Translations under genes and position numbers: made by a program
DNA from: Marinicella sp.
Lineage (GTDB): Bacteria > Pseudomonadota > Gammaproteobacteria > Xanthomonadales > Marinicellaceae
Direction of reading: 5' to 3'
NCBI GenBank assembly: GCA_028284365.1
Contig: JANQRW010000042.1
Location: forward strand, 1-64,000
DNA length: 64,000 nucleotides
The notes under the pieces: generated by a model
The model's database searches: none
Told to the model about the DNA's origin: nothing
The model's input: only the letters and a program-made list of their open reading frames with translations
In this document: positions 1-64,000 of the stretch, in pieces
How positions within the stretch are numbered: position 1 is the stretch's first letter
How the letters are laid out: the number at the start of each line of letters is the position of its first letter

Positions 1-25
1 CTTCTGTATAACGTTTGCGTTTCAT
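1..25 (-). CDS. Start of IS3-family transposase OrfA (partial)
   Basis: Only eight codons are visible, reading MKRKRYTE, with a good GAGGAG ribosome site upstream. IS3-family OrfA proteins (helix-turn-helix DNA-binding subunit) commonly begin MKRKRYTEEQI, so the match is specific although short. The gene continues off the left edge. The call rests on this short match and on the IS end beside it. Confidence 0.55.
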
Positions 26-99
26 TTTGAGTTCTCCTCTGTTTGATTTTAAGGGGAAAACTACACTTCGTCATGGCTTAATTTTTGGGGGAAAGGTCA
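1..99 (-). mobile_element. End of an IS3-like insertion sequence (truncated by window edge)
   Basis: Read on the minus strand, this stretch holds an IS end, a ribosome binding site and the first codons of a transposase. The outer end appears to be TGACCTTTCC at 99-90, since the acyltransferase reading frame stops making sense at that point. A GAGGAG ribosome site precedes an ATG at 25. IS3-type ends usually start with TG, which fits. The rest of the element lies left of the window, so family and length cannot be confirmed. Confidence 0.6.
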
Positions 100-275
100 T
101 GAGAATAATTTAAAGAAATCACAAAACCACTTAAAACGAAGAAAAAGTCCACCATTAACCAAGCATTTTTCACAAAATTTAATTCTAAATGGCTGTTTGT
201 TGATAAATGAAACAAGGCGACTGATATGGCAGCAAAGCCACGCAAGCTTTCTAGGGGTAAAAACATTTTTTTCAT
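100..275 (-). pseudogene. Acyltransferase family 3 fragment, cut by the IS
   Basis: The translation from the internal Met reads LESLRGFAAISVALFHL and then FFVLSGFVISLNY. These are the first two conserved blocks of acyltransferase-3 membrane proteins (O-acetylation of surface polysaccharides), including the conserved RG(F)AA and the His of the first transmembrane helix. About 58 residues remain of a family usually 350-650 residues long. The frame then runs into the IS end and stops at 78-80. A GGGAG ribosome site lies about 10 bases before the ATG at 275. This is the 5' stump of a gene broken by the IS. Confidence 0.7.
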
Positions 276-344
276 AAAATTTTGCTCCCATTTTATCTTG
301 ATGGGAGGGTCACTAATTGATTCTATACTTTTAAATTGTGTGTT

Positions 345-434
345 TTCATCATCCTTATCTCTGGCTTGACCTAGGCTTACATTTGGAAACACCCCATTGA
401 GAGTCTTGCGTTTACCATTGATGCGGTGATCCAA
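345..434 (-). pseudogene. Relic of a tyrosine integrase N-terminal arm domain
   Basis: About 30 residues, RINGKRKTLNGVFPNVSLGQARDK, match the arm-type DNA-binding domain (DUF4102) of P4-like tyrosine integrases, whose usual form is xINGKRKTLxLGxYPxVSLxxAR. There is no catalytic domain. The frame continues into unrelated sequence before the acyltransferase stump, so the ORF-track protein is a chance join of two relics. It is a trace of an older integration event at this site. Confidence 0.6.
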
Positions 435-719
435 CCGCGATCATTTTGACTCATTCGGGTTAACTCACAGGTATAAGCCCTTGTCATCTGGTAGCCTTTT
501 TAGCTTATCTTCAGCTTTGTCATTTTTATTGTGCTGATGTTTAAATTCATAAAATAACAGTAACTCTGTTATCAATGAGCGCAGTAAAATTCATGCCACT
601 GTCAAACCTATTATCAAAAGTGATGCACCGTCAAATAGGTTTTATGAAACCTTATATAGCTATCGTGTTAAGCCATATGGAGGTTTTGATGTGGTGGTGG
701 AGTGTTGTGAAACCTTGAA
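435..719. other. Non-coding leader left of the mob genes
   Basis: No convincing gene is seen. The stretch contains an AACAG/CTGTT mini-hairpin near 560 and the perfect 9-bp inverted repeat at 604-642 listed separately. It lies directly upstream of the mobilization operon, the usual place for an origin of transfer. Confidence 0.4.
604..642. other. Inverted repeat, candidate oriT
   Basis: AAACCTATT at 604-612 is matched exactly by AATAGGTTT at 634-642 across a 21-base spacer. Origins of transfer of mobilizable elements typically carry an inverted repeat next to the nic site and lie upstream of mobC/relaxase genes, as here. No nic consensus could be assigned, so the role is inferred from position. 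Confidence 0.35.
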
Positions 720-869
720 ATGGTGCGCCTACAGGGAGAAAGTTCGAACTCTTTGTTTGATGAATTGGCCGAATGGAATGAGCAATTAAAGCACACCGAA
801 TACTATACCGAAGAAGCTGATAATCAACCTCAAAAACCAAGAATCAAGCCCCCAGGAGGCTTGTCATGA
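720..869 (+). CDS. Short ORF translationally coupled to mobC
   Basis: A 49-codon frame (ATG at 720) reads MVRLQGESSNSLFDELAEWNEQ and ends PRIKPPGGLS. Its stop overlaps the mobC start in an ATGA, the same 4-base coupling used between mobC and the relaxase. It is too short for the ORF track. No family is recognised. It may be the 3' end of a degraded mob-operon gene, since an in-frame stop lies just upstream at 708-710. The acidic, well-formed coding look and the coupling argue that it was translated. Confidence 0.4.
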   Translation: MVRLQGESSNSLFDELAEWNEQLKHTEYYTEEADNQPQKPRIKPPGGLS

Positions 870-1354
870 CCGCCCAAGGTTCAGGTGGTGATCAGGGTGG
901 CAAAAGACAAGCACCCTTCTCACTGCGCCTCAGCTTCGAGGAAAGAGCCAAGCTGGAAGATTTGGCAGGTGAAATGTCACTGTCTGCTTTTATCAAAGAG
1001 CATTTGTTTCAGGCTCAAATGCCAAGAAAACGCAGAAGACGTAGACCCGCCAAAGACAGTAAACTACTGGCTCAGCTTCTGGCTGTTTTGGGTAAATCAC
1101 GATTACCTCAGAACATGAATCAACTGGCAAAGGCGGCTCATACTGGTTCATTACCTTTACCCATTGAGGTTGAGCGTGAATTGAGACAAGCCTGCTCAGA
1201 CATTCGAGCCATGCGTGAAATGCTCATGAAGGGTTTGGGTTTGAAAGTCAAAGACCAACAAACCAAAGGCAAAGAGTCTTTGAGCCATGCTTTTACCAAA
1301 GCAGCCACGGATATCAGTGAGGTTGGTATGCGCTATCCAAGGCACATACCATGA
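866..1354 (+). CDS. Mobilization protein MobC-like (relaxosome accessory)
   Basis: A 162-residue basic protein with an N-terminal ribbon-helix-helix-like stretch (FSLRLSFEERAKLEDLAGEM) and a later block SRLPQNMNQLAKAAHTGSLP. The latter resembles the NNLNQIAKALNSG signature of the MobC family (PF05713). MobC proteins help the relaxase open the DNA at oriT. A very basic run, PRKRRRRRPAK, lies between the two. The gene overlaps the relaxase start by four bases (ATGA). Position, length and signature agree. Confidence 0.8.
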   Translation: MTAQGSGGDQGGKRQAPFSLRLSFEERAKLEDLAGEMSLSAFIKEHLFQAQMPRKRRRRRPAKDSKLLAQLLAVLGKSRLPQNMNQLAKAAHTGSLPLPIEVERELRQACSDIRAMREMLMKGLGLKVKDQQTKGKESLSHAFTKAATDISEVGMRYPRHIP

Positions 1355-2637
1355 TCATCAAAGCCTCACAGCGCAGTGGAGGTCAAAATCTGGCCTCCCA
1401 CCTGCTTAAAGCAGAAAATGAGCATGTACATGTTCATGAAGTGCGTGGTTTTATCTCAGACGACTTACATGAAGCCTTTGCTGAAATCCATGCCATATCC
1501 CAAGCCACCAACTGTAAGCAATATCTGTTCTCTGTCAGTTTAAACCCACCACAAAATGGACAAGTACATACTGATGTATTCATTAAGACGGCTGATGAAA
1601 TAGAAAAGAAACTCGGTTTACAAGATCAAGCCAGAGCCATTGTTTTTCATGAAAAAGAAGGCAGACGACATGCACATCTGGTTTGGTCAAGAATTGATGA
1701 AACAGAACTCAAAGCCATTAACCTGCCTTTTTATAAAAAGAAGGTCAATGAAATCGCCAAAGAACTCTATCTTGAACACAGCTGGGAGTTGCCAAAAGGT
1801 TTCCGTGATCCTCTGATGAAAGACCCACTCAACTTCAATCAAGCCGAATGGCAACAGGCCATGAGAACAGGCAGAGACCCCAGAGAAATCAAACACGTCA
1901 TCCAGCAAGCATGGCAACATTCTGATGGTAGCAAGGCTTTCAATGCAGCCATAGAACAATACGGTTACAAGCTCGCCAAAGGTGACCGCAGAGGCTTTGT
2001 GATCGTTGATTTCAAAGGTGAGGTTTACTCCCTACCCAAATGGGCAGGCATCAAAACCAAAGAAGCCAAAGCCAAACTGGGCAATCCCAATGACTTACCA
2101 ACAGTCGATGAAACCAAAGAACAATTCAGAAAAGCCCTTACCCCCAAACTCAAAACCATTAGTGACAACTTGAAAGCTGAACAAGCCAAAGAAATGCAAC
2201 TGCTCAACAAACAGAAACTCAAAATAGCTCAACTCCACCAACATGAGCGTAACCACCTAAAGACATACCATGAATACCGCTGGCGAGAAGAAACCAAGAA
2301 ACGCCAGAGTCGTTATAACAAAGGCTTGAGGGGTTTGGTTGATCGTTTCACAGGCAAACACACCGAAGTCAAAAGAAAAAATGAACAGGAAGCCTGGAGT
2401 AACCTGCAACGAGATAAAGAAGAACTTGACACGCTGTTGTTTGAACAACTAGAGCAAAGGCAACAACTACAACAGCAGGTTATACAGCTCAAAAAGCAAC
2501 AACTCCAAGATCATGAATGCCTAGCAAGTGATATAGGCAAAGCTCTTATTTATGAGACTAAAAAGACGACTTTATTTAATGAAAGAAATTATTTTACTCT
2601 AAAGGATAATGTTCAAAATCCTCAAATCGAGAGATAG
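1351..2637 (+). CDS. Relaxase / mobilization nuclease
   Basis: This 428-residue protein has the relaxase-domain core (PF03432 type): a nicking domain in the first ~170 residues with the metal-binding histidines in VFHEKEGRRHAHLVWSRID (H100, H107, H109). A long charged coiled coil (~250-400) follows, rich in Gln and Lys. It would nick and pilot the element from oriT. The last ~35 residues (ALIYETKKTTLFNERNYF...) switch to AT-rich, compositionally different sequence. I therefore suspect the original C-terminus was lost when the AT-rich cargo was inserted. The nicking domain itself looks intact. Confidence 0.85.
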   Translation: MIIKASQRSGGQNLASHLLKAENEHVHVHEVRGFISDDLHEAFAEIHAISQATNCKQYLFSVSLNPPQNGQVHTDVFIKTADEIEKKLGLQDQARAIVFHEKEGRRHAHLVWSRIDETELKAINLPFYKKKVNEIAKELYLEHSWELPKGFRDPLMKDPLNFNQAEWQQAMRTGRDPREIKHVIQQAWQHSDGSKAFNAAIEQYGYKLAKGDRRGFVIVDFKGEVYSLPKWAGIKTKEAKAKLGNPNDLPTVDETKEQFRKALTPKLKTISDNLKAEQAKEMQLLNKQKLKIAQLHQHERNHLKTYHEYRWREETKKRQSRYNKGLRGLVDRFTGKHTEVKRKNEQEAWSNLQRDKEELDTLLFEQLEQRQQLQQQVIQLKKQQLQDHECLASDIGKALIYETKKTTLFNERNYFTLKDNVQNPQIER

Positions 2638-2855
2638 CTTTTTTGCATCTAGCTTGCAAAATAACCGTGAAATTAATACACAAATGATGAATTTTCATGT
2701 ATCTTTATATGCATAATAAGAAATACTAATAATCCCGAGACAGACAATAATCTTAGTTTTTTGAAATTAGCAGACATTTTGAAATGCGATTTGTTTTCAA
2801 ACAAAATTACTAGGCTTATAGATTTAGCAATACAAAATAAGATGGGGGATTATTT

Positions 2856-4016
2856 GTGCCGTATTACAAGCCACTCAAAAACACTTCAATTGCCAACCGC
2901 AAAAGAACCGTTAACGGTTTACAACGCTTACGTCAACAATTAATAGATGAGCGTTTTCCAAATAAAAAATCATTAGACTCACTTATCCTTGGAACATGGA
3001 ATATCAGAAATTTTGATGATGATAGATTCAATTACGGCCCAAGGATGGAAGAATCAATGTATTACATCGCCGAGATCATTGCTCGTTTTGATGTAATTGC
3101 TATACAAGAAGTTTGCGCTGATTTGTGGCCTTTGAAACGGCTAATGCGCATTTTAGGCAGAAACTTTGACTATATTTTTACAGATGTTACTCACAGTTCA
3201 TTGGGAGGCAATAAAGAAAGACTCGGTTTCATTTACGATAAAAGCAAAGTTAGATTCACAGGAATAGCAGGTGAGATCGTTCTGCCTCCAAAACTAATGA
3301 TCAGTGAAGTTAGTTCCAAAAAAAGACAGTTTGCTAGAACGCCTTTTGGCGCGGATTTTCAGTCAGGCTGGTTTAAGTTTTATTTTTCAACTGTGCATAT
3401 CTACTTTGGTTCAAATAGCATAAGTTCAGATAAATACAAAAGGCGTGTTGAAGAAATAAATGCAGTTGCCAAATATCTTGCTAAGGAAGACAAAAAAAGT
3501 GATTCAAACCATATTTTAGTTGGAGATTTCAATATTAAAGAAAGAGGGAGCGATGGATATAATGCCCTTGAAAAAAATGGATTTGAAATTGTCCACAATA
3601 AAAAAGGTAGTAATCGGGATCAAACAAAACACTACGATCAAATTTCATTTAGGGCGAAGAAGGATGAATTGGTTTTTTTAGAGCCAGAGCGCGATGATAG
3701 AACTTTTCAATTTTTTAATAGTGTTTTTCGAAAGGAAGACTTTTCAACATACAAGCCAATAATGAAAAAAATGATTGGCAAGAAGTTAGAAAAGGCAAAC
3801 ATTGAGCTCACCAATGCAACATCACAAACTAAAAAGAAAAAGGCTCAAAAGCAAATTGATAGTTTAAATGAGGCTGTTCTTTCCGATACCTCTCTAAAAG
3901 AATATTACGAAGATTGGAGAACATTTCAAATGAGTGACCACCTCCCCCTTTGGGTTGAAATAAAGATCGATTTTAGTGACGAGTATCTTGAACATTTGAA
4001 AGATTATTCAGAGTAA
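2856..4016 (+). CDS. Endonuclease/exonuclease/phosphatase (EEP) family protein
   Basis: The 386-residue protein carries the DNase I-like fold signatures in order: GTWNIRNF (~46), AIQEV with the metal-binding Glu (~85), ERLGFIYD (~125), LVGDFN (~220) and a terminal SDHLPLWVE (~360). All catalytic residues of the Mg-dependent EEP superfamily therefore look present. A Lys-rich insertion (~310-345) separates the last two motifs. There is no signal peptide, so it should act in the cytoplasm on nucleic acid or a phosphoester. The GTG start is supported by GGGGGA nine bases upstream. It is the first of three same-strand AT-rich genes. The substrate is unknown, and a defence role is inferred only from location. 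Confidence 0.8.
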   Translation: MPYYKPLKNTSIANRKRTVNGLQRLRQQLIDERFPNKKSLDSLILGTWNIRNFDDDRFNYGPRMEESMYYIAEIIARFDVIAIQEVCADLWPLKRLMRILGRNFDYIFTDVTHSSLGGNKERLGFIYDKSKVRFTGIAGEIVLPPKLMISEVSSKKRQFARTPFGADFQSGWFKFYFSTVHIYFGSNSISSDKYKRRVEEINAVAKYLAKEDKKSDSNHILVGDFNIKERGSDGYNALEKNGFEIVHNKKGSNRDQTKHYDQISFRAKKDELVFLEPERDDRTFQFFNSVFRKEDFSTYKPIMKKMIGKKLEKANIELTNATSQTKKKKAQKQIDSLNEAVLSDTSLKEYYEDWRTFQMSDHLPLWVEIKIDFSDEYLEHLKDYSE

Positions 4017-4075
4017 TGCTTCCTATTTAAATTGAATTTTTACTCATACTGAGGGTTGAATTTAGTAACAAAAAT

Positions 4076-5119
4076 TTGTATTTGACAAAATTTATTATAT
4101 TGAAAAGACGTTCGTACACTTTCTATTTAACATTGCTACTTGTATTGCTTTCGATTATTGCAAGCATTTCTTCTATTCTTGTGGGTTTAGCATTTGGTGA
4201 AGGTGGTTTTTTGACAGTTGAGAAACTTAATTGGAGTTTGTATCCATTGTTTTTCATTATTTGTGGACTGTTAATAAAAACATCATGGCATCTTTATATT
4301 GAAGCTTGGAACAGCTTGCCATCCAATAACGTTATTTATAGAAAGAATGTTGTAGAGAGAAGGTTAGATGTAATTAAGCCAACGGTTAAGCTTATAAACA
4401 AAGCCAGAGTCCCATTGATATTTGCGTCAGTGCTATTTGGATTTTTACTGTCTGCAATTGATGCATGGTGTTTATGGTTTGAATATGGCATTTTAAGGGG
4501 TGATCATTACTGTTCTGAGAATGATTTTTCTATTGCATTTAAATTAGAGTCTTATGTGGTTTCGAAATTTTCAAATGGTATTTTCGTTGTAGCAGTCTAC
4601 ACACTTCAAAGCTGTCTTATTTCAATGGGTTTGATAGCTTTATTTCAGATAATACTCCATGGGTACTTCTTTTTATTTTTTGAGAAAATTGAATCAAATA
4701 AAAAATCAAATATCGAGATTAAACTAAATATTAATGATCGATTAGGTGAGTTTGGTCTGACAGAAGTTAATAGGGCTTTGAATACAAACTATATCTTCAT
4801 TGCTGTCGCTATGACAATACCAGTGTTGTCGGCATTTTCTCAACCTGAGGGAGTTATTGATCATGGACAGTGGTTATTGAGATTGTTGCTCCCACTTTTG
4901 CTTTTAGCACCTTTAGCAATCCCTTATTATGATAGGTTTTTCAGAGTGAAAGAAGCATCTGATAGGGCGAAAGCTTCAGCTTCTGAAAATGATGCAGAAG
5001 ACTTTAAGAAACAATCTCTGTTTCCATTTGAAGGGACACAGTTGGGGTATCTGGGTAAAACTGCTGCCGCAATTGCTTTGGCACAATACATTTATCTTTT
5101 CACAAACACTTTTTTTTAA
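4076..5119 (+). CDS. Multi-pass membrane protein, unknown function
   Basis: 347 residues with about seven hydrophobic segments: near residues 14-36, 54-72, 113-135, 168-203 (long, perhaps two), 238-256, 268-286 and 328-345. A soluble loop around 205-235 contains NDRLGEFGLTEVNRALNTNY. No family is recognised. The TTG start is weak; GAGGG lies some 20 bases upstream, so the start is uncertain. It is followed 14 bases later by the coiled-coil membrane protein and preceded 60 bases by the EEP nuclease. The three form a likely transcription unit. Confidence 0.6.
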   Translation: MYLTKFIILKRRSYTFYLTLLLVLLSIIASISSILVGLAFGEGGFLTVEKLNWSLYPLFFIICGLLIKTSWHLYIEAWNSLPSNNVIYRKNVVERRLDVIKPTVKLINKARVPLIFASVLFGFLLSAIDAWCLWFEYGILRGDHYCSENDFSIAFKLESYVVSKFSNGIFVVAVYTLQSCLISMGLIALFQIILHGYFFLFFEKIESNKKSNIEIKLNINDRLGEFGLTEVNRALNTNYIFIAVAMTIPVLSAFSQPEGVIDHGQWLLRLLLPLLLLAPLAIPYYDRFFRVKEASDRAKASASENDAEDFKKQSLFPFEGTQLGYLGKTAAAIALAQYIYLFTNTFF

Positions 5120-5133
5120 AGGAACAGAGCATA

Positions 5134-5823
5134 ATGACAAAATTGACGCAACAAGCTCAATATGAAATACAAAATCAAGTTAACAAAACCTTATCAAAGT
5201 GGGCAAAAATAATTGGTGTAACTAACTTAATTTTCTTGATAGGGCTTTTTGGATATGTCTTCTTTATTTTCCCAGACCAAGTTATTGGTCCAACCTCTGA
5301 GAAGGTAGTTGAGGAGTTAAAAGGAAGAACCAAAAACTTGTTGAACGAATTGGAGGATGAACATGTTGAAGCGTTTGTATTAATCGGAAATATTGAAGAA
5401 AGAGCAAAAAATCATAACCAAAGACTAGTTGCTCTAAAAGTGGTCTTAGAGTCTTTAGAAAATGAGCTTGAAAGCGTGTCAAAGGGTGTGAACTCAATAA
5501 ATACCCCAGTGATTGAGAAATTAGTAAATTTTATTGAAAGCACAACCGACTCGGAGGAAATAGTGTCATTTGCTGAACAAACATCAAGGCTCAAAGAGGA
5601 TGTTAATCAGCTAAAAGATACAATCGATTCTCTTGGAATGATACCTGAAAAACAGAAATTCGTTATAAATGGGCCAAGAATCGGAGGAGCTGATGCTCAT
5701 GAATGTCCTCCTGGGTATTTTGTGACAAGCCTTCATGCATCAGGTTCTGTTGGTGGGAAATACGGGGTTGATGGAATAAGTGAAATAAGATTTTCTTGTA
5801 GTCCTTTAGTTTCGAAAAAATAG
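5134..5823 (+). CDS. Membrane-anchored coiled-coil protein, unknown function
   Basis: 229 residues: a short cytoplasmic N-terminus, one transmembrane helix (~22-47, IIGVTNLIFLIGLFGYVFFIF), a long heptad-rich coiled coil (~55-180) and a small C-terminal domain with HECPPGYFVTSLHASG and a second Cys near the end. A good AAGGA site precedes the ATG. The small Cys-containing tail could be an extracytoplasmic sensing head, but that is inference. It is the third gene of the nuclease/membrane cassette. Confidence 0.6.
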   Translation: MTKLTQQAQYEIQNQVNKTLSKWAKIIGVTNLIFLIGLFGYVFFIFPDQVIGPTSEKVVEELKGRTKNLLNELEDEHVEAFVLIGNIEERAKNHNQRLVALKVVLESLENELESVSKGVNSINTPVIEKLVNFIESTTDSEEIVSFAEQTSRLKEDVNQLKDTIDSLGMIPEKQKFVINGPRIGGADAHECPPGYFVTSLHASGSVGGKYGVDGISEIRFSCSPLVSKK

Positions 5824-5871
5824 ATGTGAATTTTAAGCTTTAACTTCTAAACATATGACTTACTTCATAAA

Positions 5872-5900
5872 TTGACCCACTTCATTATTATTGCTATCAT
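5872..5900 (+). promoter_or_regulatory. Sigma70-type promoter for the 5.9-8.5 kb cassette
   Basis: TTGACC (5872-5877) and TATCAT (5895-5900) are separated by exactly 17 bases, with AT-rich flanks and the ATG of the first cassette gene 29 bases beyond. This makes the following three genes an independent unit. Confidence 0.55.
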
Positions 5901-5928
5901 AATTTCTAAATTAAATGAAAGTTGAAAA

Positions 5929-6576
5929 ATGTTACAAAAATCTAAAAAGATACTTTTAGTTCCCAATGGATATGGACGATTAAGGTATATTGACTCCCTT
6001 TCTAAAGTTCTAGTCAATAACATTAATAGTCAGGTGTTAATTACAGAATACGAAGGTACGAGACATACTAAAGGAAAGTTAAACATTGATAATGCATTGG
6101 CGTCCTTGAAAAAAGACATAAAATCATTAAGCAACCAAGCAAGCACTCGAATTACAATAATTGCACATTGCAGCGCACTTATATTATTAACAAAACTTGA
6201 TCCTAAATCATCTATCTGGGAGAGTGTCAACAAGATTATTGTTTATAACTATTTGGCAAACCCTATGAAAAGTCTCAAACGGTTTTTTTTCAAGGCAAAA
6301 AAGTATGATGTTTCCTACGACTTTAAAAATATAAAAGAAGACATTGAAACTTTCAAGTCATCAGACATAGAAAATATTCCTGTTCCAATTCATATTATTC
6401 ACCCTGATACTCCACTCAACAAACTAAGAGCAAATGATAGGGATTTAAAAAACCTTAATTCACTCCGAAATATCAGCACTGTAAGTAAACCTTCGCTTGG
6501 TTATGAAATATTGGATAAAACACAATCTGAAATTATGGAAACAGTCGTCAAAAGTCAGTTAATTCCTCTGCTATAG
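5929..6576 (+). CDS. Alpha/beta-hydrolase-like protein with Cys at the nucleophile position
   Basis: 215 residues. The first strand/turn (KILLVPNGYG, 7-16) and the elbow ITIIAHCSALILL (75-87) look like a small alpha/beta hydrolase. Where the family has GHSxG, this protein has A-H-C-S-A, placing Cys81 at the nucleophile. PVPIHIIHPDTP (~155-166) would supply the acidic residue. No His follows in the last 45 residues, so the triad is incomplete or non-canonical and the protein could be a non-catalytic binding module. It lies 9 bases before the symporter gene, behind a clear promoter. The fold assignment is by eye. Confidence 0.5.
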   Translation: MLQKSKKILLVPNGYGRLRYIDSLSKVLVNNINSQVLITEYEGTRHTKGKLNIDNALASLKKDIKSLSNQASTRITIIAHCSALILLTKLDPKSSIWESVNKIIVYNYLANPMKSLKRFFFKAKKYDVSYDFKNIKEDIETFKSSDIENIPVPIHIIHPDTPLNKLRANDRDLKNLNSLRNISTVSKPSLGYEILDKTQSEIMETVVKSQLIPLL

Positions 6577-6585
6577 AGAAGTCTA

Positions 6586-7962
6586 ATGGAACAAATATTA
6601 ATACTGATTATTTTATTCGTGTACTTAATAGTTGGCTTAATCCCTTCTGTTAAACATGCTGGTGATCGGGCTTATATTATTGCAAATAAAGATCTGAATG
6701 AATTTCAAACGGCTGCAACCATTTTAGCCAGTAAAATTGGAGGTGGTTTACTTGTAAGTTACAGCAGTTTGTTCTACCTTCATGGTACCTCTGCCTTCTT
6801 TTTCTTCATTGGTGCGACATTTGGTTATTGGGTTTATTATCATTTGATCAAGACATATGCTTCTAATTTTAAAAATGAAGATGTAGTATCTCTTACGGGT
6901 TTATTTCAGGAAAAATATGGGTCTGAAAGCTACACACCTCGGTTAATTGGAATATTAGTTACTCTCAGCATGTTGGGCTGGGTTATTACTAATATCATTG
7001 CAGGCACTCAAATCATCTCATCTTTGACAGAGTTCAGTGAACTACTGGTACTCTTTACTTTAATGACGATCATAACCAGCTATCTTCTGATTGGTGGATT
7101 CTATTCAGTTGTAAAAACGGACATTATTCAACTGATTGCTATTATTGTGGCTTTTATCATTGTTACTTTGGCTGCATTCCACTTTACTTCAAACGACTCT
7201 GGTGCCTTATTTGAATTTCAAGGAACAGAGGCAATTGGCATTGGCAAAATAATTTCTTTTTTCATCTTAGGCATTTTATTTCCACTAGGTTCTGCTGAAC
7301 TCACACAAAGGTCAATAGCAGCAAGAGATGAAAAGACATTGAGAAAATCCCTAGTTTTTACAGCTTTAATATATCTTTTAGCTGGATTACTTTTATCTTT
7401 AATTTGTTTTAAATTATCCAGCTTTTTTCAAGCATCTGAACTCAATGAAAATAATTTCTTATCCGTTGGAGTTGCATATTTTTTTAAAGAACAATTATTA
7501 CTAAAAACCATCTGGATTATCGCATTCATTTCGATAGTAGTTTCTTCAGCTGACACTTTCATATTTACATCTGCCTCGTCTTTTGTAACCGATGTTTTAA
7601 AAATTAATAAAAGTGACTATGTAGTTGGCATACGTTGGTCGATCTTTTTGATCTCTTGTTTTGCAATCATGTGCTATTACCTTTTTAACTCCATAACCGA
7701 TGTTACTGTTGTAGCTATAGGAATTACATTGATACTTTCGGCCTTTTTCATTGGAATGAGATTTAGTGGTTTCTTTACAGCCTTAAATAACAGCAAATAT
7801 TCATTTCTTATTGGGTTAATAAGCATTTTGTCACTTATTTTTGCTGTGGCAGTTATACCAAACATAGGAGAGAAACCTGCTTTCGCACTAGTAGGCTTTG
7901 TGATATTTATGCTGCTTTCAACAATGTTAAGTATATTTTTGAAGTTTTCATCATCAAAATAG
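6586..7962 (+). CDS. Sodium:solute symporter (SSS) family transporter
   Basis: 458 residues with about 13 hydrophobic helices and the layout of the SSS family (LeuT fold, Na+-driven uptake). An early ANKDLNEFQTAATILASKIGGG block corresponds to the broken TM1/2 region, and GILFPLGSAELTQRSIAARDEKTLRKS resembles the conserved loop near TM8 (cf. QR..aakd...). The substrate cannot be told. An SSS transporter is unusual in a defence-rich cargo region. It is flanked at 9 and 8 bases by the hydrolase-like gene and a small membrane protein, so the three should be made together. Confidence 0.75.
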   Translation: MEQILILIILFVYLIVGLIPSVKHAGDRAYIIANKDLNEFQTAATILASKIGGGLLVSYSSLFYLHGTSAFFFFIGATFGYWVYYHLIKTYASNFKNEDVVSLTGLFQEKYGSESYTPRLIGILVTLSMLGWVITNIIAGTQIISSLTEFSELLVLFTLMTIITSYLLIGGFYSVVKTDIIQLIAIIVAFIIVTLAAFHFTSNDSGALFEFQGTEAIGIGKIISFFILGILFPLGSAELTQRSIAARDEKTLRKSLVFTALIYLLAGLLLSLICFKLSSFFQASELNENNFLSVGVAYFFKEQLLLKTIWIIAFISIVVSSADTFIFTSASSFVTDVLKINKSDYVVGIRWSIFLISCFAIMCYYLFNSITDVTVVAIGITLILSAFFIGMRFSGFFTALNNSKYSFLIGLISILSLIFAVAVIPNIGEKPAFALVGFVIFMLLSTMLSIFLKFSSSK

Positions 7963-7970
7963 AGTAACTT

Positions 7971-8519
7971 ATGACGGAAGCCAAACTTGCACAATACAAG
8001 ATATTGTGGGACACCATAGAATCTGAACTAAAGCGGTTCTGGCAAGGTTTTCATATACTGTCTGTAATGAAAGTCGCCCTCTTAAGTACTTCATTAACAT
8101 TTCTGAATGGTGATGATGATGAACAACGTCTTACGCTCTTACAAAACCTTGTCGAGAATAAGCATATATGGTTGACGTTGTTATTTGGAACTATCGTTTT
8201 GGCAATAATCAATGTATTACTTAACTTGAGAGCTCAATCTGTTTATTTAGCGTTAACATCAGCAGTTAGAGAGTTTGAAAAAGAAGACTCTACACTTAAT
8301 TTAGCTGAGATGATTATTAAAAGCAGCCCAATTTTTAAAGAGCAATCAATCCCTCAAGGTTCTGAATGTACTGAAACGCCAGAAAACCTCAAGATTCCCC
8401 CGAAATATCGAGTAAAGGCTTTCCCATACGCAATGGCGGTGGCAAATGTATTGCCAATATTGATAATCAATATATCATTAATAATTACTTATTTGATTAT
8501 TTTTAATATAAAGCCCTGA
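7971..8519 (+). CDS. Small membrane protein, third gene of the symporter cassette
   Basis: 182 residues with hydrophobic segments near 30-48, 66-88 and 150-180 and a soluble acidic/polar middle (~90-145). It starts with a charged amphipathic stretch (AKLAQYKILWDTIESELKRFW). No family is recognised. It starts 8 bases after the symporter stop. It resembles in outline small effector-type membrane proteins, but that is not enough to assign a role. Confidence 0.55.
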   Translation: MTEAKLAQYKILWDTIESELKRFWQGFHILSVMKVALLSTSLTFLNGDDDEQRLTLLQNLVENKHIWLTLLFGTIVLAIINVLLNLRAQSVYLALTSAVREFEKEDSTLNLAEMIIKSSPIFKEQSIPQGSECTETPENLKIPPKYRVKAFPYAMAVANVLPILIINISLIITYLIIFNIKP

Positions 8520-8626
8520 TTTAAGTATATTTGAAACCCTTTTGCGCTCTTAATACCAGATATAAGAATTTTCTACTTTTAATGCCGACTATTTTTCAGG
8601 GGGATTGCAAATGTCCCTCAAAAAAA

Positions 8627-10483
8627 TCATATCAAAATAACTTCATTATCTGTAAACCAAGACTCTAGTGCGTATTTTCGTACTGCCTGTGGATTTTTGG
8701 TGTATGCAACAATGGCTAAACTTTTTTCTGCACGACTACAAATAACATAGAATAGTCGTCGTGTTCTGAGCGGGGTAGAATCTTTGCCATCTTTTTGATT
8801 TTTTAAATCTGTCGGACTTAGTGGTTCTGCCCCTAATAATTTTTCATATTTAAACAAAAAGCCTCCTGCACTTTCATCATCTAAAATCGCCATTACCCTG
8901 TCAAACTCTAAACCCTTTACACCTTGGTGAGTTCCGAAGCCCGATTCTTGAATAACATAGTCTGAATATGCTTCAATCTGAGTTATCGTGGCTCGCATTG
9001 CTTTTACCCATGCGACCAACTCATCCGGTTTCGTTTCCTCTTCTTCGTCTGATGAAATAGTGGCTTGGATAGCAAGCTGTAGCATCTCTGGTAACTCCAA
9101 CAAGTTATAATCAGAAATCAATAATAATAGCTCCCTAATTGTTAAGTCTTTTTCTGAAAGTTGAGCTTTAACCTTCTCTATATTTTTATCCGCCTCACCT
9201 AAAAAAGATATGGGGTTTTCAGAGGTTTCTAATTTATTTAAAAAATTATTTCCATTCTTAACAATTCTGGCAATTTCAAAAGCGTCGTTAGTATTGATTG
9301 CTTGAACCAAAGGTATAATTTGATTAAGAATGAAACTGATTTCAGAACTTGTTCCATCTAAAACTGAATCTCGTAACTTTTGATTTCTAGCAAGAGGCAA
9401 AAAGAATGAATCAAAATTTCCTCTTTCGGCAGCCATAGCATGCTCAAGAATTAAATTTTTCACCCCATTTGTTTCAATCCATTCTTCATCTCTGGTAATC
9501 TTGGACATTTCTAACCGAACAGCATCTTCCACAGTTTTTTTATCAGCAACATCAGACCTGACTATAAAAAGCCTTACTGCACCAATTGAAGCATTTTCTC
9601 TAGGCTTTTGCTCAATCCCATCTACTTCTTTTCTTATAGCGTTGACCAGGTTAATAATTCTCTTTGGACTTCTATAGTTAATGTACTTAGCAGGTTTTTT
9701 CCAATCAGGCGGTGTTTTATCAAGGTCTTCCTTTCCTCCACCATAAATACGTTGCATCATGTCACCGAATAAACCAAGTGCAAACTTTGATTTATTTGCT
9801 TGCTGCACTTTAATCAAGGCCGTAATAAAATCTTTATTCGTATCTTGGCTTTCATCAATTAACAATAAGGGAAATCTATTTATGAGTAAGGATTGCATTA
9901 GAGATTGTTCGGAAATAAATTGTGCTGCCATTGCAATCACCTCAGGGTGATTTAGAGCATCTCTCTCAGGCCTACCCCCAGCTGGGCTATAGCTAAACTC
10001 TACGATCGAGTCGATTTTTTCTAATCTTTTTTCTTTACTATCTAGGCTTCTAATATTTCTTTGTGCAGTAATTCCATTTATATCCTTAGCCTTACTAATT
10101 TTTAACTTTAAATCCTGTATTTGCTCTAACAAACGTACTTTTAAAAAATTCCTAATATCCTCATTGAATGGTTTTATAAGTTCCCAAGCAAAACTGTGAA
10201 TTGTCGAGACACTGAAGGCAGGATCGTAATTCAACCTGTGTTTTATTTCATCACAAGCTGCGTTTGTATATGTTATTACTGCAACTTTACCACCTGTGTA
10301 AGTGTACTTTTGAATGTCACTCTTCTTGATAAGTTCTAGCACGTTTACTAAAGTGCGTGTTTTTCCAGACCCTGCTCCAGCAAATAACAAAAAACTTGAA
10401 GGTACATCAGAACTTAAATAATGGTAAATTTCTTTATCTACATCATCAAAATGCTCAGGAAAATTGGGGGTTAATTTACTCAT
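8627..10483 (-). CDS. gajB: UvrD/Rep-type helicase, Gabija GajB-like
   Basis: The 618-residue superfamily 1 helicase has Walker A AGAGSGKT (35-42), Walker B LLIDESQD (~210), motif III/IV-like LFGDMMQRIYGGG, a GTHQGVKGLEFDRVM motif V and a RRLFYVICSRAEKSL motif VI. I place the start at the internal Met (MSKLTPNF), whose ATGAGTAA overlaps the GajA stop by eight bases. The ORF-track start lies inside gajA. In Gabija, GajB is activated by DNA termini and works with the GajA nuclease to abort phage infection. Adjacent order and overlap with an OLD-family gene support that call. It is longer than the usual ~500 residues. Confidence 0.8.
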   Translation of the reverse strand: MSKLTPNFPEHFDDVDKEIYHYLSSDVPSSFLLFAGAGSGKTRTLVNVLELIKKSDIQKYTYTGGKVAVITYTNAACDEIKHRLNYDPAFSVSTIHSFAWELIKPFNEDIRNFLKVRLLEQIQDLKLKISKAKDINGITAQRNIRSLDSKEKRLEKIDSIVEFSYSPAGGRPERDALNHPEVIAMAAQFISEQSLMQSLLINRFPLLLIDESQDTNKDFITALIKVQQANKSKFALGLFGDMMQRIYGGGKEDLDKTPPDWKKPAKYINYRSPKRIINLVNAIRKEVDGIEQKPRENASIGAVRLFIVRSDVADKKTVEDAVRLEMSKITRDEEWIETNGVKNLILEHAMAAERGNFDSFFLPLARNQKLRDSVLDGTSSEISFILNQIIPLVQAINTNDAFEIARIVKNGNNFLNKLETSENPISFLGEADKNIEKVKAQLSEKDLTIRELLLLISDYNLLELPEMLQLAIQATISSDEEEETKPDELVAWVKAMRATITQIEAYSDYVIQESGFGTHQGVKGLEFDRVMAILDDESAGGFLFKYEKLLGAEPLSPTDLKNQKDGKDSTPLRTRRLFYVICSRAEKSLAIVAYTKNPQAVRKYALESWFTDNEVILI

Positions 10484-12797
10484 CTGTATCCACCTTGTCT
10501 TCCTCTTGAGTGAGCAGGTAATCAACGGATGCTTTTTTCAATTCAACTTGCAACCAATCTAACCCCTCCTTGATATAAATCGGTATTTGTAAGTCTTTGG
10601 GTTCAATATCGAATATGACATCTAGAGCCATTTTTGCTTTGTATTTATTATCTAGAGCATCAAACATAGCCTGAGTAGCTTCTTCTAAAGTCTTTTCTTC
10701 ACAAGCAGCTTTCATTTTTTTCAGCATTGCTATTGGTTTGACTAGTTTCTTAACTAAAGCAATATTCGTTAGTACCAAAGCATCTTCAAATGTGTATGGA
10801 ATAGCTTGCTCAATTTGATCCTCTTTAAATTCAACATCTATTTCATTTTGATATGCCACACGAGCATTTGCTTTCACTTTTTTGTCTGGCTTAGCCCTTA
10901 GTACCTCATCCAACGAAGAAATGTTTAAATCAAACCATTTGTCTAAAGTAGAGTTGTCAGAACATTGATTTACTCCTTTTTTAGGCTTTACAGAACCAAT
11001 ACCGATTGTTTCTTCTTGATTTTTGATTACACTTTTTTCTCCTTTGGAATCGAGGTCAGTTATTACGAGAGTTGGCAGCCCTAATGCATCTATTAAAGGC
11101 TTTACCCTTTGAGCATGTGCACCCCCAATTTCTAAGATAGATATATAGCTTCTATTTAAACCTTCTGGCGTGTCATAATTGTTGCGAATGAAGTGTGGTA
11201 GCAGCATTCTTTCGGCAGCACCTTCGACAATGATTATTCCATTTGCAAAAAACAAGTCACAATGTGTGGTTTTAATGTATCTGGTAACAAACTTTTTGGT
11301 ATCTTCTAAATCATCTCCCCCTTTTTTATCTTCTTTAAAAATATCTGAAAGTCCAATCACCTCAGCACAAGCGACTTCTGACATACTAGTAGATGCAATT
11401 CGCTTAAAATATCGCAATTTATCAAAACCTACCTCATTCGCAATGTAGCTTGAATGGCTACTAACTAATACTTGTGTACTGAGTCGGGCAGGAACATCTT
11501 TTCTTAAAACCTCAAATGCTTTTCGGATAAAAACTTGTTGTACTTGAGCATGTAAATGAGCTTCGGGTTCTTCTATCAAAACGATATGTAATGGCTCTAT
11601 TGGTGAGTCGCTCGCAGCAGGCTTATTTTTTGCTTTACCTGTTCGCATCCATCTATCCCTAAAACTAATTAACTTAAAAATCATAAAAATCAGATTTTTA
11701 TAACCTAAGCCGTTGTAACTTTCAGGGAGGGCTAACTCTTTTGATTTATTTTTATTCGGTTTTTTTACATCAAAAATTACTGTTGTATTGTGAGCCAAAT
11801 TTTGAACAGGATCAGCATTACTAGAAAGTATGATTTCAGGATCGTTGAACCCTGGATAGCCAAGTCCTCTCAATTCATTCAAAGCACCATCAAAAGCATC
11901 GTTTAGTTTCTCATCAAAAGATTTTTGAGCTTTGTCGATGGCTGTTAATGCTTCAACATCTTCTTGCTCAGGGTGATCAGTGGGGTTTAAGTGACGAACA
12001 TAGTATTGATGCAACTGTGAAGATAAACTTACACTGGTAGCTCCTGTCATCGAATAAGGATCAGAAAACCCCCTCTGGGCATCAATAATGTCTACTTTAA
12101 ACATGTCCTTGAAAGGATAACTTTTCAGTGGTTGCAACTCTGGTCTTAAAGCTTGCGGCTTATGGTTGTCTCTAGCTATATCAGGATCGAGCAAGTACGC
12201 TTTGATTTCAAAGTATGAACTGAGTTTAGTATCAAGAAACTCTCTGATATTTCTCGGCCAAAGTTGTATTTTTATACTTTTTTCTTTACCTTCATTAGAA
12301 CCTTCAACAGCATTTTTGGCGGAGTTTAAAGCGGCTAAAAAGTCAGACATTAAATTTTCTAATGACTTAGGCTGATATATTAACCTCACACCTAACAACC
12401 CTCCCTTCCATTTTAGAGTTGGTATTAAGTGACTAACATAATGAATTTCCTCCACTTTCACATTCAACCATATGTCAAGAGACGGGCAGAACTCTTGCCA
12501 CTCAGTAAGTGAATCACCAATAATTTCTTCAGGAGAAAAATTCCAGCTTGCTCCAAACTTGTTCAAAGTAGACCAATTCGACAACGTAAAATCTGTTGTG
12601 CAAAGCTTTCTACGTCCAGTATTTTCATCATTCTTTTGATGCTGTGAAGCTTGGCCTAAAAAAATAATTAACGCGTCAATTGCTGATGTCTTTCCACTAT
12701 TGTTTGCTCCTACAAAAATGGTTTCATTCTCAGCTAAATAAATTCGGGTAGATTTTAATTTTCGGTAATTTTGAATATCAATAAATTCAATTTGCAT
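10476..12797 (-). CDS. gajA: OLD-family ATPase/TOPRIM nuclease, Gabija GajA-like
   Basis: 773 residues. An ABC-type ATPase half has Walker A GANNSGKTS (30-38), a signature-like region near 360-370, Walker B HIVLIEEPEAHLH (404-416) and H-loop SSHSS (446-450). The C-terminal TOPRIM half shows IIIVEGAAERM (E525) and VITDLDSKGE (D581, D583). This is the OLD/GajA architecture: a nucleotide-sensing DNA nickase. It is clearly longer than well-studied GajA proteins (just under 600 residues), with extra sequence after the TOPRIM core and between the ATPase motifs. The gene is coupled to gajB by an 8-base overlap. AGAGGG precedes the ATG. Confidence 0.8.
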   Translation of the reverse strand: MQIEFIDIQNYRKLKSTRIYLAENETIFVGANNSGKTSAIDALIIFLGQASQHQKNDENTGRRKLCTTDFTLSNWSTLNKFGASWNFSPEEIIGDSLTEWQEFCPSLDIWLNVKVEEIHYVSHLIPTLKWKGGLLGVRLIYQPKSLENLMSDFLAALNSAKNAVEGSNEGKEKSIKIQLWPRNIREFLDTKLSSYFEIKAYLLDPDIARDNHKPQALRPELQPLKSYPFKDMFKVDIIDAQRGFSDPYSMTGATSVSLSSQLHQYYVRHLNPTDHPEQEDVEALTAIDKAQKSFDEKLNDAFDGALNELRGLGYPGFNDPEIILSSNADPVQNLAHNTTVIFDVKKPNKNKSKELALPESYNGLGYKNLIFMIFKLISFRDRWMRTGKAKNKPAASDSPIEPLHIVLIEEPEAHLHAQVQQVFIRKAFEVLRKDVPARLSTQVLVSSHSSYIANEVGFDKLRYFKRIASTSMSEVACAEVIGLSDIFKEDKKGGDDLEDTKKFVTRYIKTTHCDLFFANGIIIVEGAAERMLLPHFIRNNYDTPEGLNRSYISILEIGGAHAQRVKPLIDALGLPTLVITDLDSKGEKSVIKNQEETIGIGSVKPKKGVNQCSDNSTLDKWFDLNISSLDEVLRAKPDKKVKANARVAYQNEIDVEFKEDQIEQAIPYTFEDALVLTNIALVKKLVKPIAMLKKMKAACEEKTLEEATQAMFDALDNKYKAKMALDVIFDIEPKDLQIPIYIKEGLDWLQVELKKASVDYLLTQEEDKVDTDE

Positions 12798-12825
12798 AAT
12801 GAATTCCCTCTAGCTGTTTATCTCA

Positions 12826-12840
12826 GACAAGACCCTTGTC
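12826..12840. promoter_or_regulatory. Palindrome in the gajA leader
   Basis: GACAAG-ACC-CTTGTC is a perfect 6-bp inverted repeat with a 3-base loop, about 30 bases upstream of the gajA start. It could be an operator or a small RNA hairpin in the leader. The assignment is positional only. Confidence 0.3.
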
Positions 12841-12924
12841 GTGTAATGCTGTAAATTAGTTGTGTATATAAGTATATATTGAAACTATTATACTTCCTAT
12901 GAGACTTTAGAAATTTAACCCTGA

Positions 12925-12943
12925 ATTCTCATTTTTTGAGAAT
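12925..12943. promoter_or_regulatory. Inverted repeat in the gajA / 12987 divergent region
   Basis: ATTCTCA and TGAGAAT face each other over a short T-rich loop, in the 189-base region between gajA (minus) and the plus-strand gene at 12987. It may be an operator or a terminator-like hairpin. No further evidence is visible. Confidence 0.25.
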
Positions 12944-12986
12944 GAGTCGTTCAACAATCAGATGAATAATCTAAATTGAAATCGTT

Positions 12987-13850
12987 ATGGGTAAGAAAAA
13001 AAAAGTAAAAGATGAACCTGCCATAGAAAACAAATTAAGAATCTATGTAAGAAAATTTATAAAATTCAATGAGCACCTATGTAAAAAGCTAAACAGAAGT
13101 CAGAAACTCTTTTATGTAGGTATTTGGGCTATGCTTTTTACTTTCTTTGCAAATTTTGTCGCACCAATTGAGTTTGTGCGTGTCTGGCTGGTGATAACAT
13201 TTTTTGTTTTCATTTGTGGAATCATTTCTGATTTATTATTCATATATGACAAGCTCTGGAAGACACATTTGGGAAAAGGAGTAATTCTAATTATTTATGC
13301 ATTTACTTTGAATTTTGCATATGCTTTTTCTTCTGTAATTGTTAATGATGTTGTTATGTTTCAATCGTTATCGTTAACTTACACCGTAAATTTTGTAGCG
13401 ATACTCTTGATACCGTTGATAGCAATATTATTGAGTTTTGTAGTTTTTGGGGTATTTATTATCATTTCACAATTGTATGCAGTTATCGCCATAACAATTT
13501 CTGATATGAAACCAATAGAGTGCTTAAAAGGACTTGTTCCAGATAAGGTTGAAAACTATTTCAAAACAACCCTTGTGCTCAGAATTCTTATTTACTCTTC
13601 TGCTTTTGGAGCTATCAGTGCAATTGCAAAAAGCAGTATGCCCAAATATGAAGAATTCATTTATAGTGCTACCAAATCATTCATCTATCATTTAGAGGCT
13701 ATTCAGCATTCTCGATGCAGCTTGGAGCCTGGAGAAAAGTCTATAATTGTAAGTGACGAAGAAATCGTTGTTGTTAGTAAAACAAAAGGCAAGTATTCAT
13801 TTAAGCCTCAATTGTGCAAGCCAAAATTGCTTGGCATGAAAGAAAAATAG
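12987..13850 (+). CDS. Membrane protein, unknown function
   Basis: 287 residues: a Lys-rich N-terminus (MGKKKKVKDEP), then hydrophobic segments near 42-62, 66-88, 98-120, 130-165 and 195-212, and a soluble C-terminal domain (~215-287). The tail contains EEIVVVSKTKGKYSFKPQLCKPK, which looks like a small beta-rich module. No family is recognised. It is divergent from gajA and 102 bases upstream of the PD-(D/E)XK gene on the same strand, so the two may be a pair. Confidence 0.55.
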   Translation: MGKKKKVKDEPAIENKLRIYVRKFIKFNEHLCKKLNRSQKLFYVGIWAMLFTFFANFVAPIEFVRVWLVITFFVFICGIISDLLFIYDKLWKTHLGKGVILIIYAFTLNFAYAFSSVIVNDVVMFQSLSLTYTVNFVAILLIPLIAILLSFVVFGVFIIISQLYAVIAITISDMKPIECLKGLVPDKVENYFKTTLVLRILIYSSAFGAISAIAKSSMPKYEEFIYSATKSFIYHLEAIQHSRCSLEPGEKSIIVSDEEIVVVSKTKGKYSFKPQLCKPKLLGMKEK

Positions 13851-13952
13851 GTCTCTGCGTCTAATCAATTAATTTCATTCAGATACTCATTTAATCCTTT
13901 GAGCCTGAGAAGGCTACTGATAAATTAATCCAAATTCAAATGAGCAAAAATT

Positions 13953-15188
13953 ATGAAACAAAAAACGCTTTTTACAAAACTTGATTGGTCAAGTGTAGAA
14001 AAAAATCAAAAAAGAGCAATGCTTGAAGAAATCTCTACTCTGGACAAAGGCCGTATTTTAGGGGCTTCAATTACTGACTTGTGTGAATACTTCTTCACAA
14101 AATACAAAATTAATACACCTGTTTTGATGGAGGACGAGATTGTTGCCGATCAATATGAAGTAAACATTGATGTTCGCCACGATCTAACAAGAAGTGTCAG
14201 GGACAGAAGTAGGCCGTGCTATGTAAGTGGAACACGTATCGAAGTTATTGTCCCAATTGAAGGAGAGGCTGATGTTTTTAAGATTCATCCAACAACTTAT
14301 GGGACAAGTTATCCATTTGGCGTTATTAAAAACCAGAATTTAGTAATTTCTGTAGAAGGGATAGATTTGAATCCAGATAAGGTGCGTTTTCAAATCGACC
14401 AAAATCTTTCTGATATAAAAAAGTATTTAGGGTATGTCAGTGGTGATATTGGAAATTTAAACGATCAACTTTATGAGCTTGCTGAGCACCACATCAATAA
14501 AAGAAAAGACAAAGTATTGGCTGACCACAACCTTGTGGCTTCGTTGGGGTTTCCTTTGAAGCAAAGGAAAGACAACTCAAGAACTTACCAAACATCAAAG
14601 GTGGTGCGTAAGATAAAGCCTAAACTGCCTCCTGCATCTACCAAACCATATACACCAGAGCCAGAAATCTCTATGGATGACTATGAGCATATATTGGGTG
14701 TAATGGAAAATATGATTGATGTAATGGAAAGAAGCCCATCCGCATTTGCAACAATGAATGAAGAAGACATTCGTACACACTTTCTTGTTCAGCTTAATGG
14801 CCATTATGAAGGAAAAGCCACTGGTGAAACATTTAATTACAAAGGTAAAACAGACATTCTAATACCTGTTAATGGCAGAAATGTTTTCATTGCTGAGTGC
14901 AAGTTTTGGTCAGGCTCAAAAGGTTTTTTGAAATCTATTGATCAATTGCTCAGTTATAATTGTTGGAGGGATAGTAAAACAGCTCTGATTATATTTAACA
15001 GAAGAAAAAACTTATCTTCTGTTTTAAGCTCAATACAAAAAAATATCGAAAAACATGAGAATTACAAAAAAGAAATTGATCAAGAAAGTGAGACAAATTT
15101 CAGATACATATTCTCAAATAATGACGACATTGACAGAGAAATCATGCTAACGGTAATGGTATTTGATGTACCAAGTGAGCAAGTATAG
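13953..15188 (+). CDS. PD-(D/E)XK nuclease-like protein
   Basis: 411 residues. The C-terminal third reads GKTDILIPVNGRNVFIAECKFW followed by SIDQLLSYNCWRDSKTALIIFNR. The D...E-x-K spacing with a following helix that carries Q/D is typical of PD-(D/E)XK restriction-fold nucleases. The N-terminal two thirds (~1-230) contain a beta-rich section (YVSGTRIEVIVPIEGEADVFKIHPTTYG) of unknown kind, perhaps a sensing domain. AT-rich codon use matches the neighbouring cargo. Its place beside Gabija suggests defence, but that is an inference. Confidence 0.6.
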   Translation: MKQKTLFTKLDWSSVEKNQKRAMLEEISTLDKGRILGASITDLCEYFFTKYKINTPVLMEDEIVADQYEVNIDVRHDLTRSVRDRSRPCYVSGTRIEVIVPIEGEADVFKIHPTTYGTSYPFGVIKNQNLVISVEGIDLNPDKVRFQIDQNLSDIKKYLGYVSGDIGNLNDQLYELAEHHINKRKDKVLADHNLVASLGFPLKQRKDNSRTYQTSKVVRKIKPKLPPASTKPYTPEPEISMDDYEHILGVMENMIDVMERSPSAFATMNEEDIRTHFLVQLNGHYEGKATGETFNYKGKTDILIPVNGRNVFIAECKFWSGSKGFLKSIDQLLSYNCWRDSKTALIIFNRRKNLSSVLSSIQKNIEKHENYKKEIDQESETNFRYIFSNNDDIDREIMLTVMVFDVPSEQV

Positions 15189-15746
15189 GATTTCGAAGGA
15201 TGTTGTCCTTTGATTGATGGGTGCAGGGAAAACAAGCTATCCTTGCGAGAGATAAAACGTAGATACGTTTTGAGCGATTAATCGACGATACGATTATGGT
15301 GCAGAAGTTATGCTGGGGATTGAAAATCCTCATCTGTCACTGATTGTCAAAGGCTGGGCAGAGCGATAGGCTCTCGTTTCAGTGGCAGTTAATTCATCGG
15401 TTGCTTGGCACAGTGATGAATGGCATAACGGATGCGCCATAGGCATGGGGGATACAACGGGGGTACGCAGTAAACCCCCTTGTCAAGATTGTGTGGTGAG
15501 CACGAAGTGGTACTACCACACACATCTTGCGGTCGTCACTATTTCATTTGAATCGGTAGTACCAAGCTAAAAATGGTAATACCTTTCTTCAACCATTGTT
15601 TATGATCTGACGTTGCTCGCTCCTATACTTGATCATAACTATGTATAGGGATGTTTCGGTTGTTATACACTTTAAATTTATTGCCATGCCGTAATTTCTT
15701 ACTTAACTGACGTGCCATTATCAAACCCTCAAATACAATCGTATTT
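15189..15746. other. GC-richer non-coding stretch with hairpins
   Basis: This 558-base gap is visibly richer in GC than the cargo genes on both sides. I see no convincing gene; the 62-codon frame at 15382-15570 has no recognisable product. Several hairpins are present, listed separately. The stretch could be a remnant of the element's own backbone between two cargo blocks, or hold a structured RNA. Confidence 0.4.
15334..15529. repeat. Cluster of three strong hairpins
   Basis: Three nested or serial inverted repeats occur within 200 bases. CTGTCACTGA (15334-15343) pairs with TCAGTGGCAG (15379-15388) at 9 of 10 positions. GGGGGT (15459-15464) pairs with ACCCCC (15474-15479). CAAGATTGTGTGGT (15484-15497) pairs with ACCACACACATCTTG (15515-15529) with one bulge. 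The last is a ~13-bp stem. No gene overlaps them convincingly. Confidence 0.5.
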
Positions 15747-16235
15747 TCAACTCTCCTCAATCAGCTTGTTGGCTCTAAAGTATTTGATACAAATTGGAAT
15801 CACAAAGAAAGTAGCCATAACAATAAAGACTGAACCAACCGCAATTGCTATCCATGAAAATAACGGCAAACCAACAAACTTAAGCCCCCATAATAATGGT
15901 TGTGATCCGAGATAAATAATCACTAAGCCAGCTATGAATGCCAAAATTATTTTAAAACTACTGATTTTATAGGTGATATTGGTATCAAGGTTTTTTATTG
16001 CAAATCCTTTAAATGTTCCATTTTTCAAATGACCAGCAACTGCTACTTGTTCACCATTGTTGATATTGACAGCTTGATCTAGTTTGACGTGAACGGGTTT
16101 ATTATCAACCCTAAAATGGATGTCTTGTACGGACTTTACATTGGTGTTTGAAACAAAACGATTACCAGTGGTTGTTGCTCCAGTAATATTCGTTTCTTGA
16201 GAAATGTTTGATATTGAGCCTTGGATTATTTCCAT
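15747..16235 (-). CDS. Small membrane protein with N-terminal soluble beta domain
   Basis: The ORF-track start is too far upstream. GGAGG eight bases before the ATG at 16235 sets the true start (MEIIQGSISNISQETNITG), giving 162 residues. Residues ~1-95 form a polar, beta-type domain (VKLDQAVNINNGEQVAVAGHLKNGTFKGFAIKNL). Two transmembrane helices follow (~100-118 and ~125-150). The layout resembles small inner-membrane proteins with an OB- or NfeD-like soluble part, but the family is not recognised. Confidence 0.6.
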   Translation of the reverse strand: MEIIQGSISNISQETNITGATTTGNRFVSNTNVKSVQDIHFRVDNKPVHVKLDQAVNINNGEQVAVAGHLKNGTFKGFAIKNLDTNITYKISSFKIILAFIAGLVIIYLGSQPLLWGLKFVGLPLFSWIAIAVGSVFIVMATFFVIPICIKYFRANKLIEES

Positions 16236-16262
16236 TATACGCCTCCAAAAATTTTTAGAAAA

Positions 16263-16478
16263 AATTGGTGTCAGGAGGTTCGTAAGTTCAGAAACCCGAA
16301 CCCGGGCGTATTTATGCCTAGGCACTATTGTATTCCGCCCGCCTCCCGACATAGAAGGCAGACGTGCAAAGATGTGATGCGTTAAACGCACGTCTTGTTT
16401 TAGGTTTCTGGGGTTACGAAGCCCCGACGCTAACAAACTGATTAAATCAGTTATTTTTGGATTCTAACATGAATCCAA
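16263..16478. repeat. Structured intergenic region with nested inverted repeats
   Basis: Within ~215 bases between divergent genes there are: CAGAAACC (16289-16296) facing GGTTTCTG (16403-16410); AGACGTGC (16360-16367) facing GCACGTCT (16388-16395); a perfect palindrome TGCCTAGGCA (16315-16324); GGGGTTACGAAGCCCC (16410-16425); AACTGATT-A-AATCAGTT (16436-16452); and TTGGATTC/GAATCCAA (16457-16478). The region is richer in GC than its flanks. This density is far above what a simple promoter needs. Confidence 0.5.
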
Positions 16479-17125
16479 AAATTAGTTCAAAAACCGCTTT
16501 GATACTTTCTTTTATGTCGTACATTAGAATTTTTGCAACTGGAAAAACTATGAATTTTTTACCAAAACCCCCTACTGATAATCTTTATAAACTAATTGCT
16601 CTGATAGGAACATGGCTCGTCACTATTGGCGTTTTTTATTTAATTGTCATCGCAATACTTGAATATAGGCTGGAGTTAGTCAGCAAAAAGCAAGTAATTC
16701 TATTTTCAGCCCAAGACAAAATCGAATTGATAGATCAAAGGTTGAATTCAATTGAAAAAGGAAACCTAGATGAGTCTATTTTAGCTTGGTCGCCACATAT
16801 AGATGGAAATCAAAAAGAGGTCGATTTTTTAAACTCTCAATTAGAGAAACTTAAAAATCTTGAGAACAAGTTTCTACCCATTGTTCAAAACAATGAACCA
16901 CAAAAATATTCAAATTATTTGTTTAAAACCTATCTCCATGTGTTGTTTTCAATAATACTGTTTTTTGTTGGCGGAACTATGTTTTATGTAGGCTATAGGT
17001 TGTGGTATTCAAGAGTTCAAAAATGTATTGACCAGCAACAACAATATGATTTGAAAATAAAGCGATTAACAGCATTAAAACTATTAAGAGAACTTAAAAA
17101 TGATAAAAAGAGTGGTGCTAAATAG
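16469..17125 (+). CDS. Membrane protein with two helices and a coiled-coil middle
   Basis: About 218 residues if started at the ATG at 16469. TTG at 16457 and an ATG at 16550 (GGAAAAACT just before) are alternatives, and the last has the best ribosome site. There is one transmembrane helix near 45-70 (LIALIGTWLVTIGVFYLIVIAIL), a coiled-coil soluble section (~75-150) and a second helix (~162-182, LHVLFSIILFFVGGTMFYVGY), then a basic tail. The family is not recognised. It is divergent from the gene at 15747. Confidence 0.5.
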   Translation: MNPKISSKTALILSFMSYIRIFATGKTMNFLPKPPTDNLYKLIALIGTWLVTIGVFYLIVIAILEYRLELVSKKQVILFSAQDKIELIDQRLNSIEKGNLDESILAWSPHIDGNQKEVDFLNSQLEKLKNLENKFLPIVQNNEPQKYSNYLFKTYLHVLFSIILFFVGGTMFYVGYRLWYSRVQKCIDQQQQYDLKIKRLTALKLLRELKNDKKSGAK

Positions 17126-17195
17126 AGTGTGAAAATGAGTAGCCCTGAAAAGGGCTACTCGATGAAAGTGTTTAGTTTTCTTGGTTTAAAATTTG

Positions 17196-19625
17196 TTACT
17201 CGAAGTCATCCTCAAAAATAATGTCACTAATCAATGGGTCGCTGAATGGCACGCCAGCTGGTGGGTATTCAAATCCATCAGTCAAATCATCTCCATCGGA
17301 ATCAGGGTTATTAATTAGCGTGCCAAGAATTCTTTCTTGACCATCAATTAAACCATCACTGTCTGAATCAACATTGGGAAAAACATATCCCAATTTTGTT
17401 GAGTTAGATGGTGCTGGGTTATTAATTGGTAAATTAACAAGTGTATGATTGAAATTAATGTCATCAACAACCCGATAAAGAATGTGCATTCCAGCAGGAA
17501 TACATCCTGGCTCTAATGGGCAGGTTGGATGAATATAACCTTCAATTCCAGCATAGTTATAACCATCATCATAGAACTGTTTTATTTCTATGTCACTTAC
17601 CGCATAAGTATCATTTCTGTTGCTTACTTGGATTGTTTTGTCCATTCTTCTTAAAGGAACCATATTTTTCAAACCATCAACAAATGGATTGTTGTTTGTA
17701 GTGAATACATAAAACGATGCCCTTGGAGCAGAAAGGGTTAAATCATCTGTGTTGTACCAGAATTCGGGGAATTCATTAACAAGAGGCTGAGAAGAATTTG
17801 AAAGGTATTCAGATGAATCGGTTCGAGTTAAAAAAGCCACTGCGACTTGAGAAAAAGGGGTGTAAACATTGTTTTTTTCTTCAACGGATGATAACTCGAA
17901 CATGGGTGTTAACCTTGTTTTTATTTGATTGCCGTTGGACTTACCTAAAATGATTTCTAGCGCTTTTCTAGCATCTGGCTCTCCATACCCAAAAAACTTA
18001 TCATGGTTTAAGCCATTAGCTGGCCTTGCAGAAGCAGCATTAAAGACATTTCGGATACCAATAAGTGTATCAGGGTCGTATGTGCCATTAGGGAGTAAAG
18101 GGTGTGCAGACCTCATCAATTGCAAAATAGCGGCTGTTTGAGGTGCAGACATTGAAGTTCCTGTACATAAACCGTAACCGTCATTCGGTATTCCGTCAAA
18201 TGCATCACTGCATTGAGGATTGTATAACGGGTTATGAATTTTTCCCTGATAAAAAGTTGAATAAACATTTCTTGATTGTGTAACAACATCTGTACGGTGA
18301 TCAACTTCATCATAACTGAAGCTAGATCCACACTCCTCATTATTACCTAATTGACCCCAACCACTTGGCCTTTGTGGGCAATTTGTTAGGTTAGCATTGC
18401 TTGTGTAGTCACCGCCATTTGGAGATTCATTCCAAAAGTTACCAACCTCGTCTATGCCTCCCGAAGCCAGCGGTCTATCGTCGCTTGCTGGAAACTGTAA
18501 CGTAGTTCTGTCATTACCTGCCGCACCGACAAATAAAACTTGATTATCTTCCATCAGCTTCAATATTCTGCATTCAGCCCTTGTTGGAACTAAGTCGCAT
18601 GTATCCTGTGTGAGGAAGGTATTTCCAGCACTGAGATTGACCGTTCCCATTCCAGTACTTGCCAAAATTTCCCAACTACTCAGGTAAGAATCCGAAGTTA
18701 AGCTTGCCAATAAATAGTAGTCATTTTCTACAGGTTGGCGATAGCAACTCCCAATCTCAGCACCATAAAATTTCATCATTGAAATCCCACAATTTTTGCA
18801 AATACCAGGTGCCAAACCACCTTTGGCTCCGATTAAACCTGAAACATGTGTTCCATGACCCACAAAAGAAGAGTAAGTAAGCCCATCATTGGGGTCGCCG
18901 TCTACGTCATCACAATTTGCAAATGAGCCTGTAGCTGGAATTTTTTCTTGTTCATCAACATTAAGGTCAACACCATTAAACTTGGCAAAATCTATTTGAT
19001 ATAAACCACCAAGTAAATTTCCGCCAACGTAATTATCCAGTTCATCAAAAGCCCTCAAATCTGGGTGGTTGGTTTGCAAACCAGTATCAGCTATCCCTAT
19101 ATAACCCATACCTTCCGAAAGTTCCCAAGCAGACTGTATATTTGAACCTAATTTATTAACCAATTTAAGCTCTTCACCTTTGGGTTCTTGTTTTAAATGA
19201 AGTTTGTTTATGTCAGGATATGGCACAGAAAGTTTAGCAAAATCCTCATCAACTATTTGATATGAACTCGCTATATATTGATCGCTATCCAATGATTGTT
19301 GAATCATACTCTCATCCATTCCATCAGGATATACGACTACCAAATACTGTTGAAGTAAGGAACGTTCCCAATTCGGGTTATTATCCATAATTGTCCTTAA
19401 GTGACCTGTCGCCCTTGTTTTAATTAAATACCTGACATCCTCGGGATTGGCAGAATTAAATGCTGACAATGTAAATGATGGAGGTGGGGGAGAGAGTGAG
19501 GCTTCATCAACAATTTGAGACGGTCGTGGTGCTCCTTGTTCACTTGAAATAATGATGTGGTAAGTTTTTGCAATAGTCGAGAAAGAAAAAGTAACTAGTA
19601 TCAATAAAAACAGTATTTTTTTCAT
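17196..19625 (-). CDS. Secreted S8 (subtilisin-like) serine protease
   Basis: 809 residues. A signal peptide (MKKILFLLILVTFSFSTIA) is followed by a probable propeptide and the catalytic domain with the Asp in IGIADTGLQTNHPDLRA (~175), His in GHGTHVSGLIGAKGG (~258) and Ser in GTSMSAPQTAAI (~490). The triad is intact. Near the C-terminus are two DSDxDGLxDGxE calcium-binding repeats (thrombospondin type 3 or dockerin-like). The last residues, DIIFEDDFE, resemble the IFxNGF(E/D) ending seen in secreted proteins of related bacteria and in the 44900 gene here. It shares an operon with the gene at 19629. Confidence 0.85.
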   Translation of the reverse strand: MKKILFLLILVTFSFSTIAKTYHIIISSEQGAPRPSQIVDEASLSPPPPSFTLSAFNSANPEDVRYLIKTRATGHLRTIMDNNPNWERSLLQQYLVVVYPDGMDESMIQQSLDSDQYIASSYQIVDEDFAKLSVPYPDINKLHLKQEPKGEELKLVNKLGSNIQSAWELSEGMGYIGIADTGLQTNHPDLRAFDELDNYVGGNLLGGLYQIDFAKFNGVDLNVDEQEKIPATGSFANCDDVDGDPNDGLTYSSFVGHGTHVSGLIGAKGGLAPGICKNCGISMMKFYGAEIGSCYRQPVENDYYLLASLTSDSYLSSWEILASTGMGTVNLSAGNTFLTQDTCDLVPTRAECRILKLMEDNQVLFVGAAGNDRTTLQFPASDDRPLASGGIDEVGNFWNESPNGGDYTSNANLTNCPQRPSGWGQLGNNEECGSSFSYDEVDHRTDVVTQSRNVYSTFYQGKIHNPLYNPQCSDAFDGIPNDGYGLCTGTSMSAPQTAAILQLMRSAHPLLPNGTYDPDTLIGIRNVFNAASARPANGLNHDKFFGYGEPDARKALEIILGKSNGNQIKTRLTPMFELSSVEEKNNVYTPFSQVAVAFLTRTDSSEYLSNSSQPLVNEFPEFWYNTDDLTLSAPRASFYVFTTNNNPFVDGLKNMVPLRRMDKTIQVSNRNDTYAVSDIEIKQFYDDGYNYAGIEGYIHPTCPLEPGCIPAGMHILYRVVDDINFNHTLVNLPINNPAPSNSTKLGYVFPNVDSDSDGLIDGQERILGTLINNPDSDGDDLTDGFEYPPAGVPFSDPLISDIIFEDDFE

Positions 19626-19628
19626 AAT

Positions 19629-20204
19629 TTATTTTCCTTTAATGAATGATCTTCTGAAAATTTTTAGATAAACAAAAATTAGTATCATGAGAACGTTAAC
19701 CAGCATAAACCCCACTGACATAACTGAAACAGCAACTGGTTCAACTGCTCCACTTTGTACGTTAAACACTAAAATTTCACCGAATTGAAGAGGTTGTTGG
19801 TCTGGTGGTAATGGAAACTGAGTAATTGGACCGATGACACCTGTTCTCAATGAATACTCACCTTCTGGCAATTGTCCTAAATCATAAAATTCCCGTGGGG
19901 CTGGTGATACAGGGAAAGGAACACAAATGGGAACACTTTCAGCCACAACTATTAAATCAATATGATTTTCTGGAAACTCAGGCAATGTACTGTCAAAGTC
20001 GAAAATGTGTGTTTCACCATCAAGATTTTGCACAGGTAACACTAAACATGGAGGAAACCTTTCTTTAAAAACCCCCACCCTGATATTATCACCAACTGTT
20101 GGGTTTGGTGGTTCGATGATAACTGGCGGCTCGAAATCACCTTGACTCAAAACGATTGAACTAAAAAAGATTAAAGGAAGTGAAAAAATCCAACTATTAC
20201 GCAT
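19629..20204 (-). CDS. Small exported protein with C-terminal membrane anchor
   Basis: Start chosen at the ATG at 20204 (MRNSWIFSLPLIFFSS), preceded at good distance by AGGGA; the ORF-track start is upstream. About 191 residues: a signal peptide; a proline-rich beta domain (EPPVIIEPPNPTVGDNIRVGVF), looking like a single Ig-like domain; then VAVSVMSVGFMLVNVLMILIFVYLKIFRR at the end. The motif + helix + Arg cluster is like IPTL/PEP-CTERM-type sorting tails, though the motif is not canonical. It precedes the protease by 3 bases and may be its surface partner or substrate. Confidence 0.55.
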   Translation of the reverse strand: MRNSWIFSLPLIFFSSIVLSQGDFEPPVIIEPPNPTVGDNIRVGVFKERFPPCLVLPVQNLDGETHIFDFDSTLPEFPENHIDLIVVAESVPICVPFPVSPAPREFYDLGQLPEGEYSLRTGVIGPITQFPLPPDQQPLQFGEILVFNVQSGAVEPVAVSVMSVGFMLVNVLMILIFVYLKIFRRSFIKGK

Positions 20205-20295
20205 CTGCATATCCCTAAAGTGTGTTCGAATAAAAATATGCAATTTATAGTACATTATTGCTCATTACATTTTCATTATCTGAGCCAGAAAATTT

Positions 20296-20808
20296 TCAAT
20301 GACTCCAAAACACATGCACCTCATCATGAGCGGTTTCGATGGTGAAGATATCTCCGTTTAGCTCCATGTCTCGAGCCATTTTGTCGTAGTCGATGTAGTA
20401 CTGTAGATGTTGAGGTATTTGGGTGATATCTTCGGTGAGTTGCTCGGCATATTCAGCCACCGATGAGTAGCAACCTGAGTAGTTTTCTTCGATCATCTTT
20501 TCAGCCTGTTCAAAATCATCACCGCAGTAGTCCAAAACATCGATGGCAAAGTCACCGTGTTTGGTTAAAAACAACGCCACTTGGTTGACGTGTTCTATCC
20601 CCTCATATTCACTGACCCGATAGCCTGCAAAATCTTCATAATCATGGATGGCGTATTCTTCGGCATTTTCAATCGGTGATTTACTCAACATTTTGTTGAT
20701 GGCATCCCAGATGTCATTGATATCATCATCTGCATCAATCCATGCCCCATGAAGGTATCCGTTGTTATAGGCTGCAAGGCAAGCAACATAGATTTTGGGT
20801 TCTGACAT
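20296..20808 (-). CDS. ardA: Anti-restriction protein ArdA
   Basis: The 170-residue acidic protein starts at the internal Met (MSEPKIYVACLAAYNNG) behind GAGGAG; the ORF-track start is 33 bases too early. The opening (PKIYVACLAAYNNGYLHGAWID) and the acidic blocks match ArdA, a DNA mimic that blocks type I restriction enzymes and protects conjugatively transferred DNA on entry. Length fits ArdA (~165-170). Its presence supports the reading of this region as a transferable element. Confidence 0.88.
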   Translation of the reverse strand: MSEPKIYVACLAAYNNGYLHGAWIDADDDINDIWDAINKMLSKSPIENAEEYAIHDYEDFAGYRVSEYEGIEHVNQVALFLTKHGDFAIDVLDYCGDDFEQAEKMIEENYSGCYSSVAEYAEQLTEDITQIPQHLQYYIDYDKMARDMELNGDIFTIETAHDEVHVFWSH

Positions 20809-21436
20809 GATTTTTCTCCTCAAGTGGTTTTGGTTTCTCATGCACGGTGAAAAAGGCTGGGGTTAAAAAGACAAGTTGCAATGGGTAACACGGGAGGGAA
20901 CGATTGAGACATCATTAGTGACCGAATGGAGCGGGCATCCCGTTGTAACTTGGCTGCCCCTGACTATGATCCGAAGCAATAAAGAGAGACCAATACCAAT
21001 TGAGCGATTAAGAAAAACCAGAACCCATTTAATCTAACTGCTTTGCCTGACCTGTTTCAAAATACCTAAACCATATTCAAGTTGATGCAAAAGGTGATGA
21101 TGATCCAATAGCTGGATTGCCTGAGTTGTTTTAGTCAATTGCCTGACCGAAAATCCTGCCATCCATAACTGATTATCATGCAGGCTGTCATGTTTATGAG
21201 GGTGATGACATTTCCTATCTAACGATGTTTTTTCACCAAACCACCTATTGCCCTTTGTTTAATGATCTTTGCCTTGAACAGGCGTTATCGAACAAGTGAA
21301 AACTGCTCCTCTTTCAATCGGTGATTGTCGTTGCGCTCGCAAGCGATGTCGATACCCCCTGCTCATGGCTGGACAGGACCCATCAAAGGTCAAAAGGGTT
21401 TTGGCTTTAAAAAACGATCAGATTAGGAGAATGACC
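20809..21436. other. Non-coding stretch downstream of the ardA promoter side
   Basis: No gene is recognised over ~630 bases. The ORF-track protein that starts at 21296 has a poor first 47 residues, so I start that gene at 21437. The stretch holds the inverted repeat at 20872-20952 and otherwise backbone-like sequence. It may include promoters for ardA (leftward) and the small gene at 21437 (rightward). Confidence 0.4.
20872..20952. repeat. 14-bp imperfect inverted repeat
   Basis: CAAGTTGCAATGGG (20872-20885) faces CCCGTTGTAACTTG (20939-20952), pairing at 12 of 14 positions over a 53-base loop. It lies in the ardA leader. ArdA genes of mobile elements often have leader secondary structures acting as single-strand promoters, so this may serve early expression; that link is an inference. 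Confidence 0.4.
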
Positions 21437-21649
21437 ATGATCACCACATTATCAATGAGCGAACTGATGAACAAATCTGAAATGGAACTGGATACATTGT
21501 TTTTGGAAGCGGTTAACATACTGGAAACCACCAGACCTGATTCACTGGAACATCACATGGCTTTGCATTTGATTGAAACCATTGTTCGGGTATTGTTTAT
21601 CAAGATCAGTGAATTTCAAAATCAACCAACTTCAACAATTGGACTATAA
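21437..21649 (+). CDS. Small hypothetical protein of the mobile element
   Basis: 70 residues, MITTLSMSELMNKSEMELDTLFLEA..., with AGGAGA seven bases before this ATG. The ORF-track start 141 bases upstream gives a Cys/Arg-rich leader that does not look coding. The protein looks all-helical. No family is recognised. It stands alone on the plus strand between ardA and a convergent gene. Confidence 0.5.
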   Translation: MITTLSMSELMNKSEMELDTLFLEAVNILETTRPDSLEHHMALHLIETIVRVLFIKISEFQNQPTSTIGL

Positions 21650-21685
21650 ACTATCAGCACTCAATCTGTGATTGGGTGCTTTGCT

Positions 21686-22093
21686 TTATCGGTCAATGAA
21701 GTCATCTTCATTCAGGTCTCGTTCTTGCGATTGCTTTTCCTGCCGTTTAAAAAAATCCACCAAACTTTTTCCCTTGAGCTTTTTCTTTGGTTGTTTTGGT
21801 AACTCTTGATCTTTGGGGCTTTCTTGTTCTTGTGGTCTTCCATGTAAAAGCCGATCTGTTTCCATTTCTTCCCTATAAATGACTTGGGCATATTCCAATG
21901 CGATTTCTTTCATTTCTTGCATGGATTTGGGTTTACCCGAAATCATGTCCATGTCATTTTTGTTTGGCTCATTTTTTAGTTCAAACTTTGATTGTTTTTT
22001 TGTTTGACGAAGCTCCTCTGCCTCTCTCTCAGCTTTCATTAAAGTTTCAATTTTATGGTTGTATAGCTCCCAAAATCGTTTTTTTTCGTCCAC
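21686..22093 (-). CDS. Hypothetical charged protein
   Basis: 135 residues, extremely rich in Lys, Glu and Gln with a helical N-terminus (KRFWELYNHKIETLMKAEREAEELRQ) and a disordered Pro/Lys-rich tail ending in LVDFFKRQEKQ. No family is recognised. It resembles accessory proteins of mobilization modules in composition only. It is divergent from the 22133 gene. Confidence 0.5.
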   Translation of the reverse strand: MDEKKRFWELYNHKIETLMKAEREAEELRQTKKQSKFELKNEPNKNDMDMISGKPKSMQEMKEIALEYAQVIYREEMETDRLLHGRPQEQESPKDQELPKQPKKKLKGKSLVDFFKRQEKQSQERDLNEDDFIDR

Positions 22094-22132
22094 GGTTGAT
22101 TAAATATTTATTGTTGTGCTACTAATAATATC

Positions 22133-22504
22133 ATGGACAAAGAAAAATACGATTACATCAGTGATACATACAAACTCAGACTTGATAAAATTCTAGAAGA
22201 AGCTGTCATGAGACATGCTGGAAAAAGAGAAATTTATCAGCATGAAAGTCCGTTTGGTGAGTTCAACGATTTGGCAGATATTTTTGACAATCTAAGAGAC
22301 ACAATCACACAATTAAAATCAGATAACCACCAATCCATTAACATAGGTATGGCTCTGACTTTACACGGCATGGCATTAATGATCAGCACGGAGAGTGAAA
22401 CCATGTGTAATGCCTATGCAAAGGAATTGGAATTGGAAGTGGAATCCTTTAAAAAAATCATTCCGATGTTCAACAAAAGCAAAGACGAAGAACAAAAAAA
22501 CTAA
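22133..22504 (+). CDS. Hypothetical helical protein
   Basis: 123 residues, mostly helical and acidic (MDKEKYDYISDTYKLRLDKILEEAVMRHAGK...), with no membrane helix or known motif. No clear ribosome site is visible. It lies 78 bases upstream of the coupling protein on the same strand and could be co-expressed with it. Confidence 0.5.
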   Translation: MDKEKYDYISDTYKLRLDKILEEAVMRHAGKREIYQHESPFGEFNDLADIFDNLRDTITQLKSDNHQSINIGMALTLHGMALMISTESETMCNAYAKELELEVESFKKIIPMFNKSKDEEQKN

Positions 22505-22582
22505 TTTCTACTTGAATGTGCGACTGTCTTTAAAAATCATCATTGTTTTTTTATACTTCACAAAAGAACAATAATTAATCAT

Positions 22583-24073
22583 ATGGATTTCAAAGACTTG
22601 CCTCGTGGGGTTCAAGGCACTCGCACAGATTTAACCTATGCCCCCCAAGCCACTTGGGCATCACAACACGCGCTTGATAATAGTGATCAACTATCATTCA
22701 GTGATGATAAAGTATATTTGGGCACAACCATCAATGGCAGCAAAATTTCTGTTGGTGGTGACCGTCATTTATTAACCATTGCTGGCACACGTTCAGGTAA
22801 AGGTACATCAGCCATCATACCCAATTTACTGCTTTATACTGGCTCAGTCTTTGTTATTGATCCAAAGGGTGAGAATGCCACCATCACTGCCGAACGTAGA
22901 GGACACGGCAGAGGCATAAAAAATGGCGGAATGAACCAAGAGGTTTTTGTCATTGACCCGTTTAAGGTTGCTGATGTTCCCGATGAATACCGTGCAGGTT
23001 ATGACCCAATCAAATACTTAAAAGCCGAAAGTGATGATTTCATTGATGATTGTGACAACATTGCTGATGCGTTGGTGGTTGCACCAGCTGATAAGCTGAA
23101 TGATTTTTGGAACTCATCTGCCCGAAATGTTTTAAGGGGTTTTATTGCATGGATTGCCGATGGGCCGGGTATTGAAGATCGGTCTTTAAATGAACTGAGA
23201 AGACTTATCAACCTACCATCCCAGAAAAAAGTACCTGAGAATATAGTTGAGGAAATTGAAACATTTGAGTCGGTTTTGTACGATATGTTATTTGCTGATC
23301 ATGTGGGAGAAGGCATCCCTACTGAAACAGCATCAGCCCTTTTGAGCATGGATGATCGGGAACGTGCCAATGTGATGGCAACGGTGCGACAACAAATTTC
23401 ATTCATCAGTTCACCACAAATCGGGAAAATGGTAACCCATGACAGACAGATTCCTGATCTTGAAAACTGGAAGCTTAATGGCATGACAATTTACCTTTGC
23501 CTGCCTGCTGGTAGAATGCACAGACACAACAGATTCATGCGTTTGTTCATCAATCAACTGTTCAATGCCATTGAACAAAAAAAACAGGAACCACGAACCC
23601 GTGCGTTAATGATTTTGGATGAAATACATGTTTTGGGATACATGAATTCAATTGAGATGTCCACTGCATTGCTTGCTGGCTTTGGAGTGCGCATTTGGTC
23701 AATATGGCAGGACTTGAGCCAAATGAAAGACCTGTACTCCAAACGCTGGGAAACCTTCATGGGAAATGCTGGCGTTGTACAGTGGTTCGGGTTGAATGAC
23801 CTGTCCTCACTTGAATACGTTTCCAAGCGCTTAGGAAATACTTCGGTCATGAGAATATCTAAAAATGAAATCAGCTCGCACCAGGCTGCAAGTGGTTTTG
23901 ATGGAAAAAGCAGATCAATTGAACAAATGCCACTGTTAACCCCTGATGAGGTTGCTAAATTCTTTGCCAGACAAACATCTAATCAGCTGGTTATTTACCC
24001 AGGGTCTGATCCCTTCTTTTTAAAACGCACCCCATATTACGAAGTGATGCAAAGTTATCTTATTAACAAATGA
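22583..24073 (+). CDS. Type IV secretion coupling protein (VirD4/TraG-like ATPase)
   Basis: 496 residues. Walker A is LLTIAGTRSGKGTS (63-76), followed by FVIDPKGENATITAERR, typical of TraG/VirD4 proteins, and Walker B is ALMILDEIHVLG (~345). These hexameric ATPases hand the relaxase-DNA complex to a conjugation channel. The usual N-terminal transmembrane helices are absent, so it is a short, soluble-type coupling protein; the following gene (24070, overlapping ATGA) encodes two membrane helices and may anchor it. No other T4SS gene is in view, as expected of a mobilizable element with its own coupling protein. Confidence 0.85.
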   Translation: MDFKDLPRGVQGTRTDLTYAPQATWASQHALDNSDQLSFSDDKVYLGTTINGSKISVGGDRHLLTIAGTRSGKGTSAIIPNLLLYTGSVFVIDPKGENATITAERRGHGRGIKNGGMNQEVFVIDPFKVADVPDEYRAGYDPIKYLKAESDDFIDDCDNIADALVVAPADKLNDFWNSSARNVLRGFIAWIADGPGIEDRSLNELRRLINLPSQKKVPENIVEEIETFESVLYDMLFADHVGEGIPTETASALLSMDDRERANVMATVRQQISFISSPQIGKMVTHDRQIPDLENWKLNGMTIYLCLPAGRMHRHNRFMRLFINQLFNAIEQKKQEPRTRALMILDEIHVLGYMNSIEMSTALLAGFGVRIWSIWQDLSQMKDLYSKRWETFMGNAGVVQWFGLNDLSSLEYVSKRLGNTSVMRISKNEISSHQAASGFDGKSRSIEQMPLLTPDEVAKFFARQTSNQLVIYPGSDPFFLKRTPYYEVMQSYLINK

Positions 24074-24594
24074 AAATAGAACCAGTAAATAATACGCCAG
24101 AAGGTGTAAGGATTATAAAAAATCAGTCAGATCATGTAATCCTAGAATACTTGAGACTGAATGAAGCTATCAATTTATTATTGAAGCTATCTCAAGGAAT
24201 TGCTTTTATTTTCTTTATGCTGATGGCTGTTTCTGATGCTTTGCCAGGTTTGAAAAATTCATTTGTTCTTGAACTGATTATTGCAATTATCATCACGATT
24301 ATTATCGCTCTTGCGAATAATAACTCATGGATGAAGATTGAAATTACTAAGGATGTTTTGACGATTGGTAAAAAAAACTATCAATTATCTGAATGCCAAT
24401 TAACGTGCCATTTTCACGAGGAAGATAAAAAATTTCAGTTTTGGCTGAAATATGGTGCGCAAGACATATATTTGCCATGTATAAAAAGAAACGGCTATGA
24501 AGTTGTCAACTTTATCAACCGTGAAGTAAATTACTTCAAAAATGTCGGTATGCCGCAAGCTGATTATATACCCGAAGGCAGACTGAATTTGTGA
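24070..24594 (+). CDS. Membrane protein coupled to the coupling-protein gene
   Basis: 174 residues with two adjacent hydrophobic helices (~38-57 and ~68-90) and a soluble C-terminal half that looks beta-rich. It starts inside the T4CP stop (ATGA). Since the T4CP lacks its own membrane segment, this gene could supply the anchor; that is an inference from overlap and topology. No family is recognised. Confidence 0.5.
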   Translation: MKIEPVNNTPEGVRIIKNQSDHVILEYLRLNEAINLLLKLSQGIAFIFFMLMAVSDALPGLKNSFVLELIIAIIITIIIALANNNSWMKIEITKDVLTIGKKNYQLSECQLTCHFHEEDKKFQFWLKYGAQDIYLPCIKRNGYEVVNFINREVNYFKNVGMPQADYIPEGRLNL

Positions 24595-25116
24595 TCACCT
24601 GTCTGGCAAGTCAAAATCCCTGTCTTCATTTTTAAGCTGTGCCAAAAATGCTCTTTTTTTCATGTTCTCAAAGAATGATGGTGAAGTGTCTTTATCAGTT
24701 TTAGCAATTGATTGCTTTATTTGTTGATCGCCTAATTGTGAAAATAATTCTGGGTAAGTTGCTTTTTCCAACTGATCACCCAATGCCTCATGTTTATTTT
24801 CTCTGGCAACATCCAAAGGAAGCCTGCCTTGATTGTCTCTTTGAAACGGTGCATCTGAGGATTGGTTGATTAAAACCTCGGTGATAAGTTCTGTTCCATT
24901 CTGGGCAGCCACATGCAAAGGGTTCATGCCCTGAGCATTTTGGGTGGTAAGGTCATATCCATTTTCAACTGCTAAGGCAACCGCCACCGTATCGCCTTGC
25001 TTGATTAACTCAAAGATGGCTTGAGGGTTATCTTTTAATTTCGCCTCGTGCTTTGCTCGTTCCTCAGGCGAAAGCGAAGCAATGTGCTCATTCAATGCAT
25101 CAAGTCTGTTACTCAT
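24595..25116 (-). CDS. Ankyrin-repeat protein
   Basis: 173 residues with two or three ankyrin-like repeats: GDTVAVALAVENGYDLTTQNAQGMNPLHVAAQNGTELITEVLINQSSDAPFQRDNQGRLPLDVARENKHEAL. The NPLHVAAQNG and LPLDVARENK helices are diagnostic. It has no signal peptide. It follows the 25113 gene with a 4-base ATGA overlap. Ankyrin repeats bind proteins; the partner is unknown, perhaps the coupled gene product. Confidence 0.75.
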   Translation of the reverse strand: MSNRLDALNEHIASLSPEERAKHEAKLKDNPQAIFELIKQGDTVAVALAVENGYDLTTQNAQGMNPLHVAAQNGTELITEVLINQSSDAPFQRDNQGRLPLDVARENKHEALGDQLEKATYPELFSQLGDQQIKQSIAKTDKDTSPSFFENMKKRAFLAQLKNEDRDFDLPDR

Positions 25117-25796
25117 ACATCACCTGTTCTTTCAGCCAGCTTGCGTTTTAAGTTTGAGTTATCCAACTCACCTAAAGTATCGGTTGGGATATGCAAGGTT
25201 TTCAAAGCTGTTTTATCAGTTGTGCGTAATACTGCATTGATACGATCACTATTGACCAAACCAGCCCCCTCGTGGGGCTGGTAAACCATATCTGCAAAAG
25301 GTTCATGCGGTTGGGTGTGCCTAACCATAGCAATGAGTTGGTAGTCGGTTTTATCAACCAGTTTGATCACCGTGCTTTTATCCAGCCTGAATGAGCCAGC
25401 TATGGACTCATTATTGCTTGAGACAAACTGCCTAAGGAATTGGCCTAACTTGATAATTTCATCATCCGTATCACCATCGAGACCGATGTTGCCGTATTTC
25501 TTATTCAGGTACAGATGCAAGCAAGCCCAAAACTCGTATCTCGGTGTTGAAACACGATTAAGCATTTTGCTCATGGTTTGATGGGATAGTTTTTTGAGCC
25601 AATCATCAGAAACACCCAAGGGGATGATGAACCTTGCCACCTGTTTCATATAGGTGGGCAGTTTGGCATCAGACAGCTTCCAGTCTTCCAGTATTATTCG
25701 CCTGATCTTTTCCTGCGCCTCTTTGTTGTAATGAGGCAGTAGGCCTTGATTATCCTTTTCTAAATCATTCAATGGTTCTTTTGTTGATGTATGCAC
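25113..25796 (-). CDS. Hypothetical protein paired with the ankyrin gene
   Basis: 227 residues, largely helical, with a short region SHQTMSKMLNRVSTPRYEFWACLHLYL that has the feel of a regulator or plasmid-maintenance protein. No family is recognised. The stop overlaps the ankyrin-protein start (ATGA), so the two are one operon. It starts 244 bases left of the recombinase operon, facing away from it. Confidence 0.45.
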   Translation of the reverse strand: MHTSTKEPLNDLEKDNQGLLPHYNKEAQEKIRRIILEDWKLSDAKLPTYMKQVARFIIPLGVSDDWLKKLSHQTMSKMLNRVSTPRYEFWACLHLYLNKKYGNIGLDGDTDDEIIKLGQFLRQFVSSNNESIAGSFRLDKSTVIKLVDKTDYQLIAMVRHTQPHEPFADMVYQPHEGAGLVNSDRINAVLRTTDKTALKTLHIPTDTLGELDNSNLKRKLAERTGDV

Positions 25797-26040
25797 AAAG
25801 CCATATCGTACTAAATTTGGCTGGCATTTGTAATATTCCAGAATGTTACAACGCCAAAATCGCTTAATTATCTTGCGCTTCTTAATCTGGAATCATTCAA
25901 AGCAAGGCAAGGATATAAGATGAATTTATTAGATGATTCCAACTGCATACGTGGATATGTTGAATTAACCTTTCAAGGCGTTTTATTAACCTTTTACTGC
26001 TATTCTGAAAGTAAGAGGATGGGTCAAATGAGAGGTGCTT

Positions 26041-26307
26041 ATGAAACCTGATTTAGACCGATACCTGCCATACATAGAAGACATTGAAATGTCTGATAAA
26101 CAAAAGCAGGAATTACTCGCATCTTTATGGACGGTCATGCAGGTTTTTGTGGATTTGGGTTTTGGCGTTGATGCCACTCAGAACGCCATCTTTGCCAAAC
26201 AAATAAGTGCTGGTAAAGAGTCTGCGGATTCTCTAAGATTCAAATTCAATCAAAAAGCACAAGTAAAGAAGAACACCAAGAAGAAAGGAGTGCGTTATGA
26301 GCCGTAA
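26041..26307 (+). CDS. Small protein coupled to the serine recombinase
   Basis: 88 residues, MKPDLDRYLPYIEDIEMSDKQKQELLASLWTVMQVFVDLGFG..., with AGAGG six bases before the ATG. The end overlaps the recombinase start by 11 bases. Small helical partners of this kind are common in front of large serine recombinases in mobile elements. The function is unknown; it may be a directionality or stability factor, which is conjecture. Confidence 0.55.
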   Translation: MKPDLDRYLPYIEDIEMSDKQKQELLASLWTVMQVFVDLGFGVDATQNAIFAKQISAGKESADSLRFKFNQKAQVKKNTKKKGVRYEP

Positions 26308-27931
26308 AAAAGCCGTGATCTATGCACGGGTATCCAGCACCAAGCAAATGGTTGATGGTGATGGGTTGAACTCTCAAGTAAGCAGGTGCGCTGAATATGC
26401 CAAGCGTAAGGGCTATGAAGTGGTTAAAACATTTAAAGACGATGTCTCTGGGGCTTTGACTACAAGACCTGCCATGAAAGCCATGTTGCAGTTTCTAAGG
26501 CGCAGAAGAAAAGACCCTCACATCGTCATCATTGATGATATCTCAAGGCTAGCAAGAAACATTGAAGCCCATCTGCAACTTCGGGCTGCCATTGGGGGAG
26601 CCAGTGGCGTACTGGAATCTCCTACGATGGAATTTGGGGATGACTCGGATTCATTGCTGGTTGAAAACCTGCTTGCCAGTGTGTCACAACACCAAAGACA
26701 AAAGAACGCTGAACAAACCAAAAACCGCATGATTGGTCGAACCATGAATGGTTATTGGGTGTTTCATGCCCCTTATGGCTACCGCTACCAAGCGGTTAAA
26801 GGTCATGGCAAGTTGTTGGTCAGAGATGAACCCTTGGCATCGGTCATTCAAGAAGCCCTTGAGGGTTATGCCTCAGGTCGTTTTGAAAGCCAAACAGAGG
26901 TCAAACGCTTTATGGAACAGCACAATGTCTTCCCCAAAACAGAAACGGGTGAGAATGTCAGGTATCAAAAGGTCAACAACATTCTGAAAAAGCCCATCTA
27001 TGCAGGATTGATTGAAGTACACAATTGGGGCGTTACGCTCCGTCAGGGGCATCATGAGGGCTTGATTAGCGTAGAGACCTATGAACGCATCCAAGAGCGA
27101 TTAACAGCCACTACCAAAGCACCTGCACGCAAAGACCTGTCTTTGGACTTTCCCTTAAGAGGTTTCATTACCTGTGATGACTGTAAAAAGCCATTAACAG
27201 CTTGCTGGTCAAAAGGTAAGACCAAAAGCTACCCTTATTACCTGTGCAACCAAAAGGGCTGTGTCAGCAAGGGTAAATCCATACCTAAACACAAATTGGA
27301 AGGTGAGTTTGATGAGTTGTTAAAAACCCTCGTACCTTCCAATGAAATTATTGAGGTATCGGCTGTGATGTTCAAAGATGCGTGGAACATGCGCATAGAG
27401 CAGGTCAAAGCCATTGCTGCTGACATGATGGTAAGCATCAAAAAGATTGATCAGAAGATCAAGCAATTGGTTGATCGGGTATTAACCTCGAAAAGCCAGA
27501 CAGTGGTCAATGCTTATGAGAATCAAATCAACGAACTGGAAAAGGAGCGTGAAATGATTAAGTTAAAACAAGAGAAGCAATCGAAACCAGAAAGGCCGTT
27601 TAGTGAGATGTTCGAACTCGCTATGGACTTCCTCTCAAACCCCCGTCAGCTCTGGGTTTCAGATAAAATCAATGACAAAAGAACGGTGTTAAAACTGACA
27701 TTTGGACACAAATTAGCCTACAACAGACAAACAGGCTATCGAACACCTAAAATGTCCTTACCTTTCAAGATGTTAAGGGATTTAAAAACCTTTGAAAAAG
27801 AAATGGTGCCGAGGGCGAGAATCGAACTCGCACTTCCGAAGAAACCGGATTTTGAATCCGGCGCGTCTACCAATTCCGCCACCCCGGCACAGGCGGTAAA
27901 GTATATAAGATTTTTATTTTATGGCAAGTGA
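26297..27931 (+). CDS. Large serine recombinase (integrase of the element)
   Basis: 544 residues as an open frame. The resolvase domain begins VIYARVSSTKQ with catalytic Ser13 and has IDDISRLARN (~75-85). A recombinase domain and a zinc ribbon, CDDCKKPLTACW...YYLCNQKGC (~295-325), follow, then a coiled coil (~365-440). This is the full large serine recombinase layout. The ribosome site AAGGAG precedes the ATG. The last ~43 codons (from MVPRARIELALP on) are the antisense of the tRNA-Leu gene and its promoter. The true C-terminus is therefore junction-dependent; the native protein should end near residue 500-510, or differently in the excised form. Confidence 0.88.
   Translation: MSRKKAVIYARVSSTKQMVDGDGLNSQVSRCAEYAKRKGYEVVKTFKDDVSGALTTRPAMKAMLQFLRRRRKDPHIVIIDDISRLARNIEAHLQLRAAIGGASGVLESPTMEFGDDSDSLLVENLLASVSQHQRQKNAEQTKNRMIGRTMNGYWVFHAPYGYRYQAVKGHGKLLVRDEPLASVIQEALEGYASGRFESQTEVKRFMEQHNVFPKTETGENVRYQKVNNILKKPIYAGLIEVHNWGVTLRQGHHEGLISVETYERIQERLTATTKAPARKDLSLDFPLRGFITCDDCKKPLTACWSKGKTKSYPYYLCNQKGCVSKGKSIPKHKLEGEFDELLKTLVPSNEIIEVSAVMFKDAWNMRIEQVKAIAADMMVSIKKIDQKIKQLVDRVLTSKSQTVVNAYENQINELEKEREMIKLKQEKQSKPERPFSEMFELAMDFLSNPRQLWVSDKINDKRTVLKLTFGHKLAYNRQTGYRTPKMSLPFKMLRDLKTFEKEMVPRARIELALPKKPDFESGASTNSATPAQAVKYIRFLFYGK
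27804..27888 (-). tRNA. tRNA-Leu (anticodon CAA)
   Basis: 85 bases with encoded CCA. On the minus strand the acceptor GCCGGGG pairs with CCTCGGC (one G-T). A D-arm with GGTAGACGC, an anticodon stem CCGGA-TTCAAAA-TCCGG giving anticodon CAA, a long class II variable arm and the GTTCGATTC T-loop are all present. The 3' end faces the recombinase gene, the usual orientation for a tRNA whose 3' end hosts an integration. Confidence 0.95.
27900..27927 (-). promoter_or_regulatory. Promoter of tRNA-Leu
   Basis: On the minus strand TTGCCA (27927-27922) and TATACT (27905-27900) are 16 bases apart, about 12 bases before the tRNA 5' end. The promoter lies wholly inside the readthrough tail of the recombinase frame. 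Confidence 0.6.
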
Positions 27932-28129
27932 TTTTTCAGAAAATTACAGCCGTTATGCGGCCTGCATCTCAATAATTTCTCATGTTGTGAATTATTTTGG
28001 TTAAATTTTCATTCATTAATAAGATCAGAATCTTTTTCCGTTTCAAATGTGTCGAAAAAGATTTGAAAAATAGTTTTTTGTCCGCAGTATATTCACTGAC
28101 TTAGATAAAGCAACTACGAGGAGTAAACC

Positions 28130-28444
28130 ATGCAAATTCAGGTTAATACTGACCATCATGTGAAAGGCGGTGATTTATTGAGACAGCACGTTGAAAACCT
28201 TTTAAATGATTCATTAAACAGTTTTAAAGATCAAGTGACCAGAGTGGAGGTTTACATCGCTGATGAAAACAGCCACAAAGGCGGTGAAGATGATTTGCGC
28301 TGTACCATGGAGGCTCGTATTCGTGGATTAAAACCAATTGCTGTTACCCATCATGCGGAGAATATCAATGTTGCTATTGATGGCGCGGCTGACAGAATTG
28401 CTCGATCGGTCAGGAAAACAGTAGAAAAGCGCCGTGAAACTTAG
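28130..28444 (+). CDS. HPF/RaiA-like ribosome-associated protein
   Basis: 104 residues. MQIQVNTDHHVKGGDLLRQHVENLL..., then VTRVEVYIADENSHKGGEDDLRCTMEARIRG and AENINVAIDGAADRIARSVRKT, follow the beta-alpha-beta pattern of the short ribosome hibernation family (PF02482). Such proteins bind the 30S decoding region in slow growth. A GAGGAG site precedes the ATG. It is the first chromosomal gene beyond the tRNA junction. Start and length are typical of short HPF proteins; whether it is HPF proper or a YfiA-like paralogue cannot be told. Confidence 0.75.
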   Translation: MQIQVNTDHHVKGGDLLRQHVENLLNDSLNSFKDQVTRVEVYIADENSHKGGEDDLRCTMEARIRGLKPIAVTHHAENINVAIDGAADRIARSVRKTVEKRRET

Positions 28445-28620
28445 GTTTCTTATAAGGTCAACCTGATCATCGGTTTGGTCAGAAGTGTCTTTCTATCAGG
28501 GTAGTAGTTTTTCCAGAATAATTGCTCTTATTTCCCCCTTTTATGTGGGTTATATAGGCACTACGACTTCATAGAAGGAAAGGTTGATTAGGAGCACAGA
28601 CCTAATAGCATTTCTTATTT

Positions 28621-28647
28621 AAAAAGCCAGTTTCAAACTGGCTTTTT
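28621..28647. terminator. Bidirectional terminator between the HPF-like gene and dps
   Basis: AAAAAGCCAGTTTCAAACTGGCTTTTT: a perfect stem with an A-tract on one side and a T-tract on the other, so it works in both directions. It lies between convergent genes. Confidence 0.85.
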
Positions 28648-28661
28648 AAATGTCTTGATTT

Positions 28662-29129
28662 TTAGCCCAGCAAAGAACGCAACATCCATGCATTTTTTTC
28701 ATGAAAGTCCATTCTCTGGGTCAACAAGTCAGCACTGACTTCATCGGTTTCTATGGCTTCAGTTTGCAATAATTCTCTGGCGTGTCTGATGATTACTTCA
28801 TGAGACTCCAACAGATTTTGTACCATCGATTCTGCACCAGGTACTTCGGTTTCTTCTTTGATGGCTGTGAGCTTGGCAAAAGCCTGATATGAACCTGGCG
28901 CAAATTCACCCAAAGCTCGTATCCGTTCAGCAACCACATCCACAGCAGTGGCTAACTCGGTGTATTGTTCTTCAAACAACGCATGTAAAGAAGTAAACAT
29001 CGGACCAGTTACATTCCAATGGTAGTTGTGGGTCTTTAAATACAAAGTGTAAGTATCGGCTAACAACCGACTCAAGCCGTCTACGATAATCGTCCTGTCT
29101 GTTGATTTAATACCTATGTTAATGCTCAT
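28662..29129 (-). CDS. dps: Dps-family ferritin-like protein
   Basis: 155 residues with the Dps core: LLADTYTLYLKTHNYHWNVTGPMFTSLHALFEEQYTEL. It carries the H, W, D/E positions of the intersubunit ferroxidase site (HNYHWN, and the E-E-x-Y-T-E block), followed by RALGEFAPGSYQAF. Dps dodecamers oxidise and store iron and protect DNA in starvation and oxidative stress. It has the usual length and is convergent with the HPF-like gene across a shared terminator. Confidence 0.9.
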   Translation of the reverse strand: MSINIGIKSTDRTIIVDGLSRLLADTYTLYLKTHNYHWNVTGPMFTSLHALFEEQYTELATAVDVVAERIRALGEFAPGSYQAFAKLTAIKEETEVPGAESMVQNLLESHEVIIRHARELLQTEAIETDEVSADLLTQRMDFHEKNAWMLRSLLG

Positions 29130-29248
29130 TTTAATCTCGTTTATATTTCAATTATGTCAATGATACTGGGCACAACAGTAGATGTAAATTTGAGTTTATT
29201 CATGATGGTAATCGAAAATATAGAACGAAATGGATATGACTGTTATTT

Positions 29249-31135
29249 TCAGTTAAAAGTGAGGTTTTTTGCTACTCTGAAGCCAAGTCTGGGGTCGGTG
29301 AAACCTGTGTCGGCTTTTAAGCGGTGGTGGGTGCGATACTCCTCATTGGCACTGCCCCAATTGCCTCCTCGAATCACCCGGTTTTCGCAACCCCGGTTAA
29401 CCCATGCTGAGCCGTCACCTGGTGCTCTGACGTATGAATCATGCCAACAATCATCTACCCATTCCATGACATTGCCACTTAAATCGTTCAAACCCATCAA
29501 GTTCTCGATAAAAGAGCCAATTGGTGCTGGTCCCCAATGCCCATCAGCATATTGGTTGAAACCTCCTCGCCAGCGAATTCGGCTTCTCTTGAATTTGTCT
29601 TTGGCGCCTGAAAAATTACCCCAAATTTGCTCTGGTTCATCATCACCCCAAGGATAAATGGTGTTTTTACCATCGGCTAAAACATATTCAAACTCGCTTT
29701 CTGAAAGTAAGCGGTAGTCTTCTCCGGTACTGGTTGCTAACCAACTTGAATAAGCTTTGGCATCTTCCCATGAGATGTGAATCACAGGCAAATCATCACT
29801 GGCTTTCTTGCCCAAGTAGTCATGACGCCAGTTGATGTTGTAACGTTGTTTAAATCGACCTGTGCCTTCATCATAAATTTTAGCGCGGTTTCTTTTTTCT
29901 GCTGTGGTGGTGTATCCTGTTGACTGTACGAACTGACGAAATTCGCCAACTGCTACTTCGTTCTTCGCTACCGCAAACCCATAATCAATTTCAACCAAAT
30001 GGCGAGGTCTTTGGTGCTTTGGTCCTGTTTGTGAACCCATATAAAACTCACCAATTGGCATGATCACCATAGTTGGGCCGGTTTGACCATTGGCTAATAA
30101 ATCGCTGAATTCTTGAGTGATTTCGTAGGGGCCATAGATTTTGGTTTTTTCAAATAGGGTTTTATAGCCGTTGAGTTGTGAGGTTGGAATATCCAGGTCT
30201 GTAAGGGCCTCAATCATGTTATTGGCACGGTTTAAATTTAAATTGTTAATGGCAAGGTAGAATTGTTGATCTAAATAAGTAAAACGGTTTTGTTTTTGAG
30301 TTTCCAGTTCGCTTATGGTCAGCAAGGTTATTGTGTGGGTGTTATCCAATTCTTGCATGATTTTTATTTGTTGTTCAGCAATAAAAAAATCCAGTTCTTG
30401 GGCGGCCCTTAAAGCTTTACTTTGTAGAGAGGTCAGGATTAGGTTCTTTATATCCAACATGGGTTGGTAATTAGAGTCAATTTTTAATGCATTTATGGCT
30501 GTGTGTACTGCATCTCGCCGATCGTCTTGGTACAGTGTTCCGGATTGCAGGTATTGTGCAGCTTCAGCGGTCATTCTTTCGAGGGTAGAGATGACGCTGA
30601 TTTGGGTGGTGTAATCAGCAATCTTAATATCATGTTCATCGATGGATTTTAATCTTGCGGTCAAGGCAGTGAGTGTCTTGGCATCATAGTTTCTGATGGC
30701 TTGATCGGCTTCTGCATACAAAGTAGCGTGAATGGTGGTTAACAGTTCATCCACTTCTGGCGTATCGACACCCAATTCTTTGGCATTGAGCAAGTAAACC
30801 AGGGTGTTTTGGTTATCAGGGAAGAAATCATGGCCTTGTTCATGTGCCAATTGAGCCAATTCAAGTAAATCATCAACGGTTAAATTATTTAACTCATATT
30901 CATCTTTATTGGATAACCATTCAGGAATCTCAACTTGATCTAGTACCGCTGGCGGTAAAACTTTAAGCTCAGGCTTTTCACTGACCACCAGCCCCGTTTC
31001 GGTGGGTTCTGTTATGGCTGATTGGGTTTGTGGGTGGGGAAAAATCTGATCATGTGTTCGCAAATAGTAAAGGCCATAAATGAGCACCATACCTAACAGC
31101 ATCATACTCGCTTCTTTGATGCTCATTAATTGCAT
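29249..31135 (-). CDS. FGE-sulfatase-domain protein with membrane anchor
   Basis: 628 residues. One N-terminal helix (~9-25) anchors a long helical region (~80-340) that includes TPR-like stretches. The C-terminal domain (~350-628) is a formylglycine-generating-enzyme/sulfatase-modifying fold: MVIMPIGEFYMGSQTG, PVIHISWEDAKAYSSWL, YRLLSESEFEYVLADG, YPWGDDEP, LSGNVMEWVDDCW and VIRGGNWGSANEEYR...GFRVA. In many bacteria such domains are not true FGEs and serve other oxidative or binding roles. The start overlaps the stop of the 5'-nucleotidase gene, so the two are co-translated. Confidence 0.8.
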   Translation of the reverse strand: MQLMSIKEASMMLLGMVLIYGLYYLRTHDQIFPHPQTQSAITEPTETGLVVSEKPELKVLPPAVLDQVEIPEWLSNKDEYELNNLTVDDLLELAQLAHEQGHDFFPDNQNTLVYLLNAKELGVDTPEVDELLTTIHATLYAEADQAIRNYDAKTLTALTARLKSIDEHDIKIADYTTQISVISTLERMTAEAAQYLQSGTLYQDDRRDAVHTAINALKIDSNYQPMLDIKNLILTSLQSKALRAAQELDFFIAEQQIKIMQELDNTHTITLLTISELETQKQNRFTYLDQQFYLAINNLNLNRANNMIEALTDLDIPTSQLNGYKTLFEKTKIYGPYEITQEFSDLLANGQTGPTMVIMPIGEFYMGSQTGPKHQRPRHLVEIDYGFAVAKNEVAVGEFRQFVQSTGYTTTAEKRNRAKIYDEGTGRFKQRYNINWRHDYLGKKASDDLPVIHISWEDAKAYSSWLATSTGEDYRLLSESEFEYVLADGKNTIYPWGDDEPEQIWGNFSGAKDKFKRSRIRWRGGFNQYADGHWGPAPIGSFIENLMGLNDLSGNVMEWVDDCWHDSYVRAPGDGSAWVNRGCENRVIRGGNWGSANEEYRTHHRLKADTGFTDPRLGFRVAKNLTFN

Positions 31136-32745
31136 TGGTCTCGGGTGGTGTTGCAGATTCTATAATCACGTGCCACGACTAAGCCGTCTGTTTGTTCTTT
31201 TAGGTGCTGGGTGAACAGGTTTTTGACTTCTGCGCCATTGGCGTCACAAGCAACCTGCATATCCTCGTTAATCATGAGGTAGCCATCGTGGTCGGTGTTA
31301 TCTGAAATCAGGTAATAGGGCACCACAGCGCGAATGGTGGGTTTGGTGTCTTGTGCGTAACCCTCGCCTTTAAGGTGAATGTGGTCAATCGACTCTGTTT
31401 CAGGGTTGTGGATATACGCCAGTCCTGAAACTTGTAACCAATGTCCATTCGCAGTCCAGCCAGAAATGCTGTGGGCTAAAATCTTTGGTAATAAACTGCG
31501 TTCAAATTCAATTAAGCGCAAATCGCTGGAGTAGGGAAACATTTCCTCTAAATGCTTAACCGTAATGGAAGAACTTGCGGGTATGTTTTGATTAAGACGA
31601 ATGGAGCCTGAATTAAGCAATGTGATGTCAGCATCACAGTTGGAAAATTCTTCAAGTGCTAAATCTGCAAGCAGGTTGCCTATATTGGTCTCAAAACGTC
31701 TTATCTCAGTCTCTTCCGCCATCAGTTTAACCTGGGTATGACCTAATTTTTTTGTTAAACAGTTATCGACAAGGTTCAAAGCCCGGCAATATTTAATGTC
31801 ATTTTCTAAACTGAGTTTCTCAGTTAAAGCAAGCATTGGTTTATCCTTTGGAAATGATTTATCCAAACTGATGATTTGTGGTTGTATGATAAACTCATCG
31901 TTTTCGAGTGTAACCTCAGCAACCACAGCTGTGGCAGCATCGGCGTCAGCTTTTAGAATCCATTTGCCATTAATTTGTTCTGTTTGTGCATAATGCTCAT
32001 GACCACCCAAAATAATGTCTGGCTTAAATTCTTCGGCCAGATTCATCATGGCAATGTCATCTTGTAACCAATGGTGAGTCAGGCCAATAACAAAGTCAGC
32101 TCCGGCGGCACGTAAGCGTGGGACGTATTCTTTGGCTGTGTTTTCATAGTCAGCGAAAGAGTCGATATAACCAGGTTTTACGATGTCTGTTGTGAATGAA
32201 AAAATACCAACATTTATATCACCAAACCGGTACATGATTTGATTGATGTTATTTTTTGCCTTAATGGTATCGGCTTTCCAGCTGATATTGCTGTCCAGCC
32301 ATGTGAATTCGGATTGTTGTAACAACTCATTCATCAATGGCACATGGTGCAGTCTGCCTTTGTCGAATTCATGGTTACCCCAGGTCACAACCATGTTTTC
32401 ATCGAACTCACCTAAGGCGCCATCCATCATATTTAATGACTCAATCATGGCTCTGCCACCATCTTGTTTGCTGATGAAAGAAGGGTGTAAAAAATCACCA
32501 GCATGCAAAAACAGGACATGTTCATATTTAGCTTCAACTTGTTTCCTCAGTTCTCGCACCCGAGCCAAGCCACCGGTATCGCCATTGTCGATGCCGTTGA
32601 TGCGGTAAACATCATTGATTGAAATGATCGCTAATTTGGTTGGTTTAGTGGTGTTGCTGTTGGTTGTTGTGGGTTTTTGGGTTGCATGTTGGCAGGCAGA
32701 GCATACAATGAGGCTTGCTAGACAAATTGTAATTCGAATTTTCAT
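31126..32745 (-). CDS. 5'-nucleotidase / metallophosphatase lipoprotein
   Basis: Start placed at the Met at 32745, giving a lipoprotein signal MKIRITICLASLIVCSAC with lipobox Cys; the ORF-track start is upstream inside rnd. A metallophosphoesterase domain (~35-310: ISINDVYRI, HAGDFLHPS, VTWGNHEFDKG, GLTHHW, GGHEHY) precedes the 5'-nucleotidase C-terminal domain (~335-510). It should hydrolyse nucleotides in the periplasm. The first metal motif is N-D-V-Y instead of D-x-H, a variant known in one branch of the family. It is divergent from rnd with start codons overlapping by two bases. Confidence 0.8.
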   Translation of the reverse strand: MKIRITICLASLIVCSACQHATQKPTTTNSNTTKPTKLAIISINDVYRINGIDNGDTGGLARVRELRKQVEAKYEHVLFLHAGDFLHPSFISKQDGGRAMIESLNMMDGALGEFDENMVVTWGNHEFDKGRLHHVPLMNELLQQSEFTWLDSNISWKADTIKAKNNINQIMYRFGDINVGIFSFTTDIVKPGYIDSFADYENTAKEYVPRLRAAGADFVIGLTHHWLQDDIAMMNLAEEFKPDIILGGHEHYAQTEQINGKWILKADADAATAVVAEVTLENDEFIIQPQIISLDKSFPKDKPMLALTEKLSLENDIKYCRALNLVDNCLTKKLGHTQVKLMAEETEIRRFETNIGNLLADLALEEFSNCDADITLLNSGSIRLNQNIPASSSITVKHLEEMFPYSSDLRLIEFERSLLPKILAHSISGWTANGHWLQVSGLAYIHNPETESIDHIHLKGEGYAQDTKPTIRAVVPYYLISDNTDHDGYLMINEDMQVACDANGAEVKNLFTQHLKEQTDGLVVARDYRICNTTRDQCN

Positions 32746-33799
32746 GAAACAAATTTTATCAAACTTTACCTGGATTGATGACATTGATGATACATTAAAT
32801 TTAGTGCAAAAGATCAGTACCAGCCAAGACTATGCCATTGATACTGAGTTTGAACGCAGTCGTACGTTTTACCTGAATCCTGCTTTGTTACAAATCAGTT
32901 GTGATGATCAAGTGTATTTGGTTGACATTGCGATACCCGAAATAGCCAAGTCTGTGTTGAAGTCTGTGAAAGGTTTGGTGTTACATTCGGGATCAGAAGA
33001 TCTGGAATTGTACTATCAAGTAACAGGTGATAAGCCGCACCGTGTTTATGATACTCAGGTTGCAGCAGCACTCAGTGGTTATGCATTGCACACTTCATAT
33101 TTGAATTTAGTGCAAGACATCATGGGTGTTGAATTGGATAAGGGCCTGAGTCGTTCTGATTGGTTGGCTCGGCCTTTAACTGATGCACAATTACAATACG
33201 CAGTTGAGGACATTGCTTATTTAGATGAGTTCAAATCAGTACTGACAAAAACCTTTACAGCCAAAGGTCTGGATGGCTTGTTTCAGGTTTTAATGGAGCA
33301 AATGATAAATCAGTTAGGCGAAGATCATCACGCAGAAAAATTGTTTCAGAAACTGGTTAAATCAGAGCATTTAAATCACCGAGAAGCTAAAAAATTATGG
33401 CTTATTCTCAATTGGCGAGATGAGGTGGCTAGAGCCAGAAACAAACCGCGAAACTGGATATTAAAACCAGATCAAATCATAGCTATTGTTAGAAAAGTGA
33501 ATGGTTTTGGTGACTTGTTTCAGCTGGGTTTGCATCCCAAATTTGTTAAACTCAATGGAGATGATTTACTAAAAGTTTTGCATGATGATCAGCACCCATG
33601 TTTGGCTGATTTACCTAAAGGTATTAAATTGAACTCTCAACAGGGAACACATTTGAGTGCAATGAAAGGGCGGTTGGCACAAGTTGTAAAACGTTATCAG
33701 ATTGAACCAGCCATGGTCATTAATACGCAAGGACTTAAGAAGCTGGCCTTTGAAGGTAAAGATTTGGATGATTTAGCTACTTGGCGGGCTTTGATTTGA
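32744..33799 (+). CDS. rnd: Ribonuclease D
   Basis: Start at the ATG at 32744 (MKQILSNFTWIDDID), about 351 residues; the ORF-track start adds a hydrophobic leader that is antisense to the lipoprotein signal. The DEDD exonuclease domain begins YAIDTEFERSRTFYLNPALLQI, with LHSGSEDLELYYQ, VYDTQVAAAL and YAVEDIAYL giving the four acidic residues. An HRDC domain (~210-285) follows. RNase D trims tRNA 3' ends. Length and domain order match the bacterial enzyme. No ribosome site is visible at this start. Confidence 0.88.
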   Translation: MKQILSNFTWIDDIDDTLNLVQKISTSQDYAIDTEFERSRTFYLNPALLQISCDDQVYLVDIAIPEIAKSVLKSVKGLVLHSGSEDLELYYQVTGDKPHRVYDTQVAAALSGYALHTSYLNLVQDIMGVELDKGLSRSDWLARPLTDAQLQYAVEDIAYLDEFKSVLTKTFTAKGLDGLFQVLMEQMINQLGEDHHAEKLFQKLVKSEHLNHREAKKLWLILNWRDEVARARNKPRNWILKPDQIIAIVRKVNGFGDLFQLGLHPKFVKLNGDDLLKVLHDDQHPCLADLPKGIKLNSQQGTHLSAMKGRLAQVVKRYQIEPAMVINTQGLKKLAFEGKDLDDLATWRALI

Positions 33800-33884
33800 T
33801 GAGAGATAAGTTGTAGGCTGCTATTTTTTAGCCAGGGTGGTGAAAATAACATCAGGGAAAAGCCTCTAACAGTTATGATTGGTT

Positions 33885-34454
33885 TTATTCCACACGTTTG
33901 CCATCACCATTGGGACAGGGTTTGAAGGCACAGTTTTTCTTTGGATCACGGCCCACAAAACTACCATCAGCACATTGTTTTACGTCTTGGGTACATTGCA
34001 TGGGTTGATCAGGTTTTGCTGTTAATGATTCACACAGGTAGAATTCACAATTGTTGCTGGGATTACGTTCAACACTGTGACCATCAGGACACATTTTTAA
34101 GTCTTTGGTACAAGCTGTCAGCACGTCACCGTGTTCCAATGCTTTTGCTTGATCTCCAGGGCAAGACTTGAACTCACAGTGATTGTTTTTATCACGTTCT
34201 ACAAAGCCACCATCAGCACATTGTTTAACATCTTCAGGACAGGCTGCTGATTCTGTTGGCTCAGGACATTCAAAGAAATTACATTGATTGTTAGGGTCAC
34301 GTGCAACCTCTTGTCCATCGGGGCATATTTTTAAATCTTTAGTACAAGCTTTAATCGTGTTTTCGACAACAGTTTCTTTACTGGTGTTTTCATTGGTGGG
34401 TTTTTGACAAGCCATTAAGCTGATGGCCATAAAGCCGAATAAAACAATTCTCAT
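33885..34454 (-). CDS. Cys-rich lipoprotein with four repeats
   Basis: 189 residues with lipobox ISLMAC (Cys16), then four copies of a ~30-residue repeat of pattern C-x2-D-[LV]-K-x-C-x-D-G-x2-V-x-R-x5-C-x-F-x2-C. Each copy has four Cys, probably two disulfides. The pattern resembles small metal- or protease-inhibitor-like knottins, but I do not recognise the family. It overlaps the end of the GNAT gene by four bases (ATGA). It is probably exposed on the outer membrane. Confidence 0.6.
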   Translation of the reverse strand: MRIVLFGFMAISLMACQKPTNENTSKETVVENTIKACTKDLKICPDGQEVARDPNNQCNFFECPEPTESAACPEDVKQCADGGFVERDKNNHCEFKSCPGDQAKALEHGDVLTACTKDLKMCPDGHSVERNPSNNCEFYLCESLTAKPDQPMQCTQDVKQCADGSFVGRDPKKNCAFKPCPNGDGKRVE

Positions 34455-34933
34455 AGTTTTTTTTCCCAGAACATGGCTGCGCCATTGTTATCATCCAGTT
34501 GGTACTGGTTAAAGCCATATTTTTCATAGGCTGCCTGTGCTATGGAATTGCCTTCCAGCACTTCTAAAGTGAGTTTACAACATTGTTTGTTTTTCGCAAT
34601 GGTTTCAACTTTGTCGAACATTTTGCGACTGATGCCCATGCGACGGTACTCACTGGCCACAACCACGTCATGAATGTTAACCAAAGGTCGGCATGCAAAA
34701 GTAGAAAACCCCTCAAAACAATTGGTTAAACCTGCTGGCTGGCCATCTACATAAGCAATTAAGCTGAAGGCATCATTGCGTTTGGCTAATTCGGAGACCA
34801 GGTTTTGTGCCGTATAATCGCTTAAGGCAACGCCACCGCCCATAGGGTCGGTGGCGTAACAATCTAACAACTCAATCATGTGCTTGGCATGTTGAGGATT
34901 GAGATAATCGACTTGTACAATTTCTACGGTCAT
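34451..34933 (-). CDS. GNAT-family N-acetyltransferase
   Basis: 160 residues. The acetyl-CoA binding motif reads VVASEYRRMGISRKMFDKVETIAKNKQCCKLTLEVLEGNSIAQAAYEKYGF (~92-142), with R-R-M-G-I-S in the place of Q/RxxGxG/A. Substrate is unknown. It sits between the BI-1 protein and the Cys-rich lipoprotein, overlapping the latter by four bases, so the three probably form one transcript. Confidence 0.8.
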   Translation of the reverse strand: MTVEIVQVDYLNPQHAKHMIELLDCYATDPMGGGVALSDYTAQNLVSELAKRNDAFSLIAYVDGQPAGLTNCFEGFSTFACRPLVNIHDVVVASEYRRMGISRKMFDKVETIAKNKQCCKLTLEVLEGNSIAQAAYEKYGFNQYQLDDNNGAAMFWEKKL

Positions 34934-34940
34934 CAGGTGT

Positions 34941-35717
34941 TTAATCGTTTTGGAATCTGGCCAATAATCTTAATAATTCGATGTACAACCAAACCAGGGT
35001 TACCATTAAGCCAAAAGCTCCGAACCACTCCATGTATTTTGGGGTGTTTTGTTCAGAAGCACGCTCAATGAAATCAAAATCCAAGACCAGATTAAGCGCA
35101 GCCAAACCAACAATAAACAGGTTCAAGCCGATGTTAAACCAACTGTTATTACCCATTTCGAAATAGGAAGGTGCAGCGCCAAAGAAACTCAAAATAAAGC
35201 TCACTAAGTAAAACAAGAAGATGCCCATGGTGGCAAAAATCACAGTTTTCTTAAATGTTTCAGTCACTTTAATCAGCCCGGTACGGTAACTGAATAACAT
35301 GGCAAACATAACAGCTACTGTTAGGCCAATGGCTTGTACCACCAGGCCCGGATAGCGCATTTCAAACACCGCAGAAATAGCCCCAACAAAAAGGCCTTCG
35401 AAGCCTGCGACTATAGGAGCGCCAATTGGTGCCGCTTTGGGTTTAAAAGCAATCACAAAGCTTGCAATCATCGCTCCAACCATTCCAGCAATGGCTAAGC
35501 CATAGCCCATTGATGGATTGTTTAAAATGTTTTGCCAGCTCCAGGCAGCCACAACCACCACAATTGCTAGCAAAATACCAGTTTTGTTAATGGTACCGTT
35601 GACCGTCATGCGTTGTGAATCATCAACGATAAATTCATCAACGGGACCCAAGCTCATGGCTTGTTGGTCCATCTTGGCCATAGCCGGATTTGATGTTTTC
35701 ATATTTTTAAAGTCCAT
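34941..35717 (-). CDS. Bax inhibitor-1/YccA-like membrane protein
   Basis: 258 residues: a soluble ~40-residue N-terminus, then seven hydrophobic helices with the conserved YRTGLIKVTETFKKTVIFATMGI and the terminal DFDFIERASEQNTPKYMEWFGAFGLMVTLVWLYIELLRLLA. The DFDxIE motif and the final aromatic helix are typical of the Bax-I-1-like family (PF12811). Inner membrane. The ribosome site GAGG lies about nine bases before the ATG. A role in membrane proteostasis or ion leak is assumed from the family. Confidence 0.85.
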   Translation of the reverse strand: MDFKNMKTSNPAMAKMDQQAMSLGPVDEFIVDDSQRMTVNGTINKTGILLAIVVVVAAWSWQNILNNPSMGYGLAIAGMVGAMIASFVIAFKPKAAPIGAPIVAGFEGLFVGAISAVFEMRYPGLVVQAIGLTVAVMFAMLFSYRTGLIKVTETFKKTVIFATMGIFLFYLVSFILSFFGAAPSYFEMGNNSWFNIGLNLFIVGLAALNLVLDFDFIERASEQNTPKYMEWFGAFGLMVTLVWLYIELLRLLARFQND

Positions 35718-35950
35718 GGGTTATACCTCATCAAGTGATTATATTTAATTATTATAACAATTTTAAATGCTTATACTCAAGCAGATAGTTTGTGTGCTTG
35801 GCTTAAATTTCAAGCTATTTCGGTATTTATTAATATCATGTTAATTTGGTCGTGCTAATAACAAATGCTATGAGGCAGTTTGTTTCGCTGAGCGATTATT
35901 GAAAATAAAATGTAACTGTTATAGTCGTTCTGCGTTTATCTAGCAAGTGC

Positions 35951-37054
35951 TTAAGTTTCAACTCTCTGGTTCATATAGCATTTAGCTTGGGTCATGATGT
36001 TGACAAAAGCAGCTTGGTTGTCTTGGTGTACCATTTGGATGATGCGTTGTACTGCATCTGATAGTGCATTAAGTGTAGTGGGGCTGTAGTGATTGAGTTT
36101 TTGGATCTCAAAATATAAATTGGGATTTTCTGCAGAAACTTTACTCGCTATATCCAATTGCGCATCAAAGGTAGTGCTGGAAAGTTTCGCCAGTGCACCG
36201 GCAGCTTCGCCAGATTCGGATAATACCGTCATAAAGGCAATGTTGACCACATGCGACAAGCCAAGTACATAAGCAATGAGGCGGTCATGATCTTCAAATT
36301 TCATGTCAATCCGTTCTGCCATGGTCGGTTTAAACAGTTGTTTGACCTGATTGACTGCCTCTTTATTACCCAGGTCAATAAAAATCACATGTCTGCCAGA
36401 CATCAGTTGTATGTCTGGACCGAACATGGGATGAATGGAAACCACACGACAGCCTGAATCAGCCAATTGTCTCAGTGGTAATCTAAGGGGACTTTTAATT
36501 GAACTGATGTCAAGCACAATGCCTGTGGGTTTGAGCTGGATTAATTGTTGTAATATTTCTGCGCTTTTCTGAATGGGAGTGGCGATGATGATGTAATCAT
36601 GGTGCAGTTCAATTTCTGAAATATCAGCAATGAAGTTATTTTGGTTATTGAGTGGTTCAATGTCATTGATGTGCACATCAAAGTTCTGTGAGGCTAAAAA
36701 ATGCGCAAACCATTGACCCATTTTGCCATTTCCGCCAATGATTAATGCTGATTTATTGGAGCCGTAATTTGACTCTTTGACCTTTTGAATTTCTTGTTTG
36801 CTTAAAGATGTTTCAATCACCAATTCGAAGATATGTTGAGCGATGTCTTCATCCAAACCTTTATTTTTGGCATGGTTTTTGATCTTGTTGATGACTTGTT
36901 TCTCACGCTGGTAGTCCCTGGTAGGAGAATTTGTGCTCAACTTCACATTTCCAATTTGTTCAACATTAAACTGACGTTCAGCGATGAGCGATATAATTTG
37001 TTCATCAATTTCATCTAATTTTCTGCGTAATTGGTCAAGTTTTTTAGTATCCAT
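35951..37054 (-). CDS. tyrA: Bifunctional chorismate mutase / prephenate dehydrogenase
   Basis: 367 residues. The N-terminal chorismate mutase domain (KLDQLRRKLDEIDEQIISLIAERQFNVEQIGNVK) covers ~1-90. After a linker, ALIIGGNGKMGQWFAHFLASQNFDVHIND (~103-131) is the NAD-binding strand-turn-helix of prephenate dehydrogenase, with VSIHPMFGPDI (~208) and the catalytic His in the HPMFG motif. It leads from chorismate to 4-hydroxyphenylpyruvate in tyrosine synthesis. Fusion and length match the enterobacterial-type T-protein. It is divergent from the CsgG-like gene. Confidence 0.92.
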   Translation of the reverse strand: MDTKKLDQLRRKLDEIDEQIISLIAERQFNVEQIGNVKLSTNSPTRDYQREKQVINKIKNHAKNKGLDEDIAQHIFELVIETSLSKQEIQKVKESNYGSNKSALIIGGNGKMGQWFAHFLASQNFDVHINDIEPLNNQNNFIADISEIELHHDYIIIATPIQKSAEILQQLIQLKPTGIVLDISSIKSPLRLPLRQLADSGCRVVSIHPMFGPDIQLMSGRHVIFIDLGNKEAVNQVKQLFKPTMAERIDMKFEDHDRLIAYVLGLSHVVNIAFMTVLSESGEAAGALAKLSSTTFDAQLDIASKVSAENPNLYFEIQKLNHYSPTTLNALSDAVQRIIQMVHQDNQAAFVNIMTQAKCYMNQRVET

Positions 37055-37138
37055 GATTGATTGTCAGCAAAAATAGGAGTAGATTGTTACAGTATATGTA
37101 TCATTAATCAATTATTTAATTTATCCGGGAGAAGAGAA

Positions 37139-37840
37139 ATGAAAAAAGTACTTTTAATTCTGGCAACATTGATGGTTGCTGGAGCTGCTGCTGCCAAAGA
37201 TCGCGCTGTGGTGGCAGTGTTGGATTTTACCAATGAAACCAGGGCCCATTGGTGGCAAACTGACGTGGGACGTGAGCTGGGTGGTATGTTGGCTAATGAA
37301 TTGGTTTCAACAGGTGCATTTAAAGTGGTAGAAAGAAACAAGTTAGACAGCGTCTTGGGCGAGCAAGATTTGGGTGCGTCTGGTCGTGTTTCAAAATCAA
37401 CCGCTGCAAAAATGGGTAAAGTTACAGGTGCACAGTATTTGATTACCGGTAATGTGGCTGCTTATGATGAGAACACCAAAGGCACTGGTGGCGGTATTGG
37501 CTTTAAAGGCATTTCAATTGGTGGTAAAAGTTCAAAAGCATACTTGGCCATCGATTTGCGCGTGGTTAATGCAACCACTGGGGAAGTCGAGTATGTGAGA
37601 ACAGTCGAAGGTCATTCTAAAGGTGGTGGTATGAACTTTGGTTTTTCACGTAATGGATTTGGTGGTTCTTTGGGCGGCCATAAGAAAACCCCAGCGGGTA
37701 AAGCCATTCGTGCGGCATTGATTGAAGCTACAGATTATCTGGCTTGTGTGATGTATGATCAAGACAGTTGTATGAAAGAATATCGTGATAAAGAAAGAAA
37801 GCGTCGCAATAAGTCTAAATCAGCTTTGTCTTTAGACTGA
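37139..37840 (+). CDS. CsgG/HfaB-like secreted protein
   Basis: Start at the internal Met (MKKVLLILATLMVAGAAAAK) behind GGGAGAAGAG, giving about 233 residues; the ORF-track start is 26 codons upstream. A signal peptide is followed by VAVLDFTNETRAHWW, LGGMLANELVSTGAFKVVERNKLDSVLGEQDL and AQYLITGNV, the core of the CsgG family (PF03783). True CsgG has a lipobox Cys, which is absent here, so this is a soluble periplasmic or outer-surface relative. No other curli genes are near. Confidence 0.75.
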   Translation: MKKVLLILATLMVAGAAAAKDRAVVAVLDFTNETRAHWWQTDVGRELGGMLANELVSTGAFKVVERNKLDSVLGEQDLGASGRVSKSTAAKMGKVTGAQYLITGNVAAYDENTKGTGGGIGFKGISIGGKSSKAYLAIDLRVVNATTGEVEYVRTVEGHSKGGGMNFGFSRNGFGGSLGGHKKTPAGKAIRAALIEATDYLACVMYDQDSCMKEYRDKERKRRNKSKSALSLD

Positions 37841-38011
37841 TTAATTTCAGAGGAAAAGAAAAGGTCAGAAATTCTGGCTTTTTTTTGTCAAAATATTTAA
37901 GACGGAACTGTTTTAAATGAAAACTGCTTGGAAAAGAAAAGATTGAAGTTATATAAAATGAATAAGACTTGGTTTGGATGGTCTTACGAGAGACCTGAAC
38001 TATACAAAGCA

Positions 38012-38041
38012 TAAAAAAAGGCCGATTCAATCGGCCTTTTT
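38012..38041. terminator. Bidirectional terminator
   Basis: A-tract, GGCCGAT-TCA-ATCGGCC and T-tract form a strong hairpin between the convergent CsgG-like and fasciclin genes. It ends transcription from both sides. Confidence 0.88.
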
Positions 38042-38063
38042 AGTCTCTAAGATTAATAGACTG

Positions 38064-38588
38064 TTATGAGTTTGTAGGGGGTAATATAACGGTGTCAATC
38101 ACATGAATCACACCATTACTGGTTTTGATGTCAGTTTTCACTACATTGCTGTTACCATTCAATATCACGCCGCTGTCTTTAACCATGATGTTTACGTTAC
38201 TGCCTTGTACGGTTGAAGCTTCAGTCAGGTTAACAACATCTTTGGCTTTCACCTTTCCTGAAACCACATGGTAAGTGAGTATAGCCACCAATTGATCTTT
38301 ATTCTCAGGTTTTAATAGGTCATTTAGCGTATTCGCGGGTAATTTGGCGAAAGCTTCATCGGTTGGTGCGAAAACGGTGAATGGTCCATCACCTTTTAAA
38401 GTGTCTACCAGGCCTGCAGCTTTAACAGCTGTAACCAAAGTTGTGAAAGAACCAGCGGCTACTGCTGTGTCTACAATGTCTTTTTTCTTGTTTTTCTTGC
38501 TATAGCTGCCACCAGCTAAAGCGCTGAAAGTAAAAACAGTCAACACAGCTAAGACTAAAAATTTTGAAGTTTTATTTAAAATGTTCAT
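38064..38588 (-). CDS. Fasciclin-domain secreted protein
   Basis: 174 residues: a signal peptide (to ...TFSALAGGS) and one fasciclin (FAS1) domain, with [48 protein letters not shown] (H1 motif) and [14 protein letters not shown] (H2 motif). Fasciclin domains mediate adhesion or matrix contacts; in bacteria they are secreted single-domain proteins of unclear role. Monocistronic, ending at the shared terminator. Confidence 0.88.
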
Positions 38589-38763
38589 ATTATATTCTCA
38601 ATTATATTTGTGGATAAAAAGTCGTTACGTCTATGTTCATTAGAACGTGTTAAGTATGTTAGGTGTGTGATTGTCGTTTCTCCGTGAGAATAAATGCGAA
38701 ATTGGTTCACAAGTAATTCACGAATAAAAAGTAAGTTAATTATTTTTGATCTTAAGATTTATT

Positions 38764-39303
38764 ATGTTGACACTATTGATACTGGGTATCGTGAATACCG
38801 CAGAAACTGAGTTTGATAACTTTCTTTTCGGTCAGTTACAAGACACACAGTACATGATTGTAAATGACACTGTAATGGGTGGTCGATCGCACAGTGAATT
38901 AAAAATAGCTGAAGACACAGCTTTGTATACAGGATCAGTTTCACTGGAAAATAACGGTGGCTTTGCTTCAGTCAGGATGGTATGGCCTTTTGATTTATCT
39001 GCACATGAAGCACAACCTAAAGTGGTCAAACTAACCATTAAGGGTGATGGTAAGCGCCATCAATTCAGGTTGAGAAGCACCCGCGGTTTTGATGGTGCAG
39101 CCTATAGTTATCAGTTTGATACTGTGGCTGGCCAACAACAAACCATTTATATGCCAATTGATCAATTTGTGCCAACCTTTCGAGGACGTGTTTTGTATGG
39201 TATGCCTGAGTTGAGCTTTTTGGGTGTTCAGCAGATGAGTATCTTGGTTGCTGATTACCAAAGTCGAGAATTCGCCATCGAATTATTAAGTGTGGGATTG
39301 TAA
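38764..39303 (+). CDS. CIA30-family protein (complex I intermediate-associated protein 30-like)
   Basis: Start at the ATG at 38764 (179 residues) rather than the TTG in the ORF track. A short hydrophobic N-terminus (MLTLLILGIVNTAE) is followed by WxxVNDTVMGGRSHSEL-like sequence (YMIVNDTVMGGRSHS), ENNGGFASVRM, and FRLRSTRGFDGAAYSYQFDT, the signature of CIA30 (PF08547). Bacterial members are small carbohydrate-binding-fold proteins of unknown function. It is convergent with the lpd operon. Confidence 0.78.
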   Translation: MLTLLILGIVNTAETEFDNFLFGQLQDTQYMIVNDTVMGGRSHSELKIAEDTALYTGSVSLENNGGFASVRMVWPFDLSAHEAQPKVVKLTIKGDGKRHQFRLRSTRGFDGAAYSYQFDTVAGQQQTIYMPIDQFVPTFRGRVLYGMPELSFLGVQQMSILVADYQSREFAIELLSVGL

Positions 39304-39350
39304 TAAGTCAGGAAAGCTGCTCAGCAGCTTTCCATTGATTCTTTTCAAAA

Positions 39351-40772
39351 TCAATTGACTTTGTGTATGGCCCTCTTATCCACATTCATGGCTGCTTCAA
39401 ACACAGCTTCTGATAATGTAGGGTGTGCATGTACAATACGAGCCAAATCTTCAGCACAGCCTTTGAACTCCATCGCTACCACACATTCGGATAACAAATC
39501 AGCAGCATTGGCAGCATAAATGTGTGCACCAAGTAGTTCATCTGTTTCTGCATCGGCAATTAATTTAACCATACCTGCAGGTTCATTCATGGCCAAAGCA
39601 CGGCCATTGGCAGCAAAGGGGAAAGTGCCGATTTTATATTCAACACCAGCTTCTTTTAGCTGTTCTTCGGTTTTTCCAACCCAAGCAATTTCAGGTTCTG
39701 TATAAATCACCCAAGGAATGGTATTGAAGTCGATGTGACCATGTTGCCCTGCAATGCGTTCAACCACTGCTGAAGCTTCCTCTGAACCTTTGTGGGCTAA
39801 CATGGGACCACGTACTGCATCACCACAAGCCCAAACACCAGGAACAGAAGTACGACAGTCATCATCTACATCAATCTGTCCGCGTTCGGTTAAATTAACG
39901 CCGCAGTCATCACTTAATAAGCCTGACGTTTCAGCTTTGCGGCCGACTGCAACCAATAATTTGTCATAAGTGGCGGTGGTTTGTTCGCCATTTTTTTCAT
40001 AGACCACTTCAACTTTACCACCTTTAACAGTGGCTGATTTGACAAAGGTAGATAAGTGGATGTTCAAGCCTTGTTTTTTGAATTCTCGTGCGGCCATTTT
40101 AGCGATGGTCTGATCGCAGGTGGCCAGGAACGTGTCCATGGCTTCAAACACTGTGACATCTGAGCCCAGACGGTTCCAAACACTGCCTAACTCTAAGCCA
40201 ATAACGCCTGCACCAATCACTCCCAATTTTGCAGGTACTTGATCTGTATCCAATCCACCGGCGTTATCAAGGATGAATTCATTATCTATTTCTACATTAG
40301 GAATGCTCATTGGTACTGAACCACTGGCCAAGATGATGTGTTCACCTTGCACAATTTCAGTGCCTTCATCATTGGTGATTTCAACTTGTTTGTCTTTGAG
40401 CAGTTTACCGCTGCCAGGTTTGTAATTAACTTTGTTGGCTTTGAATAATTGTGCAATACCGCCGGTTAATTGCTTAACGATTTTATCTTTACGGCCAATC
40501 ATGGTCGGTACGTCAATGGCAGCATTGTCAAAAGAGATACCGTGCACATCATAATGCTTGGTCATCTGTTCGTAATGCTTGGATGAATCCAGTAATGCTT
40601 TTGATGGAATACAACCCACATTCAAACACGTTCCACCCAAAGAATATTTGCCATCTTTACCTTTAAAACGGTCAATGCATAAGGTGTTGAAGCCCATTTG
40701 GGCTGCTCGAATGGCAGCAACATAACCTGCAGGACCACCACCAATAACAACTACATCATATTTTTCTGTCAT
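39351..40772 (-). CDS. lpd: Dihydrolipoyl dehydrogenase (E3)
   Basis: 473 residues. FAD-binding VVVIGGGPAGYVAAIRAAQMG (~7-27), the redox disulfide GGTCLNVGCIPSKALL (~47-62), the NAD motif LGVIGAGVIGLELGSVW (~185) and the C-terminal dimer motif with HAHPTLSEA (His-Glu pair) are all intact. It re-oxidises lipoyl groups of the 2-oxoglutarate dehydrogenase complex. It follows sucB by 11 bases, so E1, E2 and E3 are one operon. Confidence 0.95.
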   Translation of the reverse strand: MTEKYDVVVIGGGPAGYVAAIRAAQMGFNTLCIDRFKGKDGKYSLGGTCLNVGCIPSKALLDSSKHYEQMTKHYDVHGISFDNAAIDVPTMIGRKDKIVKQLTGGIAQLFKANKVNYKPGSGKLLKDKQVEITNDEGTEIVQGEHIILASGSVPMSIPNVEIDNEFILDNAGGLDTDQVPAKLGVIGAGVIGLELGSVWNRLGSDVTVFEAMDTFLATCDQTIAKMAAREFKKQGLNIHLSTFVKSATVKGGKVEVVYEKNGEQTTATYDKLLVAVGRKAETSGLLSDDCGVNLTERGQIDVDDDCRTSVPGVWACGDAVRGPMLAHKGSEEASAVVERIAGQHGHIDFNTIPWVIYTEPEIAWVGKTEEQLKEAGVEYKIGTFPFAANGRALAMNEPAGMVKLIADAETDELLGAHIYAANAADLLSECVVAMEFKGCAEDLARIVHAHPTLSEAVFEAAMNVDKRAIHKVN

Positions 40773-40783
40773 CGAAGTTCTCC

Positions 40784-41947
40784 TTACAAGTTCAACAGCA
40801 TGCGCGCTGGATCTTCTAACATATCTTTTAATGCAACCAAGAACTGCACGGCATCTTTACCATCAATGATTCTGTGATCGTAAGTCAAGGCCAAATACAT
40901 CATGGGTCTGACCACAATCTCGCTATCAACGACCACCGGTCGTTCTTTAATGGTGTGCATACCTAAAATAGCACTTTGTGGCATATTCAATATAGGGGTA
41001 GACATCAATGAACCAAAAGTACCACCATTGGTGATGGTGAAAGTGCCACCAGTGAGATCGTCCATGGTTAATTTACCGGCATTGCCAGCGACCGCAAAGT
41101 CACGAATAGCACCATCAATATCAGCCAGCCCCATCGCATTGGTGTTCTTCAAGACTGGAACCACCAAGCCACGTTCTGTGGCCACTGCAATGCCGATGTT
41201 TTGTTGGCGGTGATAGACAATGTCTTCACCTTCAACAGAGGCATTGATAATTGGGAATTGTTTTAAAGCTTCGGTTGCTGCTTTGACAAAGAAAGACATC
41301 AAGCCAAGCTTAATACCATGTTTGTTGATGAATTCTTCTTTGTATTTTTTACGTATGTCCATGACTGCTTTCAAGTCAACTTCGTTGAATGAAGTGAGCA
41401 TGGCTGCGGTTGATTGTGCTTCAACCATGCGATCAGCAATTTTCTGGCGCAAGCGACTCATGGGAACACGCTCTTGTATCGGTGTGTTGGCAACATTCAG
41501 TACATCTGGCTTGGTGATGCGTCCGCCACGACCAGAACCTGAAACTTGTGATGCATCAATGTTGTTTTCGTGCATCATCTTGCGTGCCGCCGGGCCAGCA
41601 GAGCCGGTGTTGACTTCAGCAGGACTGGCAGCAGCCGGTGTGCTTGGTGTGGTTGGTGCCGCATCTGCTTTAGGGGCCACTGATTCCTCAGCTTTCTCTT
41701 CAGGTATTTCGCCTTCTTTCACAACACCTAATACTTCATTGGCTTCAACCACATCACCGGATTCAACAGCAATGGATTCCAAGATACCGTCAGCTGGTGC
41801 TGGTACTTCTAAAACCACTTTATCAGTTTCTAAATCAACCAGATTTTCATCACGTTTGACGAAATCTCCGGGTTTCTTGTACCAAGTAGCAACCGTTGCA
41901 TCGGTAACTGATTCAGGTAAAACGGGCACTTTGACATCAATGCTCAT
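40784..41947 (-). CDS. sucB: Dihydrolipoyllysine succinyltransferase (E2 of OGDH)
   Basis: 387 residues: a lipoyl domain with [14 protein letters not shown] (lipoyl Lys ~42), a Pro/Ala/Thr linker (~90-120), a peripheral subunit-binding domain ([30 protein letters not shown], ~121-150) and the catalytic domain with [18 protein letters not shown] near the end (His/Asp). It transfers the succinyl group to CoA in the TCA cycle. It is seven bases after sucA. Confidence 0.95.
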
Positions 41948-41954
41948 ATTTTTA

Positions 41955-44798
41955 TTACTCCGCGTCTATGGCCGAACCATGTTTTCCATGGATGGCATCT
42001 TTAACTAATTGTTGTTGTTCTTTGATATGTACTTTCAATGCACCTACAGCTGGTGATGGTGAACCTTTACGGCCAGCATAATACAGCGGGAAGCGATCAG
42101 CGATACAATGTTGTAAATGGTGTCTGATCTGGAACCAGGCACCTTGGTTAATAGGCTCTTCCTGACACCAAATCACTTCTTTGGCATTCGGATAACCCTC
42201 TAGTTGTTTGATCAAGGCTTGGCGAGGGAAGGGATACAGCTGTTCCACGCGTACCAATGCCACTTCGGTGTTTTCTTCTTTGGTTAGTTGTTCCAGTAAG
42301 TCGTAATAAACTTTGCCAGAACACAAAATGACACGTTTGACATCTTTGGTCTTCAAGCGGCGATCAGGAATGACTGTTTGGAACCCGCCTTCAGTTAACT
42401 GTTCTTTGGTTGAAGTGGCTAACTTGTGGCGCAACAAACTCTTAGGTGTCATTACAATCAATGGTTTACGTGCTTTGCGCAACATTTGGCGACGAATCAT
42501 GTGGAATGTTTGCGCTGGTGTTGATGGCATACAAACCTGCATGTTATTCACAGCACACAACTGTAAGAAACGTTCTAAACGTGCTGATGAATGTTCTGGG
42601 CCTTGGCCTTCAAAACCATGTGGTAAAAACATCACCAAACCACTTAATCGACCCCATTTAGCTTCGCCAGATGATATGAATTGGTCAATAACAACCTGAG
42701 CACCATTCACAAAATCACCAAATTGTGCCTCCCAAATCACTAACGCCCTTGGCTCGGTGGTGGCATAACCATATTCAAACGCCAAAACTGCTTCCTCAGA
42801 TAAAACTGAGTTGATGATATCAATTTTATTTTTATCTGATTCAAGTTGACTTAATGGCGTGAAATTTTCATTTTGTTGTACATTGTGGACAACCGCATGG
42901 CGGTGGAAGAATGTACCGCGTTGAGAATCCTGGCCATCAATACGAATTTGATAACCCTCATCTAATATACTCGCATAAGCCATGGTTTCAGCCATGCCCC
43001 AATCCATAGGTAATTCACCATTAAGCATCTTGATTCGATCTTGGTTGATTTTGTTAACCCGTGGATGTGGTTTTAAATCATCAGGCAGGTCGGTGATGAT
43101 TTGGCCGTATTTTTTGAACCTTTCTTCACTGATGGTGGTTTTAACATCCTCGGTCAATTCACCATTGATATAAGGTGTCCAATCTACGGCATATTTGTCA
43201 TTGTTATGCGTGGGGCCAAATTCAACAATGTCTTCTTTGTTATCCAGGCGGTCACGGTATTGATCAACCAAACTTTTAGCAAATTGATTGTCAATCACTC
43301 CCGCAGCAGTTAAACGGTCAGCATAAATTTCTCGCGGTGATTTGTGTGCCTTGATGAGTTTGTACATATGTGGTTGGGTTGCAGATGGTTCATCGGCCTC
43401 ATTGTGACCGTGTTTTCGATAGCAAACCAAATCAATCACTACATCCATACCAAATGTCTGGCGGTAGTCAGCTGCCACTTGTGTCGCAAAAACCACTGCC
43501 TCAGGGTCATCACCGTTGACGTGGAAAATAGGTGCTTGTACCATCTTCGCCACTTCAGTACAGTACATGCCGGCTTTTTTGTCCAGCGCATGAGTCGTAG
43601 TGAATCCAATCTGGTTATTCACAATCACATGCATCGTACCACCGATGTCGTAACCTTCAACCATGGCCATATTAAATAATTCCATGTTGACGCCTTGGCC
43701 CTCAAAGGCCGCATCGCCATGAATCAAAACAGGTACCACTACATTCTTTTGTTTATCATCGCGGCGAACTTGTCTGGCACGCACTGAACCTATAACAACC
43801 GGGTTAATGATTTCTAAGTGTGACGGATTAAATGCCATGGCTAAGTGCACATCTCCGCCTGGAGTGGGTACATCCGATGAATAACCTTTGTGGTATTTAA
43901 CGTCACCAGAATTTATGTTGTCCAATTCGTCTGCTTTAACACCATCAAATTCATCGAATAACTCAGCAGGTGATTTACCCAGAATATTAACCAGCATATT
44001 CAAACGGCCACGATGTGCCATACCAATAACCAATTCTTTGGTTTTTTGGGCTCCTAAGTGCTGAATCAGAAAGGCCATTTGTGGAATCAATGCATCGCCG
44101 CCTTCCAAAGAAAAACGCTTTTGTCCGACATATTTGGTGTGTAAGTAGCGTTCCATGCCTTCGGCCTGAGTCAGGCATTCAAGCATTTTTTTCTTATCAT
44201 CATCACTGAATGGAAATTGACCTGCTGGTTTTTCAATGCGCTGTTGTAGCCATTCACGTTTTTCTATGTCAGTGATGTGCATGTATTCAACACCAATGTG
44301 TTGACAATAGATATTACTTAACAACTCAATGATGTTTTTTAACGGCATTTCATCAGGTGCCACCAAAGAACCAGTAGCAAAACTGCTGTTTAAATCAGCT
44401 TCAGATAGACCATGAAAAACCAATTCCAAATCTGGTGTTGCAGGTCTTTTTGAATACTTAATCGGATCAAGATCGGCTTTTTGGTGTCCACGCAAGCGGT
44501 ATGAATTAATCAGCCTCAGAACAGCTGCTTGTTTTTGTGCATGAGCGGCATCACCTGAGACGCTACCTGTAGGTAACTGAGCGGCCATCTCAAACTTTTC
44601 AATGATGGGTAAATGTCTGGTATCTGGTTCGCCATGGTCAAACTCTTTGAATAAGGCCTGTAGCTCCGGTGTGACGGCTTGTGGGTCTTCTAAATAGAGG
44701 TCGTAATATTGTTCCAACCACGCCGAATTGGTACCAAAAAATGCGGCTGATTGTTGTTTTTCTTTAATCCAGCTTCCCAAGGGATATCTCTGTGTCAT
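41955..44798 (-). CDS. sucA: 2-oxoglutarate dehydrogenase E1
   Basis: 947 residues. N-terminal [22 protein letters not shown] is the E2-binding region of OGDH E1. [27 protein letters not shown], the ThDP-binding [17 protein letters not shown] and [19 protein letters not shown], and [18 protein letters not shown] follow. It decarboxylates 2-oxoglutarate. First gene of the sucA-sucB-lpd operon on the minus strand. Length matches the family (about 930-950). Confidence 0.95.
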
Positions 44799-44899
44799 TT
44801 ATTGAAAACGCGTATTATACCTGAACCATTGCAGGGTAAAAGGGCATAGCTTGATAAAGCGAAAAAAATAGGACTAAAGCACTAAAAATGTATTTAGCT

Positions 44900-46111
44900 T
44901 TAGTCAAAGCCATTGTAAAAAATTAGGTCATTCGATACAGCTACACCGGAGACTCGAAATATATTGTCGCTACCACCACCTGAAACATAGATTTGACCTA
45001 ATGCCACTGCTACGTTGGAAGTGCCATCTAAAACTGAGTTGCCATCTCCAGTTGCATCGATGATTTCAGTAACAGTGCATGTTGATGGATTACCTGAGGT
45101 GTTACAGTTAATCGGTGTGTCAATTTTAAATGCATTGTCCCCATTACCACCTGCGAAATAAATGTTGTCAGCATCGTCAACCGCCATATTGCCTGCTTGT
45201 TGTGGTGTACTCATATTGAAAATTTCATTGATGGTACATGCCGAACCTGAAGTGCTGCAATTATCAGGTGTATCAATTTTAAACACAGCAGCTGGTTGAA
45301 AAAAACCAATTGAAGTCATGTACACATTATCTTGGCTATCGACCACAATACCGCGACCAAAAGCCTGTTCAGTCAAAGATGTGTCATCAATGATTTCAGT
45401 GATGGTGCAGACAGTACCACCTGTATTACAAGTATCTGGTGAAGCTATTTTAAAGACATTATCAGAAACCTGAGTGGTAACAAAAACATTGCCTTGACTA
45501 TCTGTAGCTAAACCTACTGGCTGATTCAATTCATTTGAACCCGTGCTATCATCACCTTCAATATCAATGATTTCAGTTAAATTACAAGGTGTGCCAGTTG
45601 TAGCACAAGTTTCAGAGGCTGGAATTTTGATGACATTATCTGAGGAAGCACCCGCTACATAAACGTTGTCATTAAGATCGACTGTCAAGGCAACAGGGTT
45701 TTCAAGTCCACTTGCACTTGCACCATTGGCATCTACTACTTCGCGAATACAATCAGCTATACAAGTCATTGGATTTAGAATTCTGAACACATTGTCACTG
45801 AATTGGCCAGCAACATATATGTTGCCTGATGAGTCTGTTACAACTGCAGAAGGACGGTCAAGTGCATTACCCATACCATCACCTGTGGCACCTAATACTT
45901 CAAAAGATTGACAATCGGCATTAACCGTTGAGCAAGTATATGAAGCTAAGACCATGTAAACAGCCGGTACACTGAGATCATGTATATACAGATTGCCTGC
46001 CACATCACTATGAACACCGCTGCCATATAAATCATTAACTTCTACTATTTCGGCTTGAGATACTGACATGAAAAGTAACCAGAGGAAGAATAAAAAATTA
46101 CGATACATCAT
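44900..46111 (-). CDS. Secreted NHL/beta-propeller-like repeat protein
   Basis: 403 residues: a signal peptide (MMYRNFLFFLWLLFMSVSQA), then about six to seven repeats of ~50 residues with GLATDSQGNVFVTTQVSDNVFKI and DLNDNVYVAGASSDNVIKI, the ...SGNIYVAG..DNVF pattern of NHL-type beta propellers. Each repeat carries a CNTxGxxCTxTEI element, so Cys pairs stitch the blades. The last residues, DLIFYNGFD, are the IFxNGF(E/D) tail also seen in the S8 protease. Probably exported to the surface; function unknown. Confidence 0.7.
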   Translation of the reverse strand: MMYRNFLFFLWLLFMSVSQAEIVEVNDLYGSGVHSDVAGNLYIHDLSVPAVYMVLASYTCSTVNADCQSFEVLGATGDGMGNALDRPSAVVTDSSGNIYVAGQFSDNVFRILNPMTCIADCIREVVDANGASASGLENPVALTVDLNDNVYVAGASSDNVIKIPASETCATTGTPCNLTEIIDIEGDDSTGSNELNQPVGLATDSQGNVFVTTQVSDNVFKIASPDTCNTGGTVCTITEIIDDTSLTEQAFGRGIVVDSQDNVYMTSIGFFQPAAVFKIDTPDNCSTSGSACTINEIFNMSTPQQAGNMAVDDADNIYFAGGNGDNAFKIDTPINCNTSGNPSTCTVTEIIDATGDGNSVLDGTSNVAVALGQIYVSGGGSDNIFRVSGVAVSNDLIFYNGFD

Positions 46112-46667
46112 ACCTTTCCATACTTATACATTAGATTCAGTATACATACCATCGTGTTACATCGCAAAGAGTGTGGAACTTAAATAACAAAAAACCACAG
46201 AAAATCTATTAAATGATTTGATTTGCAGAGCTAAATAGGTAGTGTAAGTAATGAAAGACTGGTGGTTTTCCGAGCTGAAAAAATCATCGGAAAATTGTGT
46301 TATTAGTGTCAGGTCACATGAGAAGTTTCTTTGCAGTCATAATGCCTGTATGACGCACATGGAAATGGTAAATGCAGAACAGTTTTCTTGAAAAATTGTT
46401 GCTTCTTTAGGTATGCACTTGTTCCATAAGCTCACGCAGCTTAAACAGCCAATGAATTTGCACTTCGGCTCCGCTCAGTGCGCGACTTTCCGCTGGCTGA
46501 GCACTTCGACAGGCTCAGCATGGCACGGAACCGAGGTCTTAGTTAAGGATATAACAAAACCGTCAGACTTGTTATTACCTGCACGCGCAACGGTTCAGGT
46601 AAACCACCTTATTCTCATTGTTTGTGCTGTTTAACTGAGAGTGTTGGTTGAGCTGATCGCCAGCTTT
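46112..46667. other. Intergenic region with REP-like sequence
   Basis: 556 bases without a convincing gene. The ORF-track frame at 46413-46634 spans a repeat-like stretch and is not credible as a protein. It contains the hairpin repeat listed at 46466-46519. Otherwise AT-rich, probably carrying the promoter for the secreted propeller gene on its left. Confidence 0.4.
46466..46519. repeat. REP-like dispersed repeat (CTTCGAC...GCTCAG type)
   Basis: CGGCTCCGCTCAGTGCGCG is followed by a hairpin GCTGAGC-ACTTCGACAG-GCTCAGC at 46496-46519 (7-bp perfect stem). Sequences of the form CTTCGACAGGCTCAG are scattered in many bacterial genomes as intergenic repeats. Only one copy is in this window, so the repeat nature is from general knowledge. 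Confidence 0.5.
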
Positions 46668-47090
46668 TCATTGCTGAGCGAAATACTCAACCAAGTGGGT
46701 TAATTCCTCCTTCCAGCCACTGACATTATCAGCTCTTGACTGTGGAGATTTGAATCCAGATTCACATAAATATACTTCGGTGGTATCAAAGGTAAGCGAT
46801 TCTAAGCGCCACTCTACCAAAGTTGAGTCAGTTTCTGAAAATGTCTGATCTTTTTTAGCCATCCAGCGCCATGCAAAATAGTTCGGTTCAGTGATTGCTT
46901 CAATGCGAAGTGCAAATTGACCGTGTTCTTTCCACCCAAACCAGCCTAAAGCACCAACCTCCAGTTCGAACTGTGCAGTATCGCCAAACCATTGGGATAA
47001 CTGCCGAGGTTCTGTGATTGTTTGCCACACCGTTTCAATCGGTGCATTGATGGTTATTTTTTTATTGATTGAATCAATGACTGTATTCAT
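46668..47090 (-). CDS. SRPBCC (AHSA1/START-like) domain protein
   Basis: Start at the internal Met (MNTVIDSINKKITINAPIETVWQTITEPRQLSQWFGD), 140 residues; the ORF-track start lies in the upstream regulator gene. The helix-grip fold signature IxAPxExVWxxxTxPxxLxxWF is clear. These proteins bind small hydrophobic ligands. The start overlaps the ArsR stop by four bases (ATGA). The ArsR-SRPBCC pairing is common in bacteria, where the regulator controls its own operon. Confidence 0.82.
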   Translation of the reverse strand: MNTVIDSINKKITINAPIETVWQTITEPRQLSQWFGDTAQFELEVGALGWFGWKEHGQFALRIEAITEPNYFAWRWMAKKDQTFSETDSTLVEWRLESLTFDTTEVYLCESGFKSPQSRADNVSGWKEELTHLVEYFAQQ

Positions 47091-47392
47091 TCTGATTCCT
47101 CGATGAAGTTTTGTAAATTTTTTAATCGTACATCCCATAAAGCGGCGTAGGGTTGTAACCATTCTGCCAATGGTTTCAGTGATTCTGGATTGAGGCTGTG
47201 GAGGCTTTGTTTACCCTGTTTTCTTTTGGTGATGATGCCTGCGGCAATCAACTTATTCAGGTGTTTGGTAAGCGCTTGTCTGCTCATGGTGTGAGTCTGA
47301 CACATGGCGCTTATCGATAATTCGTCATTATGACGTAATTGACCAACGATAGAGCGACGAGAAGGGTCTGCCAGTGCTTGAAATATATCCAT
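47087..47392 (-). CDS. ArsR-family transcriptional regulator
   Basis: 101 residues from the Met at 47392 (MDIFQALADPSRRSIVGQLRHNDELSISAMCQTHTMSRQALTKHLNKLIAAGIITKRKQGKQ). The ADPSRRSI opening and winged helix with SRQALTKHLNKL are typical of the ArsR subgroup that pairs with SRPBCC genes. The ORF-track extension adds 60 residues that run toward acnD and is not needed. No metal-binding Cys pair is seen, so the ligand is probably not a metal. It is divergent from acnD. Confidence 0.82.
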   Translation of the reverse strand: MDIFQALADPSRRSIVGQLRHNDELSISAMCQTHTMSRQALTKHLNKLIAAGIITKRKQGKQSLHSLNPESLKPLAEWLQPYAALWDVRLKNLQNFIEESE

Positions 47393-47574
47393 GCATTTAT
47401 TATATGCAACCAAAAGGTTGCGTGTCAATAAAAACAGATAATTTCCTGATAGCGCAGATAAAATTTGGGAACTGGCAACATTATCATTTAAAATGACTCT
47501 CCTTTCGTAATCTATCTCAGAACAAGCTATTTGGGTTTGTACTGAGTGACTAATTAAAGACAGAGACTTCAATC

Positions 47575-50166
47575 ATGAACAGTGCTTATCGCAAAAAATT
47601 ACCTGAAACAGATTTGGATTACTTTGATACCCGAGAGGCCGTCGAAGACATAACAGCGGGGGCATTTAATGAACTGCCTTTTACAGCTAAGGTTTTAGCA
47701 GAAAACCTGGTGAGAAAATGTCCACCTGAAAATTTAGATGCCAGTTTGCGTCAGATCATAGAACGTCGCCGGGATTTGGATTTCCCTTGGTTTCCTGCGC
47801 GTGTGGTGTGCCATGATATTTTGGGTCAAACAGCCTTTGTTGATTTGGCCGGTTTACGTGATGCCATTGCCGAAAAAGGTGGTGATCCAGCACAAATTAA
47901 CCCAGTGGTGCCTACGCAATTGATTGTTGACCATTCTTTAGCAGTAGAACATGCTGGCTATGAAAAAGACGCTTTTGCCAAAAACAGGGCGATTGAAGAT
48001 CGCCGCAATGCCGATCGATTCAGATTCATTAACTGGTGTAAAACCGCTTTCAAAAACGTCAATGTGGTGCCACCTGGTAATGGCATCATGCACCAAATTA
48101 ATTTAGAGCGCATGTCTCCTGTGATCCAAGCACGTGATGGCGTGGCTTTTCCAGATACCTTGGTCGGTACCGACTCGCACACACCGATGGTCGATGCATT
48201 AGGTGTGATTGCTGTTGGTGTGGGCGGCTTAGAAGCTGAATCTGTTATGTTGGGTCGTGCTTCATACATGCGGTTACCAGATATTATTGGCGTGGAGATG
48301 GTTGGTAAGCCTCAGCAGGGCATCACCAGTACCGACATTGTTTTGGCTTTGACTGAATTTTTGCGTAACGAGAAAGTGGTATCCAGTTACTTGGAATTTT
48401 ATGGTGAAGGTGCCGATGCACTGACTTTGGGCGACCGTGCTACCATTTCCAACATGACACCGGAGTTTGGTGCGACGGCGGCGATGTTTTATATTGATCA
48501 ACAAACCATTGATTACCTGACCTTAACTGGTAGAGATGTAGCACAGATTAAACTGGTTGAGCAGTATGCAAAACAAGCGGGCTTGTGGGCTGACCAAATG
48601 ACTCAAGCAAAATATGAGCGGGTGTTGACCTTTGATTTGGCAGCGGTGGGTCGCAATATTGCTGGTCCATCTAACCCACATGCCAAAGTGGCAGTCACCG
48701 ATTTAGCTGACAAGGGCATCACCGGTGATTACAGCAGTGAAGATGGCCTGATGCCAGATGGTGCTTGTATCATTGCAGCGATCACCAGTTGTACCAACAC
48801 ATCTAACCCTAAAAACATGATTGCTGCTGGCCTGATCGCGCGCAACGCCAATCGTTTGGGCCTGACCCGAAAGCCTTGGGTTAAAACATCTCTGGCGCCG
48901 GGTTCTAAAGCCGTGACTTTGTATTTGGAGGAAGCTGAGTTGTTACCTGAGTTGGAACAATTGGGTTTTGGGGTGGTGGCTTATGCCTGTACTTCTTGTA
49001 ACGGTATGAGTGGCGCCTTGGACCCAAAAATCAAACAAGAAATTTTAGACAGGGATCTGTATTCAACAGCGGTACTTTCAGGTAATAGGAATTTTGATGG
49101 TCGGATTCACCCACATGCTGACCAAGCCTTTTTGGCCTCGCCGCCACTGGTGGTGGCTTATGCCATAGCTGGTTCGATTCGTTTTGATATTGAAAAAGAT
49201 GTGTTAGGCATTGATCAAGAAGGCAACGAAATTCACCTGAAAGACATCTGGCCCTCTGATGAAGAGGTCAATGCGGTGATCAAAGCCAGTGTTAAACCTG
49301 AACATTTCAGTCAAGTCTACGAGCCGATGTTTAATCTGCAGGAAATGCTCAATAAGAAAACCAACCCTTTGTATGATTGGGACGTGCGTTCCACCTACAT
49401 CCAAAGACCACCGTATTGGGAAGGTGCTTTGGCCAAAGAACGCACCATGCGCGGTATGCGCCCTCTGGCTGTGCTGGGTGATAACATCACCACAGATCAT
49501 TTGTCACCTTCTAACGCCATTCAGTTATCCAGTGCAGCAGGCGCTTATTTGCACAAAATGGGTTTGCCAGAGGAGGATTTTAATTCCTACGCCACGCACC
49601 GCGGAGATCACTTGACGGCACAAAGAGCCACCTTTGCTAACCCGAAGTTATTGAATGAGATGGTGCTTGATGAAAAGGGTGAGGTCATTCAGGGCTCGCT
49701 TGCCAGGCTTGAGCCAGAGGGCAAACAAATGCGTATGTGGGAAACCATTGAAACTTACATGGAACGTGAACAGCCGTTGATCATTGTTGCGGGCGCTGAT
49801 TACGGCCAGGGTTCATCCCGCGACTGGGCCGCCAAGGGTGTGCGCTTAGCTGGTGTGGAAGTGATTGTGGCCGAGGGTTTCGAGCGCATTCACCGCACTA
49901 ATTTAATTGGTATGGGTATATTGCCGCTGGAATTTACAGGTGGCGAAACCCGCAAAACCTACAACATCGATGGCACCGAAACTTATGACGTGCAAGGCGA
50001 GATTGCACCAGGTACCCAAATGCAAGTGATCATGACCCGCAAAAACGGTGAGATAGCCACCATTCCGGTTAAATCAAGATTAGATACCGCTGAAGAGGTA
50101 TTGATTTATGAAGCCGGCGGTGTGCTACAGCGTTTTGCCAATGATTTTTTGGCAGGAAATGATTAA
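47575..50166 (+). CDS. acnD: 2-methylcitrate dehydratase, Fe/S-dependent (AcnD)
   Basis: 863 residues of the aconitase A type. The opening MNSAYRKKLPETDLDYFDTREAVEDI and LDFPWFPARVVCHDILGQTAFVDLAGLRDA match AcnD rather than AcnA, and the prpF gene downstream confirms it. Cluster Cys lie in ITSCTNTSNPKNM (~403) and YACTSCNGMSG (~470). The swivelling domain (DYGQGSSRDWAAKG, ~740) is intact. It converts 2-methylcitrate to 2-methyl-cis-aconitate in propionate breakdown, with PrpF as isomerase helper. prpB and prpC are not adjacent. A foreign restriction operon begins 5 bases after its stop. Confidence 0.9.
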   Translation: MNSAYRKKLPETDLDYFDTREAVEDITAGAFNELPFTAKVLAENLVRKCPPENLDASLRQIIERRRDLDFPWFPARVVCHDILGQTAFVDLAGLRDAIAEKGGDPAQINPVVPTQLIVDHSLAVEHAGYEKDAFAKNRAIEDRRNADRFRFINWCKTAFKNVNVVPPGNGIMHQINLERMSPVIQARDGVAFPDTLVGTDSHTPMVDALGVIAVGVGGLEAESVMLGRASYMRLPDIIGVEMVGKPQQGITSTDIVLALTEFLRNEKVVSSYLEFYGEGADALTLGDRATISNMTPEFGATAAMFYIDQQTIDYLTLTGRDVAQIKLVEQYAKQAGLWADQMTQAKYERVLTFDLAAVGRNIAGPSNPHAKVAVTDLADKGITGDYSSEDGLMPDGACIIAAITSCTNTSNPKNMIAAGLIARNANRLGLTRKPWVKTSLAPGSKAVTLYLEEAELLPELEQLGFGVVAYACTSCNGMSGALDPKIKQEILDRDLYSTAVLSGNRNFDGRIHPHADQAFLASPPLVVAYAIAGSIRFDIEKDVLGIDQEGNEIHLKDIWPSDEEVNAVIKASVKPEHFSQVYEPMFNLQEMLNKKTNPLYDWDVRSTYIQRPPYWEGALAKERTMRGMRPLAVLGDNITTDHLSPSNAIQLSSAAGAYLHKMGLPEEDFNSYATHRGDHLTAQRATFANPKLLNEMVLDEKGEVIQGSLARLEPEGKQMRMWETIETYMEREQPLIIVAGADYGQGSSRDWAAKGVRLAGVEVIVAEGFERIHRTNLIGMGILPLEFTGGETRKTYNIDGTETYDVQGEIAPGTQMQVIMTRKNGEIATIPVKSRLDTAEEVLIYEAGGVLQRFANDFLAGND

Positions 50167-50171
50167 GTTAT

Positions 50172-52073
50172 ATGAAATTATCAAAGCACGAAATAAAAGA
50201 CATCATACAACGACTCCAAAATGGAGATGCCATACCGGAAGATTATAAATACAAACTCTTTCCCACAAAACAGAAAGAGTATGAACTGGTGTATGGTGGC
50301 AAGATGCGAAAGGAAGATATTCTTGCCAATGAAGATGGCGTATTTCCTGTACCTCTACAGGTAGAAAAAGTATTAAACGGAGAAAGAAAGAGCTGGGATA
50401 ATGACTGGAAAAACATCATTGCCTTTGGCGACAATCTTCAATTTCTAAAAACCATACACGAAAACAAAGACCCGCTGATCAAGAATAAGGTGAAAGGAAA
50501 GGTTAAGCTGATCTATATTGACCCACCTTTTGCGAGTGAAACAGATTATCAGGCCTCAGGCGGACAAAAAGCCTATGTCGACAAAGCGAAAGGTTCTGAA
50601 TTTATTGAATTCATAAGAAGAAGATTAATACTTGCTAAAGAACTTTTAAGTTCAGATGGAAGCATTTTTGTTCATTTGGATTGGAAAAAAGGGCATTATA
50701 TAAAGATTTTATTGGATGAAATTTTTGGCGAAAAAAACTTCATAAATGAAATTATTTGGTATTACAACGACAAGTTTGCCACAGGCGGAAAATCTTTAGA
50801 CAAGAATCACGATATAATCTATAGGTATAGAAATACTAAGGACTTTATAGGCAATGAAATAAGAATACAAAAAGAAAGAACAACTAAAAGAGCTTTAAGA
50901 AAAAAAGTTGATGGCAAAACAGTCAATGTATTAGATGAAGATGGTAATAAAATATATGTTGAATACAATGACAAAGTAATTGATGATGTTTGGCAAATTC
51001 CACGAACTCTATCAAGTAATGAGTCCATTGATTATCCAACTCAAAAGAAAGAAAATTTAATCGAAAGAGTTCTTCGGTATGGTTCTAATGAAGGTGATTT
51101 AATTTTTGACTTCTTTTGTGGCTCAGGTACATCAGCAGCCGTAGCCGAAAAACTCAACCGTAAATGGATCACCTGTGATATTGGCAAACTCTCTTTCTAC
51201 ACCGTACAAAAACGGATACTCAATATTGAAAAAAGCAAGTCATTGGATAACCCTAAAAAGAAATATGGAAAACTGGCTAAGAGTTTTGTCACGGTAAATA
51301 CAGGAGCCTATGATTTAGAAAAAGTATTCAAACTACAACAAGAAGAATACACCCATTTCGTACTCAACCTGTTTGAAGTTGAACCCATCAGAAAGACTAT
51401 TGGCGGGATAAAGATTACCGGAGAACGCAAAGATGGGTATTATGCTTTGGTATGGCCCTATTGGGATTTCAAAGATGCAGCTGTAGATGTGGAGTACTTG
51501 GAAAACCTGCATTCACATATTGGCAAAAAAGCGGGAGATAGGTTGTACATTATTGCTCCTGCCAGTTATGTGGATTTCATTAGCGATTATTACGAAATCG
51601 GTAAAGTACGGTACTACTTTTTAAAGGTACCTTACCACATTATAAAGGAATTGCATAAAGTTCAATTCAAGAAATTCAGACAGCCGCAAAGCAAAAACAA
51701 TGTCAATGATCTGGATGATGCGGTTGGCTTTCATTTTATGAAACAACCCGATGTGCTCACCAAAGTAAAGAAGATCAAAAAGAATGTGAGCATAACAATA
51801 GAGAAGTTTTTATCTGATTTCAGTGAAGATGACAAAGGAGAAGATTTGGAAAATTTTGAAAGCCTGGCAATGGTGCTACTGGATAAAGATTTTGACGGTC
51901 AGGCATTTGATATGGACGCGTATTACTTTGCAGAAGACCTGTTATCAAAAGATGATGCTACTGAAAAGGTATCATTGCCTGCAATCTCTAAAGATGAATG
52001 CGGTACAAAACTGATGATCATTTATGTAGATATATTTGGCAATGAGTTTAAAGAAGTATTCGAGATAAAATAG
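50172..52073 (+). CDS. mod: Type III restriction-modification DNA methyltransferase (Mod)
   Basis: 633 residues. KLIYIDPPFASETDY (113-127) is catalytic motif IV in the DPPF form, and DFFCGSGTSAAVAEKLNRKWITCDI (~313) is the SAM-binding motif I, in the order IV then I typical of beta-class type III Mod subunits. Between them a variable region (~175-290) would read the target. It would make N6-adenine marks. Codon use is AT-richer than acnD/prpF. The ATG follows the acnD stop by 5 bases with no clear promoter or strong ribosome site, so expression may ride on acnD. Confidence 0.85.
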   Translation: MKLSKHEIKDIIQRLQNGDAIPEDYKYKLFPTKQKEYELVYGGKMRKEDILANEDGVFPVPLQVEKVLNGERKSWDNDWKNIIAFGDNLQFLKTIHENKDPLIKNKVKGKVKLIYIDPPFASETDYQASGGQKAYVDKAKGSEFIEFIRRRLILAKELLSSDGSIFVHLDWKKGHYIKILLDEIFGEKNFINEIIWYYNDKFATGGKSLDKNHDIIYRYRNTKDFIGNEIRIQKERTTKRALRKKVDGKTVNVLDEDGNKIYVEYNDKVIDDVWQIPRTLSSNESIDYPTQKKENLIERVLRYGSNEGDLIFDFFCGSGTSAAVAEKLNRKWITCDIGKLSFYTVQKRILNIEKSKSLDNPKKKYGKLAKSFVTVNTGAYDLEKVFKLQQEEYTHFVLNLFEVEPIRKTIGGIKITGERKDGYYALVWPYWDFKDAAVDVEYLENLHSHIGKKAGDRLYIIAPASYVDFISDYYEIGKVRYYFLKVPYHIIKELHKVQFKKFRQPQSKNNVNDLDDAVGFHFMKQPDVLTKVKKIKKNVSITIEKFLSDFSEDDKGEDLENFESLAMVLLDKDFDGQAFDMDAYYFAEDLLSKDDATEKVSLPAISKDECGTKLMIIYVDIFGNEFKEVFEIK

Positions 52074-54647
52074 ATGGAAGAAATAAAGCGATATAAAACA
52101 TCTGACCTTGTACTAAAGGTAAACCGGAATTATGATCCGGAAGTATTGCCTTTGCAAGACTGGGAACGATATATAGATATATTGGTCAATGGCAGGCAGT
52201 ATCAAAAAGAAGCCATACAAAATGCGATTATTTATTTGGCTTCCGGCCTTTACAAGAATACCATACAACTGGTCGAAGAAAACTGGAAGGACAGTAAAAA
52301 TGTAGAACTAAAAAACCGTTTTGGCAATTTAGAAGAATTTAAGAAACACCTTCAATTACCCACCAAATTGTCTGCAACCGTTGACCTTGCCACAGGAACC
52401 GGAAAGAGTTATGTTATCTATGGCATCGCTCAAATAATGCTTGGCTTAGGATTGGTGGACAGGGTTTTGGTATTATGCCCATCCTTAACCATAGAAGATG
52501 GATTGACAGAAAAATTTACCCTGCTGAGTTCAGATAGCAAACTGTTGAAAGCCATACCTGAAAATGCTAAATGGAAAAACCCATCCATCAAGTCAGCCAA
52601 TGTTACCATCAAAGAAGGTGATATATGTATTGAGAATATACACGCTGCCTATGAAACCACTGGTTCATCAATAAAAGACAGCTTCAAAGGAAACGGACAA
52701 CGGACGCTTGTACTCAATGATGAAGCTCACCACATTTACAATAAGGTGGAAGGACGATCGGCCACTGGTAAGAGCATCAAAAAATGGAAGGAGTTTTTAC
52801 TCAATCCAGAATTTGGCTTTCAGCATATACTTGGCTTTACCGGAACGGCTTATATCGATGACGAATATTTTACGGATGTTATATACAGATACTCACTACG
52901 CCAAGCCGTGGATGACAAAATGGTGAAAATGGTGGATTACGTGAGTAAAGATGATGACCTTGAAAAGAACATTAAGTTTCAGAAAATATACGATAACCAT
53001 AAGCAGAATAAGGACCATTACAGAAAAGTTAAGCCGTTAACAATTTTGGTGACCAAGGACATAAAAAATGCAAAGCGGTTAACATCCGATCTAAAGGAGT
53101 TTTTACAAAAACAAGAGAGCTTGTCCGAAGATGAAGTAGATGAAAAAGTACTCATTGTTACCTCCCATAATCACCATAAAGCCAATATCGCAAAGCTGAA
53201 AGAAGTAGATGAAGACACCAATTCGACTGAATGGATTGTTTCCGTTTCGATGCTTACCGAAGGGTGGGATGTAAAAAATGTGTTTCAAATTGTACCGTGG
53301 GAAGATCGGGCATTTAATTCCAAGCTACTTATTGCTCAGGTTCTTGGTCGTGGTTTGAGAGTCCCGTTGGAATACCAAAGCCCACAAGCCAAAGTGCGAA
53401 TCTTCAATCATGATGCGTGGAGTAGAAATATTAAGGGTTTGGTTGATGAAATTTTGGAAATAGAAAAAAAACTGTACTCAGCCCCACTTCAAAACAGCGA
53501 TCGTTCAAAACATCATTTTAATCTTCATCATATTAATTATGATAAACAAGTAGTCAGTATGAAGAAATCTGAGGATCACGATATCTTCGATTACACAAAA
53601 GGGTACATAAACCTTGTTGCTCAAACCACTCAAAGTGAAAAAGAGACTGAGTACACAAACCTGGAGGGAAAAATTGATTCCAAAAGAACCTTAATTCAAT
53701 ACAATACCCACACTATCAATGAAATAGTGAATAAAATTTTCAATGAATTAAAGGTTCGAGAGTGGGAAGGAAAGTACTTGAAGTTGCCTACAGGCAGTTA
53801 TTCAAAGCAAAATTTGCCATCAAAAGATGATGTCAGAAAAGTCATAAGGCTTTCTATGGATCGGGTTGGGATTAAGGGAGATCGTCTAGTCGAAAGTAAT
53901 AAATATAAAATTGAAAGCAGCTTCAGTACCCTCTTACGTAAAGCCAGTAGAACTGCAAGTTACAAGAAAAATGCTGAAAATCCGTTTCCAGTAAGAACTA
54001 ACGAAATGAATAAAGAGAGTTTTGCAGTGGGCAATGTTAGAAACAATCAGACTGTATTTTATTCGAGTGACTATCAAGATGAGCTTGAAGAAAGCAACTT
54101 AGAGTTAATGAAAGCAGTCATTGATGATGAAAGTTTGCCAAGAAGCGCATCGATAGAAGTTAATAAATTTCTGTTTAAGACCCCTGTTAACATGGTTTTT
54201 ACTAATGGAGAACCGGAAAGGAATTTTATAAAAGGTATTTGTGAGCAAAACAATGCTGAAAAAATAGAAAGCTGGATAAAGTCTCGTGATGTAAATTTTT
54301 ATTCCATTGAATACACGCTCACTTTAGGAAGAAAACATACCAAAACGCAGTCTTTTAATCCTGACTTCTTTATTAAACTTATTAATGGTGAGACTCTGCA
54401 TTATATTGTAATAGAGATTAAATCAGATGAAGATATCAGTGAAGAAAATCAGGCAAAACTAAAGTACGGACTTCAACACTTCAAAGATTTAAATACAGAA
54501 CTTCAAAATCTGAAGATTAAAGAAAAATATCATTTTCATTTTTTAAGCCCATGTTCCTATGATGTATTCTTTGAGTATTTAAGGGATGGAAGATTGATTG
54601 AATATGAATTTGTAAGTGTGATAGAAGATAAACTGCAATCAGAATAA
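52074..54647 (+). CDS. res: Type III restriction enzyme Res subunit
   Basis: 857 residues. SF2 helicase motifs: Walker A VDLATGTGKSYVIYG (~103-117), LVLNDEAHH (~211), FTGTAYIDD, SMLTEGWDVKNVFQIVPWEDR and IAQVLGRGLRVP (motif VI). The C-terminus has FNPDFFIKL...LHYIVIEIKSDEDI, a PD-(D/E)XK nuclease site. It cuts DNA when it meets unmodified sites in the right orientation, using ATP-driven sliding. It starts directly after the mod stop with no gap, so translation is coupled. Confidence 0.88.
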   Translation: MEEIKRYKTSDLVLKVNRNYDPEVLPLQDWERYIDILVNGRQYQKEAIQNAIIYLASGLYKNTIQLVEENWKDSKNVELKNRFGNLEEFKKHLQLPTKLSATVDLATGTGKSYVIYGIAQIMLGLGLVDRVLVLCPSLTIEDGLTEKFTLLSSDSKLLKAIPENAKWKNPSIKSANVTIKEGDICIENIHAAYETTGSSIKDSFKGNGQRTLVLNDEAHHIYNKVEGRSATGKSIKKWKEFLLNPEFGFQHILGFTGTAYIDDEYFTDVIYRYSLRQAVDDKMVKMVDYVSKDDDLEKNIKFQKIYDNHKQNKDHYRKVKPLTILVTKDIKNAKRLTSDLKEFLQKQESLSEDEVDEKVLIVTSHNHHKANIAKLKEVDEDTNSTEWIVSVSMLTEGWDVKNVFQIVPWEDRAFNSKLLIAQVLGRGLRVPLEYQSPQAKVRIFNHDAWSRNIKGLVDEILEIEKKLYSAPLQNSDRSKHHFNLHHINYDKQVVSMKKSEDHDIFDYTKGYINLVAQTTQSEKETEYTNLEGKIDSKRTLIQYNTHTINEIVNKIFNELKVREWEGKYLKLPTGSYSKQNLPSKDDVRKVIRLSMDRVGIKGDRLVESNKYKIESSFSTLLRKASRTASYKKNAENPFPVRTNEMNKESFAVGNVRNNQTVFYSSDYQDELEESNLELMKAVIDDESLPRSASIEVNKFLFKTPVNMVFTNGEPERNFIKGICEQNNAEKIESWIKSRDVNFYSIEYTLTLGRKHTKTQSFNPDFFIKLINGETLHYIVIEIKSDEDISEENQAKLKYGLQHFKDLNTELQNLKIKEKYHFHFLSPCSYDVFFEYLRDGRLIEYEFVSVIEDKLQSE

Positions 54648-55663
54648 TGAAGTCAAGCCATTCATCAGGAAAAAACAACTTCCTCCTTTATCGCAATGTT
54701 GAAGGTGATGTAAAAGTAGATGTATTGTTAAAAGATGAAACCATTTGGCTTACTAATAACCAAATGGCTGAGTTGTTTGGTATTGATAAAAGTGGGATTT
54801 CCCGTCATATCAAAAATATTTTTGATACCGGTGAGTTACAGGAAACGGCAACTGTTGCAAAATTTGCAACAGTTCAACAAGAAGGCAGCAGGAAGGTTAC
54901 TCGCCAACTGGAATTTTATAATCTGGACATGATCATTTCGGTGGGTTATCGGGTCAATTCGATTCGTGGCACACACTTTAGAATTTGGGCAACTCAACAA
55001 CTAAAAGAGTTAATCATCAAAGGTTTTGTTCTGAATAATGACAAGCTCAAAGAGCCGGACAATCCGTTTGGCAAGGATTATTTTGATGAACTGCTGGAAC
55101 AAATCAGAGACATTCGCTCCAGTGAAAAACGCTTTTACCGCAAAATCACTGATATCTATGCTTTGGCCGTAGACTATGAACCGAAAGCCAGTGAAACCCA
55201 AGAATTTTTTAAAGTGGTTCAGAACAAATTGATATTTGCAGCGACTGGAAGCACGGCAGCTGAGGTTATAGCCCAAAGAAGCGATGCCAACAAAGATAAT
55301 ATGGGGTTGACTACTTGGAAAGGAAGCAAAGTCAGAAAGCAGGATGTGACTGTATCCAAAAACTATTTAAATAAGCAGGAGCTTGATATCTTAAATCGGA
55401 TTGTCACTATGTATCTGGATTACGCTGAACTACAGGCTCAAAATCACCGACAAATGTTTATGAAAGACTGGCGGGAAAAGCTGGATGTATTTTTACAGTT
55501 CAATGAGCAAGAAATATTGCAAAATGCAGGTAAAGTCAGTAAAAAAATAGCTGATCAACTAGCAGAAGAAAAGTACCAAGCATTTAACAAAAACCGTTTA
55601 ATTAAAAGTTCCATAGAACTTGATGATATCGACAAAGCCATCAAGCAATTGAAAGATCAGTGA
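54647..55663 (+). CDS. RhuM-family protein
   Basis: 338 residues with the RhuM core: LYRNVEGDVKVDVLLKDETIWLTNNQMAELFGIDKSGISRHIKNIFDTGEL, VQQEGSRKVTRQLEFYNLDMIISVGYRVNSIRGTHFRIWAT and FVLNNDKLK. RhuM proteins (PF13310) were first noted on a Salmonella pathogenicity island, and occur with restriction systems in many genomes. The helix-turn-helix-like NQMAELFGIDKSGISRHI suggests DNA contact. Its start overlaps the res stop by one base (TAATG), so it belongs to the restriction operon. Confidence 0.85.
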   Translation: MKSSHSSGKNNFLLYRNVEGDVKVDVLLKDETIWLTNNQMAELFGIDKSGISRHIKNIFDTGELQETATVAKFATVQQEGSRKVTRQLEFYNLDMIISVGYRVNSIRGTHFRIWATQQLKELIIKGFVLNNDKLKEPDNPFGKDYFDELLEQIRDIRSSEKRFYRKITDIYALAVDYEPKASETQEFFKVVQNKLIFAATGSTAAEVIAQRSDANKDNMGLTTWKGSKVRKQDVTVSKNYLNKQELDILNRIVTMYLDYAELQAQNHRQMFMKDWREKLDVFLQFNEQEILQNAGKVSKKIADQLAEEKYQAFNKNRLIKSSIELDDIDKAIKQLKDQ

Positions 55664-55798
55664 GTGAAAAATCATAACAAAAACAGGACAAGAGCAACAT
55701 TGAAAAGGTATTCAAAATTGGGCTAATAAACACAATGAGTTTTTGCTTGAGTTGGGCTTATGATCTTTACCTGTCAACAGAGTAGAAGAAACAAAAAA

Positions 55799-56980
55799 AT
55801 GAAACATAAACCACAAATTAAAATCCCAGCCACTTACATGCGTGGTGGTACGTCGAAAGGTGTCTTTTTTAAACTGGATGATTTACCTGAATTCGCTCAA
55901 GTGGCTGGTGAGTACCGTGATCAGTTGTTGTTGCGGGTGATTGGTAGTCCTGATCCTTACCGGAAACAAACCGATGGTATGGGTGGAGCAACTTCCAGTA
56001 CCAGTAAAACGGTGATTTTATCTAAAAGCAGCGAGCCTGGGCATGATGTTGATTATTTGTTTGGGCAAGTGGCCATCGATAGAGCATTTGTGGACTGGAG
56101 TGGTAATTGTGGTAACTTAACAGCAGCGGTGGGCTCTTTCGCGATCAGTAATGATCTGGTTGATCGCTCTCGTATTCCGGATAATGGCACGGCTGTGGTG
56201 CGCATCTGGCAGGCAAACATCAAAAAAACCATCGTTGCACATATACCCATCACCAATGGCGAGGTGCAAGAAACAGGTGATTTTGAATTGGATGGTGTGA
56301 CTTTCCCGGCTGCGGAGGTAAAAATTGATTTTGTTGATCCAGTGGGTGATGCGGCGATGTTTCCAACAGGCCAACTGGTTGATGAGTTGGGTGTGCCTGG
56401 AGTAGGTACTTTTCCTGTAACTATGATTGCTGCTGGTATTCCAACCATATTCCTTAATGCTGCTGATATTGGTTTCAAAGGCACGGAATTACAGGGTGAT
56501 ATCAATGGTGATGCCAAAGTTTTAGCAATGTTTGAGACAATACGCGCTCATGGTGCGGTGAAAATGGGTTTGATTGATACAGTTGAAGAAGCTGCCAGCA
56601 GACAACACACGCCTAAAGTGGCGATTGTTGCACCGCCTGAAGCATACGCATCCTCTTCTGGTAAAGCAATTGTGGCCACAGACATTAATTTAAATGTGCG
56701 AGCTTTATCAATGGGTTTACTGCACCATGCCATGATGGGGACAGCAGCCGTAGCCATTGCCACGGCTGCATCAATCCCAGGAACTTTGGTCAATTTGGCA
56801 GCTGGCGGTGGTGAGCGTGAGGAAGTTCGCTTTGGTCATCCATCTGGTACTTTGAAGGTAGGTGCGGAAGTTGGCCAAATTAACGGTGAGTGGAAAGCAC
56901 AAAAAGTCAGTATGAGTCGCAGTGCCAGAAGGTTAATGGTCGGAGAGGTATTCGTACCCGGTGGTGCACTGCCTAATTAG
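55799..56980 (+). CDS. prpF: AcnD-accessory isomerase PrpF
   Basis: Start at the internal Met (MKHKPQIKIPATYMRGGTSKGVFFKLDDLP), 393 residues; the ORF-track start adds 13 residues. PATYMRGGTSKGVFF, IGSPDPYRKQTDGMGGATSSTSKTVIL and VDWSGNCGNLTAAVGSFAI are PrpF hallmarks (diaminopimelate epimerase-like fold). PrpF isomerises 2-methylaconitate so that AcnD can act. In other genomes it directly follows acnD, whereas here 5.6 kb of restriction genes separate them. The ribosome site is weak. Confidence 0.92.
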   Translation: MKHKPQIKIPATYMRGGTSKGVFFKLDDLPEFAQVAGEYRDQLLLRVIGSPDPYRKQTDGMGGATSSTSKTVILSKSSEPGHDVDYLFGQVAIDRAFVDWSGNCGNLTAAVGSFAISNDLVDRSRIPDNGTAVVRIWQANIKKTIVAHIPITNGEVQETGDFELDGVTFPAAEVKIDFVDPVGDAAMFPTGQLVDELGVPGVGTFPVTMIAAGIPTIFLNAADIGFKGTELQGDINGDAKVLAMFETIRAHGAVKMGLIDTVEEAASRQHTPKVAIVAPPEAYASSSGKAIVATDINLNVRALSMGLLHHAMMGTAAVAIATAASIPGTLVNLAAGGGEREEVRFGHPSGTLKVGAEVGQINGEWKAQKVSMSRSARRLMVGEVFVPGGALPN

Positions 56981-58425
56981 GCAGAGATGCCGATGCGGTT
57001 ACGGCCTTTGGCTTTGGCCTGATACAACAACTGATCAGCCCGTTCCAAACAGCTTAAGATGGACTCTTCTGTTTGTAATTGTGCCACCCCAAAACTACAG
57101 GTTAATTCAGCACCATGATTAAATGAGTGATTTTTCATGTGGTTCTGGATGCCTATACAAAGGGTTTTGGCATCGGTTAATTCAGAGGGTTGTTTCATGA
57201 TGACAAATTCTTCCCCACCCCAGCGACATACAATCTCATCATTTGGGCAACAAAGCTTTAACAATTTTGCAAACTCTCTTAATACCTGGTCACCAACAAC
57301 ATGACCATATTCATCGTTGATTTCTTTAAACCAATCTAAATCGATAAAAATCAGACACAATGGTTGGCCTTTTTGTTTGAAATCCTGGTTGCTTATTAAA
57401 TGATTGAAATAATGTCGATTGTATAAGTGGGTTAAACCATCTTGCTGACTGATTTTTTGTAAATCGGCATTGGTTCTAAGCAGTTGGTGCTGGAGGTCAT
57501 TGAGTTGGTGGTTTTTAGTGGTGAGGTGATGGTTGTAGCGTTTAACACTGAAATACCTGACGAGAATCAGGGTAAACAAAAACAGAGCACCAATAGTCAG
57601 TTGCCAAATCAGCTTGTAATTGGTGTTGTCGATGATTTTGACATCGTTCCAGCGGTTGTAAATTTCAAAATGCTGATCTCTGGTCATGGCACTCAGAGCT
57701 TGATCAATGTTTTGTAAGATCGCTTCATGACCTTTGCTAACACCCATGCGTAAATAATCATCAGGTCCACCCCAGCCAGCAATTTTTAATTCAGCTAAGC
57801 CCAAATTTTGAATGTGATTGTTAACTGAGTGTACTGAACCAACAAATAAGTCCACTTCACCACTGGCCACTGCGATCAGCCCAGCTAATTCGTTCTCAAA
57901 GACAACGGTGTTGATTTGAGGGTGATTTTTGGCTATGTATTCAGTGATGCGATAGCCTGCAGTCACGCCCAAAGTGCGGTTACCGATATTCTCAAAGCTT
58001 TGCATGAAAGGTTGTTCAATGTCTGAAATTAAAAAATTAGGTGATGAGAAATAGATTTTGGAAAAGTCCATGAATGTAGCGCGTTCTGCTGAGTGGTTCA
58101 ACATCGGTAAAACCAAGCATTTTCCTTGCTTGATGAAGTTGATGGATTGTTGCCAGCTTTTTGTTTCAACCAATTGAAATTGATAGGTGGTGTTGTCATT
58201 CAGGTATTGGATGTAATCTGCGGATAAACCGATGTGCTTGCCATCTTGTATGGCTTCATAGGGTAACCAGCTGGGATCAATGCAGTAAGGCACATGCGTT
58301 TGTGCCAACACATCAGAAAAAAGGCAGTAAAATAATAAAACACTCAGTTGAGTCTTCAGCAGCCCTTTGACACGCTGAAGCTCAATACACACACGACACA
58401 TGACATCAGCATACCTCAGATACAT
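56977..58425 (-). CDS. Diguanylate cyclase with periplasmic solute-binding sensor
   Basis: 482 residues (an ATG eight codons in is an equally good start): a signal or hydrophobic N-terminus, a periplasmic SBP_bac_3-type domain (~42-265: PYCIDPSWLPYEAIQDGKHIGLSADYIQYL), a transmembrane helix (~275-292), a coiled linker, and a GGDEF domain (~325-480) with DGLTHLYNRHYF, DLDWFKEINDEYGHVVGDQVLREFA and the active motif RWGGEEF. It should make cyclic di-GMP in response to a periplasmic ligand. The inhibitory-site position reads P-N-D-E, not R-x-x-D. The 3' end overlaps the end of prpF by four bases, tail to tail. Confidence 0.88.
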   Translation of the reverse strand: MYLRYADVMCRVCIELQRVKGLLKTQLSVLLFYCLFSDVLAQTHVPYCIDPSWLPYEAIQDGKHIGLSADYIQYLNDNTTYQFQLVETKSWQQSINFIKQGKCLVLPMLNHSAERATFMDFSKIYFSSPNFLISDIEQPFMQSFENIGNRTLGVTAGYRITEYIAKNHPQINTVVFENELAGLIAVASGEVDLFVGSVHSVNNHIQNLGLAELKIAGWGGPDDYLRMGVSKGHEAILQNIDQALSAMTRDQHFEIYNRWNDVKIIDNTNYKLIWQLTIGALFLFTLILVRYFSVKRYNHHLTTKNHQLNDLQHQLLRTNADLQKISQQDGLTHLYNRHYFNHLISNQDFKQKGQPLCLIFIDLDWFKEINDEYGHVVGDQVLREFAKLLKLCCPNDEIVCRWGGEEFVIMKQPSELTDAKTLCIGIQNHMKNHSFNHGAELTCSFGVAQLQTEESILSCLERADQLLYQAKAKGRNRIGISA

Positions 58426-58532
58426 GGTGTAATGATTTACATTATGGCTTTCAGATGAATAAAACTGTTATTTTGTTTGGCTACATGAACTTTTTTTGTT
58501 CTAAAAGAGCAAAAAGTGAAAAATTTTGTCAT

Positions 58533-58548
58533 TGACATGTGTATGTCA
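58533..58548. promoter_or_regulatory. Palindrome TGACAT-GTGT-ATGTCA
   Basis: A perfect 6-bp inverted repeat with a 4-base core, 45 bases upstream of the TauE gene, in the region divergent from the diguanylate cyclase. It may be a regulator operator. No -35/-10 pair could be assigned with normal spacing. Confidence 0.35.
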
Positions 58549-58592
58549 TAATGCGTGGGTAAAAGATCGGTTAAAGACAAATCAGGCTTGTT

Positions 58593-59366
58593 ATGGAAAT
58601 TGTAATTATCTCATTGGTCGCTTTGGCGGCGTCATTATTAACTTTGTTTTCAGGGTTTGGTTTGGGCACGCTGTTGATGCCTGTGGTGGCTTTGTTTTTC
58701 CCTCTGGAAGTGGCCATTGGTATGACTGCGATCGTACATTTGGCGAATAATCTGTTCAAAGTTTCGATATTGGGCAAACATGCGGTTAAGGATATCTTGC
58801 TTAAATTTGGTGTGCCAGCCATCATGGCAGCTTTTGTGGGTGCATGGGTGCTGGATTTATTGGCACAAAGCGAGCAGCCAGTTAATTATGTATTGATGGG
58901 TCATGCCTTACAGACCTCATGGCTTAAAATTATTGTCGGTGCATTGATTTTACTTTTTGTTCTGTTGGAGTTTTCGAAAACATTTGCGGCAATCAAACTG
59001 GGGCCAAATTTTTTACCTTTGGGTGGCACAATAAGTGGTTTTTTTGGTGGTTTATCGGGTCACCAAGGTGCATTTCGCAGCATGTTCTTACTCAAAGCGG
59101 GTTTGAACAAAGAGCAGTTTATAGCCACAGGAGTGATGGTTGCGGTGATGGTGGATGTTGCACGATTGACCATTTATGGTAAGGACTTGGCTGACCATAA
59201 CCAAGCCATTGACTGGTCTTTGGTTATGGTTGCTTCGCTGGCTGCTTTTCTTGGGGCATACATTGGTAAAAAAGTGCTGCAAAAAATCACCATTAAAACA
59301 GTACATATATTGGTATCGCTGTTGTTAATGGTTGTGGCAGTTGGTTTGATGACTGGTTTGGTTTAA
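58593..59366 (+). CDS. TauE/SafE-family sulfite/organosulfur exporter
   Basis: 257 residues with about eight hydrophobic helices. MEIVIISLVALAASLLTLFSGFGLGTLLMPVVALFFPLEVAIGMTAIVHLANNLFK (first half) and LPLGGTISGFFGGLSGHQGAFRSMFLLKAGL (second half) carry the repeated G-x-G-x-G-x2-P family motif. Inner membrane anion exporter (PF01925). Substrate is not predictable. Confidence 0.85.
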   Translation: MEIVIISLVALAASLLTLFSGFGLGTLLMPVVALFFPLEVAIGMTAIVHLANNLFKVSILGKHAVKDILLKFGVPAIMAAFVGAWVLDLLAQSEQPVNYVLMGHALQTSWLKIIVGALILLFVLLEFSKTFAAIKLGPNFLPLGGTISGFFGGLSGHQGAFRSMFLLKAGLNKEQFIATGVMVAVMVDVARLTIYGKDLADHNQAIDWSLVMVASLAAFLGAYIGKKVLQKITIKTVHILVSLLLMVVAVGLMTGLV

Positions 59367-59457
59367 AGTTGTATCAGGTCTTCATGACATTATGAATTTT
59401 GGCACATCCAATATCGGGTCAGTTGTGTTATGCTGATTATTTAAGTATGGAAAACTT

Positions 59458-60609
59458 ATGAATAAATTACTATTTGGTTTGCTGTTGTTGGTGTCGGGTT
59501 TTGCAATGGCTGTTGAGACATGTGATTATGTGGATGAATCATTGGAAACAGATCAGGTTGATTTTGTCGATGATGATTCTATTGATCCCAACAGGGCATT
59601 GGATGAATGGGAGATTTGGAAAACTCAGTTAGATCAATTCTTAATCAGTCAAGACAACATCAATGTGGCCATTTCTGGTATGAGCCACTTAGATATGCTC
59701 TATGATCACAGGGTGGATGCGGTTTCAAGGGAGTCGCTATTGGGTAATCAGACGAAGTTGAAATTGATCAATCAATTGGCTGAAAGTGAAATGGCCAGCT
59801 TTGAAAGTTTGATGAAAGCGCAATCTATGTGTAGCAATGAAGTAGATTGTCCAAATGAGGCCATACAAGCCAGACTGGAGCAGCTGTACCCAGATAACAT
59901 CACCGTATACTTTCACCCATTGCAACAAGCCTTGGTTGATGAAGATTTGGAATTGGTTGCAGCCATATTAAAAAGGATGGGACAAACAGAGTATGGTCAG
60001 ACTTTGTATAAAGTTGATGAAAACTATAGTCATTTGGTTGAAGCTTATATTGAGAATCATTCGGCTCCAGAAGAAAGTCCTGATCAATTGTATCTTGAAG
60101 AATCTGGGGTCGAATCTGATGAAATAGACTTGGACTCGCTGAGTTTTGGCTCAATTATGATCAGTGAAAAAATACTGTCTTATATTTTCGGACCTGGTTA
60201 CGGGTCTATCTATAAGGCCTGTGAAATGATTCCATCATCTAAATCAGATTGTATCAGTGCCGCTGAAATCATGATATCTAAAAGTGATTCGATCATGATG
60301 ACCACTGTTGGCTATGGCTTGCTGGAGAAAGCGTATGAGTTATCTGGTGATGAAAAAGAATTAGCAAGCGTAAAGGATGAAAGGGAATCATTTGATACAT
60401 ACTGGCAATGCCTGGCTGGTGTCCAGAGTTTAGGCGAAGGCTTAGATATATTCACTGATTCAAAGGTACAAGAACTGTACCTCAACGGCACACATGAAGG
60501 TCTCTATTTAGAACAAATGGCATTGTATCTATACGAAAAGTATCAAGCCAAAGGTGTTGAAGGTTTAACAGATCCTAAATCGTGTGGATTACGTTACGTC
60601 AATAAATAA
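59458..60609 (+). CDS. Exported acidic protein, unknown
   Basis: 383 residues: a signal peptide (MNKLLFGLLLLVSGFAMAVE), then a very acidic, largely helical protein with two or three Cys pairs (CSNEVDCPNEA, CEMIPSSKSDCISAAE). No family is recognised. It may be a periplasmic helical-repeat protein. Monocistronic; the tail abuts the small minus-strand frame at 60610. Confidence 0.5.
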   Translation: MNKLLFGLLLLVSGFAMAVETCDYVDESLETDQVDFVDDDSIDPNRALDEWEIWKTQLDQFLISQDNINVAISGMSHLDMLYDHRVDAVSRESLLGNQTKLKLINQLAESEMASFESLMKAQSMCSNEVDCPNEAIQARLEQLYPDNITVYFHPLQQALVDEDLELVAAILKRMGQTEYGQTLYKVDENYSHLVEAYIENHSAPEESPDQLYLEESGVESDEIDLDSLSFGSIMISEKILSYIFGPGYGSIYKACEMIPSSKSDCISAAEIMISKSDSIMMTTVGYGLLEKAYELSGDEKELASVKDERESFDTYWQCLAGVQSLGEGLDIFTDSKVQELYLNGTHEGLYLEQMALYLYEKYQAKGVEGLTDPKSCGLRYVNK

Positions 60610-60726
60610 TCACCAGCGACGTGGCTCAAAAGATTTTTGTTTCTCAGCGTCGTGGGTTTGGTTGTAGGCTTTGATTTTACTGTTTTTACCAAATATGGTT
60701 CGAAGCTGATACCAGGTTTCTCGCAT
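60610..60726 (-). CDS. Possible 38-residue basic protein
   Basis: A frame too short for the ORF track: ATG at 60726 reads MRETWYQLRTIFGKNSKIKAYNQTHDAEKQKSFEPRRW and stops one base beyond the 59458 gene. The composition (basic, two Trp, ordered beginning and end) looks protein-like, and the first residues resemble the tail of a translated gene. No ribosome site is seen. It could instead be the 3' remnant of a degraded gene whose upstream frame is closed by a stop just before. Confidence 0.35.
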   Translation of the reverse strand: MRETWYQLRTIFGKNSKIKAYNQTHDAEKQKSFEPRRW

Positions 60727-60806
60727 CAATGCAGTACTTTTGTTGCGACTATTTCTAACTGATTTTTAAATTTATGCAGGATTAAAAATATTTCAAAATT
60801 AATATT

Positions 60807-60825
60807 GAGAATAATTATCATTTAG
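60807..60825. promoter_or_regulatory. Fur box before the siderophore receptor gene
   Basis: GAGAATAATTATCATTTAG matches the 19-base Fur consensus GATAATGATAATCATTATC at about 13 positions, in an AT-rich promoter 35 bases before the ATG. It fits iron repression of the receptor operon. Confidence 0.7.
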
Positions 60826-60859
60826 ATTACTATTCTCGTTTTTAAATCACTGCCTTTCT

Positions 60860-63022
60860 ATGAAAATCAAAAATATTTTATTGGCTTCAATTTTGTCTAT
60901 GGTAATTAACAATCTAATGGCTCAAGAAAACTCCGAATCCGAGAAAGACACTGAAAACTTGGAAGAAATAACTGTCACCGCATCAACCAAAGGTTTGATT
61001 TCTTATGTTTCTGCTACTGGTGCAAAAACCGACACTCCAATTGTAGAAACGGCAAGCTCGGTGTCTGTATTGACGGCTGAGCGAATTGCAGATCTGGGTG
61101 CTGAAAATTTGCAAGATGCTTTAGGTTATGTGGCAGGGGTATATAACGGTCCATTTGGTGTGGATAGTCGAGGAGATTGGTCTCAAATAAGATCGGTTCA
61201 ACCGATTCAATATTTAGATGGCCTAAGAACAAACTTCAACTTTTATAATAATATCAGACCTAACCCATATACTTTCAGACAAGTTGAAATACTAAAGGGG
61301 CCTAGTTCTGTACTGTATGGCCAGGGGAGTTTAGGCGGTATTGTAAATATGGTATCCAAGCGTCCTGAAGCTGAATTTAAAGGTGAGTTATGGGGGCAAA
61401 TTGGTTCTTTTGATCGTAAACAGATCGCTGGAGACTTCACTGGTGCAATCAATAATGATGCCAGTATTTTATACAGAACAACCCTATTACTCAGGGACTC
61501 TGATGCCCAAACTGATTTTGTTGCGGATGACTCAATTTTATTCAATCCAAGTTTGACATTTTTCTTTAATGAACAATCTGAGCTGACATTATTGGCTAAT
61601 TGGCAAAAAGATGAGACTGGTTCAACCACTCAGTTTTTTCCACAAGTTGGAACTGCATTGCCAGCACCATTTGGTCAAATACCTGTAGAAAGATTTGTCA
61701 GTGAGCCTGGTTATGATCGTTATGATTCTGAACAACAGTCTGTCACAGGTTTGTTTAATCATGATTTTTTGAATGGCTGGTCCATTCAAGCAAATACAAG
61801 ATATAGCGATTCAGAAGTAGATTACCGCACCATGTATGCATTTCCATTTTCATTTCAAGAGGATAACCGCAGTATTTTGCGTTCTTTTTATCTCAGCGAC
61901 GCCAGCGCGGAAACTTATACCGCTGATTTGCGCATACATGGTGAGAAAATGTGGGGCAACACATTGCATAAACTGGTTGCTGGTATTGACTATCAAAATG
62001 TAAAAACTGATAACGACAGTTTGTTTTTATTCAATGCAGGAGGGTTGTTGGATTTGTATGATCCAGTTTATGGTTTGGTGCCACAATTTCCCACACTTAA
62101 TGATGTAATTGATAGTCCTTTAAATCAAATTTATCAGACAGGTATTTATTTGCAAGATCAAATTTATTTTGGTGATCATTGGATAGCTACTGCTGCTTTG
62201 CGCCGTGATCGAGTTAAAAACAAAACTGAATTGACAGAGAGCCAATTATCTAAAGCTATCACTGGTCGGTTTGGATTGATGTACCAGTTTGAAAACGACA
62301 TATCACCTTATGCCAGTTATTCTGAATCATTTGAGCCAGTTTTGGGGATAGATGCATTTGGTAACCAATTCGAACCCAGAGAAGGTGAGCAGTTTGAGGT
62401 TGGTATTAAGTATCAACCTTCTGGTACTGAGCATTTGATTACAGCCAGTATATATAAAATTATTGAACAAAATCGTGTTACCAGTCTGGCTCCCAGTGAT
62501 TTACAAAATCCAGCCATCATAAACCCAGCTGGTAACATCCAAGTAGGTGAAGCTGAAATTGAGGGTTTTGAACTAGAGTCCCAATTTGAATGGAAGCATT
62601 TAGATATCTATGCGAGTTATTCATATACAGATTCTGAAGTGACTAAAAGTAATACTTTAGGTGAATTGGGTGCTCGTTTAGCATCTACACCAGATCATTT
62701 GTTTTCGACATGGGCCACTTACAGACCGCAAAACTTTTTATCAGGTTTGAAACTAGGTGCCGGGGTTCGCTATGTGGGAGAAACTTCTGATGGCAGTGCT
62801 AGAGTCGTTTTACCTGACGGTTCAATAGCGAATGAGCCATTGTTAACAGATACGTATACACTGTTTGATTTGATGATAGGTTATGAAAAAGGCAGTTATG
62901 ATTTCACCTTAAATGTAGATAACGTAAGTGATAAAACAGTTGTGACCAGTTGTTTAGCCAGAGGTGATTGTTTTTATGGACAAAAAAGAACTATCACTGC
63001 CAGTGTGAAGTATAAATTTTGA
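60860..63022 (+). CDS. TonB-dependent siderophore receptor
   Basis: 720 residues: a signal peptide (MKIKNILLASILSMVINNLMAQ), TonB box region EEITVTAS (~35-42), plug domain (TPIVETASSVSVLTAERIADLGAENLQDALGYVAGVYNG; VEILKGPSSVLYGQGSLGGIVNMVSKRP) and a 22-strand barrel ending in the aromatic SVKYKF. GPSSVLYGQGSLGG is the siderophore-type plug signature. It brings ferric siderophores across the outer membrane. A Fur box lies upstream, and two membrane genes follow with overlaps. Confidence 0.92.
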   Translation: MKIKNILLASILSMVINNLMAQENSESEKDTENLEEITVTASTKGLISYVSATGAKTDTPIVETASSVSVLTAERIADLGAENLQDALGYVAGVYNGPFGVDSRGDWSQIRSVQPIQYLDGLRTNFNFYNNIRPNPYTFRQVEILKGPSSVLYGQGSLGGIVNMVSKRPEAEFKGELWGQIGSFDRKQIAGDFTGAINNDASILYRTTLLLRDSDAQTDFVADDSILFNPSLTFFFNEQSELTLLANWQKDETGSTTQFFPQVGTALPAPFGQIPVERFVSEPGYDRYDSEQQSVTGLFNHDFLNGWSIQANTRYSDSEVDYRTMYAFPFSFQEDNRSILRSFYLSDASAETYTADLRIHGEKMWGNTLHKLVAGIDYQNVKTDNDSLFLFNAGGLLDLYDPVYGLVPQFPTLNDVIDSPLNQIYQTGIYLQDQIYFGDHWIATAALRRDRVKNKTELTESQLSKAITGRFGLMYQFENDISPYASYSESFEPVLGIDAFGNQFEPREGEQFEVGIKYQPSGTEHLITASIYKIIEQNRVTSLAPSDLQNPAIINPAGNIQVGEAEIEGFELESQFEWKHLDIYASYSYTDSEVTKSNTLGELGARLASTPDHLFSTWATYRPQNFLSGLKLGAGVRYVGETSDGSARVVLPDGSIANEPLLTDTYTLFDLMIGYEKGSYDFTLNVDNVSDKTVVTSCLARGDCFYGQKRTITASVKYKF

Positions 63023-63576
63023 TGAAAACTGTTCTGATATATTGTTTGAGCTTAATTGCCATATTGGTAACGGTTTATTGCTGGTATCAGGCTCAACTTG
63101 CTAAAAAGAACCACGCTAACAAAAAGCGATTGCTATTCTTGTTGTCATCATTGGTATCGACAGTAAGCGCTTTTGGACTGTTATGGCAGTCACAAGGTAG
63201 GGAATTCGGTACATTTTTTGTGATTTTCCATATCAGTTGGTTGGCGTGGTTACTGATTCTCACTCAAGGACAAGTGAAATATACTAATCGGATACAAAAA
63301 AATAAGAAAGTACCTCCTGCAGAATATGGTAATGGTTTTAAAGCTGTGGTTATCTTCTTTGCAGGTCCTGTTGCTTTATTTTTGAGCATTTGTTGTTCGC
63401 TGTTAATTGCTAGGTATTCTCTAGAGGGATTAGCTGACCAATGGGTTGTGGCGCTGTTGCTGGTGCCAGTGATTTGGGGAGCAATGGTATGTTGGTTTGT
63501 TGCTGATAAAAAAATCATCAGGCCCATTGCCGTTACGTTTTTAGTAATTCTCATTTCCGTTTTCTTACTGTCATGA
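63022..63576 (+). CDS. Inner membrane protein of the iron-uptake operon
   Basis: 184 residues from the ATG at 63022, which overlaps the receptor stop by one base (TGATG); the ORF-track start is a TTG one codon upstream. About five hydrophobic helices with short loops. No family is confidently recognised. Small multi-helix proteins like this sit between siderophore receptor and PepSY genes in many iron operons. The gene overlaps the next start (ATGA). Confidence 0.6.
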   Translation: MKTVLIYCLSLIAILVTVYCWYQAQLAKKNHANKKRLLFLLSSLVSTVSAFGLLWQSQGREFGTFFVIFHISWLAWLLILTQGQVKYTNRIQKNKKVPPAEYGNGFKAVVIFFAGPVALFLSICCSLLIARYSLEGLADQWVVALLLVPVIWGAMVCWFVADKKIIRPIAVTFLVILISVFLLS

Positions 63577-64000
63577 GTGTATTAAAAAGAATAACGCCAT
63601 CTAAGAGATTGGTAAAAGAATCCATGCGAGGTCATGCTTGGATTGGTTTATTTTTTGGGGCTTTGCTTTATCTGATTTGTTTGAGTGGTACATTACTGGT
63701 TTTTTTACCTGAGATTGAAAGATGGGAGCAGCCTAAAACTGAAGAGTATTTGAGCATTGATAGTCAGAATATTCAAAAAGCCATCGCACAGATGCAGAAC
63801 AAATTTACTGAGCCAATCAGTGAGTTGTATTTTATTTACCCAAGTGAAAACTTGCCTAAAGCACATGTTTCAGCAAACGATATGGAATGGTGGGTGGATG
63901 CGAAAGGAAATTTAACAGAGCCCGTTGATACTCAACTGGCAGCTTTAATTACTGATTTACATTACTACCTTCATTTGCCAAAAGGTTGGGGCATGATTCT
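63573..64000 (+). CDS. PepSY-associated transmembrane protein (partial)
   Basis: Not in the ORF track because it runs off the right edge. ATG at 63573 overlaps the previous stop (ATGA). The visible ~142 residues begin MSVLKRITPSKRLVKESMRGHAWIGLFFGALLYLICLSGTLLVFLPEIERW and later have ALITDLHYYLHLPKGWG. This is the first helix and a His-rich LHYYLHLP segment of PepSY-TM proteins (PF03929), which often act as ferric-siderophore reductases in the inner membrane. It completes the iron-uptake operon. Confidence 0.8.
   Translation, partial: MSVLKRITPSKRLVKESMRGHAWIGLFFGALLYLICLSGTLLVFLPEIERWEQPKTEEYLSIDSQNIQKAIAQMQNKFTEPISELYFIYPSENLPKAHVSANDMEWWVDAKGNLTEPVDTQLAALITDLHYYLHLPKGWGMI

Follow-up and report, generated by a model that had tools for sequence, protein, structure and literature searches.

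The locus considered here raises the question of whether three genes packed end to end on a mobile element of a marine-type gammaproteobacterium (genes 1–3, Table 1) form one functional unit and, if they do, which process that unit would serve. The genes lie in a window of 64,000 nt, the whole stretch of DNA that was analysed. According to our analysis, the three genes point in one direction, follow each other closely and are carried as cargo by a mobilizable element that also bears defence genes. From this arrangement we infer co-transcription and a single accessory module, and our tentative first choice for its role is defence against phages or other mobile elements, organized around a transporter or a sensor.

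Table 1. Coordinates of the trio and of other features of the window, with their main sequence characteristics.
Feature	Position	Strand	Remarks
Truncated acyltransferase-like ORF	78-434	-	at contig end; integrase-like N-terminal stretch
MobA/VirD2-type relaxase	1351-2637	+	E 2e-14
Exo_endo_phos nuclease-like protein	2856-4016	+	Pfam E 1.5e-8
Orphan multi-TM protein gene	4076-5119	+	347 aa; upstream of trio
Orphan TM + coiled-coil protein gene	5134-5823	+	229 aa; C-terminal CPPGYFVTSLHASG...CSPL domain
Promoter-like site	5872-5900	+	TTGACC-17-TATCAT, extended -10 TG; 10/12 matches; in gap before gene 1
Gene 1	5929-6576	+	215 aa; ATG start; soluble, no TM segment; fold assignment without statistical support
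Gene 2	6586-7962	+	458 aa; ATG start; divergent solute:sodium symporter (SSS) superfamily member (PF00474); no substrate assigned
Gene 3	7971-8519	+	182 aa; ATG start; three hydrophobic helices; sub-threshold 8xMP (PF24838) likeness
GajB (Gabija UvrD-like helicase)	8627-10525	-	PADLOC E 6e-229; convergent with trio
GajA (Gabija OLD-like ATPase/TOPRIM nuclease)	10476-12797	-	PADLOC E 3e-258
Orphan membrane protein	12987-13850	+	287 aa; between Gabija and PDC-S54
PDC-S54 phage-defence candidate	13953-15188	+	PADLOC E 4e-155
Aconitase-like gene	47575-50166		flanks AT-rich insertion
Type III restriction-modification-like pair and third, RhuM-like gene	50172-55663	+	AT-rich insertion
PrpF-like gene	55760-56980		flanks AT-rich insertion

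Gaps of 9 nt (genes 1 and 2) and 8 nt (genes 2 and 3) separate the three genes, and gene 3 encodes a product with three hydrophobic segments, both in accordance with a preliminary description of this DNA. Compared with composition shuffles, codon usage favours the annotated frames (z = 2.2 for gene 1, 7.2 for gene 2 and 3.0 for gene 3), and all three ORFs are therefore probably genes; gene 1, with the lowest value, is the weakest case among them. The GC content of the trio is 0.32–0.35 versus 0.39 for the window as a whole. As described earlier, the trio lies in the AT-rich cargo of a mobilizable element, whose other genes include the relaxase, ArdA, a type IV coupling protein and, next to tRNA-Leu, a large serine recombinase. 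A search of positions 1–29000 revealed no direct repeat of the tRNA-Leu end; the window starts at a contig end, and the left end of the element lies outside it. The ORF at the contig end is truncated and acyltransferase-like, with an integrase-like stretch at its N-terminus.

The neighbour that had been called Gabija-like is in fact Gabija proper, with GajA and GajB standing in tandem and matching the PADLOC models over nearly their full length. It adjoins the trio on the element, on the opposite strand, and has no component in common with it. The orphan membrane protein beyond Gabija has only a partial match (residues 195–281) to hypothetical proteins of Moraxella plasmids. Plasmid-borne homologs of PDC-S54 (30–44% identical) occur in Rhizobium, Thauera, Nostoc, Streptomyces, Spiroplasma and others, haloarchaea among them, which is a very broad distribution for a candidate of no known function. 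Homologs of the Exo_endo_phos protein (32–33% identical) occur on Roseibium and Sphaerotilus plasmids, where they adjoin either a large N-6 DNA methylase or CRISPR Cas1/Cas2 and the BREX gene pglW; the product is possibly an undescribed solitary defence nuclease. Further along the window, an AT-rich insertion between an aconitase-like and a PrpF-like gene contains a type III restriction-modification-like pair and a third, RhuM-like gene.

Within the same family, one genome (locus L078, genome G023, contig C130) encodes a MobA 47% identical to the relaxase of the window, which heads a different cargo consisting of ArdA, a type II methyltransferase, a Ppl-like AAA protein and a RadC-like gene. 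The cargo borne by relatives of this relaxase is thus exchangeable and of defence type, and this is the only real argument for assigning the trio to defence.

Of the three identities proposed earlier, that of gene 2 alone is confirmed. Its product passes the Pfam SSF profile (PF00474; E = 7.7e-16, 58.4 bits against a cut-off of 22.8) over residues 30–341, confirming the Na+:solute symporter of the preliminary description. No NCBIfam equivalog or subfamily cut-off of a named SSS type (PutP, PanF, VC_2705/ActP) was reached: the best score was 48.3 bits, with a superfamily model (cut-off 184), and the PutP model gave 43.9 bits (cut-off 515.5). The best relatives in whole-genome searches were about 20–28% identical, 28% being the maximum among the homologs found. 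In an alignment with 21 homologs, with the PutP of P. lactucae as the PutP reference, gene 2 keeps Ala48, Ser320, Ser321, Asp179 (Na3-type), Gln182 and the invariant Arg242. The Na2 site, formed in PutP by A53, M56, A337, S340 and T341, reads A48, I51, I317, S320 and S321; the TM8 hydroxyls are thus retained, whereas Ala337 is replaced by Ile317. The adjacent Asp55 of PutP is replaced by Lys50, at a position occupied by Asp in 12 of the 21 homologs and by Lys or Arg in none. The function of Escherichia coli PutP depends critically on Asp55, for which a role in forming an inner gate has been proposed, and SSS proteins, including CbrA, can serve as sensors (PMC7918813). Gene 2 differs from the CbrA-type sensors in having neither the STAC domain nor the kinase domain of CbrA. 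Judged by its residues, the gene 2 protein is probably intact and transport-competent, and Lys50 may indicate an altered ion or gate chemistry.

The nature of gene 1 is less clear. By eye, an N-terminal strand is followed about 68 residues on by an elbow, A-H-C81-S-A, and then by a strand end with HP-D and by G-Y192-E. The order of these elements is like that of alpha/beta hydrolases, with GYE in place of the usual GH-x. Compared with these enzymes, including the dienelactone hydrolases with a Cys nucleophile, the elbow has Ala for Gly, and Tyr192 stands for His; the protein thus shows neither the elbow G-x-[S/C]-x-G nor the catalytic His of an active hydrolase. The Cys-elbow hydrolase assignment of the preliminary description fits the layout, but profiles and hhalign lend it no support. 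None of the profile libraries recognised gene 1, and no Pfam abhydrolase profile matched it; RutD came up at E = 0.13 with the register that an alpha/beta hydrolase would show, and hhalign against 25 abhydrolases gave a full-length path, in register, with a score of 12.5, which lies inside the range for shuffled sequences (mean 11.5, maximum 19.9) and not above that for unrelated proteins. A single-sequence AlphaFold2 model (pLDDT 30) was too poor for a fold search. Two other matches, both short, weak and biologically incoherent, were set aside as noise, namely those to PF00517 (retroviral GP41) and to Csx27 in PADLOC (E = 0.002 over 70 residues only). Gene 1 may encode a degenerate alpha/beta-hydrolase-like protein; since this fold, if right, comes without the usual triad and the profiles are silent, the hydrolase label counts as a lead rather than a result, and activity as a hydrolase is unlikely.

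The likeness of gene 3 to the membrane effector 8xMP lies in its three TM helices, an amphipathic-looking N-terminal helix and a soluble segment that separates TM2 from TM3. Its score against PF24838 (E = 0.0012, 19.1 bits) is nevertheless below the gathering score of 30 bits, and hhalign against three true 8xMP proteins, a set that excluded the window protein itself, gave no match (probability 0.2%). The single-sequence AlphaFold2 model (pLDDT 56) has three long helices and was too poor for a fold search. The true 8xMP genes encountered occupy different surroundings from gene 3, and no SSS gene stood beside them in the stretches read. In an unrelated gammaproteobacterium (L037, 6362-7256), a TIR-like gene of the MTH538 type directly adjoins a true 8xMP gene, and the two are possibly a sensor-effector pair.

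The trio had also been proposed as an undescribed cassette that might serve defence, nutrient sensing or toxin import. Its recurrence as a unit found no support in our searches, which yielded none of the genes a second time, together or apart. Orthologs of gene 2 were not found in 101 relatives, in 399 genomes of the phylum, in two other gammaproteobacterial orders (395 and 373 genomes) or in a third (73 genomes). These samples overlap in part and amount to a few percent of known species, and in many of the genomes scoring was limited to the four best candidates. Nor were orthologs found in 72,556 plasmids, 50,697 phages and viral contigs. GTDB contigs of 85,462 species gave no close relatives of gene 2, the contig scans requiring exact 8-residue matches and so detecting close relatives only. 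Relatives of gene 1 were not found in plasmids, phages, viral contigs and 101 genomes, nor those of gene 3 in plasmids, phages, viral contigs and 369 genomes, and the DNA of the trio was not found in complete E. coli genomes.

Three candidate loci were rejected. The contig scan with gene 2 yielded a single Pseudomonas lactucae locus and nothing else, and this locus owed its match to a chance 8-mer, FEFQGTEA, in a VgrG-like gene beside putP. In the phage entry MT835995, apparently actinobacterial DNA, an SSS gene lies beside a FAD-dependent oxidoreductase-like gene and lacks the trio partners. The SSS gene of a contig catalogued as viral (L072, 3578-4999) stands alone, also without these partners; the contig is plasmid-like, and the gene is a solitary SSS transporter gene amid partition and replication genes of plasmid type.

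The preliminary description had held that the cassette would be refuted if the three genes never co-occurred elsewhere. Within the reach of our searches no co-occurrence was found. This says little in either direction, since none of the genes turned up singly and the large collections reveal close relatives only. Either the cassette is rare or it has only distant relatives, and it is not to be called conserved; whether it recurs is a point on which these searches speak neither for nor against.

The extent of the transcription unit bears directly on the rival explanations. Of all sigma70-like sites in the region, the best lies in the 105-nt gap 5' of gene 1. The promoter of its own ascribed to the trio thus has a counterpart in the sequence, but Markov resampling produced a site this good in 3–9% of equally long stretches, and at this chance level independent transcription of the trio from the site is possible and only suggestive. 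The trio could instead be the 3' part of a longer plus-strand operon which, with the two upstream orphan genes, would encode a five-gene membrane system. All five genes lie on one strand with gaps of 15, 105, 9 and 8 nt, share a low GC content and lack relatives in what was searched (plasmids, viral contigs and 41 related genomes for the 347-aa gene, viral contigs for the 229-aa gene), and no terminator-like site was found in the 105-nt gap that separates the upstream pair from the trio. The top promoter-like site of the region lies in that same gap and argues against this longer operon, which we regard as unlikely. Chance assembly, in which three separately acquired cargo genes are merely packed together, as often happens in accessory regions, would agree with the trio not being found elsewhere. 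The two consecutive same-strand gaps below 10 nt are operon-like, and we consider chance assembly improbable; in operons, successive gaps of this size are typical, and the member genes are usually linked in function.

An ordinary niche cargo for uptake and catabolism has a somewhat better claim, although it too is doubtful. In such a cassette, the SSS protein would import an amino acid, an organic acid, an osmolyte or a similar solute, gene 1 would process it as a hydrolase and gene 3 would provide an accessory subunit. The SSF match over the cut-off and the retained Ser320/Ser321, Ala48, Arg242, Gln182 and Asp179 make gene 2 look transport-competent and favour this explanation. However, gene 2 reaches no equivalog family that would name a substrate, no regulator or further metabolic gene is adjacent, gene 1 has no recognisable triad (Cys81 is flanked by Ala, and Tyr192 stands for His), and the neighbours are defence and mobility genes. 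The Lys50 replacement and the lack of catalytic positions in gene 1 also fit sensing or regulation better than catabolism. We rank a defence module first, followed by the uptake cassette, the longer operon and the chance neighbours.

Tight gaps, a real SSS protein and the context of Gabija, PDC-S54, ArdA, the coupling protein and the relaxase all count, tentatively, for the defence module, as do the Exo_endo_phos protein with the plasmid settings of its homologs, the defence-type cargo of the related relaxase and the sensor function known for SSS proteins such as CbrA. In the proposed scheme, the SSS protein would form the membrane core, either as a transporter or as a transporter-derived sensor comparable to the CbrA-type SSS proteins; the three-TM product of gene 3 would be its membrane partner or a killing subunit, and the soluble product of gene 1 a cytosolic regulator or ligand-binding partner rather than an active hydrolase. 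Upon infection, the complex might shift the flux of ions or solutes over the inner membrane, and growth would stop. Several results count against the defence module. Neither the cassette nor any of its genes was found a second time, and there is therefore no conserved association to point to; PADLOC-DB contains no model for genes 2 and 3 and gave only the Csx27 match for gene 1; and the likeness of gene 3 to a membrane effector failed direct comparison. In addition, plain transporters are the majority of SSS proteins. Our literature search found no paper tying an SSS transporter to phage defence. A new type of anti-phage system, composed of an SSS transporter with Lys50, a three-TM partner and a soluble, dead hydrolase-like regulator, seems rather unlikely.

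In conclusion, the locus presently stands as one example of an orphan operon inside a defence-rich mobile element, and a defence role for it is a reasonable conjecture rather than a result. Should this role be true, Lys50, which replaces an aspartate of the gate or ion site, would offer an immediate single-residue test, and bacterial immunity would count secondary transporters among its membrane effectors and sensors.

Follow-up and report, generated by a model that had tools for sequence, protein, structure and literature searches.

A tRNA-integrated mobile element whose large serine recombinase gene is separated from a conserved C-terminal tail encoded at the opposite end of the element

A mobile element of about 27.1 kb, located at positions 721-27803 of the 64,000 nucleotide stretch of Marinicella sp. 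DNA analysed here (the window; GCA_028284365.1, contig JANQRW010000042.1, positions 1 to 64,000), is inserted at the very end of a tRNA-Leu gene in such a way that its own large serine recombinase (LSR) gene is cut from a conserved C-terminal tail. The tail is encoded at the far end of the element, and in the circular form predicted from the sequence the two parts are rejoined in frame. Relatives with the same organisation at many different tRNA genes, together with evidence of protein-level selection on the tail, show that this is a widespread and selected design, although excision and the fused protein are inferred from sequence comparison only, without reads or PCR.

The LSR frame (26297-27931, plus strand, 544 aa) carries the Resolvase (PF00239, 7e-24), Recombinase (PF07508, 8e-10) and Zn_ribbon_recom (PF13408, 2e-7) domains. 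It is only a distant relative of SCCmec CcrB, scoring 84.8 bits against an NCBIfam equivalog cut-off of 900. ARAGORN identified a single tRNA in the window, an intact tRNA-Leu(CAA) at 27804-27888 on the minus strand, CCA included, with its 3' end facing the recombinase. The element-encoded part of the LSR (26297-27803) has no stop codon; the frame continues for 42 sense codons through the antisense tRNA and its promoter (27900-27927, minus strand) and stops at the TGA at 27929-27931, just past the tRNA -35. As read from the sequence, the -35 is the complement of TTGCCA (27922-27927) and the -10 the complement of TATACT (27900-27905). The initial annotation, which had described a recombinase frame running some 40 codons across the tRNA-Leu and its promoter and had proposed that the C-terminus would differ between integrated and excised states, is confirmed on the first point and supported on the second, since the boundary found in an empty site and the absence of internal stops in homologous recombinases both favour it. 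The key part could not be seen from that annotation, namely that the excised-state C-terminus is encoded at the other end of the element, is conserved and is under selection. Its remark that large serine recombinases rarely use tRNA genes fits the literature (PMC3218068, PMC4383910), but the present family does so systematically. Transcription antisense to the tRNA, also proposed there, is a geometric consequence of the arrangement.

The element is bounded by the repeat GAAATGGTGC, present at 717-726 (core TGGTGC, 721-726) and at 27800-27809, where the TGG at 27804-27806 is the complement of the tRNA CCA. A whole-window repeat search had missed the left end, since the shared core is only 10 bp, and it was found through the tail described below. 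Same-genus genomes have an unoccupied tRNA-Leu next to the same hpf and dps genes, and their similarity to the window stops at the CCA end. In one of these genomes (G008) the flanks are joined: the host stretch at 379-672 of the window matches positions 5173-5469 of the G008 locus L019 (E 4e-41), next to the intact tRNA-Leu (L019 5524 on, 97%), and joining the two window flanks gives a sequence collinear with G008. This empty site comes from another species, with a 73% similar flank. A repeat at positions 1-99 of the window is found at the starts of other contigs of the same genome and in relatives, and is probably an insertion sequence end that broke the assembly.

With its own LSR and relaxase and flanking att repeats, the element has the composition of an integrative and mobilizable element. 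Downstream of the left end are a MobC-like mobilization gene (866-1354, plus strand), assigned by position and similarity among loci in the absence of a Pfam hit, and a relaxase (PF03432; 1351-2637, plus strand). A VirD4/TraG-type coupling protein is encoded at 22583-24073 (plus strand), and no other T4SS gene was found among the element ORFs searched. The element also carries ArdA and, at 8627-12797, a Gabija anti-phage system (GajB and GajA), with a PDC-S54 candidate defence protein at 13953-15188. A small gene (26035-26307, plus strand) overlaps the start of the LSR; look-alikes were recognised by eye upstream of the LSR in four other loci (L023, L071, L083 and L227), and it is possibly an accessory or directionality factor.

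To determine whether the arrangement is accidental, GTDB contigs were scanned, which gave 80 loci with 50-61% identical recombinases, mostly in Alphaproteobacteria, with Gammaproteobacteria, Nitrospirales and others. In 65 of the 80 a tRNA gene follows, always antisense, and together with the window the LSR frame is open into the tRNA in 66 of 66 cases. The tRNA end lies 20, 23, 26, 29, 38 or 44 nt after the last aligned LSR residue, which is a single phase in 65 of 66, the exception being locus L104. The remaining 15 loci lack a recognisable tRNA at the LSR end (contig edges, tRNA fragments, tails, decay). Nine amino-acid families are targeted (Arg, Ser, Leu, Thr, Ala, Phe, Glu, Lys and Val), with 16 parsimony changes of target amino acid on the recombinase tree (FastTree), and a 36% relative enters tmRNA. 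Two different elements of the family in one genome (G023) end in a tRNA-Glu of the same sequence. Among IMG/VR contigs some family members (42-52%) show tRNA-Ala overlaps, while LSRs of 22-29% identity do not show the pattern as a rule. Two distant LSRs of 25% identity in viral contigs (L232, 3820-5464, and the end of L234) nevertheless appear to end in tRNA or tRNA-like antisense sequence (tRNA-His in L232), so the design may be wider than this family. The plasmid collection gave only distant hits, and the phage collection gave relatives under 60% identity, those listed being 23-25%, and no hit to the tail.

Three loci (L071, L083 and L116) continued not into a tRNA but into a shared peptide followed by mob genes. 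The same peptide is encoded at the left end of the window element (720-869, plus strand; MVRLQGESSNSLFDELAEWNEQLKH...), in frame with the ATG in the core, and shows the conserved pattern S-N-x-L-F-x-x-L-x-x-W-N/E-x-x-L. A profile of eleven such tails found it in 61 of 80 searched genomes, nearly all chosen because they carry the LSR, but in only 5 of 369 genomes of the window's class, three of which also have the LSR. In all same-contig pairs the tail is upstream on the LSR strand. In 29 of 29 pairs examined the two ends share 6-10 bp beginning at TGG, and an in-silico circle reads straight from recombinase into tail. The left end of L069 abuts another recombinase 3' end, a tandem copy. Two more left ends are present in the genome of the window (G000): contig C43 (L201) has a tRNA-Arg-type core, tail and MobC, while contig C21 (L202, 6976-11941) has a left end and a tRNA-Thr right end but no recognisable recombinase, and is a decayed or non-autonomous element. 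Ten tail matches in one alphaproteobacterial MAG (G433, the genome of L064) suggest many such elements in one genome or bin.

Past the att arm, codons 11-23 of 60 non-redundant tails have a pN/pS of 0.45 in the LSR frame, against 0.84 and 1.70 in the other two frames, and identity by codon position is 0.56, 0.71 and 0.34. The F, L and W positions are almost invariant. MobC or relaxase genes follow 58 of 65 tails, often with an ATGA stop-start overlap, as in the window. Of the three natural LSR-tail fusions on chromosomes, those of L071 and L083 have damaged LSRs. However, a phage contig (L227; terminase-like, portal-like and methylase-like ORFs recognised by eye) carries an intact 533-aa recombinase of 46% identity that ends in the tail, with the attP spacing, as expected for an unintegrated genome. 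AlphaFold of a natural fusion (L116) predicts the usual domain order with long paired helices as in the coiled coil, and a tail helix with pLDDT below 50, and it did not place the tail.

The geometry of the att sites agrees with what is known for serine integrases. In tails (n = 65) the TCGAAC motif starts 23 nt after the first core base (744-749 in the window), while in tRNAs (n = 71) the TCGAAC of the T-loop starts 18 nt after it (27822-27827, antisense), and the latter is proposed to be the attB motif read by the zinc-ribbon domain. Serine integrases read the same zinc-ribbon motif 5 bp closer to the centre in attB than in attP, as described for the A118-family (LI) integrase, which targets comK (PMC3783163). 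Placing the half-site numbering of that work on these sites would put the crossover inside the shared TGGYGS, and the tRNA would stay intact. Conservation on the host side of the left core falls to about 0 bits, apart from a weak A-rich preference next to it, which marks the boundary and suggests that most target recognition comes from the tRNA. As the attB arm outside the tRNA shows almost no conservation, the half-site model is supported on the tRNA side only; two apparently P-type right ends (L062 and L080) are register artefacts.

The explanation we favour, with high confidence, is that attP lies inside the LSR coding sequence, one arm being the 3' part of the LSR gene and the other the tail ORF, while attB is the tRNA 3' end. 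Integration separates the LSR from its tail, so that its frame reads antisense into the tRNA to a chance stop, and also separates it from the MobC and relaxase genes. Excision would fuse LSR, tail, MobC and relaxase into one overlapping gene string, and the recombinase isoform and the expression of the transfer genes would thus be set by the physical state of the element. Excision, operon expression and a function of the tail are inferred.

An alternative is that tail and overlap are only att-site DNA, conserved because the LSR binds it, with an incidental open frame and an LSR that works the same with any C-terminus. Part of the tail is indeed the attP arm, where pN/pS is near 1 (0.93), and the integrated-state C-termini differ in length and sequence, so that the LSR tolerates variety there. 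We consider this unlikely, since conservation continues beyond the expected 25-bp half-site to about +67, with free third codon positions and low pN/pS in the LSR frame only, and since L227 keeps the motif S-S-N..L..W with different codons. Even less likely is that the tail is a separate leader peptide, started at the core ATG and serving translational coupling to MobC from host-side transcription, with no function for the fusion to the LSR. The core ATG and the ATGA overlaps would agree with this, but the sequence upstream of the left core is unconserved, with no ribosome-binding motif evident in the logo, tail and LSR fuse in frame in all 29 pairs, and the tail of L227 is not followed by MobC. 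Chance loss of an LSR stop codon, with a spurious run into the tRNA, is refuted for the family by the open frames, 65 of 66 in the same phase, in several bacterial phyla, even if antisense tRNA frames may often be mis-annotated as protein and the tRNA part of the C-terminus is not conserved as protein.

Precedents exist for this organisation. In the ssrA-specific islands of Dehalococcoides the serine recombinase gene dsiB overlaps the att site at its 3' end, has no stop inside the island and runs into tmRNA (complementary strand) or a neighbouring island, and it was suggested that it may be fully functional only on the circle (McMurdie 2011, PMC3146451). Those islands have a single target, an insertion placed mid T-loop with a 20-bp repeat and two recombinases (DsiA/DsiB), and no conserved circle-encoded tail is described there, while in the present family many tRNAs are used and the core is at the CCA, and one LSR and a 10-bp repeat were found in the window element. 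In myxophage Mx8 attP lies inside the integrase gene intP and integration gives the integrase a new C-terminus (PMC6070905; Tojo 1996 cited in PMC4383910), but the protein and the att chemistry are unrelated and Islander handles it among tyrosine integrases. Serine recombinases at tRNA genes are known but rare. That of the Ralstonia filamentous phage phiRSM integrates at the 3' end of a tRNA-Ser, with a core TGGCGGAGAGGGT starting at the CCA complement like the tRNA-Ser members here, but it is small (196 aa in phiRs551) and attP lies between two ORFs, with no coding overlap reported (PMC3816273, PMC5608472). Mycobacterial AICEs, which are actinobacterial elements, combine a serine recombinase with a tRNA-Leu target, with no gene overlap or tail described (PMC3218068). 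In the open-access papers searched, we found no report of the conserved circle-encoded tail, of its link to the mob genes or of T-loop recognition with the 5-bp shift.

A further reading, which we regard as about as likely as not, is that the protein of this tRNA-targeting family is physically rewritten by each integration, the circle-only tail acting as a directionality or activity switch and the same junction switching the mobilisation operon on, so that integration state is encoded in gene structure rather than in a regulator. Reading the universal T-loop would explain how one family moved among nine tRNA families and tmRNA. From the practical point of view, ordinary ORF calling would report the integrated-state C-terminus as protein sequence although it is antisense tRNA, and the precise att sites for many targets could be useful for integration tools. 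The data offer a likely answer to the question left open for Dehalococcoides dsiB, namely what the recombinase C-terminus is on the circle, and make state-dependent control of a serine integrase and of mobilisation directly testable in a broad family that uses tRNA genes, apparently by reading a universal tRNA feature.
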